From: Aquaticitalea lipolytica
GTDB lineage: Bacteria > Bacteroidota > Bacteroidia > Flavobacteriales > Flavobacteriaceae
DNA length: 64,000 nucleotides
Reading direction: 5' to 3'
NCBI RefSeq assembly: GCF_014641635.1
Contig: NZ_BMIC01000001.1
Location: forward strand, 62,001 to 126,000
Each line of letters starts with the position of its first letter. Within the stretch, counting starts at the first letter, position 1. The notes beneath the pieces were generated by a model. The model saw only the letters and a list, made by a program, of their open reading frames with translations. It did no database searches and had not been told where the DNA came from. Both the position numbers and the translations under genes were made by a program. Below are positions 1-64,000 of this stretch, one piece after another.

Positions 1-821
1 TTGAAATACAGGTAATGGCAGACTCACATGGTAATGTTGTTCATCTTTTTGAACGCGAATGTAGTATTCAACGTCGTCATCAAAAAGTGGTTGAAGAAGC
101 TCCTTCAAGTGTATTAACTCCAGAACTTCGTTCAAAAATGGGTGAAGCTGCTATTAAAGTTGCCAAATCTTGTGATTATTTAGGTGCTGGAACGGTTGAG
201 TTTTTATTAGATGATGCTCATAATTTCTATTTTCTAGAAATGAATACTCGCTTACAAGTTGAGCATCCTGTAACCGAATTGATTACAGGAACCGATTTAG
301 TAGAATTACAAATTCGTGTGGCTCGAGGTGAAGTGTTACCAATACAGCAAGACGACTTAAAAATAAATGGACACGCTTTAGAACTTCGTGTATATGCCGA
401 AGACCCTTTAAATGATTTCTTACCAAGTGTTGGAAATCTTGAGGTTTACAAATTACCTGTAGGTGAAAATATTAGAGTTGATAATGGTTTTGAACAAGGA
501 ATGGATGTACCAATTTATTATGATCCAATGCTTTCAAAATTGATTACCTATGGAAAAACTCGTGATGAAGCTATACAATTAATGTTAAAAGCCATACAAG
601 ACTATCAAGTTGAAGGTATTCAAACCACATTACCATTTGGTACTTTTGTTTGTGAGCACGATGCGTTTCAATCAGGACATTTTGATACGCATTTTGTAAA
701 AACATATTACTCACCAGAAGCCTTAAAAAGTAAGCAGGAAGAAGAAGCTAAAATAGCAGCATTAATTGCTGTAAAACAATATATTGAAGACCAAAAACTT
801 TTACGTTTACCTCTAAAATAG
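1..821 (+). CDS. accC: Biotin carboxylase subunit of an acyl-CoA carboxylase (5' end missing)
   Basis: This subunit carries out the ATP- and bicarbonate-dependent carboxylation of biotin on its carrier protein, the first half-reaction of acetyl-/propionyl-CoA carboxylase. Only the C-terminal part is in the window. The frame is open to base 3 and reads EIQVMADSHGNVVHLFERE from the very edge, so the ATG at 15 is internal. Visible are the second half of the ATP-grasp fold, with the family motif EMNTRLQVEHPVTE, and the biotin carboxylase C-terminal domain (RVYAEDP). The protein ends in an Ala/Lys-rich tail. It is followed 69 bases later by the carboxyltransferase gene, which fits a carrier-accC-pccB operon. 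Family assignment is secure. The acyl-CoA substrate cannot be told from this subunit. Confidence 0.95.
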   Translation, partial: EIQVMADSHGNVVHLFERECSIQRRHQKVVEEAPSSVLTPELRSKMGEAAIKVAKSCDYLGAGTVEFLLDDAHNFYFLEMNTRLQVEHPVTELITGTDLVELQIRVARGEVLPIQQDDLKINGHALELRVYAEDPLNDFLPSVGNLEVYKLPVGENIRVDNGFEQGMDVPIYYDPMLSKLITYGKTRDEAIQLMLKAIQDYQVEGIQTTLPFGTFVCEHDAFQSGHFDTHFVKTYYSPEALKSKQEEEAKIAALIAVKQYIEDQKLLRLPLK

Positions 822-890
822 TATGCAATAAAAGTAATCTGTTTTATATCAAACAAATCAACAAAAAACGAATAAAAGAAGTACAGTAAA

Positions 891-2432
891 ATGGAATCCA
901 AAATAAAAAATCTTAACGAAAAACTAGCCCAAGCCTATCTTGGTGGTGGACAAGCTAGAATTGATAAACAACATAAAAACAAAAAACTTACTGCCAGAGA
1001 ACGCGTTATGTATTTATTAGACGAAGGTTCTTTTGAAGAAATTGGCGCTTTAGTAACACATCGTACTAAAGATTTCGGTATGGCAGACCAGCAGTTTTAT
1101 GGTGATGGTGTTGTAACTGGTTATGGAACCGTTAACGGACGATTAATTTATGTCTTCGCGCAAGATTTTACAGTATTTGGAGGTTCTTTATCTGAAACAC
1201 ATGCAGAGAAAATTTGTAAAATTATGGACTTGGCTGTAAAAGTTGGAGCTCCAGTTATTGGTTTAAACGATTCAGGAGGTGCAAGAATACAAGAAGGTGT
1301 ACGCTCGCTTGGTGGTTATGCCGATATTTTTTATCGCAATGTGCAAGCATCTGGAGTTATTCCTCAAATATCTGCAATAATGGGACCATGTGCTGGAGGT
1401 GCAGTATATTCGCCTGCAATGACCGATTTTACAATTATGGTTGAAGATACTAGCTATATGTTTGTAACTGGACCTAACGTTGTAAAAACAGTCACCAATG
1501 AAGAAGTAACATCTGAAGAATTAGGTGGAGCAAGTACACATTCAACAAAGTCTGGAGTAGCACATAAAACATCTTCTAATGATGTGGAATGTCTTGAGGA
1601 TATTAAAAAACTACTAAGTTATCTGCCTCAAAATAATACTGAGACTCCTGCTCTACTACCATTTGATTTACAAGATGAAGTAAGAGATAGCTTATCAGAT
1701 ATTATTCCAGACAATGCCAATAAGCCTTATGATATGCATGATGTTATTGGTGGTATTATAGATGAGGATTCTTTTTATGAAATACATAAAGATTATGCAG
1801 AAAACATTCTCGTTGGCTTCGCTCGACTTGGTGGACGAAGTATTGGTATCGTTGCCAACCAACCAATGTTTTTAGCTGGTGTACTAGATGTTAACAGCTC
1901 TAAAAAAGCAGCTCGTTTTGTGCGTTTTTGCGATGCTTTTAATATTCCTTTATTGGTATTGGAAGATGTACCAGGCTTTTTACCAGGAACAGACCAAGAA
2001 TGGAATGGTATAATTGTTCATGGTGCAAAATTATTATATGCTTTTAGTGAGGCAACAGTACCTAGAGTGACTGTAATTACACGCAAGGCTTATGGTGGCG
2101 CTTATGATGTTATGAACTCTAAACACATTGGTGCTGATATGAATTTTGCTTGGCCAAGTGCCGAAATCGCAGTTATGGGAGCAAAAGGCGCTGCCGAAAT
2201 TATATTCAAAAATGAAATTAAATCCGCCAAAGACCAAGACGCTAAATGGAAAGAAAAAGAAGCAGAATATGCCGAATTATTTGCAAATCCATATAGTGCA
2301 GCAGAGCGTGGTTTTATTGATGAAGTGATTCTACCAAAAGACACCAGACGAAAACTTATTAAAGCTTTCTCAATGCTAGAACACAAAGAGGTTACAAAAC
2401 CTAAACGTAAACATGGCAATATTCCTTTGTAA
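891..2432 (+). CDS. Acyl-CoA (propionyl-CoA type) carboxylase beta subunit, carboxyltransferase
   Basis: At 513 aa this has the full length of the fused carboxyltransferase beta subunits (PccB/AccD5/MmdA group), which move the carboxyl group from carboxybiotin to acetyl-, propionyl- or methylmalonyl-CoA. Both crotonase-like halves are present. The N-half shows GGARIQEGV and [13 protein letters not shown], the glycine-rich oxyanion region. The C-half shows [12 protein letters not shown] and [11 protein letters not shown]. No zinc ribbon is seen, unlike the acetyl-CoA-specific AccD. It lies directly downstream of accC on the same strand and is probably co-transcribed. By family knowledge the complex makes methylmalonyl-CoA or malonyl-CoA in the cytoplasm; a decarboxylase role is less likely next to accC. 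Confidence 0.93.
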
Positions 2433-2509
2433 ATAGATTTAGATAATGTAAAATAGTTTAATTCTTATTATTTGTATCTTTATAGTACTAACTAATAATT
2501 TAAACAATC

Positions 2510-3073
2510 ATGAAAAAACTATTCTTATTAGCATTTTGTTTAGTGATATGCCACACATCTTATTCACAAACTGAGGAAGAAATGAAAGCTTGGGAAGCTT
2601 ATATGACACCTACTGAAATGCACAAATGGCTAGCAACTTTAGATGGTGAATGGGATGCCGATATTACCATGTGGATGGATCCTAGTCAACCACCAATTAA
2701 ATCGAAAGGAACTACGACAATGAAAATGATTATGGATGGTCGTTATCAACATTCTGATCATACAGGTGAATTTGCTGGAATGCCTTTTTATGGCCAAAGT
2801 CTTGTTGCTTTCGATAATGCTAAGAAAAAATTTATTTCAACTTGGATAGACACTATGGGAACAGGTGTTATGATTTTAGAAGGCACCTTTGACAGTAAAA
2901 CAAAAACCATGAATTTAAGTGGCACTATGGTAGATCCAATTTCTGGAGCAGATTTAAATGTTAAAGAGGTCGTTACTTACACCTCTGAAGATTCTCATAA
3001 ATTTGAAATGTTTATTGTTATGGGAGATACAGAAATGAAATCGATGGAAATTATTTATAATAGAAAAAAATAA
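2510..3073 (+). CDS. Secreted DUF1579-family protein
   Basis: A 187-aa protein with a clear N-terminal signal peptide (hydrophobic run ending at SYSQ|TEEE), so it is exported to the periplasm or beyond. The rest fits the DUF1579 pattern: a WLATLDGEWDADI opening, a GRYQHSDHTGEFAGMPF core typical of lipocalin-like ligand-binding barrels, and a C-terminal strand ending MEIIYNRKK. The function is unknown; DUF1579 members are often annotated as proteins of heme-lyase or catalytic-subunit neighbourhoods without experimental support. It stands alone on the plus strand, 77 bases after the carboxylase gene, with a convergent gene on the other side. The short spacer after the stop holds two tandem copies of ATAAATAGTATAAA but no hairpin. 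Confidence 0.8.
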   Translation: MKKLFLLAFCLVICHTSYSQTEEEMKAWEAYMTPTEMHKWLATLDGEWDADITMWMDPSQPPIKSKGTTTMKMIMDGRYQHSDHTGEFAGMPFYGQSLVAFDNAKKKFISTWIDTMGTGVMILEGTFDSKTKTMNLSGTMVDPISGADLNVKEVVTYTSEDSHKFEMFIVMGDTEMKSMEIIYNRKK

Positions 3074-3122
3074 ATAGTATAAAATAAATAGTATAAAATA
3101 AATTATAACGCTTTGTTTGTAA

Positions 3123-3749
3123 TTATATCTGAGACAATATGTTAACAACAGAGCTTATAATATATTCCACTCCTATAGCTATTACTACAAAACCTATAAT
3201 TCTCGATAATGCGTTTATCCCAGATGCACCTAACGATTTAACTATTAAATGAGAACTTTTTAAAATGATGTAAATAGTAAAAGTTACTATAATCATAGCA
3301 CTTACAATAGTTATTATTTGAGTAGATTGTTGATACTCTTGATTATAGGCAATAAGTAAAGATATTGTTCCTGGACCTGCAAGCATAGGAATTGCTAATG
3401 GTGTTAATGATATGGCATCACGTGAGTGAATATCATCTTGTACACCTTTTCGTTTCATGCCTTTATGCTCTCCAAATTTACCTGTTAGTAAAGCAAATCC
3501 TGAAGATGCTATAATAAGTCCTCCAGCAATTTTAAGCGCATTGAGACTAATCCCAAAAAAGGATAGTATATACTTACCAACAAAAAAAGATAATAACAAA
3601 ATTGCCAATACATCTATTGCTGTCCAAAAGGCAGTTATAGCGCGTTCTTTTTTAGTATGCTCTTGTGTTAATCCAACAAAAACAGGCACAGTTCCTAGCG
3701 GATTCATAATTGAGAATAATGCTCCAAAACTGATTAAAAATAGTTCCAT
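3123..3749 (-). CDS. MarC/UPF0056-family inner-membrane protein
   Basis: Integral membrane protein of about 208 aa with six predicted transmembrane segments. It has the MarC-family N-terminus (FGALFSIMNPLGTVPVFVGL) and the internal LTPLAIPMLAGPGTIS motif that repeats the same fold pattern in the second half. The frame could begin at a GTG at 3770, but the ATG at 3749 puts the first helix immediately at the N-terminus as in relatives, so I prefer it. MarC was once linked to multiple antibiotic resistance, a claim later withdrawn; the true substrate is unknown. It faces the DUF1579 gene and shares no operon with the DinB-like gene further right, which lies 103 bases away on the same strand. Confidence 0.88.
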   Translation of the reverse strand: MELFLISFGALFSIMNPLGTVPVFVGLTQEHTKKERAITAFWTAIDVLAILLLSFFVGKYILSFFGISLNALKIAGGLIIASSGFALLTGKFGEHKGMKRKGVQDDIHSRDAISLTPLAIPMLAGPGTISLLIAYNQEYQQSTQIITIVSAMIIVTFTIYIILKSSHLIVKSLGASGINALSRIIGFVVIAIGVEYIISSVVNILSQI

Positions 3750-3852
3750 AGTTTTTTTTTGCAAATTCACTGCTTTTATTTGATTTTTTAGTTACCAAAT
3801 ACTTAAACTAATGTTACTAAGCTGTAAAATTACAATGTGAACTAAAAGCTTT

Positions 3853-4299
3853 TTAGCTATCTAATAAACGTCTATGATAGTTAATTTGTCCTAAGTGGTA
3901 CCCTAAATGCATAGATAAATGCACCAAAAAGTATTCGACAGTCATGGTGTCTTCAAACACACGACGAGAATATTCCTTTTGCAAATCCTCTTCTGTAAGA
4001 GTATGTAATACCTGATCAATAACTAAGATAACATCGTCAATTTGTTGAATTAATTCTGTTCTAGGTACATTTTTTAAAGAGAATTCTAAATCTCTTTGTC
4101 TTATATAGTTTGTTTTTCCAATTTCAGCTCCAATAAAGTGATTTAGGTTTCCAACTAAATGCAAACATAAGTTTCCACCAGAGTTTAAAACATCTTTATC
4201 TACAATCCACAAATTACTTTCGTTTGAATATAATTTTATCTCTTCTTTGAGTTTGTTTAAATCTCTTTTAAACAATTTATTTAACGTTTGCGTAAGCAT
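3853..4299 (-). CDS. DinB-fold (DUF1572-like) metal-binding protein
   Basis: A 148-aa all-helical protein of the DinB/YfiT four-helix bundle superfamily. Histidines in the expected places can form the metal site: one in LCLHLVGNLNHFIG near residues 46-55 and others in the C-terminal helix motif VHLSMHLGYHLGQINYHRR. Relatives include thiol-dependent transferases and DNA-damage-inducible proteins of unknown activity, so no reaction can be assigned. The start at 4299 leaves a 54-base spacer to the divergent transporter gene, which must hold promoters for both. There is no signal peptide, so the protein is cytoplasmic. Confidence 0.78.
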   Translation of the reverse strand: MLTQTLNKLFKRDLNKLKEEIKLYSNESNLWIVDKDVLNSGGNLCLHLVGNLNHFIGAEIGKTNYIRQRDLEFSLKNVPRTELIQQIDDVILVIDQVLHTLTEEDLQKEYSRRVFEDTMTVEYFLVHLSMHLGYHLGQINYHRRLLDS

Positions 4300-4341
4300 A
4301 ATTCAATATTTTAATACTATAAAAATAGAAAATAATTAGCT

Positions 4342-4349
4342 TACTTTTG
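4342..4349 (+). promoter_or_regulatory. Bacteroidota -7 element before the Bcr/CflA transporter gene
   Basis: TACTTTTG matches the Bacteroidota -7 consensus TAnnTTTG and lies only four bases before the ATG at 4354, which would give a very short or leaderless message. No good TTG -33 element is visible 19-21 bases upstream, so this is a tentative call. Confidence 0.4.
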
Positions 4350-4353
4350 CCGC

Positions 4354-5547
4354 ATGAAAAATCCTCAGTCGTATAAACTCGAATTCGTTGCTCTAATGGC
4401 TGCGTTAATGTCTATAGTTGCTTTATCTATAGATGCATTATTACCAGCATTACCACAAATTGGCGACTCGTTGGGTGTGATTGACACCAATAAAAATCAG
4501 TTATTAATTACTATGATTTTTTTGGGCTTAGGTTTCGGACAGCTCCTTTTCGGACCTTTATCAGATAGCTTTGGACGTAAGCCTATGGTCTATTTTGGAT
4601 TTGGATTGTTTATAATAGCCAGTATTATCTGTGTGAGTACCAAAAACTTTGAACTTATGATATTTGGACGCATACTTCAAGGTATAGGATTATCTGCTCC
4701 AAGAACCATTAGTATTGCTATGGTAAGAGATTCTTTTAGTGGTGATTATATGGCTAAAATATTATCTATTGTTGTTATGGTATTTATTTTAGTTCCAGTA
4801 ATTGCACCAACATTAGGTCAGTTTTTACTCAATTTTTACGATTGGAAATCTATTTTCTATGTCAACCTTATTTTTGGTGTTGGTGTGATGATTTGGTTTT
4901 GGTTGCGACAACCAGAAACATTAGATACTGAAAAACGCATACAATTTACGCCTCGTATTTTTATAACAGGAACTAAAGAGTTTTTAAAGTATAAAGATGC
5001 TGTTGCCTATACTCTAGTTTCTGGTTTTATTACAGGTTCGTTTATGGTGTATTTAAGTACATCGCAACAAATATTTGAACAACAATATAATCTAGGAGAT
5101 AAGTTCCCTTATATATTTGCGAGTTTAGCCATAGCTGTAGGATTGGCAACGTTTTTAAATAGCCGATTTGTAGTCCGTTTTGGTATGTGGCGAATAGCGT
5201 TCATTTCTACTATTGCATACGTTGTAGTATCGCTTTTATATGTGGCTTTGTATTGGTCAGGAAAAAATCCAAGTATTGAAATATTAATAGCCTTTTTTGC
5301 TGTTCAGTTTTTTTCAATAGGCTTTTTATTTGGTAATTTAAGATCGTTAGCTATGCAACCTCTTGGTCATATTGCAGGTATTGGGGCAGCAATTAATGGG
5401 TTTGTATCTACAGTAATGGCTGTGCCTATTGCTAATTATATTGGAAGTTTTGTAAAAACATCTGTGTTACCTTTATTTATAGGTTTTTCAATATTTGGTT
5501 TTATCTCGTTACTTATCTTTTTACGATTAAAAGTATCTAGAACATAA
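4354..5547 (+). CDS. Bcr/CflA-family MFS multidrug efflux transporter
   Basis: A 397-aa major facilitator with twelve predicted membrane segments. It opens with the DHA1 drug:proton antiporter pattern of Bcr/CflA proteins: LSIDALLPALPQIGDSLG in helix 1 and GQLLFGPLSDSFGRKP in the loop between helices 2 and 3 (motif A). GRILQGIGLSAPRTISIAM follows in helix 4 and the antiporter motif C region (VPVIAPTLGQFL) in helix 5. Members export drugs or small metabolites such as bicyclomycin or sulfonamides using the proton gradient. The substrate here is unknown. It is a single-gene unit, with a divergent DinB-like gene upstream and a strong terminator hairpin right after the stop. Confidence 0.88.
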   Translation: MKNPQSYKLEFVALMAALMSIVALSIDALLPALPQIGDSLGVIDTNKNQLLITMIFLGLGFGQLLFGPLSDSFGRKPMVYFGFGLFIIASIICVSTKNFELMIFGRILQGIGLSAPRTISIAMVRDSFSGDYMAKILSIVVMVFILVPVIAPTLGQFLLNFYDWKSIFYVNLIFGVGVMIWFWLRQPETLDTEKRIQFTPRIFITGTKEFLKYKDAVAYTLVSGFITGSFMVYLSTSQQIFEQQYNLGDKFPYIFASLAIAVGLATFLNSRFVVRFGMWRIAFISTIAYVVVSLLYVALYWSGKNPSIEILIAFFAVQFFSIGFLFGNLRSLAMQPLGHIAGIGAAINGFVSTVMAVPIANYIGSFVKTSVLPLFIGFSIFGFISLLIFLRLKVSRT

Positions 5548-5552
5548 ACAAA

Positions 5553-5578
5553 AAAAGCCACTCTTTTAAGTGGCTTTT
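5553..5578. terminator. Bidirectional intrinsic terminator
   Basis: Perfect 10-bp inverted repeat AAAAGCCACT / AGTGGCTTTT with a 6-base loop. The A-run on one side and T-run on the other let it serve both the transporter gene (plus) and the convergent alcohol dehydrogenase gene (minus). Confidence 0.88.
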
Positions 5579-5596
5579 AATTATCATTAGTATAAT

Positions 5597-6604
5597 TTAA
5601 GCTTTTAGCACTACTCTAAAACGTGCTTTTCCTTCCTCTAAATGCTGAATGGCTTTATTAACATCTTCCATTTTAAATTCTTCAACAGTTGGGTATATAT
5701 TATGTCGCACACAAAACTCTAACATTTTACGTGTTAAGGCCACACTTCCTAATGGGCTTCCTCCAACACTTTTCTCTCCTCCTATTAAACTAAACGCAGG
5801 AATTTCCATTGGTTGCAACACTGCGCCTACTGTATGTAGCTTTCCTTGAGGTGCTAATGTACTTAAATAAGAATCCCAGTCTAACTTAACATTTGTAGTA
5901 TTCAATATAAAATTTAAGCTTCCTGCGATGCTTTCTAAATCTTTAGGGTTTGTAGAATCGACTACATGATGAGCTCCCATTTTTAATAAAGCTTCCTTTT
6001 TATTTGGGCTCGATGTAAATGCTGTAACCTCACAACCCCAAGCTTTTAAAAACTTTAAAGCCATATGTCCTAATCCGCCTAAACCAATAACACCCACTTT
6101 ATCTGTTGGCTGAACTCCAGACAGTACTATTGGATTAAAAACTGTGATACCACCACAAAATAAAGGCCCAGCTTTAGCCATATCAATTCCTTTTGGTAAT
6201 AGTGTTACCCAAGACCAATGCCCTCTTACTGTATCGGCAAAACCACCATGACGACCTATAATAGTGCTTTCTGAACTGCCACACAAATGTTGTTTACCGT
6301 CCATACATTGGTTGCAATGCATACAGGAACCAGAAAACCATCCCATACCTACTTTATCGCCTTTTTTAAGCCCTTTTACTTCGCTTCCTAAAGCTATCAC
6401 TTCACCTACTATTTCGTGTCCTGGTACTAGTGGATAACTGCTTTGCCCCCAATCGTTATTTATCATACTCATATCTGAATGGCAAAGACCGCAATAGTGT
6501 ACTTTTATATCTACCTGATCATTTTTTAATTCTGGTAATTCGTATTGAAATTTTTCTAATTCTGCTCCTGCACTAGGTGCAGCGTAAGCGTTAACTGTTT
6601 TCAT
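5597..6604 (-). CDS. Zinc-dependent NAD(P) alcohol dehydrogenase, cinnamyl-alcohol/YahK type
   Basis: Medium-chain dehydrogenase that interconverts aldehydes and alcohols with NADP(H). The catalytic zinc ligands are in YCGLCHSDM and PGHEIVGEV, the structural zinc cysteines in CMHCNQCMDGKQHLC, and the Rossmann nucleotide-binding loop is GVIGLGGLGHMALKF. The order and spacing match the CAD/YahK subfamily, and the length (335 aa) is normal. The frame extends to 6646, but the first 14 residues (KRKNTSKQ...) are unlike the family. The ATG at 6604 gives the expected MKTVNAYAAP start. The gene stands alone between the terminator at 5553 and the repeat cluster that begins about 45 bases upstream of it. 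A decayed copy of its 3' end lies at 7973-8040. Confidence 0.92.
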   Translation of the reverse strand: MKTVNAYAAPSAGAELEKFQYELPELKNDQVDIKVHYCGLCHSDMSMINNDWGQSSYPLVPGHEIVGEVIALGSEVKGLKKGDKVGMGWFSGSCMHCNQCMDGKQHLCGSSESTIIGRHGGFADTVRGHWSWVTLLPKGIDMAKAGPLFCGGITVFNPIVLSGVQPTDKVGVIGLGGLGHMALKFLKAWGCEVTAFTSSPNKKEALLKMGAHHVVDSTNPKDLESIAGSLNFILNTTNVKLDWDSYLSTLAPQGKLHTVGAVLQPMEIPAFSLIGGEKSVGGSPLGSVALTRKMLEFCVRHNIYPTVEEFKMEDVNKAIQHLEEGKARFRVVLKA

Positions 6605-6649
6605 ATACTTTATTTTTAATTGTTTTGATGTGTTTTTTCTTTTCAACCT

Positions 6650-6943
6650 ATTCTCGATACACTTCTCCTAAAGTCGAAGCACTCGAACTGACGTATTATT
6701 ACTATTCTTGTTACTCATCTTTTGTCACTTCGAGTAAAGCGAGGAACAAACCACTCTTTCGAGAAGTAAAAACTCAACTCCTCGTCACTTCGAGTGATGC
6801 TGAAGAATGAAGCATTGTATCGAGAAGCTATTTTCTCTTTAACTTGTTCTCGATACACTTCTCCTAATGTCGAAGCACTCGAACTGACGTAAATATTATT
6901 ATTCAAACTCACTTCGCTTAATGACGAAGCACTCGAACTGACG
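6650..6943 (-). repeat. Cluster of family A structured repeats (one full copy, several partial)
   Basis: Read on the minus strand, 6783-6889 is a full 107-base unit: GTCAGTTCGAGTG, a small hairpin, TGTATCGAGAA, an A-rich loop, TTCTCGATACA, hairpin ATGCT...AGCAT, then CACTCGAAGTGAC. Partial units lie on both sides. Two are left-end fragments (6650-6692 and 6911-6942) and one is a degenerate right-end fragment (6724-6775). Full copies also occur at 12115-12223 and 30173-30280. The stretch is open in frames encoding peptides rich in SSSASTLGEVYREQV, but this only reflects the repeat and I do not regard it as coding. Confidence 0.85.
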
Positions 6944-6948
6944 TGTTA

Positions 6949-7710
6949 TTATCGTTTTCTGCCTTTTGATTTTTTCTCTTTCGTTTTTACATAGATCAAC
7001 TTCATACGTCCTTTAGTGTCCTCTCGTCGTTCTATTTCAAAGTCTGGTATAGAGTTTATTAAAGGCGTTAGCTTTTGAAAGCCATAGTTTCTGGAATCGA
7101 AATTGGGTTGTTTCTTTTGTAATAAACTACCAACATCACCCAAAAAGGCCCAACCATCATCATCGGCAACATCATCAATGGTAGTGGCAATCAATTTAAT
7201 GTCTTTTTCAGTTATTTTATCGTAGTTGTTTTTAGAAGACGCCTTTTTATCTGTAGATTCTGAAGTACTTTCTTCGACTAAGTTTTTAAGAATCTCTATA
7301 TAAATAAACTTATCGCAAGCCACAATAAACGGACTTGGTGTTTTCTTTTCGCCAATACCATACACTTTCATACCAGCTTCACGCAGTCGTGTTGCCAAAC
7401 GTGTAAAGTCGCTATCACTAGACACTAAACAAAAGCCATCTACTTTTTCAGAATATAAGATATCCATTGCATCGATAATCATGGCTGAATCGGTGGCGTT
7501 TTTACCTGTTGTATAGCCATATTGTTGTATGGGTGTAATGGCATTTTCTAGCAACATGTTTTTCCATTTAGACAGATGAGGCTTGGTCCAATCGCCATAA
7601 ATACGTTTTATAGTTGGATTGCCATATTTAGCAATTTCCTCCATCATTTCTTTTACATAGGCAGAAGGTATGTTGTCGCCATCAATAAGTACTGCTAATT
7701 TTATATCCAT
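6949..7710 (-). CDS. NYN-domain (PIN-like) putative RNase with C-terminal OST-HTH/LOTUS domain
   Basis: The first 140 residues form an NYN domain of the PIN-like nuclease superfamily. The acidic residues that would bind metal are D10 and D12 (LIDGDNIP), D74 (GKNATDSAM) and D99/D101 (SSDSDFTRLA). After a charged linker (about 145-165), residues 170-245 match an OST-HTH/LOTUS-type domain (DDGWAFLGDVGSLLQKKQPNF), a winged-helix fold that binds RNA. This is the LabA/YacP-like architecture common in bacteria. By family knowledge it is a cytoplasmic ribonuclease or RNA-binding regulator; the target is unknown. A very basic tail (KEKKSKGRKR) could help nucleic acid binding. It is monocistronic as far as can be seen. 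Confidence 0.87.
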   Translation of the reverse strand: MDIKLAVLIDGDNIPSAYVKEMMEEIAKYGNPTIKRIYGDWTKPHLSKWKNMLLENAITPIQQYGYTTGKNATDSAMIIDAMDILYSEKVDGFCLVSSDSDFTRLATRLREAGMKVYGIGEKKTPSPFIVACDKFIYIEILKNLVEESTSESTDKKASSKNNYDKITEKDIKLIATTIDDVADDDGWAFLGDVGSLLQKKQPNFDSRNYGFQKLTPLINSIPDFEIERREDTKGRMKLIYVKTKEKKSKGRKR

Positions 7711-7762
7711 TTAATTGTCATCATTTTTTGTTATTGTTCTAAAGGTAATAGCTTTAAAGCAA

Positions 7763-7788
7763 AAAACCACTCTAAATGGAGTGGTTTT
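7763..7788 (-). terminator. Intrinsic terminator of the first 34-aa gene
   Basis: Perfect 10-bp stem AAAACCACTC / GAGTGGTTTT, 6-base loop, T-rich on the minus-strand exit side. It begins 20 bases after the stop of the small gene at 7809-7913 and shows that this gene has its own transcript end. Confidence 0.8.
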
Positions 7789-7808
7789 ATTACTTTGTGC
7801 TTTATTAG

Positions 7809-7913
7809 CTATTTGCGTGCTGCCTTTTTTGCTATTTTATCTGCTTTCTTTTCTTTAGCCGTTTTTGCTGGCTCTTTTTTTACATTTTTCTTAGCGTCTT
7901 GCGATTTAGCCAT
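7809..7913 (-). CDS. 34-residue Lys/Ala-rich basic small protein, copy 1
   Basis: ATG to TAG encodes MAKSQDAKKNVKKEP followed by AKTAKEKKADKIAKKAARK: 15 lysines, 9 alanines, no membrane segment and no signal. A second gene at 10296-10400 encodes exactly the same peptide with five synonymous codon differences and a different stop codon. That pattern shows selection on the protein. It is followed by its own terminator. The function is unknown. The strongly basic, helix-prone composition suggests nucleic-acid or ribosome association, but that is inference. It is too short for normal ORF calling. Confidence 0.78.
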   Translation of the reverse strand: MAKSQDAKKNVKKEPAKTAKEKKADKIAKKAARK

Positions 7914-7972
7914 CTTGTTTACTGTTTATAGGTTATTATCTGTGGTTCATTAATCGATACTAACATACTAAA

Positions 7973-8040
7973 TTATGTATTTGTTACGACTCTAAAATGT
8001 ATTTTTCCTTTTCTAAATGCATACTGGTTTTATAAACAGT
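7973..8040 (-). pseudogene. Decayed 3' end of an alcohol dehydrogenase-like gene
   Basis: On the minus strand, with one frameshift, this reads VYKTSMHLEKEK then IHFRVVTNT-stop. It aligns with the C-terminus of the dehydrogenase at 5597-6604 (VNKAIQHLEEGKARFRVVLKA). DNA similarity to bases 5606-5656 is also evident (shared ACTCTAAAA, TTTTCCTT, CTAAATGC). No further part of the gene is recognisable upstream. The neighbouring FISUMP gene begins at once, so this is probably a relic left after a duplication and deletion. Confidence 0.5.
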
Positions 8041-8053
8041 AATCGTGTGATGC

Positions 8054-9079
8054 TTAATCTTTAACCAATCGTACTGATTTGCCAGAACCATAATACTCTG
8101 GTGTGTATATAATTTCTACCTTGTTATTGTTTCTCTGTATATCTATAAAAATGGTTGGTGCATATTTATCTTTATAATTGGCATTTGGCTCTTTAATCCA
8201 TATCTGACAGGCGGTTTTAAAGTTTCCAAAATACCCCATATTTGTAATACGACCCGACCCTACAGCACTAAAGCCTGTGCTGTTATTGGTCATTGAGTTG
8301 TCTGACCAATTGTCTTTTGCTTTCAAATGACCTGCGGCATAATACTGGCCACCTACAGCATCTATAAGGGTTTGTGCTTCTTTCACCGAAGGTATGTGCC
8401 AGCCTACAGGTGCCAACCCTCTTGGGTCGATGACGGCATAGTAATTATAGAGCACATCAAAAGTAGCTCGATTGCTGGCATCAAAATTAATATCGCAGTA
8501 GGCTGGGATGCCTTGCTCGTCTAACGCTCTCCATTCATATAAAGTTGTAGCCTGCGTTATGGGGTCACCATTTCTAAAAGTAGTCGTACTTAAGTTTTTA
8601 GCACTCCATACCTGCGACCCAATAGTCACGGTCTGTGACACTGGTTTCACCACATTTTTTGCTGCTCTATCAAATACAAAAGTGACTATATCGCCATTAT
8701 TATCGACATCCATATATAACTTATAGCCAATAAAATCTTCTATACGGTAGGCAAAGGTCATTTGATCATCGTAAATGTAAAAGGTCATGTGTGTTTTAGT
8801 AATGCTATACTTGTGCTGCTCGGCTTCAGTTTCGTTATCGGAAGGCACAAAGCTATAGGTCATACCATTGGTTAAAAAAACACGTACTAGTCCTCGCATA
8901 TCTTCAGGTACGTTATACATCTGTCCGTCTTGTTCTAATCGTCTTAACGACCATCTATAGTCGGTAAGCATTTGTTTGGTTTCGGCAAAGCTCAAGCTTT
9001 GTGCCATAATGTCGGTGAAGCTACCAAGGCAAACTGTAAGCAGGATAAGCACCCATTGTTTGGTCGTTTTTTTAAACAT
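8054..9079 (-). CDS. Secreted protein with a FISUMP (Fib_succ_major) domain
   Basis: A 341-aa exported protein. The signal peptide (WVLILLTVCLGSFTDIMAQ) is followed by an unassigned beta-rich region (28-145). Residues 150-340 form a Fibrobacter succinogenes major paralogous domain, recognised by VTIGSQVWSAKNLSTTTFRN, the LYNYYAV motif, GWHIPSVKEAQTLID and the C-terminal GKSVRLVKD. FISUMP domains are common on exported Bacteroidota proteins; their function is not known, though cell-surface or carbohydrate roles have been suggested. The start is the ATG before the signal peptide. The gene has about 150 bases of non-coding DNA upstream and no operon partner. G+C is somewhat higher than in its neighbours. 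Confidence 0.82.
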   Translation of the reverse strand: MFKKTTKQWVLILLTVCLGSFTDIMAQSLSFAETKQMLTDYRWSLRRLEQDGQMYNVPEDMRGLVRVFLTNGMTYSFVPSDNETEAEQHKYSITKTHMTFYIYDDQMTFAYRIEDFIGYKLYMDVDNNGDIVTFVFDRAAKNVVKPVSQTVTIGSQVWSAKNLSTTTFRNGDPITQATTLYEWRALDEQGIPAYCDINFDASNRATFDVLYNYYAVIDPRGLAPVGWHIPSVKEAQTLIDAVGGQYYAAGHLKAKDNWSDNSMTNNSTGFSAVGSGRITNMGYFGNFKTACQIWIKEPNANYKDKYAPTIFIDIQRNNNKVEIIYTPEYYGSGKSVRLVKD

Positions 9080-9232
9080 AGCTATAGGGGTTTTAATTTG
9101 TTTTTTGTTACCGAATAAATGTATATATAAATGAGTTGTTTAAAAATACCTACTTGTGCGTATATTTTGTGTACAAAAAAACCGTCACTCCAATAGAGCA
9201 ACGACTTTCCTAGCACATTTTATTTGTAGCGC

Positions 9233-10072
9233 TTAATTTTTTATCAATTTAAAGCTTTGACCACTGTCTAACTTTACCATATACAAACCAACGTTAAGTT
9301 TATTTATAGATATGGCTTCATCTTGTTGTAGTGTTCCTTTTTGAACCACTTTTCCTAATACATCAAATATGGTATAGCTGGTAGTTCCTCTTAAGTTTTT
9401 AATTTTAACATAAGTAGTAGCAGGGTTTGGATACAATTTTACTGGACCATTGTTTGCATTAACTGTACCTACTGATAAGGTTGGTGCTGCCCATTGAAAA
9501 GCATCTAATGCCATATAATCTAAATTGCCAGTACTAGATATAACCAATTGGTTAATTGCTGTATCTGAATAATTGGCTGCGCCTTCTGTTGCAAAGTCAA
9601 TTAGTGTAAAGCCATTGTTAGGTGATAACGTAGCTACATTAGAGAATCCTGCGCTTTTGGTAATGGTAAATACCGTTGCTGGTCCTACCTTACCTTCAAT
9701 TGTTAGCGTGCCCGAATGGTTTGCTAAAGCAGTTGTAGAGCAAAACAGATAAAGTTGTCTTACTGCAAAGGTAGAGGCATCTGATGAGTTAATAGTAAAA
9801 GACGAACCATCATTATTAGCGCCAATACCAGAACTATTGTCTAAAAACTTGTTATCTGGTGCTGTACCATTCCAACCTGCACCTGCAAGATCGTAAATAT
9901 CGTAGGTTTCTCCAGGACCATTAGTCACTGTGAAGGTTTTACCACCTTCAGAAAAGGTAGAGGTTCCTGTAGCTTCGGTTTCAAACACTTCGGTGCCCTG
10001 TGCTTGTGTGTTTATGGCTGTAGCCATGCATGCCATTACAAAAATGGTCTTAATCGTGTACTTTTGTTTCAT
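9233..10072 (-). CDS. Secreted T9SS cargo protein of unknown function
   Basis: A 279-aa protein with an N-terminal signal peptide (TIKTIFVMACMATAINTQAQ) and a C-terminal type A T9SS sorting domain of about 75 residues: VKLYPNPATTYVKIKNL, then DVLGKVVQKGTL, ending SFKLIKN. It is therefore expected to cross the outer membrane through the type IX system and stay on the surface or be released. The region between (about 25-200) is beta-rich and Gly/Ser/Thr-rich (GSSFTINSSDASTFAVRQLY) and looks like a DUF-type beta-sandwich, but I recognise no family. It is not obviously in an operon; the twin small gene lies 220 bases upstream. Confidence 0.83.
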   Translation of the reverse strand: MKQKYTIKTIFVMACMATAINTQAQGTEVFETEATGTSTFSEGGKTFTVTNGPGETYDIYDLAGAGWNGTAPDNKFLDNSSGIGANNDGSSFTINSSDASTFAVRQLYLFCSTTALANHSGTLTIEGKVGPATVFTITKSAGFSNVATLSPNNGFTLIDFATEGAANYSDTAINQLVISSTGNLDYMALDAFQWAAPTLSVGTVNANNGPVKLYPNPATTYVKIKNLRGTTSYTIFDVLGKVVQKGTLQQDEAISINKLNVGLYMVKLDSGQSFKLIKN

Positions 10073-10240
10073 AAGTAGGTGTTTTTAAAGTTTGTTGTTA
10101 GGGGGACATTGCCTTTTACAGCAATAGTTAATCAAATAAAATATAAATATTTTGTATTACAACGTTTATTTTAATGTTTTCGACGAACGTTTGTAAGATT
10201 TTTATCTTTAGTACTAATCTGCGCTATGTTACCTACAAAA

Positions 10241-10268
10241 AAAGGCCACAACATTGGTTGTAGCCTTT
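10241..10268 (-). terminator. Terminator-like hairpin of the second 34-aa gene
   Basis: AAAGGC and ACAAC arms (one internal mismatch) pair with GTTGT and GCCTTT around a 4-base loop. Read on the minus strand it starts 27 bases after the stop at 10296 and ends in a T-run. Confidence 0.7.
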
Positions 10269-10295
10269 AGACAAAATGATAAAATTTACTTGCTA

Positions 10296-10400
10296 TTATT
10301 TACGTGCTGCCTTTTTAGCTATTTTATCTGCTTTCTTTTCTTTAGCCGTTTTTGCTGGCTCTTTTTTTACATTTTTTTTAGCATCTTGCGATTTTGCCAT
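10296..10400 (-). CDS. 34-residue Lys/Ala-rich basic small protein, copy 2
   Basis: Encodes the same 34 residues as the gene at 7809-7913 (MAKSQDAKKNVKKEP...KKAARK) and ends in TAA instead of TAG. The five nucleotide differences inside the frame are all synonymous (two Ala, one Asp, one Lys and one Arg codon). Flanking DNA is not similar apart from each having a hairpin terminator. So the duplication is old enough for the flanks to diverge, or the coding part has been homogenised, while the peptide stayed fixed. The role is unknown. The two genes sit on either side of the FISUMP and T9SS genes, all on the same strand. Confidence 0.78.
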   Translation of the reverse strand: MAKSQDAKKNVKKEPAKTAKEKKADKIAKKAARK

Positions 10401-10665
10401 GATTTTTATGTTTTAAGTTATACGTTTTTTGTGTTGTTACTCGGCTTTTTAAAGCTGTAATTACCAATATTTAAATATAGTGAAAGTATTGTTAGTATAT
10501 AATATTTTTTATGATGAAGATGTATTATAATATCATAATGGTTGTATTGCTAATTATACCATTTTTGAAACCATAAAAGTTAAGGTTAATATAGCAGTAA
10601 GACTACCTTAAATGCTTATAATCAATAAGTTATTAACAATACATGTTTGTAATTTTTAAAAACAC
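10401..10665. other. AT-rich intergenic stretch with no gene seen
   Basis: Between the start of the small gene and the promoter of the HTH gene. I see no open frame with coding character, no hairpin and no repeat shared with the rest of the window. It must hold the minus-strand promoter of the 34-aa gene, but no consensus element stands out. Confidence 0.6.
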
Positions 10666-10698
10666 TTTGCAATTAAAAAAGCTAAACTTTTATTTTTG
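10666..10698 (+). promoter_or_regulatory. Consensus Bacteroidota promoter of the HTH gene
   Basis: TTTG at 10666-10669, a 21-base spacer, then TATTTTTG at 10691-10698, a full match to the -7 consensus TAnnTTTG with the expected TTG -33 element. The ATG follows 25 bases later. Confidence 0.72.
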
Positions 10699-10723
10699 AA
10701 CTATTAACTGAAATACTTTATAT

Positions 10724-11008
10724 ATGAAACCCTCTAAAGTAAAAGTCCCCAACACGCTTACACCTATTAATGAATCCAATACTTTACGCATTGATGCTGC
10801 AATGGCAAAAGATGAAGTTTGGCTAACTACTGAAGATGTGATGAAGCATCTAAACATGAGCAGAAGCAGTGTTTACCGATTACGCGTTAGTAATAAGTTA
10901 CCTGCTTACCGATTAGGACGCACCATTATGTATCCTAAAAGTTTTATTAATACCTTTTTGTTGTCAAATGCTGTAAACAATCTTAATGGTTCTTCTACTA
11001 CCAAATAG
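10724..11008 (+). CDS. Excisionase-like helix-turn-helix DNA-binding protein
   Basis: A 94-aa cytoplasmic protein. Residues 30-75 match the MerR-like/excisionase HTH_17 fold (WLTTEDVMKHLNMSRSSVYR, then LPAYRLGRTIMYPKS), which winds across the minor groove through the wing 'LGRTIMY'. Proteins of this type act as excisionases of mobile elements or as small regulators. No integrase or transposase is adjacent, so a role in excision cannot be supported. A canonical promoter lies directly upstream. It is convergent with the DUF6266 gene, with a possible shared stem-loop between them. The N-terminal 25 residues are unlike the family and may be disordered. Confidence 0.8.
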   Translation: MKPSKVKVPNTLTPINESNTLRIDAAMAKDEVWLTTEDVMKHLNMSRSSVYRLRVSNKLPAYRLGRTIMYPKSFINTFLLSNAVNNLNGSSTTK

Positions 11009-11052
11009 TGTTTACACACCATATAATTCTCCCTTTAAACTTTAAAAAAGCA

Positions 11053-11103
11053 AAATTGCCAGTTACACACCCTCCAGACCGAACGTGATATAACCAGCAA
11101 TTT
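11053..11103. terminator. Possible stem-loop between convergent genes
   Basis: AAATTGCCAGTTA and TAACCAGCAATTT form a 13-bp stem with two mismatches around a 25-base G+C-rich loop. It lies between the stops of the HTH gene (11008) and the DUF6266 gene (11129). It could stop transcription from both sides, though the loop is long for a simple terminator. Confidence 0.4.
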
Positions 11104-11128
11104 ATAAAGTTACTTAGTGATGTAAATA

Positions 11129-11770
11129 TTAAGTAACCGTTAGCACACCAAGGTAGTTGCTAATAGCGGCAGTATTGCCCGTTTGAGTAACAAACGTAGC
11201 CCATACTTGCACGTCTAAACCAGCTAAAAAAGCAGGCAATGTTACTTGTGCACTTACATCCTCACGAGCCGAAATATACTCATAAGCCTGAAACACGTTA
11301 AGGTCTGGTGCATAAAACACCACCACAAACTGATCTAATGGGTTAGCATTACCTTGCCCACTGTTATCTGCCCAAGTAAAATTTACAACCTGATTGGCAG
11401 CAGTAGTCACTGCAGGGTTTTCTAAACCTCTTAAATCGCCTCGACTAATAAGCACCTTTGGGTAATCCATTTCAAAGCCATCAACAACTTCAATAAGCGC
11501 TTCCTTAAGATGATAAGATGTTGCTAAATTGTAAGCCGACTTATCGCCTTGTTGCTTACCAAAAAATCGGTTTAGTATGTCCTTTATAGGACTTAAAAAA
11601 GTAACCACTTCTTTAAAACGCTCACGTTGTAGAAGTTGGTTTTCGGTTGGTACATAGCTACCACGCTGTGGTAAACTACGCATGACATTTTTGCCTCTCC
11701 ATCTAGCGCCAACAACATTGCCGACTTTACCAGAGAAACCGCCTAAAATGCCTTTTTCAAAAGTAGCCAT
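11129..11770 (-). CDS. DUF6266-family protein
   Basis: 213 aa, without a signal peptide. The N-terminus matches the DUF6266 signature (FEKGILGGFSGKVGNVVGAR, then a WRGKNVMRSLPQR segment). The middle (LSPIKDILNRFFGK, NLATSYHLKEAL) and C-terminal beta-rich part (VFYAPDLNVFQAYE, QVWATFVTQTGN) also fit. The family is widespread in Bacteroidota and has no known function; the C-terminal half resembles beta-sandwich or fibronectin-like modules, which is only an impression. The interesting part is its upstream DNA: a 130-base array of decamers in perfect 10-bp phase begins 60 bases before the start codon. Confidence 0.78.
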   Translation of the reverse strand: MATFEKGILGGFSGKVGNVVGARWRGKNVMRSLPQRGSYVPTENQLLQRERFKEVVTFLSPIKDILNRFFGKQQGDKSAYNLATSYHLKEALIEVVDGFEMDYPKVLISRGDLRGLENPAVTTAANQVVNFTWADNSGQGNANPLDQFVVVFYAPDLNVFQAYEYISAREDVSAQVTLPAFLAGLDVQVWATFVTQTGNTAAISNYLGVLTVT

Positions 11771-11830
11771 AATATATGGTTTTTGGGGTTAATATGCTGC
11801 CAATGTAAACGCTATGTGTTTAATATACAA

Positions 11831-11960
11831 ACACTTGACACGTCATGACCTGTTATGATTGTTTGTGACCGTTTATGACTTATTATGACACGTTATGACA
11901 CCTAATGACCTATATTGACCTTTAATGACTGGTTATGACCGTTTATGACCTGTTTTGGCA
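11831..11960 (-). repeat. Array of 13 decamers in perfect 10-bp register
   Basis: Thirteen consecutive 10-base units with plus-strand consensus NNTTATGACC (minus strand GGTCATAANN). TGA is kept in 12 of 13 units and TGAC in 11; the first two bases are free and the outer units are more divergent. There are no insertions or deletions between units, so every TGAC faces the same side of the helix. It lies immediately upstream of the DUF6266 gene and may be a cooperative protein-binding array or a curved/flexible promoter element. Confidence 0.85.
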
Positions 11961-12060
11961 GTGTTTTAGGGGTTTTATATGGGTAATGTTCGAGGATGCT
12001 TCGACATTAGGCTTAAAAAACAGGGCTTTTTGGGAGAATTCTCGAAGGATAGTAATTGGT

Positions 12061-12223
12061 CGTCAGTTCGAGTGCTTCTACTTTAAGTGAAGTAATAATA
12101 CATACTGATTTTTACGTCAGTTCGAGTGCTTCGACTTTAGGCGAAGTGTATCGAGAACAAGTAAAAAAGATAAAAGCTTCTCGATACAATTTGCTCATTA
12201 TTCGCAAATCACTCGAAGTGACG
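12061..12223 (+). repeat. Family A structured repeat: partial unit then full unit
   Basis: 12115-12223 is a complete 109-base unit closed by CGTCAGTTCGAGTG and CACTCGAAGTGACG. Inside are an 11-bp stem TGTATCGAGAA/TTCTCGATACA, the small arm CTTCG...CGAAG and the arm ATTTGC...GCAAAT. A left-end fragment in the same orientation (12061-12092) precedes it. The rest of the 11961-12316 gap shows nothing further. Confidence 0.87.
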
Positions 12224-12316
12224 GTTTATAATAAAATACACCAAAGCCATTGCCTTGAAGGATACAGTCCAACAGGAATTACACTTTGGTGCTTATAGCC
12301 TAAACTATTTGTGAAT

Positions 12317-13237
12317 TTATTTACCACTTAGTTTTCTGTATTTTTTTATAACAGCCTCTAACATCTCTTTATAATTATTATGTATCATTTCGTCAGAATT
12401 TATATTATCCCAATCAAATTTTCCATTTCTATAAATCAATAAATCTTGTTTATAATAATTCCAATAATATTTAAACCAATCAAACTCAAATTCATTATAA
12501 GTATCCATCCACTTATCATAAACATTTTTGAGTTCACTTTGATTCATATTAAATCTAATAGAAACACGATTATCCTCAAAAACAACATCAACTTTATCAT
12601 AAAAATTTTCGCATATAGAATACCATAAGTTTTCTTTAATTTCTATTGGCTTAAACTTTTTATTTAAATAATACGTGTTTACTTCGTTACAAAAATCAAT
12701 CTCTAATTCTTCGTTAGATTTTATTACGTCAATATTGAAATTATTTGCTTTACTTGTTTCACTAACTTTTTCTAAATGAGCCCCATTAATTATCTCTCTT
12801 ATCTCATTTATAGCATCAGTAAAAACACTTTCATCATCATTAGATAATCCGAAACCATCAAACTCAATTTCTTCATGCTCATATTTATTTAATAATATTC
12901 CCATTTCTCTATTGTTTTTTTGAGAGTACTCATACAAGTTCATTGAACCAATAATAAGTAAATTACCATTGTAATAAGATTTGCAATGTATATTAGGATG
13001 ATGAAGCAAATTAATATTATCTAAAGCTAATAGCTTAGACTTTTCGTCATTTGATAACTTATCTTCTCTGTAAACTAAAACTATTTGAACACCTCTTTTG
13101 TTTGCCTTCCATAACGCGTTTAAAACATTTTTAGAAGTTTGTATATAAGGAACAATAATTATAAGTTCTTTTTCAGCTTCTTTAATTAATTTTGGTATCC
13201 AATAATTGAAACCTTCAGTATTTAAAAACAATGCCAT
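12317..13237 (-). CDS. Phospholipase D-like domain protein, putative nuclease
   Basis: 306 aa, cytoplasmic. Residues 10-120 form one PLD-like domain: PYIQTSKNVLNALWKA, then the catalytic HxK at 84-86 (NIHCKSYYNGN) with GSMN at 97-100 and E111 downstream. The Asp usually found five residues after the Lys is replaced by Gly, as in several PLD-like proteins linked to restriction and DNA repair. Residues 130-306 are an Asn/Glu/Trp-rich region of unknown fold. A single HKD motif implies a dimer if active. It is the last minus-strand gene of the island but is separated from the GIY-YIG gene by 460 bases holding a family B repeat, so it has its own transcript. A defence role is inferred from position only. 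Confidence 0.78.
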   Translation of the reverse strand: MALFLNTEGFNYWIPKLIKEAEKELIIIVPYIQTSKNVLNALWKANKRGVQIVLVYREDKLSNDEKSKLLALDNINLLHHPNIHCKSYYNGNLLIIGSMNLYEYSQKNNREMGILLNKYEHEEIEFDGFGLSNDDESVFTDAINEIREIINGAHLEKVSETSKANNFNIDVIKSNEELEIDFCNEVNTYYLNKKFKPIEIKENLWYSICENFYDKVDVVFEDNRVSIRFNMNQSELKNVYDKWMDTYNEFEFDWFKYYWNYYKQDLLIYRNGKFDWDNINSDEMIHNNYKEMLEAVIKKYRKLSGK

Positions 13238-13528
13238 TAAGTATGGGTTTAAAGTTTTACAATTTTAAAGTTTTCATTTAAAACAAATTAAAAAAATGTA
13301 TTAGTTTTTTAAGAAATATTTGTGTAATAAATGGAACTTAACAATCTTAATTTAGTTCACTTTCTTTAATTAAAAGACGTGAGTTAGGTATAACTATTTT
13401 TTTAATTTATTAACAATCAATTAATTATGAGTTATTTCAGGTTGAACGCAATCTAAACCCAATTGAAATTCTAGTTTTTAAAGACCTTTCAGCGGCTCTA
13501 AAGGTAAACCAAGCCAAAAAAGTCAAGT
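13238..13528. other. AT-rich spacer between PLD-like gene and repeat B
   Basis: It holds the unassigned minus-strand promoter of the PLD-like gene. TTTAAAGTTTT occurs twice just before that gene. Near 13505-13523 the sequence AAACCAAGCCAAAAAAGT resembles the DNA left of the second family B copy (29850-29870), so the repeat may extend this far. No gene is seen. Confidence 0.5.
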
Positions 13529-13698
13529 CGATTTGATGACGTTACTGCGTACCTCTCGCATTAGTTGTTTAATACTACTCCTCTCTTTTTAATAATTATA
13601 CTCCAATCCTTGATTTTGATTGCTAAGTCTACTCTACCGCTCGTTACGTCTACAAATCGTCGGTTTTTCCGACTTTGTCGGAATGGCAAGTGGGTTGT
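13529..13698 (+). repeat. Family B repeat, left copy
   Basis: About 170 bases closely matching 29968-30136 in the same orientation, beginning CGATTTGATGACGTTACTGC. Shared blocks include GCGTACCTCTCGC, TTAGTTGTTTAATAC, CTCCAATCCTTGATTTTGAT and CGCTCGTTACGTCT. It ends in short alternative hairpins (GTCGG...CCGAC...GTCGG). Its last base touches the stop codon of the GIY-YIG gene. Confidence 0.82.
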
Positions 13699-14537
13699 TA
13701 TTTTCGTTTTATCTCATCTAGAGTTTTACCATCTTTATCTTTCCATTCAACCCAGCCATTTGAACTATTCCCTTTAATTATGTCACTTGCTGCACTTGGA
13801 GTTGGAAAAATATAATCATGCAAAAAAACAAGCCTATCAGATTTACTGGCTATAATATTAAACTCTATTAGTTTTTGCCTAAAAGCTTTTTGAGTAGCTC
13901 TAAAAGAACCTGCTGTCTCTTTTCTTGCTTCAGAACCCTTTAAAATAACAAAGCCTTCGTCATTATATATGCCTTTTGCAACTAAGCCTTTAAATTTAAT
14001 ATAAAACTCATCAATATTAAGCTTAGTTGATTTTATGCCCTCTTCAAATATTGGAAAGCCTAAAGTTGCCAATAAAATTTTAATAGTTTCAAAATTATCC
14101 AACAAATCATATTTTCTACTTTCAGGTATTGAGGGTTCTTTTGAACTATTACTATTTTCTATAAGATAGCGGCCAATTTCTGCAGCCTTTTTTAAGCAAT
14201 AATGCTCTAAAAACTTACCTTCCGTTTTTGTGTATTCGTTTGTTTTTGTTATAACTACTACACAGTGTGTCCAAAAATCTTTTAATCTATGGTGTTCCTT
14301 TATTCTATCAAAGCACTCTTCTCCTTCTCCTATATAAACTAATGGAGCTTCATTTTCCTTTAAACCAAACAAAAAATAGACACCAGTAAAATGTACTAAT
14401 TCTCTTTTTGCGACTTCTTGCATTTTATTTCTTGGGAACAAAATAGCCTTGACTAATCTATTTGTGATTTCTGCTTCACGAATACTGGTTGGTGAACCGT
14501 CGGGAAGGAATATTTGAATGGTTTGTGGTCTACTCAT
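13698..14537 (-). CDS. GIY-YIG nuclease-family protein with C-terminal DUF4357
   Basis: 279 aa. The GIY-YIG fold spans about 48-130: GVYFLFG at 52-58, VYIGEGE at 67-73, Arg79 in the helix after it, and a Glu in the GKFLEHYCL helix as the likely metal ligand. Residues 205-265 match DUF4357 (GSEARKETAGSFRATQKAFR, DYIFPTPSAASDIIKG). This pairing is common for proteins encoded inside or beside type I restriction loci; its exact job is not known. The start codon overlaps the HNH stop by one base (TAATG), so the two are translationally coupled at the end of the seven-gene unit. Its DNA is as AT-rich as the preceding three genes. Confidence 0.84.
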   Translation of the reverse strand: MSRPQTIQIFLPDGSPTSIREAEITNRLVKAILFPRNKMQEVAKRELVHFTGVYFLFGLKENEAPLVYIGEGEECFDRIKEHHRLKDFWTHCVVVITKTNEYTKTEGKFLEHYCLKKAAEIGRYLIENSNSSKEPSIPESRKYDLLDNFETIKILLATLGFPIFEEGIKSTKLNIDEFYIKFKGLVAKGIYNDEGFVILKGSEARKETAGSFRATQKAFRQKLIEFNIIASKSDRLVFLHDYIFPTPSAASDIIKGNSSNGWVEWKDKDGKTLDEIKRK

Positions 14538-15553
14538 TATTTAATTAGTTTTAACTGCTTAGCAACATCTTGAGTCATTTTTGCTAATGGTCGTTTTAAA
14601 GAATCTTTTTGATTGGGATAATTTCTCAATAAAAAATGATAATATTCTTGTTTACTTTTAAATAACCCTTTTATTTTTAAATGACTTTTAGACAATTCTT
14701 TAGTATAAACTATTGCAAACTTTAAAAGATCTTCAGCTACATCATTATGTCTGTTATAAACACCATTTATATGGTACAGTTCGTTATGAGTGTTAACTAA
14801 ACCTAAAGGGTCTTTATGTATATTTGTGAATTCGATTTCAAGGTTCTGCTTATACAGATTATTTAATGTCAGAATTGAAGGATCAGGTATATATTTTAAT
14901 TTAAATTTTGCTAGATCAGCCAAATTCATAACATAAGGATGATAATGTTTATCTAAATTAAGATGTTTAGAACTTTTAGTACTATTACAATTTGCACATG
15001 ATGGAATTAAATTATAAAGTGAAAGTGATAAGTAAGGATATTCACTTTTAGGAAAAAAATGATCAAACTGAAATTTAGCAATCTGTTTACCAAATTGCTT
15101 ATTAGTTAAAATTGTATTTTGAGCATTACAATAAGGACATGTTTTAATATTTAATTGGTTAGCTAACCATATTCCTCTATCAACATTCGATCTAAAGCGT
15201 TCTGTATAGCCGAAAATATACATTAATTCATTTCCAAAGGCTGTCGTCACATCATTATGAAATATCTCTTCACCCCAATTATTTGTAGCAAAATGATCGA
15301 TAAAACTTTTAAGTTTTTTTGGTTTGCCTTTTATAATTTTGGAGAAATTATTGTGTAAATAATTCAATATCTCTATTTGAATAGCATTAGCATGAATAAA
15401 CCCTCTGGAATTACCAGTAGTAATAAAATTAGAAAGTAAATTTTCTGGTCTTTTGTTTTTTCTAAACTTACTTAAAAAATCATCCTCTAAATCAGAAATT
15501 TTTTTATAAGTGGATTTAGAATCAATTGGATAAATCCTATTAACTTTTATCAT
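14537..15553 (-). CDS. HNH endonuclease, PtuB-like partner of the upstream ATPase
   Basis: 338 aa. The HNH/zinc-binding core lies at 139-196: CPYC at 139-142, FDHFFPK at 163-169 carrying the catalytic His, and CANCNSTKSS from 186. The DHxxPK form with paired CxxC knuckles is the type found in PtuB nucleases of Septu and of retron-linked ATPase/HNH pairs. The N-terminal 130 residues are helical and probably bind the ATPase. The start overlaps the end of the ATPase gene by 14 bases, indicating coupled translation and fixed stoichiometry. By analogy the complex cuts DNA during phage infection; activity here is inferred, not shown. Confidence 0.85.
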   Translation of the reverse strand: MIKVNRIYPIDSKSTYKKISDLEDDFLSKFRKNKRPENLLSNFITTGNSRGFIHANAIQIEILNYLHNNFSKIIKGKPKKLKSFIDHFATNNWGEEIFHNDVTTAFGNELMYIFGYTERFRSNVDRGIWLANQLNIKTCPYCNAQNTILTNKQFGKQIAKFQFDHFFPKSEYPYLSLSLYNLIPSCANCNSTKSSKHLNLDKHYHPYVMNLADLAKFKLKYIPDPSILTLNNLYKQNLEIEFTNIHKDPLGLVNTHNELYHINGVYNRHNDVAEDLLKFAIVYTKELSKSHLKIKGLFKSKQEYYHFLLRNYPNQKDSLKRPLAKMTQDVAKQLKLIK

Positions 15554-17741
15554 TAGTACCTTTTTTTATTCTTTCTAATTCAGACTTTAGCCAATTTTCA
15601 TATTCATCCATATCATATATGGTATTCACATCAACTTCATAATAATCATTATACATATCTAATAATCTATCTCTAATAAGTTTGTCATCTAATAGATTAA
15701 TAAAATCTAACTCCTCAGTGTTTTCGTCATTTCTAACTGTTAATTTTAAATCTTGATTACCATTATATTTTCCAATTAACATTTCTATTTTTCTCTTAAC
15801 AAATTCACCAACAAAGCCGTTTTCAAGAAAAAAACTTGAACCAAGTAATTCGTGAATATTAGCACCAAAAGTTTTTTCTTGTGTACTTTCATTAGCTAAA
15901 CCTGTTGTTAAACGAAGTATATTATTATGAGTAATGTCAGAAAGAATAAATGGTGAATGTGTAGAAAATAAAATATTAATACCTTTAATATTTTTTATAT
16001 TGAGATTACTAATTCCAGTCAAAATCTCGAATAAAAATCTCCTTTGAAATTCAGGATGATAATACAATTCTATTTCATCAAATACTAAATTGACAAAGTT
16101 GTATTTGATCTTCTCATTTCCAGAATAAAAAACTGAATTTAAATTAATTATATGATAAAATATAGACTGTAGTGAATGTATAAAATGTTGCTCGCCTGAA
16201 CTTAGGTCATTAAAGCTTGAAATTGAGTTTGCGCAGTTATCATTTCTTATATATAAGTTGGGCCTAAAACAAGCCGCTGGTATTAGCTCTATTATATCAA
16301 ATCTTGAATTTTCATTTTTAATTTGTTTTATTCTATTAATAAAGCTGCTTATATCTAAACTGAAAAAGTGTTTTTTAATCTTATTAGGTATCTTTTGATA
16401 ATCATCAGCCTCTTCTTTCCATAAATTGTCATTAACCTCTCCAAGTGTATTGAATCTAATAGTGTTTAATACTTGCCTTAATTTAAGTGTTATGTGACTT
16501 CTATCATTCTTTAAATCTACTAAACGCCTAAATATTTGCCTAAAGTCAGGAACCCATTCACCTTCAACCTTTATAGTTTCAGCCTTATACTCATCGTAAT
16601 TAGAATATATTTTCAATATTTTACGATAGACATATTTTACCAACAAATCTGAATGTTTGACACTTTTTAAATCTATTCTTTCAATCCGAGTTTTACTTGT
16701 TGTATAAATCGCGTCATATACTTTTGTGATAAACTCAGAATCTTCTAAATCAAATTTTTTCTTAATGTTTGTAATCACGCTCTCAAGACCCAAAACTCCG
16801 TAAGTATTGAACATTGAATAATCAAGGGTAAATAATAACGAATCAACTGTTTTACCATTTACAACTTGTTTTATACTAAATGTATCATCTACAAGATTTG
16901 ATAATAATCTAGACTGTGCTAAATGAAGTTCTGAATTAACATCAATATTTCCATCCTGTCTAAATGGATTTATAACCAATGGTGTCTGATAACCATCATT
17001 TTTATGAAATAGATCATTTAACCAAGAATTATTATATCTCGCATTTAATCCATATAAGGAATAATTAATCGAAATAGTATAGAAGAAGAATTCATCAAAA
17101 ACATAATTAAATCTATCATCTTTTGATTCATCATATTTAAATGAACCATATTCATTGAAATTATCATCTTCAAAATCTTTACTCAACGATCTATGATATA
17201 TTTCTTGCTGACTATTATGCCATATTGAAAAATATTTCCCGTCAATTTCGTAATAGATCTCGACCATTAAATCTGAATATACATCTTGTATATCGTTAAT
17301 TTTTCCAAATAATTTGTTATGATCTATCTTACTATTGTTAATGAGTTTTATCCATTTAGTATGATCAGTTATTATTCCTTTTTTTAATGCGATAATGTAG
17401 CAAACACCATAAAGCAATTCTAATAAAGTACTTTTACCCGATCCGTTTTTACCAACTAATGCAGATACTTGAATATCGATTTTATGTCCATTAGATAAAG
17501 TAACTCCATATATATCATCTACAGTCTCTTTTACTTTAAGTATAGAATAAACATCATTATCAATTAGCTTACCATCTAAGTTTATAATTGTTAGGTTTTC
17601 TTTATTTAGGGCTTTACCATCTTTATCTAAAAACTCATAGTTCTGATAAAATTTATAGATTACACCTTTCTGCAGATTCTTACAGAAACGATCGTTACAA
17701 TTCAAAAAAGGTCTTACTGCTAATAATTTGAACCCAGCCAT
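15540..17741 (-). CDS. ABC/SMC-like AAA ATPase, PtuA-like (Septu-type defence)
   Basis: 733 aa. Walker A GKNGSGKS is at 97-104, the ABC signature LSSGEQ at 513-518, Walker B NLVFDEIE at 551-558 and the switch histidine STHSPF at 593-598. About 400 residues separate Walker A from the signature, more than in a transporter ATPase. They include a long helical segment (325-480), as in OLD/RecF/PtuA-type defence ATPases. The signature-LID-Walker B order and the HNH gene that overlaps its 3' end make a Septu (PtuAB) module the best match. ATP binding probably holds the HNH nuclease inactive until nucleotide levels fall during infection; that mechanism is taken from studied relatives. It starts one base after the upstream gene stops. 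Confidence 0.86.
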   Translation of the reverse strand: MAGFKLLAVRPFLNCNDRFCKNLQKGVIYKFYQNYEFLDKDGKALNKENLTIINLDGKLIDNDVYSILKVKETVDDIYGVTLSNGHKIDIQVSALVGKNGSGKSTLLELLYGVCYIIALKKGIITDHTKWIKLINNSKIDHNKLFGKINDIQDVYSDLMVEIYYEIDGKYFSIWHNSQQEIYHRSLSKDFEDDNFNEYGSFKYDESKDDRFNYVFDEFFFYTISINYSLYGLNARYNNSWLNDLFHKNDGYQTPLVINPFRQDGNIDVNSELHLAQSRLLSNLVDDTFSIKQVVNGKTVDSLLFTLDYSMFNTYGVLGLESVITNIKKKFDLEDSEFITKVYDAIYTTSKTRIERIDLKSVKHSDLLVKYVYRKILKIYSNYDEYKAETIKVEGEWVPDFRQIFRRLVDLKNDRSHITLKLRQVLNTIRFNTLGEVNDNLWKEEADDYQKIPNKIKKHFFSLDISSFINRIKQIKNENSRFDIIELIPAACFRPNLYIRNDNCANSISSFNDLSSGEQHFIHSLQSIFYHIINLNSVFYSGNEKIKYNFVNLVFDEIELYYHPEFQRRFLFEILTGISNLNIKNIKGINILFSTHSPFILSDITHNNILRLTTGLANESTQEKTFGANIHELLGSSFFLENGFVGEFVKRKIEMLIGKYNGNQDLKLTVRNDENTEELDFINLLDDKLIRDRLLDMYNDYYEVDVNTIYDMDEYENWLKSELERIKKGTNDKS

Positions 17742-17742
17742 A

Positions 17743-19491
17743 CTATTTATTTTTATTAAACCCTAACCACTTAAACTTTCTAACATCTTTAGAAATTTTT
17801 TTATGATGAGGTATATGTTTGTTAATAATAATACTTAATGGTGTTGCTGCTTCATGTGTTGTTTTAATTTTTGTAAAATCAGTAGCAGAAAAATGCATTT
17901 GAAATAAGTTAAACAGACATTGATCTCTATCAATAATTGATTGTTCAATATCCTGAAATTCAGAGATATTTAATATTGAAAGCGGCATAATTCTAATAGA
18001 TTTAAACTCTTTATCAATACCCTTTGCCGATAACATTTCATCAAATTTTTTCCTAAATGCTAGATTTGAAGGACCAAGACTGATAATAGGCTCATTTAAA
18101 AGAAGTAATGGGTAAATCTTTAATTTCCCTTTTTTCCTAAATTCAGGATCCTTGATGAAGGTTTTATACTCATTAAATTTAAACAGGGTCTTTTCAACTA
18201 ATTGCAAAAGACCAAAATCTTTATAAAATTGATTTACATTTATTTTATTAAAATCGGCAATTGTATTTACTGTTTTAAAACCATTAATTAATGGAAGATA
18301 GTTGCTTTTTGCTTCAATAAGTAAAACCTTATTTTTATACCTATAATAAAAGTCTGCATATTCAACATGACCCTTTCCATTAATATCAAAGGTCAGGTAG
18401 TCCTGATTTAAATAATTTACTCTTTTATTACTTGTAGAGATGTTTTTAAAAATTTCGTTTATGAAAGGTTCAAAGAATTTGTCTCCAATAAAATTACCCC
18501 AGTCTTTTCTATTGCAAATTACCTGTGGTTTTAAATAATCAAACCAAAAATCATTAATAAATAATGAATATATTTTCTCTAAAAAAAGTATCGAATCCAT
18601 TATGATAAAAGTATGAATCCCATTTTTGACACCACCGTCATAAACGGGACTTTTCTTTAACTCTAGAAAATCTAAAACATTTAAATCTGTATGAGCAGGT
18701 AATGGTATACCATACCTTTTTGATAACTCAGTTAATACCTGAATAGCCTGTGTATTCTTAACTTTTATCTTTAGATACGTTACCTTTAATTTGTCATCGT
18801 TACTGCCAAAGAATTGACCAATAATATATTTGAAAAACTCCGTAATATCATCTAAACCAAAAGTGATACTTAAATAATCTTTAAAATGGTTAGAAAAGAA
18901 ACTATCTGTTATCAATTTATCCATTAAATACCAGCCAATATAAAAGCGATTTAAAGGATGAGGAATAAAGTAATATTGGTTGTGAGGTAATTCTTTGAAC
19001 ATAAAATACTCAAAGAAACGTTTACCTAAAATTTTATGAGCATTTCCAGAGTAGGATCTATCAAAAAATAGAATTCTTTCATTACATATTAGTAAATATT
19101 TAAATAAATCAACACGCTGTTTAGGTGTATATTGTGGTGGTCTTGTTGCCACGAACCCACTAGTAGCCAATATTTCTTGATAAGCATACAAACATGTAAC
19201 CCTTGTAAATAGGACTTCGTTTTCTGGCATTTCCGAATATTGGCCAATGTATGGTGCTGCTATGCCACTTTTAATAGGATTTTCTAAATCCAAAAGAATT
19301 GCACGTAGTGCGTCTATTTGGTTTTCTTTTGAGTTATCAAAGCTTGTATTGAAAATTGGCTTCAATCTAGTATTAACTGCAGCAATTGAAGCAATTAATT
19401 CACCTTTAGGAATAGATTTAATAAGATTAATAGGATTAGCAGGAACCGAAGCATTAAAAAAATCTGAATATTTAATTGGACTGCCAAACAT
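17743..19491 (-). CDS. Unknown protein with a PD-(D/E)XK-like nuclease motif
   Basis: 582 aa, no signal peptide or membrane segment. I do not recognise the family. A stretch near the C-terminal third has the restriction-nuclease pattern: D380 (GHVEYADFYYRYKNK), then a hydrophobic strand VLLIEAKSN giving E393-x-K395, with E377 also available. The N-terminal 370 residues are helix-rich and aromatic-rich (FFEYFMFKELPHNQYYFIPH). It lies between hsdS (9-base gap) and the ATPase (1-base gap). It could be a third component of the ATPase/HNH module, a separate nuclease/toxin, or an accessory of the type I system. The fixed spacing favours the first. Base composition resembles the ATPase and HNH genes rather than hsdR/hsdM. 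Confidence 0.6.
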   Translation of the reverse strand: MFGSPIKYSDFFNASVPANPINLIKSIPKGELIASIAAVNTRLKPIFNTSFDNSKENQIDALRAILLDLENPIKSGIAAPYIGQYSEMPENEVLFTRVTCLYAYQEILATSGFVATRPPQYTPKQRVDLFKYLLICNERILFFDRSYSGNAHKILGKRFFEYFMFKELPHNQYYFIPHPLNRFYIGWYLMDKLITDSFFSNHFKDYLSITFGLDDITEFFKYIIGQFFGSNDDKLKVTYLKIKVKNTQAIQVLTELSKRYGIPLPAHTDLNVLDFLELKKSPVYDGGVKNGIHTFIIMDSILFLEKIYSLFINDFWFDYLKPQVICNRKDWGNFIGDKFFEPFINEIFKNISTSNKRVNYLNQDYLTFDINGKGHVEYADFYYRYKNKVLLIEAKSNYLPLINGFKTVNTIADFNKINVNQFYKDFGLLQLVEKTLFKFNEYKTFIKDPEFRKKGKLKIYPLLLLNEPIISLGPSNLAFRKKFDEMLSAKGIDKEFKSIRIMPLSILNISEFQDIEQSIIDRDQCLFNLFQMHFSATDFTKIKTTHEAATPLSIIINKHIPHHKKISKDVRKFKWLGFNKNK

Positions 19492-19500
19492 GAAATAATT

Positions 19501-20745
19501 TTATTTATGACTAATATTATAAGCCTCTCCATTCTCCGCAACCATACCCAACTCTTTTTCTGCTTCACCAACAGTAACCTGCCCATTCATCAACATCGGC
19601 AACAACCAATCGCGCAATTCGGTGAGTTCATGATTTTCAAATATATTATGTCTTATTTTTTTAAAAAATCCTTCAATAAATTTCTCAAATTTATTCGCCA
19701 CTTCAAGATGTGGTATAACTATTTTTGTGTCTTTTAAAAACTTAAAATGACGTGCATAACCATAATTGGATAAGTCAATTTTTAATAGTGCATGATAAAA
19801 TAGGTGTTGTGGCATTCTTGGATTATTGCTTAATAAAACTTGTGTTCCATCTGCACCTCTCGCAAAATCAAAATTGATTAATTTCACTATTCTAGTGTGA
19901 TCACCAAAAATAATTCTTGGCTCAATAGTATCGATTATAGATTCTTCTACATTTGTATAACCGCAAATAAACTTCATACTCTGATCAATTATTGGTATTT
20001 TCCCTTTATCTAAATATTCACTGGATGGAATTTTCTTTGTTTTATTATCTTTTGCTAAAAGGTTTTCTACAATGTCAAATTCCCATCCCTCTGGAATTTC
20101 ACGGTTCAATTCCTTATTATAAACCATTCTACCGCCAGACGATTTATAAGGCTTACCATTGGCATCTGGAAAATCAAACTGTACAAACCAATAATCGTAA
20201 AGTGTTTTTGCCATTGCTTCTAACTCTTGGTTTATTTTATTATTGACTTCTATTTTGGCATCTAAATCGGAAAGGACTTTGGCTATTTTTTTTTGATACT
20301 CAATTGAAGGAATAGGTAATTCAAAGTTTTTTAATGTCTTATCATTAACCCTTTTTCTACCTGATGTTCCCTCCATACAACTTATGGCGCGATTTCTAAA
20401 AGTTGGGCTAATGGCCAAATAGTAAATAAACTTACTATCCGTTAAATCTGTTTTCCGTAATACTATAAATTCAGAAGATCCAAAAGCAACTTCGTTATCT
20501 TTTAAAACATCAACATATGCAGTTTTTCCATTCTCTAAACAAGGTGTGATTTTGGCAACTAATGTGTCTTTATTTCTAAATTTTGGTCCACTATTATATT
20601 CCGATAATTCAAATCCATTTATTTTTCTTTGAAATTCAGTTAAATATCCCATTGGAATTTTCTTTACCAAACTTCCCTTAGTTATACTTTCAGGGGGATT
20701 AAATCTAATAGCTTTACCTATTGCTATTTTCTTCCAATTAATCAT
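19501..20745 (-). CDS. hsdS: Type I restriction-modification specificity subunit HsdS
   Basis: 414 aa with the usual two target-recognition domains (about 1-150 and 215-370). Each is followed by a conserved helix: LPIPSIEYQKKIAKVLSDLD with INQELEAMAKTLYDYWFVQF after the first, and a shorter version (FENHELTELRDWLLPMLMNG) after the second. These helices space the two half-sites of the bipartite target. Each domain reads one half, so the target is asymmetric; the sequence itself cannot be predicted. The start overlaps hsdM by 8 bases. There is one copy with no inverted partner nearby, so no sign of phase-variable shuffling. G+C drops within this gene toward the AT-rich genes after it. Confidence 0.93.
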   Translation of the reverse strand: MINWKKIAIGKAIRFNPPESITKGSLVKKIPMGYLTEFQRKINGFELSEYNSGPKFRNKDTLVAKITPCLENGKTAYVDVLKDNEVAFGSSEFIVLRKTDLTDSKFIYYLAISPTFRNRAISCMEGTSGRKRVNDKTLKNFELPIPSIEYQKKIAKVLSDLDAKIEVNNKINQELEAMAKTLYDYWFVQFDFPDANGKPYKSSGGRMVYNKELNREIPEGWEFDIVENLLAKDNKTKKIPSSEYLDKGKIPIIDQSMKFICGYTNVEESIIDTIEPRIIFGDHTRIVKLINFDFARGADGTQVLLSNNPRMPQHLFYHALLKIDLSNYGYARHFKFLKDTKIVIPHLEVANKFEKFIEGFFKKIRHNIFENHELTELRDWLLPMLMNGQVTVGEAEKELGMVAENGEAYNISHK

Positions 20746-22354
20746 ACCTCAAAGTCTTTAGATTAGATACAATCTCTTTTTCTAATAGTTTACTTTTATC
20801 AAAGAGGGTTTCTAAATTATTTTCAAAATCATGCATTTTAGACTCAAACTCTTTTGCTGTAATATCAATATATTCAATCTTCACTTCAAAATATTGACCT
20901 GCGCTTAAACTATAATTTTTGGTTTTGATAGATTCATAATTAACTACAACCGAGAAATCTTCAATGGCTTCCTTATTTGTAAACGTTGAAATTATAGTAT
21001 CCTCCTCTTTTGGAGATAATAGTGTTTTTTGATTTTTACCTTCTTTATTTGTTGTTCCTAAATTGGAAGCATCCATTAAAACAACATCACCTTTATTTGC
21101 GGCATCTAAAAACACTATTGATACATTGGTACCAGTAGTCGCAAAAATATTACTTGGCATACTTACCACACCAGCTAACATTTTACTATCTACTATTTTT
21201 TCACGTATTTTCTTTTCAATGCCAGACTGTGCAGTAATAAAACCAGTTGGCACGACAATAGCAGCTTTACCTGAGCCTTCTTTTAAGGAATAAATAATAT
21301 GTTGTAAAAACAAGGTGTAAATTGCCATGCTTTCCTTTTTCTTTTTAGGCACATTAGGGATGCCTGCAAAAAAACGAGCCTTGTTTTCTTTTTTATTAAG
21401 CGTATCTACATCATCACTAAAGTCTAATTTAAAGGGAGGATTACTCACTATATAATCAAACTGTCGCAGTTTGCTATTTTGTTTGTGGTAAGGATCTGTC
21501 ATGGTATTGCCTTGTATGACATTCTCAATACTGTGTACCAAATTATTTAGCACTAGGTTTAATCGTAACAGGTTTGACGACTTTTGAGAAATGTCTTGTG
21601 AATACACCGTACACTTATCTGGCCCAATAGCATGTGCTAAGTTCATTAACAACGTCCCTGAGCCTGCACTTGGGTCGTAAATAGTTACATTACTAGTAGG
21701 TTCTGGCACTAAAATATTAGCAATAATTTTTGATACCGCATGAGGTGTGTAATATTCGGCATATTTACCACCAGCATCACTGTTGTAATCTTTAATTAAG
21801 TATTCAAAAATAGTTGAGAAAAAGTCAAAGCCTTCTCCCATAATATTTTCAAAATTAAAGAGCGTAAGTTTGTTAAACAGGGCTTTGGCAAAGGCATCAC
21901 GTTTACTACTTACATATTCGGTTAGACGTTCAAAGAGTTGTATTTTTTGGCCATCTTCGGTCTTTACAGCAAATAAGTCGTTATTGCTTACCGCAATATC
22001 AATAAGCGTATCATCAACACGTTTTGCAAAATCTGGTTCTTCCTGTCTGTTAAATAAATACCCAATTAATTGATGTGGTTTTAAAAAGGCTGTAGACTCA
22101 CCCAATTGAAATTGCAAAAGTTGGTAGTCTGCATCTTTCATTTTGGCGATGTCAGCTTCCCAATTGTCGCTTGTTGCTAATTCTGGTTTTAGTTTTTTAA
22201 CTTCGTAAGCAAACTTATCGTTCAAAAACTTATATAAAAATACTTGGCTTATAATTTTAAATTCGTTGCCATCATTCCCTAAACCATAACTGGCACAAAC
22301 GGCTTTAAGCTCGTCTATTAAGGTTTTGGTTTGTGTTACAAAAGTGTCATTCAT
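20738..22354 (-). CDS. hsdM: Type I restriction-modification DNA adenine methyltransferase HsdM
   Basis: 538 aa. The N-terminal helical HsdM_N domain (about 8-150) is followed by the N6-adenine methyltransferase core. Motif I DPSAGSGT is at 227-234 (S-adenosylmethionine binding) and motif IV NPPF at 305-308 (catalytic). YAEYYTPHAVSKI at 198-210 is the usual pre-motif signature. The C-terminal region (460-538) forms a coiled coil that docks HsdS. It works as M2S for protective methylation and as part of R2M2S for restriction. It begins 9 bases after hsdR ends and overlaps hsdS. Assignment is firm. Confidence 0.95.
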   Translation of the reverse strand: MNDTFVTQTKTLIDELKAVCASYGLGNDGNEFKIISQVFLYKFLNDKFAYEVKKLKPELATSDNWEADIAKMKDADYQLLQFQLGESTAFLKPHQLIGYLFNRQEEPDFAKRVDDTLIDIAVSNNDLFAVKTEDGQKIQLFERLTEYVSSKRDAFAKALFNKLTLFNFENIMGEGFDFFSTIFEYLIKDYNSDAGGKYAEYYTPHAVSKIIANILVPEPTSNVTIYDPSAGSGTLLMNLAHAIGPDKCTVYSQDISQKSSNLLRLNLVLNNLVHSIENVIQGNTMTDPYHKQNSKLRQFDYIVSNPPFKLDFSDDVDTLNKKENKARFFAGIPNVPKKKKESMAIYTLFLQHIIYSLKEGSGKAAIVVPTGFITAQSGIEKKIREKIVDSKMLAGVVSMPSNIFATTGTNVSIVFLDAANKGDVVLMDASNLGTTNKEGKNQKTLLSPKEEDTIISTFTNKEAIEDFSVVVNYESIKTKNYSLSAGQYFEVKIEYIDITAKEFESKMHDFENNLETLFDKSKLLEKEIVSNLKTLRYD

Positions 22355-22363
22355 AGTTTTTTA

Positions 22364-25300
22364 TTATGCGGTTTTTCCGTGGTATTCATTAAGGTATTCT
22401 TCTACAATTAAGTTGCGTATAAACTCTATGGTATCTACATCCATTGGCGTTTCTAGCGTTTTATTAAACTCGGTAAACACTAGTTTAGCAACAATACGCG
22501 CAAAATAGCTTTCGTTATTTAAGCTGTCGTTCCTATCGAGTACAGCAATATCGGTTTGTGATTTTATGTTTTGTAAGGCCTCTATAATAGCTGTTTTTAG
22601 TTTTGATGGCTTGCCAGCTTCTATCAAACGTTTTTGTACACGTGCGTATTTGGCATCGCCATCATATTTATCTTTCAACAGGGCATTACGTCTGTTCAAT
22701 TCCTTTATTTTTTCATGGATGTTTTTTAAGGAGGTAATGTTTGTCTGCATCTCTTCCTGTGTTACTTCGTTTAAATTTTTGTCATCAAACAAACGACGTA
22801 ATTCTTCATATAAACTTATCCACTCAGGGTCTTTGGTATCAAAATTATTACCCAACGCTTCTCTGGTTTTTTTAAGGATGTCTTTAAGTTCGCCAGCAAG
22901 CACTAATTCATTCTCTCCAATTTTTCGGAATCCGAATACTATATCTTCTAATGCCATGTTGAGCAGATTACCAACATCTTCGTTTTGTTGTAAGGCCTCT
23001 TTAGCATTAATTAATGCTAAATGATTTACAGCTTCAATACGTAAGTCTCCTAGTTTTCTGAAATCCATTTTCTCTAAAAGCTCATACTCACCAACCAAAC
23101 GAATAATATTATATAAAGCGCGAGCATCTTCTAATGCTTTTTTAATTTTAAGCATCTCGCCATGATCACTAATTTGTGAGATTTGAGACGAGAAGTTTTC
23201 AGCATTTTTTAAATCGAAATCGGCAAGGGTTTCCTTAATTTCACGAATGGAAGCTTCCATTTCTTCACGTGTCATAAACAAATTAGAATAGCTTTCCATT
23301 TCGTCTCCTAAAAGCTCTTGCAACTCGTCAAAATAGGCTTTATTGGTTTTATCGAACTCTTTAGAGATGTCTGCAAAATCAACAACGTACCCGTATTTAT
23401 AACCCTTATATTTACGATTAACACGTGTTAAGGCTTGCAGTAAATTATGCGCTTTAATAACTCGCCCTAGATAGATTTTCTTTAAACGTTTTGCATCAAA
23501 ACCAGTAAGTAGCATATTGTAAACAAACAAAAAGTCAATCTTTCCTGCTTTGAAATCATCACGCCATTGTGTTAGATCGTCTTTACTACCAGAATCGTGT
23601 AAAATAAGTGCTGCTTTTTTAACGCGATAGTCTTCTTTGCGCAATACATTATATTTTTGATTGGGTTCTGCTGCCATTGGCATTGAAACATCATCAACTT
23701 CTGGATTAGCATATACACGGTTAAAAATAGCGTACATTTCTTCGGCCTGTTCGCTGCTATCGCAAATTACCATGCCACCAACACTTGCGTCGTTATTTCG
23801 TTGTCTAAACTGCTGGAAATCGTTAACAATATACTCTAGCATAGGAGCCACAAAGGAAGGATGTGAATACACTAGTTTTTTATTAGCATCCCCTTTTATA
23901 AAATCAATACTATCTAATGCTTTTTTAAGCAATATTTTATATTCAGTTTCAATTTCCTCACGAATGAGCTTTAATGTATAACCATCGGCTATCGATTTGT
24001 TATAGTAATACTTATGAATATAATTACCAAAAAGGTCTTTAGACTTTAAGCTATCACCTATTAGCGGTGTTCCTGTTAATCCAATTTTAATTGCATTACG
24101 ATCAGATTGTTGCAGATTAGCTAAAAAACTACCTTCTGGATTATAACTGCGGTGTACTTCATCTAAAAAATAAACGCGCTGTATATTAATATTGTAATCC
24201 GTTGTGGTACTAACATCAGGGTCGTTTTCAAACTTTTGGATGTTCACTACCGTAATTTCACGTTGACCTTTGTCATTATTAACTGCTGTGGTTTTCTTTA
24301 AGTCAGTTACAAATTCTTCTCTCGAATTTACGGTATGCACTTTAAGTCCGCGAGCCGTAAACTCATCACGTGCTTGGGTTAACAAATCTAAACGGTCTAC
24401 AATAAAGTAAAACTTCGGGATGATGTGTTGTTTCTGGAAATAATCCGTTAGAAAATGAGTGTTATAATATGCTAAAGCTGTTTTACCACTTCCTTGTGTG
24501 TGCCAAATAATTCCTTTACGAATGCCTTCATCCAGTTTTTGCTCTATGGCTTTTGTAGCAAACAATTGCGGATAGCGCATAATATGTTTTTGTAAACCTG
24601 ATGTTTCTTTAACATAAACCAAAGCATATTGCAACATAAACTTTAAGCGCTCTTTGCTCAATAAAGATGTTAACACACGATTGGTAGCCGAATTAGGGTT
24701 TTTGTTTGTAGTGTATTCAGCACTATTTTTTATAGAATGATAATTAGTGTCCTTAAGCAAAAAGTTCTCCACTTGTGTATCTAAAGGTCTCAGTTCCTTA
24801 GATAGATTAAAGCCAATTTCTTCTCTAAAATAATTGAATATAGGTTTGTGATATGATGGTGATGCATAAAAGGCACCTTGCCAAGGTTCAATCTCATTAT
24901 CATCGTACTCCATGTTATTAGAAAATAACATGAATTGAGTCATGTTTACAAACTTTCTAAATTTTTTATTCTGAAAACGAGATTCTATGCGGTCACGCTC
25001 GGCAATTACACCATCACGATTGTTTGGTTTTTTAACTTCAATAAATACCAATGGCATGCCATTAATTAAACAAATAACATCTGGTCTGAAATTATCTTCT
25101 CCATTCTGATATGGTAATTCAGTTACTACATGGAAGTCGTTATTATCAAAATTTTCAAAATCAATGAGTTTAACACCCGAACGGTTGGTGAGCATTTCAA
25201 AAAAGGCTTTACCTAAATCTTCATTTTCAAGAGCTAAATCAATTTCTTGATAGAGTCTGTTAATATCGGCTTCGGAAATACCTTTATTAATTCTTGCTAA

Positions 25301-25438
25301 GGATTTTTTAAATATATCCTTAAAAATATTGGTTTCTAAATCCCACTCAGCTTCTTTTAAAGACAGATACGTATACCCTAACTGAGTTAGGTGTAGTATT
25401 GCAGGTAGTTTTACTCTTGAGTCTTCGTTGAATGCCAT
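22364..25438 (-). CDS. hsdR: Type I restriction endonuclease subunit HsdR
   Basis: 1024 aa, the normal length. The N-terminal PD-(D/E)XK nuclease domain has D120 (NFRPDVICL) and E134-V-K136 (VFIEVKKPN). The SF2 translocase has Walker A TQGSGKT at 314-320, DEVH at 426-429, the IGLTGTP motif III, and RecA2 motifs LVYNMLLTGFDAKRLKKI and ALTRVNRKYKGY. The helical C-terminus (from about 730) binds HsdM. The enzyme moves along unmodified DNA and cuts at a distance. Here hsdR comes first in the operon, ahead of hsdM and hsdS. A small HTH-like gene precedes it by 31 bases and could regulate the unit. Confidence 0.96.
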   Translation of the reverse strand: MAFNEDSRVKLPAILHLTQLGYTYLSLKEAEWDLETNIFKDIFKKSLARINKGISEADINRLYQEIDLALENEDLGKAFFEMLTNRSGVKLIDFENFDNNDFHVVTELPYQNGEDNFRPDVICLINGMPLVFIEVKKPNNRDGVIAERDRIESRFQNKKFRKFVNMTQFMLFSNNMEYDDNEIEPWQGAFYASPSYHKPIFNYFREEIGFNLSKELRPLDTQVENFLLKDTNYHSIKNSAEYTTNKNPNSATNRVLTSLLSKERLKFMLQYALVYVKETSGLQKHIMRYPQLFATKAIEQKLDEGIRKGIIWHTQGSGKTALAYYNTHFLTDYFQKQHIIPKFYFIVDRLDLLTQARDEFTARGLKVHTVNSREEFVTDLKKTTAVNNDKGQREITVVNIQKFENDPDVSTTTDYNINIQRVYFLDEVHRSYNPEGSFLANLQQSDRNAIKIGLTGTPLIGDSLKSKDLFGNYIHKYYYNKSIADGYTLKLIREEIETEYKILLKKALDSIDFIKGDANKKLVYSHPSFVAPMLEYIVNDFQQFRQRNNDASVGGMVICDSSEQAEEMYAIFNRVYANPEVDDVSMPMAAEPNQKYNVLRKEDYRVKKAALILHDSGSKDDLTQWRDDFKAGKIDFLFVYNMLLTGFDAKRLKKIYLGRVIKAHNLLQALTRVNRKYKGYKYGYVVDFADISKEFDKTNKAYFDELQELLGDEMESYSNLFMTREEMEASIREIKETLADFDLKNAENFSSQISQISDHGEMLKIKKALEDARALYNIIRLVGEYELLEKMDFRKLGDLRIEAVNHLALINAKEALQQNEDVGNLLNMALEDIVFGFRKIGENELVLAGELKDILKKTREALGNNFDTKDPEWISLYEELRRLFDDKNLNEVTQEEMQTNITSLKNIHEKIKELNRRNALLKDKYDGDAKYARVQKRLIEAGKPSKLKTAIIEALQNIKSQTDIAVLDRNDSLNNESYFARIVAKLVFTEFNKTLETPMDVDTIEFIRNLIVEEYLNEYHGKTA

Positions 25439-25469
25439 ACTTTAATTAGATTGTTTTCTTATCTATAAA

Positions 25470-25703
25470 TTATAAGTTTTCTTTTACAGATACATATTGT
25501 GAAAGTTTGACTCCTTTACTTATTTCTGTACCAAAAGATTCTGGGATTTTTGCGGCTTTTGCAATCTCTTTTTTGTTGAATTTACTCAGTTTAATTTGAG
25601 TTGCATACTTTATACCAAATACATGAATCATAGCAACTGCTTCTCCTTTTGGTGCATTATGATATAACTTTCCTAAAACTGCACCTAATTCGTTTATTGT
25701 CAT
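25470..25703 (-). CDS. Small HTH-like protein upstream of the restriction operon
   Basis: 77 aa: MTINELGAVLGKLYHNAPKG at the N-terminus, then a helix-turn-helix-like region (FNKKEIAKAAKIPESFGTEI). It ends SKGVKLSQYVSVKENL. Proteins of this kind often sit directly before type I restriction genes in Bacteroidota and are annotated only as HTH-like. It may act as a controller that delays restriction until methylation is established, by analogy with C proteins of type II systems. It is 31 bases before hsdR on the same strand. A 19-bp palindrome about 84 bases upstream of its start is a candidate operator. No biochemical function is known to me. Confidence 0.72.
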   Translation of the reverse strand: MTINELGAVLGKLYHNAPKGEAVAMIHVFGIKYATQIKLSKFNKKEIAKAAKIPESFGTEISKGVKLSQYVSVKENL

Positions 25704-25786
25704 ATTTTATATTTAAAAAATAATCTATTAGTTGTAAAAATAGAAATTCTTACAAGAGTTCTTTATAAAAAATCGTAATAAAAACC

Positions 25787-25805
25787 CTTTAGTTATTAAC
25801 TAAAG
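25787..25805. promoter_or_regulatory. 19-bp perfect palindrome between the amidohydrolase gene and the RM operon
   Basis: CTTTAGTTA T TAACTAAAG, 9-bp arms around one central base. On the minus strand it is followed by GGGTTTTTATT, so it could end the amidohydrolase transcript. It also lies in the promoter region of the HTH-like gene (start 25703), so it could be that protein's operator. The remaining 25704-25890 spacer holds no gene. Confidence 0.55.
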
Positions 25806-25890
25806 TTTTGGTTAATTGTGTCAACAAATTAATCCGTTGTAAGGGAGAGTTTAAATATAGTATTTTTTTGAAATGGTTGTTATAAAATTA

Positions 25891-27720
25891 TCATGGTAAA
25901 TTTAAATATGTTTTAGGGTTATAACGTGCTATTTGGTCGAACTCGTTCTCGGTTAAGCCTGCTCTCATATCGGCCAAAATAGCTTTATCGCTTTTATGGT
26001 TACGTACCACATAAAAATCGCTACCATACAACACTTTGGGTTTTAAACCATCGTTACTAAGGGTTTGTTTTAATAGTGGTAAAATAACTTCATCATGCAG
26101 TATATAGCTTATATCGGCATACACGTTTTTGTACTGTAGCATGATGCTGCAAATAATAGTATACCAATCGACATACTTCCAGATATAGGCTAGTTTGCCT
26201 GGGCTGTCTTCACCATTGGCATTTTTAAAAAAATCGATACCCTTTTGTGGTTGTAAAATGAGTTGCGAGGTATAGTTATCGCGATCGCTCTCTAAAAAGC
26301 GTTTCCATTGGTCATCGCCACCAAAGTGTGCAAAACAGAGCTTTAAGCTACTTAGGCCTTTGCCTTTTTGTACTGTTGTATTTGCCTCATCGCAAGGAAA
26401 TAGTTGTTGTAACTGGCTTGCGTTTGTTGATTGCTTTATCACTTTATAGAGTAACTTCTCGTCTAACAAACACAGGTAGTTAAGCGGATTGGTAAAGTTA
26501 TTGGCAAAGTCGATGTTTTTAACTTCGTTAAGGTGTAATGCCTTATCGTCTTGAGTGATATAATCGGCATTAAAATCGAAATCTACATTATGCTCATCAT
26601 CATCTTGATTGGTGGTAGCCTTAAATTTTGTACTGTCTATCTTCCCTTCTGTAAATATCTGGTGGTTATCCCAAATAGGTTTCTTTTTACCACGATAAAA
26701 GATGGTGCCTTTTATGCAATGCGACATTACTGGCAGATTGTTTTGTACGCAGTATTTCCAAAGTGGCAGTAAGGCTTCATCAAAAGGATAATAGCCTAAG
26801 GCTGGATATATTTTTATGCCTGCAAAGTTATGGTCTTCTAAATACTGCTGCATTAAACAGCCTTTGGTTAGCAATACATTGCCTGTTTTGGGTTCAATAG
26901 TATAATTAAAATAGGTTTTGTCTGCCATACGACGAGGGTCGGCAAACACAAAGGGGTGAAAGGTATCTCTATCTTGAGGGCGCTTTTTTATATCTAATAT
27001 GCCTTGCATTTGCGTTTGTATAGTGAAGCCTTTTTTTAAGTTACCAGCATCCATAAACTGCATATCCATAGGTAAGCCTACAAAATGGGTATTGACAGGG
27101 TATTGCTTTTTGAGCTTATCGTAAATGCCTTTTTGGGTTTTGTATTTAGAAAACAAGCCTATTTGTACATAGCGAAAAAATAAATCGGTAAAGTGTTTTC
27201 CTGGCAGGATTTTGAATTGTCTTAAGAGTGCAAAAACCAGGTTGCGGATAGATTTAAAAACGATAAGTATAATGATAAAGAATACTATTTTGAAAAACAG
27301 ACTAGGTACCACTATTATTAATCCGCTTTCTTTTAAAAATACTAATGCTTTAACCAACCATTGCTGAATGATGTTTTTATATTGATAGTCAATATCTAAA
27401 AACCAAGTGCCTAAATAATAGAAAATGGCTACTATTAAATAGGTTTCTACAATAAGCTTTATTATGCCTAGAATATAATGGCGTTTTATAAAAATTTGAA
27501 ACTCGTATGTTTTACGTTTTAACCATTTATAGCGGTTTTTAAAGAATAGTGGTTTTACTACATCATAATACCAACGTATGCACATAATAATAAAGCGCAT
27601 TGAAAATATACGATGTATGGGTTCTGGCAAATAGGTTTTAGCAAGAAATGGTGGTACGTAATCTCCTGTAAACGTATGCACATGGCAATTGATTATTGGT
27701 GGTTTGTTAGCTTGTGGCAT
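25891..27720 (-). CDS. Amidohydrolase-superfamily protein with internal membrane segments
   Basis: 609 aa. It begins with the metal-binding HxH of amidohydrolases (INCHVHTF, residues 10-17). The barrel is then interrupted by two long hydrophobic stretches (about 75-108 and 130-168), predicted membrane helices. The TIM-barrel pattern resumes later: FAGIKIYPALGYYPF, NLPVMSHCIKGT (a metal histidine), KLCFAHFGGDDQW (another) and KVLYGSDFYVV (the C-terminal catalytic Asp). It resembles metal-dependent hydrolases of the PF04909 type with a membrane insertion; the substrate is unknown. It is 19 bases downstream of a gene for a secreted beta-barrel-like protein and probably co-transcribed. It has no known link with restriction. 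Confidence 0.7.
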   Translation of the reverse strand: MPQANKPPIINCHVHTFTGDYVPPFLAKTYLPEPIHRIFSMRFIIMCIRWYYDVVKPLFFKNRYKWLKRKTYEFQIFIKRHYILGIIKLIVETYLIVAIFYYLGTWFLDIDYQYKNIIQQWLVKALVFLKESGLIIVVPSLFFKIVFFIIILIVFKSIRNLVFALLRQFKILPGKHFTDLFFRYVQIGLFSKYKTQKGIYDKLKKQYPVNTHFVGLPMDMQFMDAGNLKKGFTIQTQMQGILDIKKRPQDRDTFHPFVFADPRRMADKTYFNYTIEPKTGNVLLTKGCLMQQYLEDHNFAGIKIYPALGYYPFDEALLPLWKYCVQNNLPVMSHCIKGTIFYRGKKKPIWDNHQIFTEGKIDSTKFKATTNQDDDEHNVDFDFNADYITQDDKALHLNEVKNIDFANNFTNPLNYLCLLDEKLLYKVIKQSTNASQLQQLFPCDEANTTVQKGKGLSSLKLCFAHFGGDDQWKRFLESDRDNYTSQLILQPQKGIDFFKNANGEDSPGKLAYIWKYVDWYTIICSIMLQYKNVYADISYILHDEVILPLLKQTLSNDGLKPKVLYGSDFYVVRNHKSDKAILADMRAGLTENEFDQIARYNPKTYLNLP

Positions 27721-27739
27721 GGTGTGGTTGTATTAATGC

Positions 27740-29506
27740 TTATTCAGGCTTTGTTACATTATCTGCTGCTTTAGGCTTAAACCGATTAACAAAGGAGGTT
27801 AAGTTGGTTGCATAACCTACCATAATTTGTGGGTATATGCTATGGTTTTCGGTATGGTAATAGCTTCCTATTTTTGCGTATATACCACCTTTAGACTTTT
27901 CTGGGCTTGTAAGCCAGTAAAAGTTAGCCTCAACATTTACCAGATTGTATTTTACGCCAAAGTTGTTTTTACCACCATCGACAATAATATCGTTTTTAAA
28001 GCTTCGGTTGTTTATAGATTTGGTATCGTTATAGTTTAAGTCTTCAAGACTGATAAAAATATCGGCTCCGAAATTGGTTTGTGGTCGTATCTCGAAATTT
28101 AAATATGGTCCGTGACCAACAGATAATAATTGTCGGCTTGTTACAATATCTGTTTCGGTATCTAGGGTTTGTGTATAACGGAATCCTGTACGATAAAACC
28201 CTGCGCTATAGCCTAAAGAGGTGTTTAGAAACCAGCCTTTAGACTCGTAGGTTAAGACATCTAATTGTATTTTTCCGTAGAGGTTATTTTTACGAAGTAA
28301 ATCGAAATTACTAAAAGTTTCGTCATCTGAAATGGCTATAAAACGCGATTCGTCTTCAAAGCTATTGTTTAGTGCAATGTTTGCTGTGGTTACAAATTGA
28401 CGTGTTAGGGTTAGCTTTTTCCAGTTGCGTAAGTTAAGTGGTAACAATAATTTTGCCTGAGTATTTAATATGGAATTACTATTCTCTGTATTAAAACCCA
28501 TAACATCTGTATAGACAATGCCTGTGAAAAAATCGAAAAAGCGGCGTTGTATTACTTGTACCGATTGCTCTTCAGGTGTTTTTGATGATAGTGACACCTG
28601 ACTATTGGCTATAGAATAATTAAAAAACTGGTCGGACTCATAATCAAACACATCGTTGTAATCGATGATAATATCATCTCTGTTTTTGTTTTGAACAGAC
28701 ACTGTACTACCATATTTATTAAAATAGCGTAATGCAACACTAAAACTGTTGTTTTCGAAGATGAGTTTTTCAGAAACACCATTAACTGTAAGTATAGCTT
28801 TGATATAAATTGATGAGGCTTTGTTATTAAAGAACTGGATTTTAGCATCTAAAATTTCTAAGGTCCCAGTACCTTTTACTTCTTTCTTGGTTGGATCTGA
28901 GGTATTATTTTTAATACCTACTTGTTTTAATATATTCACTAAAGAATCTTTAGAAACATTGGCCAAAATACTATCGTTAGAAGTATTATTTAGTGTCATT
29001 AAAACAGATTCTGCTTTGCTAGGTGGAGTATCTTTGTATTTAATATAATACGGAATGTGCTTATTGAGTATCACTTTTGCCGAATACTGGTCTTTTTCAT
29101 TATCAACAGTATAAAGGATATTTTCGAGCTCTGTTTTACTTGCTTTTAGAGCTGATAAATCGCTAGCCTTAAGTTTTTCTATAAGTTTACCAATAGCCGT
29201 TCTTTGGTCGTCGGTAATTGTGGCCATATCTAAGGTATCGTCTAAATACGTTTTAATGTTTGTTAAAACATCACTCGTTAGTAACTCTGACGTAATGGCT
29301 TTTGTATATTCTTGAGTAACTGTACAAGTGTCTTTTTTACAGAGTTTAAGTGTGAATTTTTGGTCTTCAGACTTTGCATATACACTGTAAATAGATTGGC
29401 TGACAGCAATATTGTCTAAAAGCTTATAATCTGCTTTAGTCTCTTCTTGAGCGAAAATAGAAACTGATATTAAAGCGGTAAAAATAAAAGTAAGTAGAAT
29501 TTTCAT
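27740..29506 (-). CDS. Exported protein with predicted outer-membrane beta-barrel C-terminus
   Basis: About 588 aa. I do not recognise the family. The ATG at 29506 gives a clear signal peptide (MKILLTFIFTALISVSIFAQ); the frame opens at a GTG at 29542 but those 12 residues are unlike a signal. The N-terminal half has a helical stretch (about 95-190). The C-terminal half alternates hydrophobic and polar residues in strands with aromatic girdles (LNTSLGYSAGFYRTGFRYTQ, FGADIFISLEDLNY, NFGVKYNLVNVEANFYWLTS), as in outer-membrane barrels. It precedes the membrane amidohydrolase-like gene by 19 bases, so the two may work together at the cell envelope. Confidence 0.6.
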   Translation of the reverse strand: MKILLTFIFTALISVSIFAQEETKADYKLLDNIAVSQSIYSVYAKSEDQKFTLKLCKKDTCTVTQEYTKAITSELLTSDVLTNIKTYLDDTLDMATITDDQRTAIGKLIEKLKASDLSALKASKTELENILYTVDNEKDQYSAKVILNKHIPYYIKYKDTPPSKAESVLMTLNNTSNDSILANVSKDSLVNILKQVGIKNNTSDPTKKEVKGTGTLEILDAKIQFFNNKASSIYIKAILTVNGVSEKLIFENNSFSVALRYFNKYGSTVSVQNKNRDDIIIDYNDVFDYESDQFFNYSIANSQVSLSSKTPEEQSVQVIQRRFFDFFTGIVYTDVMGFNTENSNSILNTQAKLLLPLNLRNWKKLTLTRQFVTTANIALNNSFEDESRFIAISDDETFSNFDLLRKNNLYGKIQLDVLTYESKGWFLNTSLGYSAGFYRTGFRYTQTLDTETDIVTSRQLLSVGHGPYLNFEIRPQTNFGADIFISLEDLNYNDTKSINNRSFKNDIIVDGGKNNFGVKYNLVNVEANFYWLTSPEKSKGGIYAKIGSYYHTENHSIYPQIMVGYATNLTSFVNRFKPKAADNVTKPE

Positions 29507-29800
29507 TATGTTGTTGTTTTGGTTACAGAAATCAAATACCACTACAACATACCTTAATAACCACTATAAATAGCAGCTTGATGGTATGCAAATAGTTGGT
29601 GTCAACAACAGTTATACGAATCCTTACTAATGAGAATTGTTAGTCTTTGTATGGATTAAAAGTAATAAAAATAACTATCCGTTTATCGATAAGGTGAAGG
29701 ACTTGTTAACAGGTGTTCTTTATAAGTTAAACATTTACAAGGTTTTATCTGTGGTGTTTTGTATGTGTTGTGGGTTGAAGTTAATTTTTTGTGATGATTC

Positions 29801-29927
29801 TTACTGTTCATTTTACCTTGATGCAAAACCCTTCGACGTGCTTAGGATAAACCAAGGCAAAAAAAGTTTAGGCGTTATGGGATTGTCAAATGGATTTTTT
29901 TACTGTTCATTTTACCTTGATGCAAAA
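29801..29927 (+). repeat. Pair of exact 28-base direct repeats
   Basis: The 28 bases at 29801-29828 recur without change at 29900-29927 (TTACTGTTCATTTTACCTTG then ATGCAAAA). The 71 bases between hold AAACCAAGGCAAAAAAAGT, which resembles the DNA left of the first family B copy. Nothing else in the 29543-29800 stretch stands out; it must carry the promoter of the preceding gene. Confidence 0.75.
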
Positions 29928-29967
29928 TGAACCAAAACATCAATACGATTTAGCTACGCTGAATCTT

Positions 29968-30136
29968 CGATTTGAGGACGTTACTGCGTACCTCTCGCGT
30001 TAGTTGTTTAATACTTCTACTCTCTTTTATAACTATGCTCCAATCCTTGATTTTGATTGCTAAGTTTACTTTACCGCTCGTTACGTCTGCAAATCGTCAT
30101 TCTTTTCCGACGTGGTCGGAATGTCAAGTAGATTGT
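29968..30136 (+). repeat. Family B repeat, right copy
   Basis: Matches 13529-13698 in the same orientation, with point differences and a few small gaps. The terminal hairpin is kept with a changed loop (CCGAC GTG GTCGG versus CCGAC TTT GTCGG). Together the two copies frame a 16.4-kb segment carrying the GIY-YIG-to-hsdR unit and the amidohydrolase pair. Open frames across it are repeat-derived. Confidence 0.82.
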
Positions 30137-30172
30137 GGAGTTGTTACCTCATTGTGAGAAATAAAACATTGA

Positions 30173-30369
30173 CGTCAGTTCGAGTGCTTCGACTTTAGGC
30201 GAAGTGTATCGAGAACAGGTTAAAGAGATAAAGCTTCTCGATACTATTTGCTCATTATTCGCAAATCACTCGAAATGACGATAGATGAGCAATGTGTTAT
30301 ACTTCTCGATACAATGCTTCATTCTTCAGCATCACTCGAAGTGACTATAGTATGGTGCCTCGGAGTGAC
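30173..30369 (+). repeat. Family A structured repeat: full unit then partial units
   Basis: 30173-30280 is a full 108-base unit with the same arms as the copy at 12115. It is followed by a right-half fragment at 30301-30345 carrying the alternative arm ATGCT...AGCAT, and by a remnant CTCGGAGTGAC (30359-30369) that ends two bases before the acs stop codon. It lies 36 bases right of family B copy 2. Confidence 0.86.
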
Positions 30370-30370
30370 A

Positions 30371-32317
30371 TTACAAGGCATTATCCATAATATCTTGCAC
30401 ACATTCTGGGTTTAGGAGTGTGCTAGTATCGCCAAGGTTACTGGTGTCTTTTTCGGCTATTTTACGGAGTATGCGACGCATAATTTTACCAGAGCGCGTT
30501 TTTGGGAGTCCGTCGGTAAACTGTATTTTTTCGAGCTTGGCAATAGGTCCGATACTATCGGAAATAAGCTGGTTGATTTCTTTACGTAAAGCATCGTGAT
30601 TATAGCTGTTATCAGAATCTTTTAAGGTGACATAACCATACAAGGCATTGCCTTTTATATCGTGAGGAAAGCCTACAATAGCACTTTCTGCCACTAGTGG
30701 ATGCTCGTCTATAATATCTTCAATTGGTGCGGTACCCAAATTATGACCAGATACAATAATAACATCGTCAACACGACCTGTAATACGGTAGTTACCAGAT
30801 TTGTCGCGCAAAGCACCATCACCTGGAAAATACTTGCCTTTATAAGCTGAGAAATACACATTTTTATAACGCTGGTGGTCACCATAAATAGTACGTGCCA
30901 ATCCAGGCCATGGGAATTTAATGGCTAAAATACCCTCAGCAGGATTGCCTTGAATTTCGTTACCTTTTTCATCTAACAACACAGGTTGTACTCCTGGTAA
31001 TGGTAAGGTAGCATAGGTAGGTTTATCATTAGTTACACCTGCTAATGAGGAAATCATGATGCCTCCTGTTTCGGTTTGCCACCAGGTATCGACAATTGGG
31101 CATTTGCCTTTACCAACATAATCGTTATACCAGTTCCACGCTTCGAGGTTGATGGGCTCACCTACGGTTCCTAAGGTTTTTATATGTTTTAAATTGTAAT
31201 TATCAGCCAGATTGACTGTGTTTTTTGCCAAGGCTCTAATAGCAGTTGGTGCTGTATAAAATTGGTTGACTCTGTGCTTTTCACAAATTTCCCAAAAGCG
31301 TCCGTAATCTGGATAACTAGGAATACCTTCGAACATAACCGTTGTAGCGCCATTAGCTAATGGTCCGTACACTATATAGCTATGGCCAGTAATCCAACCA
31401 ATATCTGCAGTGCACCAATACACATCTGGCATACTCGCTCTAGTATCTTCACGTCCATAACGTTGTGTTCTATCGCATCGGTATTGAAACACATTTCTGA
31501 AGGTATAGGCTGTATATACCATATAACCACCGCAAGTATGTACCATTCCTTTAGGTTTTCCTGTTGAGCCAGAGGTATATAAAATGAAGAGCATATCTTC
31601 AGCATCTATCTCAACAGCAGGACAGTTATCATCTACTTTTTTGATTTCGTCATGCCACCATACCTGATTTGTTTTTAAAGCCACATCAGATAGTACACGT
31701 TTTAAAACAATAGTTTTCTCAATAGAAGGGCAAGATTGTAAAGCCTCGTCTGCAATAGCTTTTAAAGGGGTAATTTTATCGCCTCTAAATCCGCCATCAG
31801 CAGTAAGTAACATTTTACATTGCGCATCATTGATTCGTGCAGCTAATGCTGATGAAGAAAAGCCACCAAATACCACTGAATGCACTGCTCCTATTCTCGC
31901 ACACGCTAACACTGCAATGGTTAACTCTGGAACCATAGGCATATAAATACACACACGATCGCCTTTTTTAATGCCATTGGCTTTTAACACATTGGCAAAC
32001 TGACATACTTTGCTATGTAGTGCTTTATAGGTAAAATACTGTGCTGCTTCATTAGGACTATTAGGCTCGAAAATGAGTGCTGTTTGATTGGCACGTTCTT
32101 CTAAATGCCTGTCTAAACAGTTTTCTGTAATATTGAGTTTTCCGTTTACAAACCATTTAACTTCAGGTTTGGTGAAATCCCATTCCAGCGTTTTAGTCCA
32201 TTTTTTTTTCCAAAGAAATGATGATGCGATTTCATCCCAAAAAGCTTCAGGATTTTCTACGCTGTCTTTATAGGCTTTTTCATATTCGTGGTATGAGTTT
32301 ATTTGAAATCTTTGCAT
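30371..32317 (-). CDS. acs: Acetyl-CoA synthetase (acetate-CoA ligase, AMP-forming)
   Basis: 648 aa. Makes acetyl-CoA from acetate, CoA and ATP through acetyl-AMP. The adenylate-forming core shows the P-loop YTSGSTGKPKGMVHT, the acetate-pocket region VFGGFSSSALAARI, the motif TWWQTETGGIM, and RITGRVDDVIIVSGHNLG at the hinge. The C-terminal RSGKIMRRILRKIA carries the catalytic lysine, which in relatives is shut off by acetylation. The gene ends in MDNAL. An inverted repeat 32 bases upstream may be an operator. The symporter gene lies upstream on the same strand with a 70-base gap, so co-transcription is possible but not required. Confidence 0.96.
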   Translation of the reverse strand: MQRFQINSYHEYEKAYKDSVENPEAFWDEIASSFLWKKKWTKTLEWDFTKPEVKWFVNGKLNITENCLDRHLEERANQTALIFEPNSPNEAAQYFTYKALHSKVCQFANVLKANGIKKGDRVCIYMPMVPELTIAVLACARIGAVHSVVFGGFSSSALAARINDAQCKMLLTADGGFRGDKITPLKAIADEALQSCPSIEKTIVLKRVLSDVALKTNQVWWHDEIKKVDDNCPAVEIDAEDMLFILYTSGSTGKPKGMVHTCGGYMVYTAYTFRNVFQYRCDRTQRYGREDTRASMPDVYWCTADIGWITGHSYIVYGPLANGATTVMFEGIPSYPDYGRFWEICEKHRVNQFYTAPTAIRALAKNTVNLADNYNLKHIKTLGTVGEPINLEAWNWYNDYVGKGKCPIVDTWWQTETGGIMISSLAGVTNDKPTYATLPLPGVQPVLLDEKGNEIQGNPAEGILAIKFPWPGLARTIYGDHQRYKNVYFSAYKGKYFPGDGALRDKSGNYRITGRVDDVIIVSGHNLGTAPIEDIIDEHPLVAESAIVGFPHDIKGNALYGYVTLKDSDNSYNHDALRKEINQLISDSIGPIAKLEKIQFTDGLPKTRSGKIMRRILRKIAEKDTSNLGDTSTLLNPECVQDIMDNAL

Positions 32318-32348
32318 GCTGTTTTTTTGAAAATTTTGACTACTCTAA

Positions 32349-32369
32349 AGTACTAAAATTATTAGTACT
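32349..32369. promoter_or_regulatory. 21-bp inverted repeat upstream of acs
   Basis: AGTACTAA AATTA TTAGTACT, perfect 8-bp arms. It lies 32 bases before the acs start and is not followed by a T-run on the minus strand, so an operator fits better than a terminator for the symporter gene. Confidence 0.5.
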
Positions 32370-32387
32370 ATAACTAATATGATTCAA

Positions 32388-33761
32388 CTAGTGATTCTTC
32401 ATTCTTATAAAATAGGCTTTAGCCTCTTTAACTACTTTTGGTGCTAAGATTAAGGTGGCTGTCATGGTTGGAATTGCCATAAGTGCAAAGGTACCATCAA
32501 TAAGATTAAGCATTAAACTTAATGAAGTTGTTGCTCCTAAGAGTATGCTAGCGATATAAAAATAATTGTAATAATGTTTGTTATGGTCGCCGAATAAGAA
32601 AGACATACACTTAGTACCATAATACGAATAGGTGAATAATGACGAAATACTAAAGGTAGCAATACAGAGCAGTAACACATATTTACCAATACCAGGAATA
32701 GCATCGTTAAACGCCATGGCTGTTAAACTCACACCATTAGCATCGCTACTTTGCCAAACGCCAGTCACTAAAATAGCTAACGCCGTTAGTGTACATACAA
32801 ACAAGGTATCGATTGCTGGGCCAAGCATAGCCACCAAGCCTTCGCGAACAGGCTCAGAGGTTTTAGATGCACCATGAGCCATTGGTGCAGTACCAATACC
32901 AGCTTCGTTAGAAAAAGCACCACGACGAATACCCAATAATATTAATCCGCCTAAAACACCACCTAAAAACTCCTCTTTTTTAAAGTAGTTAGCATCAAAG
33001 GCATCAGTAATCATAAGCATTAGATATTTTGGGACTTCACTACGATAGGCAAACAAAATAAAAACCACTGCAACAAAATAGATGATAACCATACTTGGCA
33101 CCAGTTTTTCTGCTGTTTTACTAATTCGGTTTAAGCCTCCTAATATGACTACAGCTGTTATTGCCACCAAAACCAAGCCAATGCAAAGGTTAGACATAAA
33201 GCTCACTTCGATTCCATTTGGTACCAGTAAAATATCGTTAATAGCTTGTTTTAACTGGTTGACATTAAACACAGGTAATGCACCAATTAATGCACAGACG
33301 CTAAAAAACACAGCGAGTGGTTTCCATGATTTGCCTAAACCTTCCATTATAAAATACATTGGTCCGCCTTGTATATTACCAACACTATCTTTACCTCTAT
33401 ACATCACAGCAAGTGTGCAGGTGAAGAATTTTGTTGACATACCAATAATAGCGCTTATCCACATCCAAAACATGGCACCAGGACCTCCAATATTTATAGC
33501 CACAGCAACGCCAGCAATGTTTCCCATACCAATAGTAGAAGCTAATGCCGTTGATAAGGCTTGAAAGTGGGAAATCTCACCAGGATCGTCTGGATTATCA
33601 TACTTACCACGCAATACATTAACAGCATGACCAATAAATCGGAACGGAAGGAATCTTGATAAAATAAGTAGATATATTCCGCCTCCAATAAGTAAAATTA
33701 ATAATGGTAATCCCCAAGCATAGTCAGAATATTTTTGAGCGATAAGTTCTAATGTTTCCAT
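32388..33761 (-). CDS. Sodium:alanine/glycine symporter (AgcS family)
   Basis: 457 aa with about eleven membrane segments. Family signatures are clear: GGGIYLLILSRFLPFRFIG near the N-terminus, STALASTIGMGNIAGVAVAI for sodium and substrate binding in the first broken helix, NIQGGPMYFIMEGLG, and RRGAFSNEAGIGTAPMAHGA, the AgcS motif. It imports D/L-alanine or glycine with sodium across the inner membrane. Length and start are typical. Upstream is a divergent membrane acyltransferase gene with a 136-base AT-rich spacer. It may share a transcript with acs; both feed central metabolism. Confidence 0.93.
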   Translation of the reverse strand: METLELIAQKYSDYAWGLPLLILLIGGGIYLLILSRFLPFRFIGHAVNVLRGKYDNPDDPGEISHFQALSTALASTIGMGNIAGVAVAINIGGPGAMFWMWISAIIGMSTKFFTCTLAVMYRGKDSVGNIQGGPMYFIMEGLGKSWKPLAVFFSVCALIGALPVFNVNQLKQAINDILLVPNGIEVSFMSNLCIGLVLVAITAVVILGGLNRISKTAEKLVPSMVIIYFVAVVFILFAYRSEVPKYLMLMITDAFDANYFKKEEFLGGVLGGLILLGIRRGAFSNEAGIGTAPMAHGASKTSEPVREGLVAMLGPAIDTLFVCTLTALAILVTGVWQSSDANGVSLTAMAFNDAIPGIGKYVLLLCIATFSISSLFTYSYYGTKCMSFLFGDHNKHYYNYFYIASILLGATTSLSLMLNLIDGTFALMAIPTMTATLILAPKVVKEAKAYFIRMKNH

Positions 33762-33897
33762 AAACTAATTTAATAATAGCAACTAAAGATATTGTTTTTA
33801 GATATAAAAAAACGTGTTGTATTACGAAATAACTATTGATTATAAAAGTTATTAATTTTAATATTTAACATTATATTTACATTTACAACGACTACAA

Positions 33898-35079
33898 TTG
33901 AAATCTAAGTCTACAAGATTATATTTTTTAGATGCTGTTAGGGCATTTGCTATTTTGATGATGCTACAAGGGCATTTTGTCGATACTTTATTAAATCCAT
34001 TGTATCGTGATGACTCCTATATTGCATACACTATATGGTCGTATTTTAGAGGTATTACTGCGCCTACATTTTTTACTATTTCTGGATTAGTTGTATTGTA
34101 TTTGATGCTAAAAGCCAATGAGAAAGGCGATGATAGCGTTCGTATAAAAAAGGGCGTTTCGCGTGGACTGATGCTGTTAGTCATTGGTTATGCTTTGAGG
34201 ATTCCGTTTTTATCATGGTTACAAGGAAAGTTTGACACTTACTTTTTGGTTATTGATGTACTGCAGTGTATCGGACTGTCATTATTGATATTAATAGGAC
34301 TGTATTTGCTATGTAGGAGAAACAGTAAAATACTATCTGTGGTATTGTTGACTATTGGTTGCGTTATCTTTTTAACCGAGCCTTTATACCGAACCTTAAG
34401 AGTAGATAGTATTCCGTTGTTTTTTTCTAACTATATATCGAAAGCCAATGGTTCTATTTTTAATATTATACCTTGGTTTGGTTATGTTGCCTTTGGTGGT
34501 TATTTAGCCACTATATTTTTTAGAAAATCGCAAAATGAATATTTTAAAGTACGAACCGTTTCTATATTTTTTGGAGTAGGTTTAGTCTTGTTATTCTTTT
34601 CAACCGATATTTTACATCTACTGTATTATTTAACTAATATTCAGCTATTTGAAGATGCAGCAAATTATAACTATTTGTTTTTGCGCTTAGGGAATGTGTT
34701 TTTATATTTTGGTGTTTTCTATTTACTTGAACGCTATATGAAACAGTCGATAGTCACAAAAATTGGTGAAAAGACCTTAAACATATATGTGGTTCATTTT
34801 ATAATTATTTACGGAAGTTTTACAGGAATAGGACTAAAACATTTTTGGTACAAATCACTCGAGCCTTGGGAAGCTGTTTTTGGAGCTATAGCATTTATGA
34901 TTGTAGTTTGCCTAATTGTATTCCATATAGGTAAAACCAATGCCTTTATATATAACAACCTTCGTAGATTATTACACCTAGTTATAAAGCCCAATAAACA
35001 CAGTACAGAATACGATGATGTTTCTGGTGAAGGTGAAGATGACGATGAAGAAAATGAGGTAGAAGACGTTAAAAATTAG
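33898..35079 (+). CDS. Membrane acyltransferase-like protein, DUF1624/heparan-N-acetyltransferase type
   Basis: 393 aa, ten or so membrane helices. The opening [20 protein letters not shown] carries the R-x-x-x-LD...R and QGHF pattern of DUF1624/YeiB-like membrane acetyltransferases, and [13 protein letters not shown] follows. The reading needs a TTG start at 33898; the next ATG would delete the first helix and the conserved Arg-Leu-Asp, so TTG is preferred. The last 40 residues are a strongly acidic tail ([18 protein letters not shown]), unusual for the family. The last 11 bases overlap the convergent purC gene. Acyl donor and acceptor are unknown. Confidence 0.78.
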
Positions 35080-36028
35080 CTTTAGCTAGATAAGTTTCTA
35101 CATTCGTTTTTATGCGTTCCTGAATATTAGTAACATCGGCTTTTACAAATTGTTCTCCCATTATATTTTCATACAACTCTATATAACGTTCGCTTACTGT
35201 ATCGATATATTCATCAGACATTACAGGAACAGTTTGCCCTTGCAAACCTTGAAAGTTATTTGCAATTAGCCACTGACGTACAAACTCTTTTGATAGTTGT
35301 TTTTGCGGTTCGTTTTTATCTTGACGTTCTTGATAACCGTCAGCATAAAAGTATCGTGAAGAGTCTGGTGTGTGAATCTCATCGATAAGGACAATTTTAC
35401 CATCTTTAGTTTTACCGAATTCGTATTTGGTATCGACTAAAATTAAACCACGAGAGGCTGCTATTTCTGTTCCGCGTTGAAACAGTTTGCGTGTGTAATC
35501 TTCTAAAACCAAATAATCGGCTTCGCTAACAATGCCACGCTTAAGAATATCTTTGCGAGAAATATCTTCGTCATGGTCTCCCATTTCGGCTTTAGTTGCT
35601 GGTGTAATAATAGGCTCTGGGAATTTATCGTTTTCTTTCATGCCTTCTGGTAGTGGCACACCACAAAGCAAACGTTTACCAGTTTTATACTCACGTGCTG
35701 CATGACCAGACATGTAACCACGTATTACCATTTCTACTTTAAAAGGTTTGCATAAATGACCAACAGCCACATTTGGGTCTGGTGTTGCTATAAGCCAATT
35801 AGGTACCAAATCTTCAGTTTGAGACATGAATTTGGTAGCTATTTGGTTTAATATTTGCCCTTTGTATGGAATTCCTTTTGGCATTACAACATCGAAAGCC
35901 GAAAGCCTATCTGTAGCAATCATTACCAAAAGGTTATTATCTATATTATATACTTCTCTTACTTTCCCTTTATAAACACTTTTTTGGTTTGGAAAATTGA
36001 AATTGGTATCTATTATTGTTTTACTCAT
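35069..36028 (-). CDS. purC: SAICAR synthetase (phosphoribosylaminoimidazole-succinocarboxamide synthase)
   Basis: 319 aa. Joins CAIR and aspartate with ATP to form SAICAR in purine biosynthesis. Family signatures are present: [13 protein letters not shown] and [16 protein letters not shown] at the N-terminus, [27 protein letters not shown], and [19 protein letters not shown]. This is the longer form found in Bacteroidota and yeast rather than the short E. coli type. It is not clustered with other pur genes here. Its 3' end overlaps the convergent acyltransferase gene by 11 bases. The upstream spacer to phoH (88 bases) is unusually G+C-rich. Confidence 0.95.
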
Positions 36029-36116
36029 TACTTATTTTTTTAGCCCTAATTGAGGCTTTGTTGGAGCTCCTCAAAGAGAGCGACTGCCGAAAGTAGGTTT
36101 CAGCTCCTACATATTA

Positions 36117-37070
36117 TTATTCTCTGTTTTCGATACTTCTGTAAGCTTCGATGACTTTTTTAACTAGTTTATGACGAATAACGTCTTTATCGTCTAGGAA
36201 AATCATGCCTACGCCTTCTACATTTTTAAGAATAAGAAGCGCTTCTTTAAGTCCTGAAATGGTGCGACGCGGTAAATCGATTTGACCTGGATCGCCTGTA
36301 AGTAAGAACTTGGCGTTTTTACCCATACGCGTTAAAAACATTTTCATTTGGTTGTGCGTTGTGTTTTGACCTTCGTCTAAAATCACAAAAGCATTGTCTA
36401 GCGTACGACCACGCATAAATGCCAAAGGCGCTATTTGAATGGTTCCGTTTTCGATAAACATTGCCAGCTTTTCTGCAGGAATCATATCGCGTAACGCATC
36501 GTATAACGGCTGCATGTAAGGGTCTAGTTTTTCTTTTAAATCGCCTGGAAGGAATCCTAAATTCTCTCCTGCCTCAACCGCTGGACGCGTTAATATAATA
36601 CGTTTTACCTCTTTATTTTTAAGGGCTTGTACTGCTAAGGCAACACCTGTATAGGTTTTTCCTGTACCTGCTGGACCTATGGCAAATACCATATCGTTTT
36701 GGCGCATACTCTCAACCAAACGACGTTGGTTTACTGTTTGCGCTTTTATTAACTTGCCGCCTACACCATGTACAATGACTTCTCCACTTTTATCAGACGT
36801 TGTGAAATCGTCGCTACTCTGACTTGTTAATACGCGCTCAATAACATTTTCGTCGATTTTATTATACTTCGTAAAATGTGTCATAAGCATAGTCATACGA
36901 CGATCAAATTCTTCTAGTAAATCTTCATCACCATAGACTTTTATTTTATTCCCTCTGGCAACTATTTTTAATTTAGGAAAGTATTTTTTAAGGAGTTCGA
37001 TGTTTGCATTTTGAGCTCCAAAAAAATCCTTAGGAGCAATTTCTTCTAATTCGATTATAAGTTCATTCAA
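36117..37070 (-). CDS. PhoH-family ATPase (PhoH/YbeZ)
   Basis: 317 aa. An N-terminal KH-like nucleic-acid-binding region (about 25-75: LKKYFPKLKIVARGNKIKV) precedes the PhoH ATPase domain. That domain has Walker A GPAGTGKTYTGVALA, then LTRPAVEAGENLGFLPGD, Walker B AFVILDEGQNTTHNQ and GDPGQIDLPRR. YbeZ-type proteins act with the endoribonuclease YbeY in rRNA maturation; no ybeY gene is visible in the window. The reading begins with TTG at 37070, which keeps the usual NELIIELEEI start; no in-frame ATG is closer. A candidate -7 element lies 87 bases upstream. Confidence 0.93.
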   Translation of the reverse strand: MNELIIELEEIAPKDFFGAQNANIELLKKYFPKLKIVARGNKIKVYGDEDLLEEFDRRMTMLMTHFTKYNKIDENVIERVLTSQSSDDFTTSDKSGEVIVHGVGGKLIKAQTVNQRRLVESMRQNDMVFAIGPAGTGKTYTGVALAVQALKNKEVKRIILTRPAVEAGENLGFLPGDLKEKLDPYMQPLYDALRDMIPAEKLAMFIENGTIQIAPLAFMRGRTLDNAFVILDEGQNTTHNQMKMFLTRMGKNAKFLLTGDPGQIDLPRRTISGLKEALLILKNVEGVGMIFLDDKDVIRHKLVKKVIEAYRSIENRE

Positions 37071-37156
37071 AAGCTATGGGATTTAATAATTTATCTGTTT
37101 TGTTTTATTAGTTTTGTGTTGTAACAAAATGACATAGATTTTTCAACCTATAGTAA

Positions 37157-37164
37157 CAAAAATA
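37157..37164 (-). promoter_or_regulatory. Candidate -7 element of phoH
   Basis: Minus-strand TATTTTTG, exact TAnnTTTG match, 87 bases before the TTG start. No clear TTG -33 element is found at the right distance. Confidence 0.35.
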
Positions 37165-37281
37165 ATTGAAAATATTTATAAAGAGATTGCCTCTGTCATT
37201 TAAAAATCAATTAGTTTTCAACATTACAATTACACACTATTTTATAACAAAGTAGCGTTAAAAAACAGAAACAATTTATAC

Positions 37282-38118
37282 ATGGCAATTATCACATTAA
37301 CGACTGATTTTGGCGAAAAAGATCACTTTGTAGGCGCTGTTAAAGGCGCTATATATAGCGAGCTGGAAAATGTTAAAATTGTTGATATCTCTCATTCTAT
37401 TTCTCCTTTTAATGTGCCTGAGGCTGCTTATATTATTCAGAATGTTTATAACAGTTTCCCTAAAGGGAGTATTCATTTAATTGGTATAGACTCTGAGCTT
37501 AATCAAGAAAACAAGCACATTGCTGTAAAGTTAGACGATCATTATTTTATATGTGCAAATAATGGTATTATGAGCATGATTTGTGCTGAGATTGCTGCTG
37601 AAAAGATTGTTGAAATAAATATACATGACAAAATAGAAACTAATTTTCCTGTTTTAGATGTGTTTGTAAAAGTGGCTTGCCATATAGCACGTGGCGGAAC
37701 TTTAGAGGTGGTTGGTAAAAAAATTGATACCATTAAGCCTATAAAAAATATGAGTCCGTTTGTTAATGACGAGCAAACACAAATTATTGGAAGTGTTATT
37801 TATATTGACAACTACGGAAATGTGGTTACCAACATTAAACGAAAGTTTTTTGAAACCATACAAAAAGGGCGTCCTTATGAGATTTCGGCAAGAAGCTATA
37901 AATTTAAAGAGATATATAATAAATACAGTGAGATTGTTAATTTTGACATGCCAGAAGACAAACGCCATGATGAAGGAAAAGGTCTTGTACTGTTTAACTC
38001 ATCTGACTATCTGGAAATTGCGATTTATAAAAGTGATAATGCCACTGTTGGTAGTGCATCGACTTTAATGGGCTTGCAAATGCGTGATACTGTAACCGTA
38101 AACTTCATAAAAGATTAA
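37282..38118 (+). CDS. SAM hydroxide adenosyltransferase (DUF62 family, S-adenosylmethionine hydrolase)
   Basis: 278 aa. The N-terminus ITLTTDFGEKDHFVGAVKGA is the family hallmark, with the Asp that binds the SAM ribose. HLIGIDSELN and HYFICANNGIMSMI follow, then a C-terminal beta domain (GSVIYIDNYGNVVTNI, with the conserved D-x-(Y/F)-G-N). The enzyme uses water or hydroxide to convert SAM to adenosine and methionine; relatives use fluoride or chloride, but hydrolysis is the common activity. It is two bases ahead of the ABM monooxygenase gene, then gldF, so it starts a likely operon. This order next to gldFG recurs in flavobacteria as far as I recall. Confidence 0.92.
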   Translation: MAIITLTTDFGEKDHFVGAVKGAIYSELENVKIVDISHSISPFNVPEAAYIIQNVYNSFPKGSIHLIGIDSELNQENKHIAVKLDDHYFICANNGIMSMICAEIAAEKIVEINIHDKIETNFPVLDVFVKVACHIARGGTLEVVGKKIDTIKPIKNMSPFVNDEQTQIIGSVIYIDNYGNVVTNIKRKFFETIQKGRPYEISARSYKFKEIYNKYSEIVNFDMPEDKRHDEGKGLVLFNSSDYLEIAIYKSDNATVGSASTLMGLQMRDTVTVNFIKD

Positions 38119-38120
38119 GT

Positions 38121-38417
38121 ATGTTTGTAAGAATTGTAAAAATGAGTTTTAATCCGTTGAAAGTAGACGAATTTCTAGCTAATTTTGAAGCCAAAAAGCG
38201 ATTGATTAGAGAATTTGAAGGTTGTGAGTTTTTAGAGTTATATAGAGATAAACACCACACCAACGTATTTTTTACTTATAGCTACTGGGATTCTGAAGAA
38301 TATTTAGAAAACTACAGACAATCTGATTTGTTTAAAAGCGTTTGGGCAAAAACCAAACCCCTTTTTAATGACAAACCTGAAGCTTGGAGTGTTGATAAAT
38401 TAGTTTCGCTGGAATAA
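38121..38417 (+). CDS. ABM-domain protein (putative quinol monooxygenase)
   Basis: 98 aa, one antibiotic-biosynthesis-monooxygenase fold (ferredoxin-like). It starts MFVRIVKMSFNPLKVDEFLA and continues with IREFEGCEFLELYRDK and TYSYWDSEEYLENYRQSDLF, then SVWAKTKPLFNDKPEAWS. Members form dimers and act on quinols or other aromatics without cofactors; many have no known role. It begins two bases after the SAM hydrolase stop, so it is co-transcribed and perhaps coupled. gldF follows 35 bases later. Confidence 0.85.
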   Translation: MFVRIVKMSFNPLKVDEFLANFEAKKRLIREFEGCEFLELYRDKHHTNVFFTYSYWDSEEYLENYRQSDLFKSVWAKTKPLFNDKPEAWSVDKLVSLE

Positions 38418-38452
38418 TTAATAATAAACCTTATAACTTTTAATAAAAGCAC

Positions 38453-39181
38453 ATGTTAGCCATACTAAAAAAAGAGATTAATAGTTTTTTTGCGTCGCCA
38501 ATTGGCTATTTGGTCATTGCTGTGTTTTTGCTACTCAATGGACTGTTTTTATGGTTATTTAAAGGTGAATTTAATATTTTAGATAATGGATTTGCCGATT
38601 TATCAGCTTTCTTTTTATTAGCACCTTGGATACTCATTTTTTTAATTCCAGCAGTTACTATGCGTAGCTTTTCTGATGAAAAAAAACAAGGCACATTAGA
38701 GTTATTACTCACAAAGCCTATTTCAAATTTACAGATTGTACTTGGTAAATATTTTGGCGCTTTTATACTTATTATTATTGCTCTAATTCCAACTTTATTA
38801 TACGTGTTTACTGTTAATAAACTTGGTAACCCAGAAGGCAACCTTGATATAGGAAGTACTTTAGGTTCGTATTTTGGATTGCTGTTTCTTGTTGCTGCAT
38901 ATACAGCAATTGGTATATTTTCTTCAACATTATCAGACAATCAAATTGTAGCCTTTATAATTGCAGTTTTTATTTGCTTTTTCTTCTATTTTGGATTTGA
39001 AGGCTTATCTAACTACAATCTTTTTGGTGACACTTTTTATATTGAAAAACTAGGCATGGAATCACATTTTAAAAGTATGAGTCGCGGAGTTTTAGATACC
39101 AGAGACATTATTTACTTTATTAGTATTACTATCCTTTTTATTATACTCACAAAACTTAACATTCAAAATTCAAAACAATGA
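38453..39181 (+). CDS. gldF: Gliding-motility ABC transporter permease GldF
   Basis: 242 aa with six membrane segments. It matches GldF: LKKEINSFFASPIGYLVIAV at the N-terminus, the conserved PAVTMRSFSDEKKQGTLELL loop, and LGSYFGLLFLVAAYTAIGIF. Together with GldA (ATPase, not in the window) and GldG it forms an inner-membrane ABC complex needed for gliding in some flavobacteria. The stop overlaps the next start by four bases (ATGA). Presence implies a gliding-capable lineage but does not prove motility. Confidence 0.94.
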   Translation: MLAILKKEINSFFASPIGYLVIAVFLLLNGLFLWLFKGEFNILDNGFADLSAFFLLAPWILIFLIPAVTMRSFSDEKKQGTLELLLTKPISNLQIVLGKYFGAFILIIIALIPTLLYVFTVNKLGNPEGNLDIGSTLGSYFGLLFLVAAYTAIGIFSSTLSDNQIVAFIIAVFICFFFYFGFEGLSNYNLFGDTFYIEKLGMESHFKSMSRGVLDTRDIIYFISITILFIILTKLNIQNSKQ

Positions 39182-39672
39182 TAATCACGCCTTTATTAGT
39201 ATTATTTGTAATTATAGTTTTTATACTCGTCTATCTTTTTGTTAGCACTATAGATAAACGCAAATGGCTTACGTTGCTTGTAAGTATAGTATTAACTCCT
39301 GTAGTATATTTCTATTTATTTTATCCTATGCTTAATATAATAAGCAATTATCATCATGAAAAATATTTTGATAAAGTAGCTTGGGCAGAAAAACCAGGGC
39401 TTCGTTATGAGATGATGAATAACATGATTGATTCTAAAGAGTTTACTGGTAAATCTAAAGAAGAGGTTACCAACCTTTTAGGAAAATATGAATGGTTAGG
39501 TTGGGATTATAAGCAAAATACTTATGATGAAGACAAATGGAATTATGGTGTAGGTATTTTACCTGGAGCTTTTAATGACAAAAAAGTTAATATGACTTTT
39601 ATATTTAAAGACAACCATGTAGTAGATATTCTTTATTTTGATGAACTTATTGTATTTGATGAGAAAAAATAA
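39178..39672 (+). CDS. Unknown membrane-anchored protein between gldF and gldG
   Basis: 164 aa. Two N-terminal hydrophobic helices (about 3-25 and 30-52) are followed by a soluble part with a BamE/SmpA-like opening (SKEEVTNLLGKYEWLGWDY) and strands (NMTFIFKDNHVVDILYFD). In most flavobacteria I know, gldF and gldG are adjacent, so this gene is an insertion between them. It overlaps gldF by 4 bases and gldG by 14, so it is part of the operon. It could tune or assemble the GldFG complex, but that is inference only. It is clearly coding: codon use and overlaps match the neighbours. Confidence 0.68.
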   Translation: MIITPLLVLFVIIVFILVYLFVSTIDKRKWLTLLVSIVLTPVVYFYLFYPMLNIISNYHHEKYFDKVAWAEKPGLRYEMMNNMIDSKEFTGKSKEEVTNLLGKYEWLGWDYKQNTYDEDKWNYGVGILPGAFNDKKVNMTFIFKDNHVVDILYFDELIVFDEKK

Positions 39673-41329
39673 ATCAAATATTGTAAAAATTGCTATTGTA
39701 CTGCTTGTCATTATTGTAGTTAATGTGGTAAGCGGTAAGCTGTATAAGCGTTTCGACTTAACTAAAGACAAACGTTATACACTATCGCAATCGGCTTTAA
39801 ATACTGTTAATGGCGTAGATTCGCCTGTTATTGTTGATGTGTTTTTAGAAGGAGAATTCCCTTCAGAGTTTAGACGATTACGAAACGAAACACAGCAGTT
39901 ATTAGAAGAGTTTGCGCTTTATAATAGCAATATAACCTTCAATTTTATAAACCCTTTAGAAGATGAGGCTACTCGCGATAGTAACATTCAGCAGTTAGTG
40001 CAGCGAGGCATGCAACCATTGCAATTAAGTGTTAATGAAAGTGGAAAATCGTCGCAAGAGCTAATTTTTCCTTGGGCTTTAGCAAGTTATAATGACCAAA
40101 CAGTACTAATTCCTCTTATTAAAAATAAAATAGGCTCTAATCAGCAAGAATTAGTAACTAATTCTATTCAAAATTTAGAGTATGCTTTTGCCGATGGATT
40201 TAAAAAATTAGTATCACAAAAAGAGAAAAAAATTGCCATTTTAAAAGGTAATGGCGAATTAAGTGATATTTATATAGCAGACTTTTTAAAGACTATAAAA
40301 GAACATTACTTTTTAGCGCCTTTTACTTTAGATAGTGTTGCTAGTAATCCGCTAGGAACCTTAAAAAACATAAAAGAGTACGATTTAATTATTGTTGCAA
40401 AACCAACACTTGCTTTTAGCGAAGAAGAAAAACAAGTATTAGATCAATATACCATGAATGGAGGAAAGAGTTTATGGCTTACAGAATCTATTGTGATGGA
40501 TAAAGACAGTTTGTATAACGATTCAGGCAAAGCGGTAGCTATTATGCGTGATTTAAATATGAATGACTTTTTCTTTAAGTATGGCGTTCGAGTAAATCCT
40601 GTTATAGTAAACGACCTCTACTCTGCTCCAATAACACTAGCTATTGGTGAAGGTAGCGATGCTCAATTTCAACCTCTACAATGGCCTTATTCGCCATTAG
40701 CAGCAGGCAATCCAGACCATTCAATTACCAGTAACCTTAACTTAGTTAAGTTTGATTTTGCAAGTCAGATAGATACCTTGAAAAATTCGGTTAAGAAAAC
40801 TATTCTATTACAAACATCAAGCCTTACAAAACTAGATGGTGTACCAAAAGAAATAAGCCTAGATATTGTAACGCAAGAGCCAGATCCTTCAACATTTACT
40901 AAAGGACCACAAAATTTAGCACTATTGTTAGAAGGTGAATTTACTTCGGTTTATAACAACCGAATTAAGCCCTTTAATCAATCGGATATAAAAGATAAAA
41001 GCACACCTACAAAAATGATTATTATTGCTGATGGTGATGTTATAAAAAATGATGTAGTAAAAAGTAAACCACAAGAACTAGGTTTTGACCGTTGGACAGG
41101 TCGTAGTTTTGGTAACAAAGAATTTTTGCTAAATGCAGTAAATTATCTCCTAAATGACGATGGACTTATAAACATTAGAAGCAAAGAAATACAAATTGCT
41201 TTTTTAGACACCCAAAAAGTTGAAGATGAAAAAAGCAAGTGGCAGTTTATAAATATCGCGTTACCACTGCTATTACTAGGGGTTTTCGGATTTGCTTTTA
41301 ATTATTTTAGAAAGAAGAAATATACCTAG
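39659..41329 (+). CDS. gldG: Gliding-motility ABC transporter auxiliary protein GldG
   Basis: 556 aa from the ATG at 39659. An N-terminal membrane helix (IAIVLLVIIVVNVVSGKLY) is followed by the GldG/ABC-type uncharacterised (PF09822-like) periplasmic domain (RFDLTKDKRYTLS, DSPVIVDVFLEGEFPSEFRR). A C-terminal helix (FINIALPLLLLGVFGFAFNY) and a KKK tail close it. A start at 39638 would add MMNLLYL, unlike relatives, so 39659 is chosen. It overlaps the preceding small gene by 14 bases. It works with GldF in gliding or secretion-related transport; the cargo is unknown. Confidence 0.93.
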   Translation: MRKNKSNIVKIAIVLLVIIVVNVVSGKLYKRFDLTKDKRYTLSQSALNTVNGVDSPVIVDVFLEGEFPSEFRRLRNETQQLLEEFALYNSNITFNFINPLEDEATRDSNIQQLVQRGMQPLQLSVNESGKSSQELIFPWALASYNDQTVLIPLIKNKIGSNQQELVTNSIQNLEYAFADGFKKLVSQKEKKIAILKGNGELSDIYIADFLKTIKEHYFLAPFTLDSVASNPLGTLKNIKEYDLIIVAKPTLAFSEEEKQVLDQYTMNGGKSLWLTESIVMDKDSLYNDSGKAVAIMRDLNMNDFFFKYGVRVNPVIVNDLYSAPITLAIGEGSDAQFQPLQWPYSPLAAGNPDHSITSNLNLVKFDFASQIDTLKNSVKKTILLQTSSLTKLDGVPKEISLDIVTQEPDPSTFTKGPQNLALLLEGEFTSVYNNRIKPFNQSDIKDKSTPTKMIIIADGDVIKNDVVKSKPQELGFDRWTGRSFGNKEFLLNAVNYLLNDDGLINIRSKEIQIAFLDTQKVEDEKSKWQFINIALPLLLLGVFGFAFNYFRKKKYT

Positions 41330-41371
41330 ACGTTGTTAATAAGTTTGTTTTATAAAACAAGACGTTTGAGA

Positions 41372-41379
41372 TATATTTG
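41372..41379 (+). promoter_or_regulatory. -7 element of the dnaN promoter
   Basis: TATATTTG, exact TAnnTTTG match, 41 bases before the ATG. TTTG at 41344-41347 could be the -33 element but the 24-base spacer is longer than usual. It suggests dnaN has its own promoter apart from the gldG operon. Confidence 0.5.
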
Positions 41380-41420
41380 TAAGACTAATATTATCATAGT
41401 AAGATTATAAAAAAATATAA

Positions 41421-42539
41421 ATGAAATTTATCGTATCGAGTACATATTTACTTAAGCAACTACAAGTTTTAGGTGGTGTTATTAATAACTCTAACACCTT
41501 ACCTATTTTAGATAATTTTTTGTTTGAACTAAATGATTCAAAACTTACAGTTTCTGCTAGTGATTTAGAAACTACAATGTCATCAACTATAGATGTAGAA
41601 AGTACTAGTAAAGGAAGCATTGCATTACCTGCAAGGCTATTATTAGATACACTTAAAACATTTCCAGAGCAGCCTTTAACTTTTGTTGTTGAAGACAATA
41701 ACACTGTAGAAATAAGTTCTAATCATGGTAAATATGCTTTGGCTTATGCCGATGGCAATGAGTTTCCTAAGGCTGTTGCTTTAGAAGATCCAAGTACTAC
41801 AACTATTACTGGAGATATTTTAGCTACAGCAATTAGCAAAACTATTTTTGCAGCAGGAAACGACGATTTACGACCTGTAATGAGTGGTGTGTTTTTTCAG
41901 TTTTCAACAGAAGGATTGACATTTGTTGCTACTGATGCTCACAAGTTAGTAAAATACACTCGTGAAGATGTAAAGGCAAGTCAGGTAGCAGAATTTATTA
42001 TGCCAAAAAAACCTTTAAATCTTTTAAAAGGTATTTTAGCTGGAAGTGATGATAATGTAACTATTGAGTATAATGATAGTAATGCAAAATTCACGTTTGA
42101 AAACTCTGAACTGGTATGTCGTTTAATTGATGGGAAGTATCCAAACTACGAAGCTGTTATTCCTAAAGAGAACCCAAATAAATTAACAATAGACAGAACA
42201 CAGTTTTTAAACTCTGTACGTCGTGTTAGTATTTTCTCTAATAAGACTACACATCAAATTAGATTAAAAATTGCAGGAGCAGAACTTAATATTTCAGCTG
42301 AAGATATAGATTACTCAAATAAAGCTGAAGAGCGTTTAACTTGTGATTATCAAGGCGACGATATGCAAATTGGTTTTAACTCTCGTTTTTTAACAGAAAT
42401 GTTAAATAACCTAAGTGCTGACGAAGTACAATTAGAAATGAGTTTACCAAACAGAGCAGGAATTTTAACTCCGATAGATGGTTTAGATGAAGGTGAGCAA
42501 GTTACTATGCTTGTTATGCCTGTAATGCTTAACAATTAA
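41421..42539 (+). CDS. dnaN: DNA polymerase III beta sliding clamp
   Basis: 372 aa in three similar clamp domains of about 120 residues each (about 1-120, 130-245, 250-372). Typical motifs are MKFIVSSTYLLKQLQVLGGV and NTLPILDNFLFEL, with ATDAHKLV, FIMPKKPLNLL and the C-terminal strand LVMPVMLN. The ring dimer tethers the replicative polymerase and repair proteins. It is not next to dnaA here, as is common in Bacteroidota. A terminator directly after the stop closes the transcript. Confidence 0.97.
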   Translation: MKFIVSSTYLLKQLQVLGGVINNSNTLPILDNFLFELNDSKLTVSASDLETTMSSTIDVESTSKGSIALPARLLLDTLKTFPEQPLTFVVEDNNTVEISSNHGKYALAYADGNEFPKAVALEDPSTTTITGDILATAISKTIFAAGNDDLRPVMSGVFFQFSTEGLTFVATDAHKLVKYTREDVKASQVAEFIMPKKPLNLLKGILAGSDDNVTIEYNDSNAKFTFENSELVCRLIDGKYPNYEAVIPKENPNKLTIDRTQFLNSVRRVSIFSNKTTHQIRLKIAGAELNISAEDIDYSNKAEERLTCDYQGDDMQIGFNSRFLTEMLNNLSADEVQLEMSLPNRAGILTPIDGLDEGEQVTMLVMPVMLNN

Positions 42540-42563
42540 AAGATTACTCTTTAATATATAATT

Positions 42564-42593
42564 AAAAACGCTCACTTTTCAGTGAGCGTTTTT
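42564..42593. terminator. Strong bidirectional terminator after dnaN
   Basis: 13-bp perfect stem AAAAACGCTCACT / AGTGAGCGTTTTT with a TTTC loop. It sits between dnaN (plus) and the convergent DUF4870 gene (minus) and can serve both. Confidence 0.92.
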
Positions 42594-42618
42594 GCTTTAT
42601 CTCAAAATAACTATATAA

Positions 42619-42957
42619 CTAACTAATAAAACTAAAAGATAAAGGGTATTTTGGTGTTTCTCCATTACTTGCCTTAATAGCATTAAGTATTGGGAAAATT
42701 ATTGCTATGATTCCTAAAGCTATAAATCCTAAAAGCCCTAGTCCGAATAATAAAATTAAAGGCACACAAATAATAGCATATACTATTAAACTTAATTGAA
42801 AATTAATGATGTTTTTACCGTGTGCATCCATTTGATATACTTTTTCCTTTTGGGTAACCCAAAGAATAAGTGGTAAAATTAAGCTCCCAAAACCAGTAAG
42901 CAATGTAACTAATTGACTTAGGTGTGTAATAACGATTAATTGTCTGTCTTCTCTCAT
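42619..42957 (-). CDS. DUF4870 membrane protein
   Basis: 112 aa with three predicted membrane helices. The family pattern is THLSQLVTLLTGFGSLILPL, then DAHGKNIINFQLSLIVYA, and a C-terminal IKASNGETPKYPLS. Tic20-like proteins of this type are small inner-membrane proteins of unknown role. The gene stands alone, with the LacI gene's stop 88 bases upstream on the same strand. No signal peptide other than helix 1. Confidence 0.87.
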   Translation of the reverse strand: MREDRQLIVITHLSQLVTLLTGFGSLILPLILWVTQKEKVYQMDAHGKNIINFQLSLIVYAIICVPLILLFGLGLLGFIALGIIAIIFPILNAIKASNGETPKYPLSFSFIS

Positions 42958-43045
42958 GATGATTATATTTTGATGATTGATGTACTTATATGACGCGAAA
43001 AAGACAAAAATGTTACAATATGTAGCAAAAATGAATAATCAGAAT

Positions 43046-44050
43046 TTATTTTGTTGTTCCTCTCAATTCTAAAGTTGTATTAATATGTTTAGTTAAATGC
43101 TGATTTTGATTTCCATTTTCTATTCTATTAATCAACATTGTTACAGATGTTGATCCAATATCTAAAGCGTGTTGTGAAACAGTAGATAATTTTGGGTCTG
43201 TAAAAGGAAGTATATTCTCATCTGAAAACCCTATTATAGATAAATCTTCAGGAATTTTATATCCATTTTTTAATGCTTTATGTAAAGCAACTACTCCAGA
43301 TGTATTATCAATAGATAGAACTCCATCTATATCATTATATTGTTGAAAAAGTTGGTTTACTTGAGTCTCAATTTCATTATTATTTATATAAATAACTTGA
43401 GGCTTATTTGTGTATGATTTAGCTTCAGAAATAGCCTTTAAATAACCATTTACTCTTAATTTTCCAACACTCAATTCTTCTATATTACTTAACAATACAA
43501 TGTGCTTTCTCCCTTCACTCAATAAATGTTGTGTGGCTTTATATGATGCTTCAAAGTCGTCAATAATAACCTTATCACATTGTATTTTATCTGACACCCT
43601 ATCAAAAAGTACAACAGGCAAATTTTGCTTTAAAATTTTATTTATGTGATTATTTTCGTCTCTAATTTGTGTTTCTTCAGCAATAGACATTATAAACCCA
43701 TCAACACTTCCATTGCCTAATACGTCTATACTTTGTAATTCTTTATCAAAAGACTCATTGCTATTACAGATAATAATATCATATCCCTTTTTTGTAGCCT
43801 CTTTTTCGATACCTAACAGTACTTTAGCAAAAAAATGATTTAGAATATTTGGTACAATAACACCTAGTGTTTTTGTTTTATTGTTCTTTAAACTTAATGC
43901 TACTTTATTGGGCTGGTAATTTAATATTTTAGCTAACTCTTTCGTTCTTTTTATAGTATCTGCACTAATTTCTTGGCTATCATGTAGCGCTTTTGAAACA
44001 GTAGATACAGAGACATTTAATTGTTCTGCTAAATGCTTTAAGGTTACCAT
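43046..44050 (-). CDS. LacI-family transcriptional regulator of the glucan locus
   Basis: 334 aa. The N-terminal HTH is canonical (TLKHLAEQLNVSVSTVSKAL, residues 3-22) with the hinge helix PNKVALSLKNNKTKTLGVIV. A type I periplasmic-binding-fold sugar domain follows (VPNILNHFFAKVLLGIEKEA, DGFIMSIAEE, IIGFSDENILPFTDPKLSTV). LacI regulators in such loci repress or, in Bacteroidota, sometimes activate sugar genes and sense mono- or disaccharides. It lies at the downstream end of the locus, after the terminator at 44072. It probably has its own promoter, though none is clear in the 20 bases left. Confidence 0.9.
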   Translation of the reverse strand: MVTLKHLAEQLNVSVSTVSKALHDSQEISADTIKRTKELAKILNYQPNKVALSLKNNKTKTLGVIVPNILNHFFAKVLLGIEKEATKKGYDIIICNSNESFDKELQSIDVLGNGSVDGFIMSIAEETQIRDENNHINKILKQNLPVVLFDRVSDKIQCDKVIIDDFEASYKATQHLLSEGRKHIVLLSNIEELSVGKLRVNGYLKAISEAKSYTNKPQVIYINNNEIETQVNQLFQQYNDIDGVLSIDNTSGVVALHKALKNGYKIPEDLSIIGFSDENILPFTDPKLSTVSQHALDIGSTSVTMLINRIENGNQNQHLTKHINTTLELRGTTK

Positions 44051-44071
44051 ATATTATTATATTAAATTAAA

Positions 44072-44103
44072 AAGAGTGCATCCTTTAATAAAGATACACT
44101 CTT
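44072..44103 (-). terminator. Terminator-like hairpin at the end of the glucan operon
   Basis: AAGAGTG / CACTCTT outer stem with inner ATC/GAT and TTT/AAA pairing. It lies 22 bases after the stop of the CBM gene on the minus strand and marks the likely end of the susC-to-CBM transcript before the LacI gene. Confidence 0.6.
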
Positions 44104-44124
44104 ATATATTAAATTAAAAGTTAT

Positions 44125-45084
44125 TTAGTTTTTAATTAGTTTAACTGTGTTTACACCATTATTATTAGAAATTCTAGCAAAATATAATCCCTTAACTAAA
44201 CTAGAAGCATCAATATTAACTTCGTTAGTATTTGGTGAAATTGTTAATACAAGCTTACCTAACATATCATATAAATCAATTTTGATTATGTTTTGATTAT
44301 TAGTTTGCAATGTCCATACATTTTGAGTTGGGTTTGGAAACACTTTATAGTTAACCGTTGAAAATTCATTTATGCCTAAAACTTGTGGCTGATTCCAAAC
44401 ATAGCTAACATTTTTATCTCCATCTACTTTAATGTACCTATTAGTAAAAGTACCGTCTGTTGAAGTTTGCAAATCTCCAGGATTAAATGTTTCTTGATCA
44501 TTCCATCCATCAACTGTAAATTTAAACTGAAATGCTTTTTCATCAAGAGGCAAAGTAACTCCCCAAATGCCACCACCTAAATCCGTTAGAGCATTACAAG
44601 CACCACACCAACCATTCCATTCTCCATTTATATATACTGTACCTAATGTTCCTCCATAACCGTTCATATCAACACTAAATGTAACGTTATGGTTTGGATC
44701 TATACCATCTGTAGCCTCTGCACAACCATTAAATGGCGCAGTAGCTAATACTTGATCTGCTCCAGAAACTACTAAGCGTCTATTTGTATTACCGTAATTT
44801 GTAATAGTACAAACATCACCTTGAGTAAATGTATCTTGACCAGTCCAATTATCATATGTAAATTTATATTCATGTTCACCATCAGCAATTGGTAATGTTA
44901 CTTCCCATATGCCGCCTCCCATATCTGTTAAAGGGTTTGAATCTCCACTCCAACTATTAAAGCTGCCACTTATATAGGCTTGAGTAAAGGTTTGTCCAGA
45001 CATATCAACACTAAACGTAATGTTGCTTTGCGATGTCATCAAAAAAGTTGATAACATGAAAATTAAAATGTAAATTTTCTTCAT
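44125..45084 (-). CDS. Secreted T9SS protein with two starch-binding-like modules
   Basis: 319 aa: signal peptide (IYILIFMLSTFLMTSQS), two tandem modules of about 100 residues, then a T9SS type A sorting domain (KVFPNPTQNVWTLQTN ... GVNTVKLIKN). Each module starts NITFSVDMSG or NVTFSVDMNG and has the AYISGSFNSWSGDSNPLTDM / VYINGEWNGWCGACNALTDL core with GGGIW and FKFT strands. This is the glycogen/starch-binding E-set pattern. No catalytic domain is seen, so the likely job is to hold glucan at the cell surface. It is the last gene of the operon, 23 bases after a GH16 gene. Confidence 0.85.
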   Translation of the reverse strand: MKKIYILIFMLSTFLMTSQSNITFSVDMSGQTFTQAYISGSFNSWSGDSNPLTDMGGGIWEVTLPIADGEHEYKFTYDNWTGQDTFTQGDVCTITNYGNTNRRLVVSGADQVLATAPFNGCAEATDGIDPNHNVTFSVDMNGYGGTLGTVYINGEWNGWCGACNALTDLGGGIWGVTLPLDEKAFQFKFTVDGWNDQETFNPGDLQTSTDGTFTNRYIKVDGDKNVSYVWNQPQVLGINEFSTVNYKVFPNPTQNVWTLQTNNQNIIKIDLYDMLGKLVLTISPNTNEVNIDASSLVKGLYFARISNNNGVNTVKLIKN

Positions 45085-45107
45085 AATTGTTTATTTATTA
45101 GTTAATA

Positions 45108-45869
45108 TTATTCTTTGTATACTTTTACATAATCAATGATAAACTCTTTTGGAAAAATTGAATCATCTACTTCTGGGCCTCCAAAGTTCCCACCTATTGC
45201 CATATTTAATATGATATAAAAAGGCTTATTAAAAGGCCATGTTCTCTCATTTTTAATTTCGGGAGAAAACGTGTAAACTAATTGATCGTCTATATAAAAA
45301 GAAATTGAATCTTTAGACCAGCTAGTTTTATAATTATGAAAGCCTTGTTCTATATCTTTATTAGTTGTTATTTTAGTATTCTTTGAATTACCAAAACTGT
45401 CAGGTGTGTGCAAAGTTGTATGTATTTCATGTGGTTTTTTACCAACATACTCCATTATATCAATTTCGCCGCAAGCTGGCCAAGTATTAGTGTCAATATC
45501 GTTTCCTAACATCCAAATTGCTGGCCAAAGCCCTTTTCCGATAGGTAACTTTGCTCTTACTTCTATTGTACCATATTGAAATTCTACTTTTCGTTTTGTT
45601 GTGATACGTCCTGATTGATATTTTGCATCATTTTTTGTTGCTGTAATAGTTAAAAAACCATTGTTTACTGTTACATTTTCTTTAGTATATAACTGTCGTT
45701 CATTATTTCCCCAACCACAGAGTTTTGGACAACCATCACCTAACTCATAATTCCAATAGCTTTCATTTAATTGAGTGCCATTAAAATGCTCTTCAAAAAT
45801 AACGGGATTAGTTTCTTGACCTGATGCAAGAATTGAAATGCTAAATACTATGTAACACAGTTTTTTCAT
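45108..45869 (-). CDS. GH16 endo-beta-1,3-glucanase (laminarinase-like), small form
   Basis: 253 aa: signal peptide, then one GH16 beta-jellyroll. The catalytic signature EIDIME is at 135-140 (E135 nucleophile, D137, E140 acid/base), inside PACGEIDIMEYVG. The WNYELGDGCP and GWGNNERQLYT segments and WPAIWMLG are typical of laminarinases rather than agarases or carrageenases. It cuts internal beta-1,3 (or 1,3/1,4) bonds. There is no lipobox and no sorting domain, so it is probably periplasmic. Its start overlaps the GH3 stop by a base. A second, longer GH16 is encoded in the same operon. Confidence 0.92.
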   Translation of the reverse strand: MKKLCYIVFSISILASGQETNPVIFEEHFNGTQLNESYWNYELGDGCPKLCGWGNNERQLYTKENVTVNNGFLTITATKNDAKYQSGRITTKRKVEFQYGTIEVRAKLPIGKGLWPAIWMLGNDIDTNTWPACGEIDIMEYVGKKPHEIHTTLHTPDSFGNSKNTKITTNKDIEQGFHNYKTSWSKDSISFYIDDQLVYTFSPEIKNERTWPFNKPFYIILNMAIGGNFGGPEVDDSIFPKEFIIDYVKVYKE

Positions 45870-48169
45870 TATTTCAACTCAAATTCTTTTTCTAAAACAG
45901 TTTTAGAGCTTCCGCCAACAAAAACTTTAAATTCACCAGGCTCAACTATAAATTCTCCTTCATTTGAATAAAATCCTAACTCCTTTTCAGTTAATATAAA
46001 ATCAAAAACTTTAGTTTCGTTAGGATTAAATTCGGCTAGCTCAAATCCTTTAAGTTCTTTTACAGGACGTGTTACGCTTGCATACATATCTTGTAAATAC
46101 AATTGAATAACTTCTTTACCTTTTAACTTACCAGTATTAGTTACTGAAACCGATATTTTAACCTTGTTTTTTGATACATTGGTTACTGATAAATTTTTAT
46201 ATTCGAAAGTTGTATAACTCAATCCATGCCCAAAAGGATATAATGGGCTATTATCTTCGTCTGAATAATGAGACCAAAACACAATATCTGGAGCAGGCAT
46301 AACTGGCCTTCCAGTATTTTTGTAATTATAATATATTGGCACTTGACCAACACTTCTTGGAAACGTCATTGGTAATTTACCACTTGGGTTATAGTCACCA
46401 TACAGAATTTGAGTAATTGCATTACCACTTTGAGTACCTAAATGCCAAGCTTCTACTATTGCAGGAATATTTTTATCAGCCCAATTAATAGTTAATGGTC
46501 GTCCATTATTAAGGACTAAAACTATATTTTTATTTACATTATAAACTGCTTCTAACAGCTCTTGCTGAACTCCAGGCAGCCCCAATTCTGTTCTACTACG
46601 ACCTTCACCACTTTGTAGACCGTGTTCTCCTAAAACCATAATTACAATATCAGCATTTTTTGCAACAGTAATTGCTTCACTAAATCCGCTTTTGTCTGTT
46701 GTATTTATTTTAAGTTCTGAAACAAATTCTGTTTTACCAATTGTTACATCTGCACCTTTAGCATAAGTGATTTTATTACCACTATACTTTTGCATGCCCT
46801 CTAAAACTGACACCGCAGTACTATCGTCTGCAGCAATTCTCCAACTTCCTAATGGGCTAGTCTTATCATTGGCTAAAGCACCTATGATGGCAATTTTTTG
46901 ACCTTCTTTTTTAAGCGGTAATAAACTGTTATCATTTTTAAGTAAAACGATAGATTTTTTTGCCATATCTAGCACTGCATCTTGAATAGCTTGCTTTCCT
47001 ATAGTTTCTTTTTCTCTATCCTCATCACAATACTTATATGGATCATCAAACAAACCAAGTTCAAATTTCACTCTTAAAATTCTTCTAACAGCATCATCAA
47101 TTACTGACTCTTTAACTTTTCCTTCTTTAACTAATTTTGCTAACTCTTCAACATAGAGATATGATTCCATATCCATATCTGAACCTGCATTAACTGCTAT
47201 TTCTGCCGCATGTTTACCATCTTTTGCATGTCCATGAGCAATCATTTCGGTTATAGATCCCCAATCTGAAACCACAAATCCGTCAAATTTCCATTTATCT
47301 TTTAAAACATCTCTTTGTAAATAAATATTACCAGTTGCAGGAACTCCATTTAGTTCGTTAAAGGAGTTCATAAAAGTTCTTACACCAGCTTCTGTAGCAG
47401 CTTTAAAAGGTGGAAAAATTATATTGTTTAATGTTGATGTTCCAACATCGACTGTATTATAATCTCGTCCTGACTCTGCAAATCCGTAACCAGCAAAATG
47501 TTTAGCGCAAGCTGCAATTGTATAATGTTTAGATAAATCATCTCCTTGAAATCCTTGGACTCTTGCAACAGCAATTTTGCTTCCTAAATAGGTATCTTCA
47601 CCAGCACCTTCCATGACTCTTCCCCAGCGAGCATCTCTTGAAATATCTACCATTGGTGCAAACGTCCAATTTATACCTGCAGCCGAAGCTTCTTCAGCAG
47701 CAACTTGAGCTGATTTTTTTATAGCCTCTAAATCCCAACTAGCTGACTCTGCTAATGGTATTGGACTTATTGTTTTATAACCATGAATAACGTCGAAACC
47801 AATAATTAGCGGAATTCCTAAACGAGATTCTTCTACTGCAATTTTTTGGACAGCTCTAACATCTTTAACTCCTCTAACATTTAACATTGAACCAACATAA
47901 CCTTTACGTAAGTGGTCATATTTTTTAGATTCACCATCTGCAGGAGAAGGACCTGTAAAATCCCAGAAGCCATTGTACTGATTCATCTGGCCAATTTTTT
48001 CTTCTAAAGTCATTTCATTTAAAAGTGCAGTAACTTTATCTTCGATATTAGAATACTTAAGATAAGATTTAGTATCATCTGTTAATAAATCTGAAGATGT
48101 ACCTTTTTTACAAGAAACACTTACCAATAAGCACAGTAATAAATAATATTTTAGTTGGTATAATTTCAT
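45869..48169 (-). CDS. bglX: GH3 beta-glucosidase, BglX type
   Basis: 766 aa. An N-terminal lipoprotein signal (YYLLLCLLVSVSC, Cys at 20) anchors it to the membrane. The GH3 barrel follows, with the catalytic nucleophile Asp in KFDGFVVSDWGSITEMI and the substrate residues of AACAKHFAGYGFAESGRDY. The C-terminal alpha/beta sandwich (VLKNDNSLLPL, IVIMVLGEHGLQSGEGRSR) and a fibronectin-III-like tail (GKEVIQLYLQD) complete it. It releases glucose from beta-linked gluco-oligosaccharides made by the GH16 enzymes. It overlaps both neighbours by a single base each, so translation is coupled. Confidence 0.93.
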   Translation of the reverse strand: MKLYQLKYYLLLCLLVSVSCKKGTSSDLLTDDTKSYLKYSNIEDKVTALLNEMTLEEKIGQMNQYNGFWDFTGPSPADGESKKYDHLRKGYVGSMLNVRGVKDVRAVQKIAVEESRLGIPLIIGFDVIHGYKTISPIPLAESASWDLEAIKKSAQVAAEEASAAGINWTFAPMVDISRDARWGRVMEGAGEDTYLGSKIAVARVQGFQGDDLSKHYTIAACAKHFAGYGFAESGRDYNTVDVGTSTLNNIIFPPFKAATEAGVRTFMNSFNELNGVPATGNIYLQRDVLKDKWKFDGFVVSDWGSITEMIAHGHAKDGKHAAEIAVNAGSDMDMESYLYVEELAKLVKEGKVKESVIDDAVRRILRVKFELGLFDDPYKYCDEDREKETIGKQAIQDAVLDMAKKSIVLLKNDNSLLPLKKEGQKIAIIGALANDKTSPLGSWRIAADDSTAVSVLEGMQKYSGNKITYAKGADVTIGKTEFVSELKINTTDKSGFSEAITVAKNADIVIMVLGEHGLQSGEGRSRTELGLPGVQQELLEAVYNVNKNIVLVLNNGRPLTINWADKNIPAIVEAWHLGTQSGNAITQILYGDYNPSGKLPMTFPRSVGQVPIYYNYKNTGRPVMPAPDIVFWSHYSDEDNSPLYPFGHGLSYTTFEYKNLSVTNVSKNKVKISVSVTNTGKLKGKEVIQLYLQDMYASVTRPVKELKGFELAEFNPNETKVFDFILTEKELGFYSNEGEFIVEPGEFKVFVGGSSKTVLEKEFELK

Positions 48170-49845
48170 TATTGATAAACTCTTACATAATCTATTTCCA
48201 TAGTAGATTGGGTAAACCCACTATCTATTGCTCCACCAAAATTTCCACCCATTGCTACGTTTAGTATTAAGAAAAAGTTGTGATTAAAAGGCACATTAGT
48301 ATTGTTAGTAAAAGTGTGAATAGTAGTTCCATCTACTTTAAATTCGATGGTTGAAGCTGACCATGTGACTTCGTAAATTTTAAATTCAGTTGAGACATTT
48401 GGTACAACTATACTATTTCCATTACCATTACCACCAGAATTTCCTGGATAATGTAAAGTAGAATGGATTCTATTTTGATCATTTCCAACATGTTCCATGA
48501 TATCAATTTCTCCACAAGCTGGCCACCCTACAGTATCAAAATTTGAACCTAGCATCCAAATAGCAGGCCAAGTGCCTCCTCCTGTTGGTAGTTTTGCTCT
48601 TACTTGTACCTTTCCATATTGAAAATCGAATAGATTTTGAGTTTTTATTCTTGCCGATGTATAATTGCTTCCCATAAATGATTCAGCTTTGGCAGTAATT
48701 TTAAGCAATCCATTCTCTACAATGATATTATCAGAGTTATCTGTATAGTATTGTGCTTCATTGTTTCCCCATCCGCCATCACCTGTTCCTAAATCGTAAG
48801 ACCAATTTCCAGCACAAGGAGCTCCATCAACATCAAACTCATCTGACCAAATTAATGTTGAATTATCACCTGTACCTGTGTTTCCTGAATCGCCAGAACA
48901 ATCAGCAGAATTACTGTAAGGGTCATTAGTTGTAAACTTTAAGTACCAAGCTAATTGAAATCCGCTTGGCTCTGTTTGAACAACTCTTACATGTAAATTT
49001 GTTTCTGTAATAGATAAAATTTCAAATTCATTATTTCCTAAATAATAACTCATAAAGCCATTATTTGTAACCGAAAATGAAGCTTGCGTAGATATAGTTT
49101 CATCAATTCCTGAACTTGAAGGCAAAAATGATACTGGCTTCACACCTGAAGCGTCATAAGGGTAACAAGTATCTTCATTAGGATTAGGTTGTCCTATGGC
49201 ATCTAGCACTTCAAATCTGTGAAAGTAGGTATTTCCGTTATTGTTTAGCTCTAAAGTAACATTCTCTGATGCATCTTGAGCAAAAACCAATCTATCTTCA
49301 TATAAACAACCAACACTCTCTTTTTCAAAAGGTGATGCTGCATACCAAATTGGTGCAACATCATCTAAAGGTCCAACACCTAAATGTGCCGTAACTGAAG
49401 CATCCCAATACCAAGTTTTATTAGAAGATGCTCCTCCTGTTAGCTTATTTTTTATTTCTATTGGATTAAATGCACTAAACACATCTAATGTTATAGACTT
49501 TGAGGTTGTTAAGCCTCCTGTACCAGATGCAATTACAGTTACCACATAATTATTTAAACCATTTTGAGTAAATCTGTGCATTTTTTCACCTGAAGGTGCT
49601 AAAATATTACCTGTACCATCTCCAAAATCATATCTGTAAGTTATTGCTTTGCTTGCGCTAGCTGTAAAATTTACAAATCCAGAACCGTCACCATATGGAT
49701 TAGCTGCGTCCTGTCCTACAATTTCAAAAGTAAGCTCTAAATTTGTTGGCGCAACAACATCTCCAAATTCTTGATCTTCATCTTGACAAGTATATAGCAA
49801 CATCATCATCAAAACGGAAAAACTAATTTTAAGTATTTTTTTCAT
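48169..49845 (-). CDS. GH16 endo-glucanase lipoprotein with N-terminal PKD-like domain
   Basis: About 558 aa. A lipobox (MMMLLYTC) after a short signal suggests surface lipoprotein attachment. Residues 30-130 are a PKD-like domain (YRYDFGDGTGNIL). Residues 130-300 are an unassigned beta domain with paired cysteines. The GH16 catalytic domain from about 315 holds EIDIMEHVG near residue 450. The organisation suits a surface endo-beta-1,3-glucanase that makes the first cuts in polymeric substrate. The frame opens at 49860, but MKKILKISFS at 49845 is the normal lipoprotein start. Confidence 0.88.
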   Translation of the reverse strand: MKKILKISFSVLMMMLLYTCQDEDQEFGDVVAPTNLELTFEIVGQDAANPYGDGSGFVNFTASASKAITYRYDFGDGTGNILAPSGEKMHRFTQNGLNNYVVTVIASGTGGLTTSKSITLDVFSAFNPIEIKNKLTGGASSNKTWYWDASVTAHLGVGPLDDVAPIWYAASPFEKESVGCLYEDRLVFAQDASENVTLELNNNGNTYFHRFEVLDAIGQPNPNEDTCYPYDASGVKPVSFLPSSSGIDETISTQASFSVTNNGFMSYYLGNNEFEILSITETNLHVRVVQTEPSGFQLAWYLKFTTNDPYSNSADCSGDSGNTGTGDNSTLIWSDEFDVDGAPCAGNWSYDLGTGDGGWGNNEAQYYTDNSDNIIVENGLLKITAKAESFMGSNYTSARIKTQNLFDFQYGKVQVRAKLPTGGGTWPAIWMLGSNFDTVGWPACGEIDIMEHVGNDQNRIHSTLHYPGNSGGNGNGNSIVVPNVSTEFKIYEVTWSASTIEFKVDGTTIHTFTNNTNVPFNHNFFLILNVAMGGNFGGAIDSGFTQSTMEIDYVRVYQ

Positions 49846-49860
49846 AATTATCATAGCCAT

Positions 49861-51915
49861 TTATATTCTTATAAGTTTGTAAGTCCAAAACACTCCAGAA
49901 CCAGATTCTATTCCTACACTAATTGTGTTACTATCTATAAAAGTAACATTATATGTTATTGAACTTGGCACTGCTACATTAGGTAGTTCACCTGCATTAT
50001 TAGCTTTAGGCAGACCTATATAACTTCCTGTTCCATTAACAGTTATTGTACCAGCGGCTTGGTTATTGTTAAATGTATAAGCTGATAAACCATTATGAGG
50101 TGCAACTGGAGTACCGCAAGCATCACCTCCGCCTTGCCAGCCTTCAATCCATGATTGTGTTCCTAATACGTTTTTAAATGAGCCATCTGTTCCAAAAATA
50201 TAAGTATCATTAAAATAACATGCTCTAGCTGTAACTCCAGCTGCATCAATTGACCACCAATCACCGCTTCCAGGACTTGGGCCAACTTTTAATGAACCTG
50301 GCTCTGATGCCATTTTCCAAATTCCATGAATAGGAGTTGTTGGTGTTGTATCTCTAACAAGTTTATAAGTCCAAAAAACTCCAGAACCCGCTTCAATACC
50401 GACAACCATAGTATTAACATCTAAAAATGTTACATCATAAGTAATTGAGTTTGGTACAGCAACATTAGGAAGTTCACCAGCATTATTAGCTTTTGGTATT
50501 CCTATATAAGCACCTGTTCCATTAACTGTTACTGAATTAGTAGATGTGTTATATGTATATGTAGCAGGAATTGATCCATTATATGGTCCAACTGGAGTGC
50601 CACAATTATCGCCACCACCTTGCCAGCCTTCAATCCAAGTTTGTGCACCTAAATTATTATTAAAAGCACCATCTGCAGTAAATATAAATGTGTCATTAAA
50701 ATAACAGGCTCTAGCAGTTACTCCTGCAGCATCAATTGACCACCATTCACCACTTCCAGGACTTGGACCAACTTTTAAAGATCCTGGCTCTGAAGCCATT
50801 TTCCATGTACCAACTATATTAGAGGTTGAAGCAACTGGAGTAGATAAATTAATATCATCAAAATAATACATATTACCATTTCCAGGGTTTCCAAAATCGA
50901 AAAACAAAACAATTTTATGATACTCTTGAGAAAGGTCTGAAGAACTAAAATCAAATGTTAATGTTTCCCAAGCGTTTGCTACTGTATTTGTAACATCAAC
51001 CTCAGCAGATATTGAGCCATTTGTAGCGTTTTCTAATTTAAGCTTAACTGTAATACCACTTACTGGAGACCAAACATTTACTTTTAAATTGTTTAGAGTT
51101 GAAAAGTCTATTGGGTCGTCTAATTGTAAAAAAGTTCCACCCCAAACTTCTGCTCCTACTGGTTTATTTGACCTACCTACCATAGCGCTTGTATTACCTC
51201 CAGACATATCAGGATTTGTAACAACAGAAGATGCTACATTGCCAAAATCAGTAAAAGCATAATTAACTGTTGCATCTTCAAAACTAATTGGCAATACTAT
51301 TGGATTAACAATTGTTATTGTTTCGGTATATTCTGTAGTTTCTGAACCACCACTGTAAGCAATTACTCTTACAACATAATCACCTACATCTGAATATGTA
51401 TGAGTTATGGTTTCTCCCTCCATAAACATTACTGGAGTTTCATCAATAACATCACCAAAATAAACTTCAAAATAAGCTTCTAAATCTGCTGTTGCAGATA
51501 CATTAATTGAAAACACATCACCTTGAACAGGTTCTATAGTGACCACCAGGTTTTCTGGAGCTAAAAATGATACTGTAAGCTCTCTAGTAACTGTGGTTTT
51601 AAGTCCATTAATACCAATAGCTACAATTGTAACCGTATAAACTCCTTCTGGATAAATATTAGAAAGTGTTTGCCCAACTGAAACCACATCAAAATGATTT
51701 GGTTCATCTCCATAGTATACTTCAAATGATACTGCTCCTTCTCCATTAGGAGCTATGGTTACTAAACCTGTATTATCTTGAGTTATACTAAATACTGCAC
51801 TGACGTTTGCAGGTGCTAAAATTTGATCTACAAAATTTGTGTCTCTATCTTCGGTTGTACAACCTAAATAAGATAACACAATTAAGAAAACAAATAAACT
51901 TTTAAAACTTTTCAT
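49861..51915 (-). CDS. Surface glycan-binding lipoprotein with PKD-like domains and a tandem duplication
   Basis: About 684 aa from the ATG at 51915, chosen because it begins the lipoprotein signal (FLIVLSYLGC); the frame opens at 51951. Domains in order: two or three PKD/Ig-like domains (to about 210), a CBM-like jellyroll (LPISFEDATVNYAFTDFGNV ... ETLTFDFSSSDLSQEYHKI), then two near-identical modules of about 150 residues. Each module begins GxWKMASEPGSLKVGPSPGS and ends VFWTYKLxR. No catalytic residues are seen. Position after susD fits a surface glycan-binding protein (SusE/F role) that hands substrate to the SusCD complex. Confidence 0.8.
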   Translation of the reverse strand: MKSFKSLFVFLIVLSYLGCTTEDRDTNFVDQILAPANVSAVFSITQDNTGLVTIAPNGEGAVSFEVYYGDEPNHFDVVSVGQTLSNIYPEGVYTVTIVAIGINGLKTTVTRELTVSFLAPENLVVTIEPVQGDVFSINVSATADLEAYFEVYFGDVIDETPVMFMEGETITHTYSDVGDYVVRVIAYSGGSETTEYTETITIVNPIVLPISFEDATVNYAFTDFGNVASSVVTNPDMSGGNTSAMVGRSNKPVGAEVWGGTFLQLDDPIDFSTLNNLKVNVWSPVSGITVKLKLENATNGSISAEVDVTNTVANAWETLTFDFSSSDLSQEYHKIVLFFDFGNPGNGNMYYFDDINLSTPVASTSNIVGTWKMASEPGSLKVGPSPGSGEWWSIDAAGVTARACYFNDTFIFTADGAFNNNLGAQTWIEGWQGGGDNCGTPVGPYNGSIPATYTYNTSTNSVTVNGTGAYIGIPKANNAGELPNVAVPNSITYDVTFLDVNTMVVGIEAGSGVFWTYKLVRDTTPTTPIHGIWKMASEPGSLKVGPSPGSGDWWSIDAAGVTARACYFNDTYIFGTDGSFKNVLGTQSWIEGWQGGGDACGTPVAPHNGLSAYTFNNNQAAGTITVNGTGSYIGLPKANNAGELPNVAVPSSITYNVTFIDSNTISVGIESGSGVFWTYKLIRI

Positions 51916-51926
51916 AGTTATGTTTT

Positions 51927-53390
51927 TTAATATCCTGGATTTTGTTCCCATTGATTTCCTGCTAATTGAATTTCTATAGATGGTATAGGAAATACTTCAT
52001 TTTTACCAGCTTGAAAGCCATCAATTTCATTAGCTGCTCTACCTGTTCTTACTAAATCGAAAAAATGATGCCCTTCTCCAACTAACTCAACTCTTCTTTC
52101 ATGATAAATTGCTGTTGTTAATGTAGCGCCAGACGATGTTACATTATTAGTAGTGTTTCCAAAAGCACGTTCTCTTACTCTATTTAAATAAAATCTTGCG
52201 CGCGCATCATCTATATTTCCTCTATTAAGAGCTTCGGCAGCCATAAGCAATACATCAGCAAAGCGAATAGATCTATAATTATTTGGATTAGTAAGATTAG
52301 CATCACCTGTATTTAAATCTCCTTGACGAGCAATATACTTTCTATTGAAATAACCTGTGTGTTCATAGCCTGTACTAAAAGTAGCTCCAGTATTAGTTGC
52401 CCAAGTATTAATATCTAATATTGCTGTTTGTAATCTATTATCACCATCTTCAAATTCATCAACAACTTCTTGTGTTGGCACATTAAAACTAAATCCAGAC
52501 TCAAAAACAGGTCCTGCATAATTTCTTATTCCATTAAATCCTACTGCTACATTACCTTCACTACATTGTAAACAACCAAAACCTGCACCTTCAATATCGG
52601 TATATTGTACTTCAAATACAGACTCTATATTATTTTCGTTATCGTTTTCAAACATTGTACTGTAATCTGTTAATAAATCATGCGGACCATTATTTATTAA
52701 ATCTTCCAATACATTTGCGGCCTCTGGAAATTTATTCTGATATAAATAAACCTTACCTAATAAAGCTTGAGCAGCTCCTTTAGTAACTCTCCCTTTTTCA
52801 GCTTGAATATAAGGTAAGTTAGAAGCAGCATAAATTAAATCGTCTTCCATTTGAGCATAAATTGTTGCTTTTGATGTTCTTGGCAACGTGTATTGATCTC
52901 CAAATAATATTCGTCTATCAACTACAAAAGGCACATCTCCAAACCATTTAACTAATTCGAAATAATAGTATGCTCTTAAAAAACGTGTTTGTGCAATAAC
53001 ACCTTCTTTTCCAGGGAAATCAGTTTTATCTTTAAACTCCATGATGTAGTTAGTACGATTAACACCACTATACATCCAACCCCAAATATCACGTAGTTGT
53101 TGATTAATTGGTGTATGAACCATATCATCAATTTCTTGTATACCTGGCACATCGATAGCACTTTCGCCACCAGCCAATGTATTATCTGATGCAATTTCTC
53201 CAAGCATTACATTTAAATATGTAGATTGTAACATATCGTAAGCAGCAATAAGTGCACTTTGATAATCTTCTTCAGTGTTGAAGAAATCTTCAGAATTTTG
53301 ATCTTGAGAATCGACATTTACAAAATCATCACTACATGAAAAGATGATGAGTAATGCGATAATTGCGTATTTAAATTGTATTCTTTTCAT
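51927..53390 (-). CDS. susD: SusD/RagB-family nutrient-binding outer-membrane lipoprotein
   Basis: 487 aa. A lipoprotein signal (YAIIALLIIFSC) is followed by the SusD tetratricopeptide-like helical fold: NTEEDYQSALIAAYDMLQST, then MYSGVNRTNYIMEF, TRFLRAYYYFELVKWFGDVP, and the C-terminal IYHERRVELVGEGHHFFDLV motif. SusD caps the SusC barrel and binds oligosaccharide. The gene starts six bases after susC ends, as in nearly all such pairs. The sugar is not readable from SusD, but its partners point to beta-glucan. Confidence 0.94.
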   Translation of the reverse strand: MKRIQFKYAIIALLIIFSCSDDFVNVDSQDQNSEDFFNTEEDYQSALIAAYDMLQSTYLNVMLGEIASDNTLAGGESAIDVPGIQEIDDMVHTPINQQLRDIWGWMYSGVNRTNYIMEFKDKTDFPGKEGVIAQTRFLRAYYYFELVKWFGDVPFVVDRRILFGDQYTLPRTSKATIYAQMEDDLIYAASNLPYIQAEKGRVTKGAAQALLGKVYLYQNKFPEAANVLEDLINNGPHDLLTDYSTMFENDNENNIESVFEVQYTDIEGAGFGCLQCSEGNVAVGFNGIRNYAGPVFESGFSFNVPTQEVVDEFEDGDNRLQTAILDINTWATNTGATFSTGYEHTGYFNRKYIARQGDLNTGDANLTNPNNYRSIRFADVLLMAAEALNRGNIDDARARFYLNRVRERAFGNTTNNVTSSGATLTTAIYHERRVELVGEGHHFFDLVRTGRAANEIDGFQAGKNEVFPIPSIEIQLAGNQWEQNPGY

Positions 53391-53396
53391 AGCTAA

Positions 53397-56300
53397 TTAA
53401 AATTTTAAATTCATTCCTAGCAAAAATGTTTTTGGATTTGGGTAAAACCCATAATCTATTCCGCCTCCAATTGGCTCGCCTGTTGAAGCTGTTGGGTCGT
53501 ATCCTCTGTATTTGGTTAGAGTAACTAGGTTACTTGCAGAGATATAAAATCGTAGTTTACTTATTTTAGAGTTTTCTAGTACTTTATCTGAAAACGAATA
53601 GCCTAATTGTACATTTTGAAGCCTTATAAAGCTTCCATCTTCAACAAAAAAGTCTGAAAATAAACTATTAGAGTTTGCGCCTGAAGTAACTCTTGGAAAT
53701 GAATTACTTGTTCCTTCACCAGTCCAACGATCTAAATAATAAACACTTCTATTTGTTAAGGCTTGGTTTCTTTCATAATTTCTAACAATTTCATTTCCTA
53801 TTGAAGCGAATGCATAAGCAGCAAAATCGAAGTTTTTGTAATCTATTGACAGATTTATTCCCATTGTAGCATCAGGCAACGGATTACCTATGTTAGTTTT
53901 ATCGTCATCATCTATAACACCATCTTCATTTATATCTACAAATCGTAAATCACCAGGTTGTACATTATTATTAATTGTTGGATAATCATCAATTTCATCT
54001 TGATTTTGGAAAATTCCATTAGTTACAAAACCTCTAAAATAACCTATAGGAAAGCCTTCTTCCATTCGAGAAGGAGGATCTTGACCTACACCAAACGAAC
54101 CACCAGATAGAAAATCTCCATCTGCACTTACAGACACAACATTGTTATCTAAAGTTGATACATTATAACGTAAATTAAACTTTAAATCATCATTAACTAC
54201 TTTAGTATACCCAATTGAAAATTCGAATCCTTGATTTTCAACTATTCCAGCATTTACTACTGGTGCTCCAGAGCCTGGAGCTGTTGTTCCTAATAATCCT
54301 GAAACTTGAGGAACAACTAGCAAATCTTCAGTTCTTTTTTTGTAGTAATCAAAGGTTATATCAATCTGATTTTTAAAGAAATTTGCATCTAAACCAACAT
54401 CAAATGTTTTTTGCTTTTCCCATCGTATTTCTGGGTTAGAAACTGCTCCAATGGCAGTACCAAAAACTAATTGATCATCAATTACATAAGTACCTTCTCC
54501 ATTTAATAAAGAAACAAATCTAAAGTCTGGAATTCTGTCATTTCCTAATATTCCATAAGATGCTCTAAATTTTAAGAAGTTTAATACATTATTATCTTTT
54601 AGGAAATCTTCTTCAGAAGCGACCCAACCAATTGACCCTGAAGGGAAGTAACCAAATTTATTATTTGGACCAAACTTGGTAGAACCATCACGTCTAACAA
54701 CACCTGAAACTAAATATTTTCCTTTATAGTCGTATTGCATTCTTGCGAAGTATGACAATAATCTTGAATCGAATGTTGCATTTCCGTTTGGATAAATGTT
54801 TTGCACACCTGATGCCTGCTCAATAGTTGCATTAGCTATATTGTTATCGGGAACGTCGAAACCAACAAAACCGCTAAACTCTCCTGTTGTTTTAAAAACT
54901 GACGTTCCTAAAAGTATGTTTACATTATGAATGTCATTTATTTTGTTTTCATATTTTATAAATGCATCAAATGTATAATCTCTAAAAAAACTTTTAGTTT
55001 CTACAACTTCACTTCTGTCTTTATTAAATACTTTTCCACTTCCGTAAAAAGCAACTGGACTAAACACATGGCTATTTACTTTTGCATAATTAAATTGATA
55101 ATTTGCTTGTGCAGTAAAGTGGCTGAAAAAATTATATGATAGACTTGCATTTCCACTTATTTTATCAACTTGTCCTCTATTATATGTATTTTCTATTTGC
55201 GCAAGTGGGTTAATAACCTCATTACCTAGACCTTCAGCAATTGTATAATCTCCATTATTATCTCTTACCTGAAATGTTGGAGCCATATTTAGTGCATTAA
55301 ATAAAACAGAACCTAAACCAGTTTCTGACAACGTTTTTCTGTTTGTATGCATAAAGGTTAGTCCTGCATCTAACTTAAAGTTTTCTAAAAAGTTTAAACT
55401 GTAATTACCTCTATTAGTAAATCTAGTAAAATTGGCTTTTTTACCACCCACAATTCCATCTTGAGTTAAAAACGAAGAACCATAGGCATAAGTAGAGTTT
55501 TCACTTCCTCCTTTAATAGTTATGGCATTATTAAAAATTGGTGCATCTTCAAAAACTTTATCTTGCCAATCTGTACCTTGACCCAAGTCTAAAACATTGG
55601 TAAATACTAATGCTTGACCATTGGCTGCGAAAGCTTCATTAACTAAAAGAGCATATTCGGTTGCGTTTAACGAAGGTATTTTTCTAGTTGTTTGTTGAAA
55701 TCCTGCAAAAGCATCATACTCAACCGTTAGAGGCATATTTTTTCTACCAGACTTTGTTGTAATTAAAATAACACCATTTGCTGCTCTAACACCATAAATA
55801 CCTGCAGTAGCATCTTTAAGAACATTAATAGTTTCTATATCGTTAGGATTAATAACACTTAAATCTTCTACAACATTCCCATCTACTAATATTAAAGGTC
55901 TGCTATCTCCATTAGTTGATACTCCTCTAATACTTATTGTAGAAGCACTACCAGGTGAACCTGATTGTGATGTAATATTAACACCTGCCATTTGCCCTTG
56001 AAGAGCTTGCTCGATACGAGATGGTTTTAAGGCTTCAATTGTTTCACTGGAAACTACAGCTACTGATCCTGTTATTTCTTTTTTCTTTTGAGTTCCATAA
56101 CCAATAACTACAATCTCATCAAGTTTAGCTATATCTTGTTCTAACTTAATGTTTAAAACATTGTTGTTACCAATTACAACTTCAAAAGTTAAATAACCAA
56201 CATAACTAAAAACTAATGTTGATCCATTAGGAACATTATTTATTTTAAAATTTCCATCGAAGTCTGAAACTACACCTTGACTTGAATTTTTGATGAATAT

Positions 56301-56423
56301 GTTTACTCCTGGGATTGGAAATCCACTATCTTTATCTTGAACATTACCAGAAATTTCAAAATTTTGAGCTTGAATGGTTGAACAAAATAGTATTGCTAAA
56401 AATGTGCAAAGCGTTAGTCTCAT
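53397..56423 (-). CDS. susC: SusC/RagA-family TonB-dependent oligosaccharide transporter
   Basis: 1008 aa. After the signal peptide (LCTFLAILFCSTIQAQ) come a carboxypeptidase-D-regulatory-like N-domain (25-110: VQDKDSGFPIPGVNIFIKNS), a TonB box region (DEIVVIGYGTQKKKEITG) and the plug (ISIRGVSTNGDSRPLILVDG, ATAGIYGVRAANGVILITTK). The 22-strand barrel ends in a terminal aromatic/Phe strand (FLLGMNLKF). It imports oligosaccharides across the outer membrane using TonB energy, with SusD as lid. It leads the operon after a 241-base regulatory spacer. Confidence 0.95.
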   Translation of the reverse strand: MRLTLCTFLAILFCSTIQAQNFEISGNVQDKDSGFPIPGVNIFIKNSSQGVVSDFDGNFKINNVPNGSTLVFSYVGYLTFEVVIGNNNVLNIKLEQDIAKLDEIVVIGYGTQKKKEITGSVAVVSSETIEALKPSRIEQALQGQMAGVNITSQSGSPGSASTISIRGVSTNGDSRPLILVDGNVVEDLSVINPNDIETINVLKDATAGIYGVRAANGVILITTKSGRKNMPLTVEYDAFAGFQQTTRKIPSLNATEYALLVNEAFAANGQALVFTNVLDLGQGTDWQDKVFEDAPIFNNAITIKGGSENSTYAYGSSFLTQDGIVGGKKANFTRFTNRGNYSLNFLENFKLDAGLTFMHTNRKTLSETGLGSVLFNALNMAPTFQVRDNNGDYTIAEGLGNEVINPLAQIENTYNRGQVDKISGNASLSYNFFSHFTAQANYQFNYAKVNSHVFSPVAFYGSGKVFNKDRSEVVETKSFFRDYTFDAFIKYENKINDIHNVNILLGTSVFKTTGEFSGFVGFDVPDNNIANATIEQASGVQNIYPNGNATFDSRLLSYFARMQYDYKGKYLVSGVVRRDGSTKFGPNNKFGYFPSGSIGWVASEEDFLKDNNVLNFLKFRASYGILGNDRIPDFRFVSLLNGEGTYVIDDQLVFGTAIGAVSNPEIRWEKQKTFDVGLDANFFKNQIDITFDYYKKRTEDLLVVPQVSGLLGTTAPGSGAPVVNAGIVENQGFEFSIGYTKVVNDDLKFNLRYNVSTLDNNVVSVSADGDFLSGGSFGVGQDPPSRMEEGFPIGYFRGFVTNGIFQNQDEIDDYPTINNNVQPGDLRFVDINEDGVIDDDDKTNIGNPLPDATMGINLSIDYKNFDFAAYAFASIGNEIVRNYERNQALTNRSVYYLDRWTGEGTSNSFPRVTSGANSNSLFSDFFVEDGSFIRLQNVQLGYSFSDKVLENSKISKLRFYISASNLVTLTKYRGYDPTASTGEPIGGGIDYGFYPNPKTFLLGMNLKF

Positions 56424-56664
56424 AAAAATTGCATTTTACTTTTTCATAAAATTACTTATATGAATTGTGAAATCGATAAATTTGACCTCAACAAAAAATA
56501 TACATAATAAAAAAATGCGGTTTTTTTTATGAAAAACTCATTAAAGCATCGATTAAATCTAGATTTTACTATTTAAAATAGTTGCAAATACGATAAGTTT
56601 AAACCTATCTTTAAAATAAAATGTTGTGGTAATGTATAGTTTAAATTAACAATTGTTGAGGCGC
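56424..56664 (-). promoter_or_regulatory. Upstream region of the susC operon
   Basis: 241 bases between the regulator's stop and susC. It contains TGTATAGTTTA at 56633-56643, shared with two other spacers of the locus. It also has a 15-bp palindrome ACTATTT A AAATAGT at 56568-56582 and two ATCGAT sites (near 56473 and 56549). TATTTTTTG on the minus strand at 56492-56500 resembles a -7 element with one extra base. No gene is seen. Confidence 0.5.
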
Positions 56665-59478
56665 TTATATTTCTAGTATATAATTTGTTAAGCTCGACTC
56701 GTGTGGCAAATTCATTTTTTTACGCAAACGATATCGTTTTACCTCTACACTTCTTGTTGAAATGTTTAACAATGGAGCTATTTCTTTTGATGAGAGGTTT
56801 AGCCTAAGATAAGCACATAGTCTTAAGTCGTTAGGTGTTAACGTAGGATGTAATGCTTTTACTTTTTTTAGGAAATCCTTATCTGCATTATTAAATGCTT
56901 CTTGGAAAAACTTCCAGTCATCTGTATTGTTTAGATTTTTATCAATAATTTTTATGACAGGCTTTAAATTTTTACTACCATCTGTACCTTTAAGCTCTTT
57001 TTTTACATTGTTTAAAAACTCGTTCTTTTTAATTAAACTCATTGTAGATATTGCTAACTCTCTATTTTTACTTTCAATATCTTGTTGTAGTTTTTCGTTT
57101 TTAAAACTCATTAATTGCTGTTCGTTTTCTAATTTTTTGAGCTCTAATTCTTTTTGTGTTTTTTCTAATAACTTTTCTCTTTGTTTCTTATAATAACGTT
57201 TATATATGTTATGCATTAACAAAGAAAATAACAATACTGATAGAATATAAACAACTATCATCACACTAGTTAAATACCAAGGCTTTTCGATTGAAAATTT
57301 ATAACTAGCTGTGTTGGCAGTTAATGTATTACCTACTCTAGCTCTTACATTAAATGTATAATTACCAAATGGCAGGTTTTTAAACAACTCACTAGAAGCA
57401 GTTGACCATTCACTCCAATTATTATAGATACCATCTAGCTTATATTGGTATTCGACTTCTAAATATTTATCAAACTCTGCAACACTATATGTAAATTCTA
57501 TATTGTTCTCATTGTTTTTAAAATCTCCTAATTTACTTTCACTTATTAATATACTTGACTGATTTAAAGTGCTTTTAGCAATTGTATTAATTTTTATTTC
57601 ATATTTTTTATCATTAAGCTTATCTAAATCGATGATAATAAATCCTTCTGAAGTACCAAATAAGTACTTCTGTGCCTCAATGTGTGAAACGCTTTCATAA
57701 CCTGTCATTCCCTTACGTAATGAACTAGGTAATGATATTCTATTAATTTTTGGTGTTGAACTTAGTTTTCCTTGCGAGATATAGTTTATTCCTTTATCAG
57801 AAAAACTCCATAAAGTATTTGTATAGTTATCTATAATAAGTTTTCCTGATGTATAACCTTGATCTTTAAATACCTTACTATAAATTGAATCTTTCTGAAA
57901 ACTATTTTTTTTGCTATTAAACTTATATATTCCATCTTTATAGGTATATAATATATCATCATTATATTTCAACAAACTAGAATGAAGTCCTTTTTCTGCT
58001 GAGGATTCTTTTACAATAGTTAAGACTTTTGTAAACTCTTTATTGACTTTTAATTTAAAAACTCCTTTGTATTCATGGCTCACAAAAATTTCATCATTAT
58101 TAAAGCGCTCGAAATATTTTGATGAATTATCAAAACCTTCAATCTTGTTTTTAAATTGCCAATTTTCACCAACTTTCTGTAGAATATTAAGACCGTTATA
58201 ATTGCCCTGAAGTAATAAGTTTGGATTCTCTTCAATTGGTTTTATATTCCAAGTACCTTGGACATTACTTATCTTATTTACAGTATCATCATTAACTATA
58301 AATGTACCATTATTATGTCCGCAAAATAATGTGTTATTAATACTTACTAAACACCAAACCTGTCCGTTAGTGCCTTTAATAAATTTAAAGCTATTGTCTG
58401 AATCTATTTTTTTATAAAACAACCCTTGATTTGTACCTAAATAGAGATTGTTATTAAATACTGCAGATGCATAAACGGTTCCAATTTCTCCTTTATCATC
58501 ATTATAAATGCTAAATGGAGATGTAATATTTATACAATTAATTCCATTATCTAAACCTAGCCAAATATTTTGGTCTACATCTTCAAAAAGTGATAAAACT
58601 GTATTATTATTTAAACCAGAGGTGCTATTTATTTTGTAATTAATCTCACCTTGAGGTGTTAAGTGAATTATTCCGTTAGAAATTGTTCCTAATGTAAAAC
58701 TATTATCTTTTAATTTAATACTATTGTATACACTTATATTAGATAGTAAACTGTTTGCTGGAATATCCCACTTTATCAAATTATTTTTCTCAAAAATATA
58801 AAAGCCATCTTGTCTTGTTTCAATAAGAAGCTTGTTATTATGATTAAAAATATTAACGACTTCATTGTTTCTAACTATGACATTATCTGTTATGAGTAAT
58901 TCTTTTCCGTTTTGGATTTTATAAATACCATCATTAATTTTTTGAAAATATATACTCTCATCAACTTTATATATTTTAGTAATTGTTGTTTCAGAATCAA
59001 TAATTTTATAATCATTGGTTTTAGTGTTATATATGTAAATTCTATTTAAAGAATGAAATAAAACCCAATCATCAATATCTATAATGCTCCAAAATTGCTC
59101 GTCTTCAATTAATGGTATATTAAGGCTTTGTGATAATGATTTATAATCTAATATTCCAATATCATTACGTTGCCAGTAACCAAACTCCATATAACACCCA
59201 GTGTAAATTCTGTTATTAACAACATTAACAGATCGCATTATGGTTTGATTTGGAGATGGATAAAGCTGCCATTTTGCGCCATTAAATTCTAATAACCCTT
59301 TATTATTAGCTATATAAATATATTTTTCTTTTGATTGAGAAATTGACCAATTCTGATTTTCGGCTCCATATTGTTTAGGTAAGTAAATTTCAACTGGAGG
59401 TAGTTCTTGTGCAAAATTTTGCAAGAATGTTAAGCCAATAAAAAATACAAGGCCATTTTTTAGTAAAAACTTATGCAT
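56665..59478 (-). CDS. SusR-like membrane-spanning sensor-regulator with LuxR-type HTH
   Basis: 937 aa. A signal peptide (GLVFFIGLTFLQNFAQ) precedes a periplasmic beta-propeller made of two-component-regulator propeller repeats (about 30-690: YIYIANNKGLLEFNGAKWQL, NNTVLSLFEDVDQNIWLGLD). A Y_Y_Y domain (about 690-770: VEYQYKLDGIYNNWSEWSTA), one membrane helix (SVMIVVYILSVLLFSLLM) and a long coiled coil follow. A LuxR-type HTH lies at the C-terminus (DLRLCAYLRLNLSSKEIAPL). There is no histidine kinase, so it signals directly from the periplasm to DNA like SusR. It probably senses glucan oligosaccharide and activates the adjacent susC operon. Confidence 0.88.
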   Translation of the reverse strand: MHKFLLKNGLVFFIGLTFLQNFAQELPPVEIYLPKQYGAENQNWSISQSKEKYIYIANNKGLLEFNGAKWQLYPSPNQTIMRSVNVVNNRIYTGCYMEFGYWQRNDIGILDYKSLSQSLNIPLIEDEQFWSIIDIDDWVLFHSLNRIYIYNTKTNDYKIIDSETTITKIYKVDESIYFQKINDGIYKIQNGKELLITDNVIVRNNEVVNIFNHNNKLLIETRQDGFYIFEKNNLIKWDIPANSLLSNISVYNSIKLKDNSFTLGTISNGIIHLTPQGEINYKINSTSGLNNNTVLSLFEDVDQNIWLGLDNGINCINITSPFSIYNDDKGEIGTVYASAVFNNNLYLGTNQGLFYKKIDSDNSFKFIKGTNGQVWCLVSINNTLFCGHNNGTFIVNDDTVNKISNVQGTWNIKPIEENPNLLLQGNYNGLNILQKVGENWQFKNKIEGFDNSSKYFERFNNDEIFVSHEYKGVFKLKVNKEFTKVLTIVKESSAEKGLHSSLLKYNDDILYTYKDGIYKFNSKKNSFQKDSIYSKVFKDQGYTSGKLIIDNYTNTLWSFSDKGINYISQGKLSSTPKINRISLPSSLRKGMTGYESVSHIEAQKYLFGTSEGFIIIDLDKLNDKKYEIKINTIAKSTLNQSSILISESKLGDFKNNENNIEFTYSVAEFDKYLEVEYQYKLDGIYNNWSEWSTASSELFKNLPFGNYTFNVRARVGNTLTANTASYKFSIEKPWYLTSVMIVVYILSVLLFSLLMHNIYKRYYKKQREKLLEKTQKELELKKLENEQQLMSFKNEKLQQDIESKNRELAISTMSLIKKNEFLNNVKKELKGTDGSKNLKPVIKIIDKNLNNTDDWKFFQEAFNNADKDFLKKVKALHPTLTPNDLRLCAYLRLNLSSKEIAPLLNISTRSVEVKRYRLRKKMNLPHESSLTNYILEI

Positions 59479-59498
59479 TACAGTGTTTTATACTGCAA

Positions 59499-59549
59499 TA
59501 TACAAACTTTGTATAGTTTATTATAATACAGTATAACAACTATACAAAG
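59499..59549. promoter_or_regulatory. Palindromic operator-like sites upstream of the SusR-like gene
   Basis: 59499-59515 is a perfect 17-bp palindrome TATACAAA C TTTGTATA. A second half-site CTATACAAAG follows at 59540-59549 on the other strand of the motif TTTGTATAG. TGTATAGTTTA at 59510-59520 is identical to the copy upstream of susC. They lie 21 to 71 bases before the regulator's start codon. Confidence 0.55.
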
Positions 59550-59579
59550 CAATACTATTAACCATACAATTATGTTTAA

Positions 59580-60956
59580 CTATTTCCAGATATTCTCTAG
59601 CTCTTCGAGAGATTTACCTTTAGTTTCTGGAACATATTTATATGTAACACCTACTATTAAACTTATAAATACAATAAAAATAAAATAAGGCAAAGAGCCA
59701 TTCCAAGTTGTGCCATTATTTACATCACTACCCATAACAATTGGAAACGATTGTGACACCACATAATTTGCTGCCCATTGCGCAGCTACTGCTATTGACA
59801 TAGCTACACTTCTTATTTTATTTGGAAACATTTCTGAAAGTAACACCCAAACAACTGGACCCATTGAGAGGGCAAATGAACCAATAAAAATTAATACTCC
59901 TAATAAGGATATAAAACCAACAGATTGTTGTTGTAATGAAATACCTAACAACAAAAAACCAACTATCATGCCCAAGGAACCTATATAAATTAATGGTTTT
60001 CTACCAAATTTATCTACTGTAAACATAGCCACAAATGTGAAAACTAAATTTACAAAAGCAAGTAATATTTGCTGTAATAATATATCTTCTTTACCAAAAC
60101 CTAATGCTTTTTCAAAAATATCTGCTCCATAATACAATACTGCATTAATACCTGTAAACTGTTGTAATATTGATAAAGTAGTTCCAATAAGAATTATTCC
60201 CAAAATAATTTTCGAAAAATAATTAACCTTTAAACCATCATTACTGGTCTTGAATGAATCTTGTATCTCCAATATTTCTTTACTAGCCTGTTCTTGACCA
60301 TGAATTTTAGTTAATACAATTAAAGCCTCTTCATTATTACCTTTTAGAGCTAACCATCTTGGGCTTTTAGGAACAAAAAATAATAACAAAAGAAATAAGC
60401 AACTTGGTATTAATTCTGACCAAAACATACGTCTCCAACCAAATTGAATGTTTTCTGCTTCAGATAAATTATTACCAATAAAATAAGTTGCTAAAAACAC
60501 AACGAAAAACCCAATTACTATTGCCAGTTGGTAATATGTAACCATTTTACCTCTAATTGCACTAGGAGCAATTTCTGCTATGTACATAGGAGCATTCATT
60601 GATGCCATTCCGATTCCTAATCCTCCAATAATTCTAAAAAATACTAATACAGATACTGTTTCTGGAAATATTGAAGGTAACCCAGATCCCCAAGCTGATA
60701 ATGTAAATAAAACTGCAGAAATAATTAAAGAGTACTTTCTACCAATTTTAATACTTAATGGTCCTGCTATAATTGCACCTATAAAACATCCTAATAGTGC
60801 ACTACCAACTACCCAACCTTTTAAAGCATCATTTAATTCAAAATACTTACTTAAGTAAAATTGAGCTCCATTAATAACTCCAGTATCATACCCAAATAAA
60901 AGGCCTCCAAGTGCAGAAACTGCCGTAATTAATAATAGAAAAGTTTTCTTGTTCAT
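59580..60956 (-). CDS. Sugar porter-family MFS transporter (glucose-type)
   Basis: 458 aa with twelve membrane segments. Sugar porter signatures are present: GGLLFGYDTGVINGAQFYLS in helix 1, IKIGRKYSL and DKFGRKPLIY loops, RIIGGLGIGMASMNAPMYIA in helix 4, QQFTGINAVLYYGADIF in helix 7 and PETKGKSLEELE at the C-terminus. It brings a monosaccharide, most likely glucose released by the GH3 enzyme, across the inner membrane with protons or sodium. It has its own spacer with two TTGTATAG motifs upstream, and the regulator gene lies downstream. Confidence 0.93.
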   Translation of the reverse strand: MNKKTFLLLITAVSALGGLLFGYDTGVINGAQFYLSKYFELNDALKGWVVGSALLGCFIGAIIAGPLSIKIGRKYSLIISAVLFTLSAWGSGLPSIFPETVSVLVFFRIIGGLGIGMASMNAPMYIAEIAPSAIRGKMVTYYQLAIVIGFFVVFLATYFIGNNLSEAENIQFGWRRMFWSELIPSCLFLLLLFFVPKSPRWLALKGNNEEALIVLTKIHGQEQASKEILEIQDSFKTSNDGLKVNYFSKIILGIILIGTTLSILQQFTGINAVLYYGADIFEKALGFGKEDILLQQILLAFVNLVFTFVAMFTVDKFGRKPLIYIGSLGMIVGFLLLGISLQQQSVGFISLLGVLIFIGSFALSMGPVVWVLLSEMFPNKIRSVAMSIAVAAQWAANYVVSQSFPIVMGSDVNNGTTWNGSLPYFIFIVFISLIVGVTYKYVPETKGKSLEELENIWK

Positions 60957-61025
60957 AATTGTCGAATTAGCGTTATTTTTCTAATATAAAGCTAAAAGAA
61001 CTATTATTTGAACAAGATACATGCT

Positions 61026-61043
61026 TGTATAGTTTTTGTATAG
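61026..61043. promoter_or_regulatory. Two tandem TTGTATAG motifs upstream of the sugar porter gene
   Basis: TGTATAGTTT at 61026-61035 is followed at once by TTTGTATAG at 61035-61043, 70-87 bases before the start. The first matches 10 bases of the motif upstream of susC and of the SusR-like gene. Confidence 0.5.
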
Positions 61044-61055
61044 GTAATGCCTGGT

Positions 61056-62840
61056 CTATTTCACAACTATCTTTCTTGTTACTGCTTTTCCTGATGAAAA
61101 ACTAAGCTTGGCTATGTATAATCCAGAATTTAATTTTATTGGAATAGACTTCCTATTATCATATTCATTTGAAAAGAGCAACTGCCCTGAAATATTATAA
61201 ATATCTAGCTTAAATTCTTCATGAATTCCAGAAATATTTAATTGATTTTCTATTGGATTAGGGTAGAAATTAATTGAACTTAAATTAGACTCATTTATAC
61301 CTAAAGTATCATCATAGAAACTAAAATATTTAATTGTTCCATCAAAAATATTAGTGTAATATATTGAACCATCTATAGGGTTCTGTGCCATATGAACAAT
61401 CCCTGTCCCATAGTTAATAGGTGCAAAAGTAGAAGTATGGCTAATCCATGGAGTATTAGATGTGTTTAATGTTGCAACTCCAACCCAATTTCTTGCATAA
61501 TCGGTAAACATAAATTTGTGTTCCATTGCGGCACCAAATCCAGTTCCTGTAATATATGTTCCTGCTATTCCTGCATTACCTCTAAACTCACTTCCTGTTG
61601 TAGGAGAACCGTTTGCACCAATTCGAGGATTGGTAGGAGTTGTACCACTAAACCAAGGCACACGAGTTTCAACACTACCTCCATGTTTCCATGTTATTGA
61701 TGGTCTGCTATGTGTGAATCTTCTATTAGCCGGATTTGTATCGTCATTAAAACTTGTTGGTTGATTACATAAATTTTTAAATAGCTGATTTCCTTCGTCT
61801 GGATTAGTAATACCACTATTGTAATAGCTATTTAATGTTGTTTGCCCTTCATAAAGTGGCCATCCAGCATTTAATCCAGGTTTATCTATAATATGTAAAT
61901 CTTCCCACGTTTGCCAACCTACATCAACAACAAAAATAATTCCTGGGTTTGCATCTGCAGGATTAGTACTTCCACTATTAGGCTTAATTGCTGCTCTAAA
62001 TGGGTTTCTAAATCCCATAGCATACATTCTAGATTTAGGAGAACGCGGACTGTTAGAGTCGTAAAATGGATTTGACGGAATTCCATCTCCTGTATTTGGA
62101 TCTAATCGCAGCAATTTACCACAAAATGAGTTTATCATCTGACTTCTAAATGCGCCAACATTTTCTTCAGGTCGCATCATTCCATCATTAATAGCTTGCT
62201 GGTAATAGGTATGACTTATACTCCCTGTATCTGTAGTACTATAACTTGCATTATCACCAGTTGTTAATAATAAAGTACCATCACTACCAAACATTATTGT
62301 ACCTCCAGCATGCGACTCGTGAGTGATGGGAATACCTGTTGTAATACTTTCTCCTAAAAGAATAGTTCTGGTAGAATAATCTGTAGTCATTGGTGACTGA
62401 AGATGGTTTAATTTATATCGTGTTAATCTGCTTATTGAAGCTTTATAATAATCATTTGTATTAGGATTATAATTAGCAGTACCGTAATAAAGAAGATGAT
62501 GCCTATCTACAGTATAAAACAAATAAATTAATCCGTTAGTATTAAAATTTGGATCTAAACAAATACTTAACAAACCAAAATCTCTGTAGCTTGAAACCTC
62601 GTCAGAAATATCTAAAACTGCATTGGCTTGCATAACATATTGAGTTCCATTCCAATTAAAAAGAAAAATTTGCCCAGCATTAGTCCAAACAAACATTTTA
62701 CTACCATCTGAACTAAAAATAGTACCCATAGGTGATGCAAATGTTTCAGGAAGCGTAGTTGAAGAATAATCTTCAGGTAATTGAGCAAAAGTTAAGCAAA
62801 AAAATAGTCCGAAGAAAAAGGATATATATAGCCTATTCAT
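61056..62840 (-). CDS. Secreted PQQ-type sugar dehydrogenase-like protein with T9SS sorting domain
   Basis: About 594 aa. A signal peptide (YISFFFGLFFCLTFAQ) leads into a six-bladed glucose/sorbosone dehydrogenase-like beta-propeller (about 25-490: GLLSICLDPNFNTNGLIYLF, ESHAGGTIMFGSDGTLLLTT, RMYAMGFRNPFRA). A T9SS type A sorting domain closes it (INFYPNPIENQLNISGIHEE ... VTRKIVVK). Whether the PQQ-binding residues are all kept cannot be judged by eye. Surface oxidation of glucose or another sugar is plausible. The longer frame to 62846 would need a TTG; the ATG at 62840 is used. It is upstream of the MFS gene with a 99-base gap. Confidence 0.83.
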   Translation of the reverse strand: MNRLYISFFFGLFFCLTFAQLPEDYSSTTLPETFASPMGTIFSSDGSKMFVWTNAGQIFLFNWNGTQYVMQANAVLDISDEVSSYRDFGLLSICLDPNFNTNGLIYLFYTVDRHHLLYYGTANYNPNTNDYYKASISRLTRYKLNHLQSPMTTDYSTRTILLGESITTGIPITHESHAGGTIMFGSDGTLLLTTGDNASYSTTDTGSISHTYYQQAINDGMMRPEENVGAFRSQMINSFCGKLLRLDPNTGDGIPSNPFYDSNSPRSPKSRMYAMGFRNPFRAAIKPNSGSTNPADANPGIIFVVDVGWQTWEDLHIIDKPGLNAGWPLYEGQTTLNSYYNSGITNPDEGNQLFKNLCNQPTSFNDDTNPANRRFTHSRPSITWKHGGSVETRVPWFSGTTPTNPRIGANGSPTTGSEFRGNAGIAGTYITGTGFGAAMEHKFMFTDYARNWVGVATLNTSNTPWISHTSTFAPINYGTGIVHMAQNPIDGSIYYTNIFDGTIKYFSFYDDTLGINESNLSSINFYPNPIENQLNISGIHEEFKLDIYNISGQLLFSNEYDNRKSIPIKLNSGLYIAKLSFSSGKAVTRKIVVK

Positions 62841-62940
62841 AATCAAAATTAATTTGAATTAATAATAAATTATTGGCTATTAATCAATTACAATTCAAAT
62901 ATAGTACTTATTTTGAAGTATTAATATTCACTTGAAAAAA

Positions 62941-63831
62941 TTACGCTTGCTTTTTTACTACTTTTTTAGTTTGAACTTTCTTTTTGTTAAAACTTGCTTG
63001 ATTAAAAAAGTCTAAAATAACATTAATCTTTTCGAAAGGAATTGAGGATATTTCGTGTTTACCTCCTTTTACTGCGTATAAATAATAAGAAGAATCTAGC
63101 TCCTTAAGTTTTTTTGCAATAACGTAAGACCCATCTAACTTTAAATAGCCAGGCTTACTAAAATCGCATTTGTGATGTGAAGCGCTATAATATGGAACTA
63201 ACCTATCACTAGTGCCATGAAATAGCATGGTAGGAATAGCATTGTTTTTATTAATATAATCTGCAGTTAAAACAGCACCAGATAATGATAGAATACCTGC
63301 AAATTTCAACTCATTATACTTAGGTGAGTCTTTTAAAAAGTAATCTTTTAAATATACAGCGTTTAAAACCACTTCTGCTCCTGCACTACTCCCACCTGCA
63401 ATCATTTTTGTTCTATCTACATTAAAAGCCTTACTGTTTTTATATATGTATAACGAAGCATCTAAATAATCTATAATTGCATTTTTAAATGTTGAAATTT
63501 TCTCTTCTTTAGTACACTCGCAACCAAAACCTGTACTTTCTCCTTTACGCGTTAAACGATAAGAAATTGAAACACCAATGAACCCCTTTTGAGTTACTAT
63601 TTCAGCTAGTTTTTTTTCGCTAGAATTATCTCTATTGCCACTCATAAAACTCCCTCCATGCATCCAAATTAATACTGGAAGTGAGTCTGAAGCTGTTAAA
63701 TTATCTGGCGTATAAACATCTAGTTTTAAGGTATCTTTACCTATAATAGAATATACATAGGTTTTTTTAGTTTGTGAAAAACCAGTAAAAAACAAGAATA
63801 AAAAAATAATAAATAAGAAGCTTTTCTTCAC
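62941..63831 (-). CDS. Secreted alpha/beta-hydrolase, esterase/lipase-like
   Basis: 296 aa. The frame opens with a GTG at 63831 directly before the signal peptide (KKSFLFIIFLFLFFTGFSQ), and no ATG is near. The alpha/beta-hydrolase fold shows the oxyanion motif PVLIWMHGGSFMSGN (HGG, as in hormone-sensitive-lipase/BD-FAE-type esterases). The nucleophile serine is in IAGGSSAGAEVVLNAV (G-x-S-x-G), the acid in FHGTSDRLVPYYSA, and the His in KGGKHEIS. A Lys-rich tail (KKVQTKKVVKKQA) ends it. It may remove acyl groups from glycans, but lies at the locus edge and could be unrelated. Confidence 0.82.
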   Translation of the reverse strand: MKKSFLFIIFLFLFFTGFSQTKKTYVYSIIGKDTLKLDVYTPDNLTASDSLPVLIWMHGGSFMSGNRDNSSEKKLAEIVTQKGFIGVSISYRLTRKGESTGFGCECTKEEKISTFKNAIIDYLDASLYIYKNSKAFNVDRTKMIAGGSSAGAEVVLNAVYLKDYFLKDSPKYNELKFAGILSLSGAVLTADYINKNNAIPTMLFHGTSDRLVPYYSASHHKCDFSKPGYLKLDGSYVIAKKLKELDSSYYLYAVKGGKHEISSIPFEKINVILDFFNQASFNKKKVQTKKVVKKQA

Positions 63832-64000
63832 TTTACTTTATCAGGTTTAATAATTGACGAATGTAGTTCTATTTTAACATTACAAACAATCTTATTAGCA
63901 ATTAATTAACTAAAATTTTATAATGACTAATATCATGTTATTTTGACAGAATCTCTTGTAGTTTTACTAAACTAAAATTATTAAAATGAAACATATATTA
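63832..64000. other. Window edge: spacer and possible start of a plus-strand gene
   Basis: No gene is seen up to 63985. At 63986 an ATG opens a frame (MKHIL) that runs off the window; a weak -7-like TAGTTTTA lies at 63959-63966. Five codons are too few to call a gene. Confidence 0.3.

Follow-up and report, generated by a model that had tools for sequence, protein, structure and literature searches.

Tagged-hairpin dimers beside a flavobacterial defence island: probable recognition sites of a clade of small GIY-YIG nucleases

The question raised by this locus is what kind of element a short, foldable intergenic repeat without an open reading frame (ORF) is, and to which enzyme it belongs. The window, by which we mean the whole 64-kb stretch of Aquaticitalea lipolytica DNA that was analysed, holds three full copies of the repeat, 107-109 nt long, at 6783-6889 (minus strand), 12115-12223 and 30173-30280. 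A first-pass annotation, made from the sequence alone, placed three intergenic copies at these coordinates and read them as a nested, three-arm cloverleaf, either a non-autonomous REP/MITE-like element or a structured RNA or DNA. The positions and the intergenic setting of all three copies are correct. So is the outer arm, CGTCAGTTCGAGTG with CACTCGAAGTGACG, which is paired at 13 of 14 positions, the odd position being a G.G mismatch (G.A in the copy at 30173). The 11-bp arm TGTATCGAGAA/TTCTCGATACA pairs perfectly in the copies at 12115 and 6783 but shortens to 10 bp at 30173. Both small inner arms, CTTCG..CGAAG and ATTTGC..GCAAAT, are present, except that ATGCT..AGCAT replaces the second in the 6783 copy.

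Each window copy consists of two inverted (facing) copies of one 44-47 nt unit. This two-unit composition went unseen in the first pass, and an inverted dimer yields the cloverleaf fold automatically. The unit follows the formula YGTCA-NTTC-GAG-(variable hairpin)-CGA-GAAN'; its parts are the YGTCA tag, a 4-bp stem capped by a GA/GA tandem plus a G-C pair, and a variable apical hairpin. In the copy at 12115-12223, the left unit reads CGTCA-GTTC-GAG-TG-CTTCGACTTTAGGCGAAG-TGTAT-CGA-GAAC and the right unit, read on the minus strand, CGTCA-CTTC-GAG-TG-ATTTGCGAATAATGAGCAAAT-TGTAT-CGA-GAAG. A spacer of 18-20 nt separates the two units of these ORF-less dimers. Extra single or decayed units flank every dimer, bringing the count to about eleven, grouped in three clusters (6650-6943, 12061-12223 and 30173-30346). 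At three or fewer mismatches, CGTCAGTTCGAGTG is matched 12 times in the window, compared with 1.1 expected matches; the strict unit pattern has 11 matches in the whole genome, 8 of them inside the window. The features are as follows.

6650-6693, minus strand: single G-type unit, ending GAGAAT; the ADH start codon is 4 bp away
6723-6766, plus strand: diverged C-type unit (TGTCA-CTTC-GAG..CGA-GAAG)
6783-6827, plus strand: C-type unit of the third dimer
6846-6889, minus strand: G-type unit of the third dimer
6910-6943, minus strand: decayed G-type unit, only the 5' part
12061-12093, plus strand: decayed G-type unit, only the 5' part
12115-12158, plus strand: G-type unit (CGTCA-GTTC-GAG..CGA-GAAC), left half of the dimer
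12159-12176, no strand: A-rich spacer, 18 nt; by the layout of autonomous elements, the site of their GIY-YIG ORF
12177-12223, minus strand: C-type unit (CGTCA-CTTC-GAG..CGA-GAAG), right half of the dimer
30173-30216, plus strand: G-type unit of the second dimer
30234-30280, minus strand: partner unit of the second dimer, with N = T and N' = G (wobble pair)
30302-30346, minus strand: single C-type unit beside the second dimer, its end 25 bp from the acs stop codon

In the cloverleaf, the outer and 11-bp arms pair unit 1 with unit 2, and each small arm corresponds to the apical hairpin of one unit. DNA folding gives the cloverleaf as the minimum-energy structure in all three copies (z = -7.7, -7.6 and -6.5; 0 of 200 shuffles fold equally well; about -29 kcal/mol for the dimer at 12115), which counts against the explanation that we prefer below. 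With RNA folding parameters, the three-arm form survives only in the 6783 copy. For the analysis of co-variation, units were collected from public genomes with patterns left free at N (the base after YGTCA) and N' (the base after GAGAA), together with loci from other searches. N and N' are Watson-Crick partners in 420 of 472 unique flavobacterial units, compared with a mean of 193 and a maximum of 223 in 1000 shuffles; the pairs are G-C, C-G and A-T, and T-A is seen as well. This co-variation supports a stem within the unit, NTTC/GAAN', followed by the GA/GA tandem and the G-C pair. An apical helix of at least 6 bp is formed by 80% of units (37% with the arms swapped, 11% after shuffling). Of the 472 unique units, 458 have T or C directly before GTCA; the inner part of the unit measures 12-64 nt, and a conserved tail is absent.

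Pairing of the cloverleaf outer arm requires that N be the same base in the left and right units. This is found in 4 of 64 facing-pair loci, whereas 23 are expected (P about 2e-8). The arm positions do co-vary, as the first reading required, but inside the unit; the variable position of the cloverleaf outer arm avoids pairing, which argues against the cloverleaf as the selected structure. The conserved structure is therefore one tagged hairpin per unit, and the long hairpin between units is kept imperfect. Neighbouring units within 80 bp are inverted in 160 cases and on the same strand in 39.

The partner first proposed for the repeat was a RAYT (TnpA-REP) transposase, with the dimer as a GTAG-type REPIN, and intergenic inverted pairs of tagged hairpins do look alike. 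The tag here is YGTCA rather than GTAG, however; the A. lipolytica genome contains no Y1 transposase, 0 of 30 Y1 loci in relatives are flanked by a unit, and the presence of Y1 genes in relatives has no link with that of units (P = 1.0). Movement of the dimers by a RAYT is thus very improbable.

All-against-all clustering of the ORFs near units yields a small GIY-YIG nuclease whose gene lies amid them. The associated proteins form a clade (clade A) of nucleases of about 95 aa (ORF about 290 bp) that occurs across the Flavobacteriaceae. They match the Pfam GIY-YIG family, and the invariant Tyr, Arg and Glu are intact. The nearest relatives of an AlphaFold model (pLDDT 84.5) are UPF0213, Slx1 and the UvrC N-domain, and the closest solved structures by both sequence and fold are the UPF0213 / YazA proteins 1zg2 and 1ywl. 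In a blind test, 397 genomes of the family were searched with a profile of 13 clade proteins, and loci were ranked by score regardless of units. All of the 50 best clade-A loci have units within the fetched 1.9-3.4 kb, as do 43 of 43 after removal of the loci that supplied the profile or had been seen previously. Among the controls, units occur at 2 of 20 lower-scoring sister GIY-YIG loci and 0 of 30 Y1 loci, and the reversed pattern gives 0. Genomes with the clade carry a mean of 11.4 units and genomes without it 1.35 (P = 3e-4; for presence, P = 0.004).

In the usual full element, the ORF starts 5-30 nt after the end of one unit, and an inverted unit lies a few nt past the stop codon. The two ends are distinct: among the 28 elements in which facing units adjoin the ORF, 23 carry a C-type unit (N = C) on the upstream side and a G-type unit (N = G) on the downstream side. 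On the protein tree, whose short alignment leaves many forks unresolved, the unit label changes 5 times, compared with 40 when shuffled. The clade-A nuclease is absent from the A. lipolytica genome (99.99% complete), where the best profile match (9.9e-14) lies outside the clade, and many other unit-bearing genomes likewise do without it, which weighs against the explanation favoured below. The genome's own GIY-YIG gene at C2:89091 was considered as a partner and rejected, being outside the clade with no units nearby.

One unit usually stands just upstream of the nuclease start codon, and the units also fold as hairpins in RNA. They might then serve chiefly in RNA or in transcription, as terminators, as stabilisers of 3' ends, or as an auto-regulatory hairpin ahead of the nuclease ORF, with their spread incidental. 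We consider this improbable: the units are tied to a single nuclease clade rather than to gene ends generally, both unit orientations and arrays occur, and pairing between units is avoided. A search of Rfam gives no match anywhere in the window, the full dimer included; an Rfam structured RNA and a tRNA-like element were both considered and rejected, neither giving a match.

Homologous repeats exist across related flavobacteria, where the first-pass annotation had advised searching for them. The unit pattern is present in 28 of 99 relatives (reversed pattern, 0), in genera that include Maribacter, Polaribacter, Tenacibaculum, Winogradskyella, Flavobacterium and Chryseobacterium, and the number of units per genome ranges from 1 to more than 60, some in long arrays. 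At 62 isolated dimers or elements, there is no target-site duplication above chance and no flank preference besides the Y of the tag; classic (cut-and-paste) transposition is therefore not indicated. Of the marks of a classical MITE, the inverted ends are present and the target-site duplication is absent from these 62 pairs; of those of a GTAG REP or REPIN, neither the tag (YGTCA here) nor flanked Y1 loci (0/30) are found. The broader description as a non-autonomous, REP/MITE-like repeat without an ORF is borne out.

One genome (G048, loci L354-L363) has about ten near-identical copies of about 200 bp in which the dimer is nested in an outer palindrome, GGGTGCAATTA...TAATTGCACCCA. These copies are often at contig ends and resemble a separate recent mobile element that carries the dimer; as the dimer rides within the larger palindrome, they were rejected as proof of unit mobility. 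Locus L236 (G014:C15:33000-38000) is a long unit array with a period of about 181 bp. It includes two GIY-YIG ORFs of equal size and score at a distance of 1036 bp, and is probably a recent tandem amplification of the unit-ORF segment.

The best explanation, to which we give a probability of about 0.7, is that the tagged-hairpin dimers are recognition sites of the clade-A nuclease and that the window dimers are miniature derivatives. We infer both cleavage and mobility. The units would fold into hairpins in single-stranded DNA (e.g., the lagging-strand template, DNA under repair, or DNA taken up in transformation), and the GIY-YIG enzyme would nick at the unit hairpin. GIY-YIG enzymes are not known to catalyse strand transfer, so the spread of units would need host repair. 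Repair of the break with another unit as copying template or annealing partner would multiply units and whole elements, and recombination between units would join or swap the intervening DNA. The window dimers keep G-type and C-type ends (with the T variant as partner at 30173-30280) and have a spacer instead of the ORF; judged by this layout rather than by shared internal sequence, they are likeliest to be deletion derivatives of a unit-ORF-unit element. They may have been spread in trans by an enzyme since lost, or imported with island DNA, and either origin would fit the position of the dimers at defence-island edges.

GIY-YIG is a classic homing endonuclease fold, and the autonomous element is laid out precisely as a facing C/G dimer whose spacer holds an ORF; dimers without an ORF are common. 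The dimer could accordingly be the ancestral empty site, its spacer invaded by a homing-type GIY-YIG gene, in which case the window copies would not be deletion derivatives. This order of events is unlikely. Nuclease-bearing genomes are richer in units, which homing into fixed sites would not yield, and in some arrays (e.g., L236) the unit-ORF segment itself is tandemly duplicated.

Several known systems come close to this one. Di Nocera et al. 2013 describe a super-family of CGTC-tagged REPs, in species that include S. meliloti, Neisseria and Bacteroidetes (Gramella forsetii), for which a dedicated enzyme or transposase is reported to be absent (PMC3733652). The same authors find "no obvious explanation" for the excess of heterodimers among CGTC REPs, suggest for heterodimers generally that an imperfect hairpin gives protection from removal, and identify the CGTC-1 repeats of Neisseria as dRS3 (PMC3733652). 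The flavobacterial units share with CGTC REPs an unpaired CGTC/TGTC tag at one hairpin end, inverted dimers that are often heterodimers, and the lack of an adjacent Y1 transposase. CGTC REPs have an 8-9 bp stem that begins with A-T pairs, a 4-5 nt loop and a CCA-like tail, whereas the units have a 4-bp stem, the GA/GA tandem with its G-C pair and a variable apical hairpin, with no CCA tail. The units also have a GIY-YIG partner, in contrast to the CGTC REPs as reported. Like REPIN/RAYT systems (PMC3116915, PMC3733652), they combine an enzyme gene flanked by tagged hairpins with dispersed, gene-less inverted pairs; unlike them, the enzyme is GIY-YIG and not HUH/Y1 in fold and chemistry, the tag differs, and a Y1 partner was sought and not found. 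The UPF0213 / YazA proteins are nearest in structure, but the B. subtilis yazA locus has a housekeeping context and no tagged hairpins.

A 2025 paper reportedly describes Ssn, a group of GIY-YIG superfamily enzymes in Neisseria that act as site-specific single-strand nucleases and have a repeated target, NTS. The resemblance lies in a small, stand-alone GIY-YIG protein with intact motif residues (clade A, absent from the window's genome) and in a cognate short repeat that both adjoins the gene and is dispersed in many copies. The flavobacterial system differs in its clade and unit sequence, in the distinct left and right units around the ORF, and in its ORF-less miniature dimers. If that description holds, enzyme and repeat are already established as a pair in Neisseria. 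The additions of the present analysis would then be the hairpin family of the flavobacteria, an element of unit, ORF and unit whose two ends differ, dimers that lack the ORF, and a connection with the CGTC REP super-family. Our literature search found no paper linking GIY-YIG genes with REPs, and of the 20 listed papers in which part of the unit sequence is printed, none is about bacterial repeats.

The repeats of a sister clade (clade B), of the form TGTCA-GGCT-GAG-CGCAGT-CGA-AGCC, are a second repeat family that obeys the same hairpin rule. Among 120 B-type units, collected without demanding complementarity, the four stem positions are complementary in 89, 94, 98 and 101 (shuffled maxima 54, 49, 76 and 79), so that all four beat every shuffle. 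The general pattern YGTCA-s4-GAG-loop-CGA-s4' is present at 50 of 50 clade-A loci, 19 of 20 clade-B loci and 10 of 27 other GIY loci, compared with 0 of 30 Y1 loci and 0 for control tags. Sister GIY-YIG nucleases with repeats of their own (TGTCA..CTGAGCGCAGTCGAAG, CTGAGCTTGTCGAAG) are seen at loci L306-L325, L208 and L209. Of 16 GIY-YIG loci outside Bacteroidota, classic CGTC REPs adjoin the ORF at 6 (Rhizobium, Sinorhizobium, Neorhizobium, Sphingobium, Neisseria and Photobacterium), where the layout is mostly the same; the N. gonorrhoeae homolog is surrounded by CGTCATTCCCGC.. repeats. Tagged hairpins are absent at 10 of the 16 loci, so the wider rule is valid only for part of the GIY-YIG family. 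On a Planktothrix plasmid (L371:1501-1785), a GIY-YIG gene lies in a defence neighbourhood, between an MmeI-type restriction enzyme and DISARM drmA.

A tentative extension, on which we are almost evenly divided but lean against, is that the CGTC REPs of several phyla make up a second, RAYT-independent REP system. Each small GIY-YIG clade would co-evolve with its own tagged hairpin, and the system would comprise clade-specific hairpins, full unit-nuclease-unit elements, and orphan dimers, these being miniature derivatives that act as joints for the entry of foreign islands into the chromosome and for their exit. For a repeat class published as enzyme-less, the data point to a dedicated partner enzyme. 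The pairing of clade and hairpin (43/43), the unlike ends and the avoided pairing make the questions of the CGTC REP enzyme and of the heterodimers directly testable. The data suggest that stem variants and nuclease clades correspond by a code, from which new site-specific single-strand nucleases could be drawn, and they offer a lead on what borders the defence islands of flavobacteria.

Two direct copies of the unit dimer bracket the defence island of the window (12317-29542, about 17 kb). The island encodes a type I R-M system (hsdR 22364-25438, hsdM 20738-22354, hsdS 19501-20745), a PtuA/PtuB-like ATPase-nuclease pair (15540-17741 and 14537-15553), a PDC-S14 protein and a PLD protein. In a congener (G001), the order is acs, 1.2 kb, the ADH gene, and then homologs of window 10401-8559; relative to this order, the window has the defence block of about 17 kb after acs, and the ADH gene and the 8.5-10.4 kb block are swapped. 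The three unit clusters fall at the synteny joints (4 bp from the ADH start, at the left end of the island, and 25 bp from the acs stop), and the region from 33.8 to 43.5 kb, largely collinear with G001, is free of units. This arrangement fits a role of the units as joints for the exchange of DNA between them, in one genome comparison that leaves the cause unproven. No empty site was found in the comparison with the congener; the acs and ADH genes align and the intergenic DNA does not.

Other repeats occur nearby. A direct repeat of about 140 bp (13528-13668 and 29967-30105, 88-94% identical) lies near both island ends, just inside the unit clusters, and is perhaps left over from integration or from a duplicated gene end. 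Beside a DUF6266 gene, 100 bp before a unit cluster, a tandem array with a 10-bp period (TGACNNNTTA-like) occupies 11836-11960. A 119-bp direct repeat, 91% identical, is found at 7810-7928 and 10297-10415.
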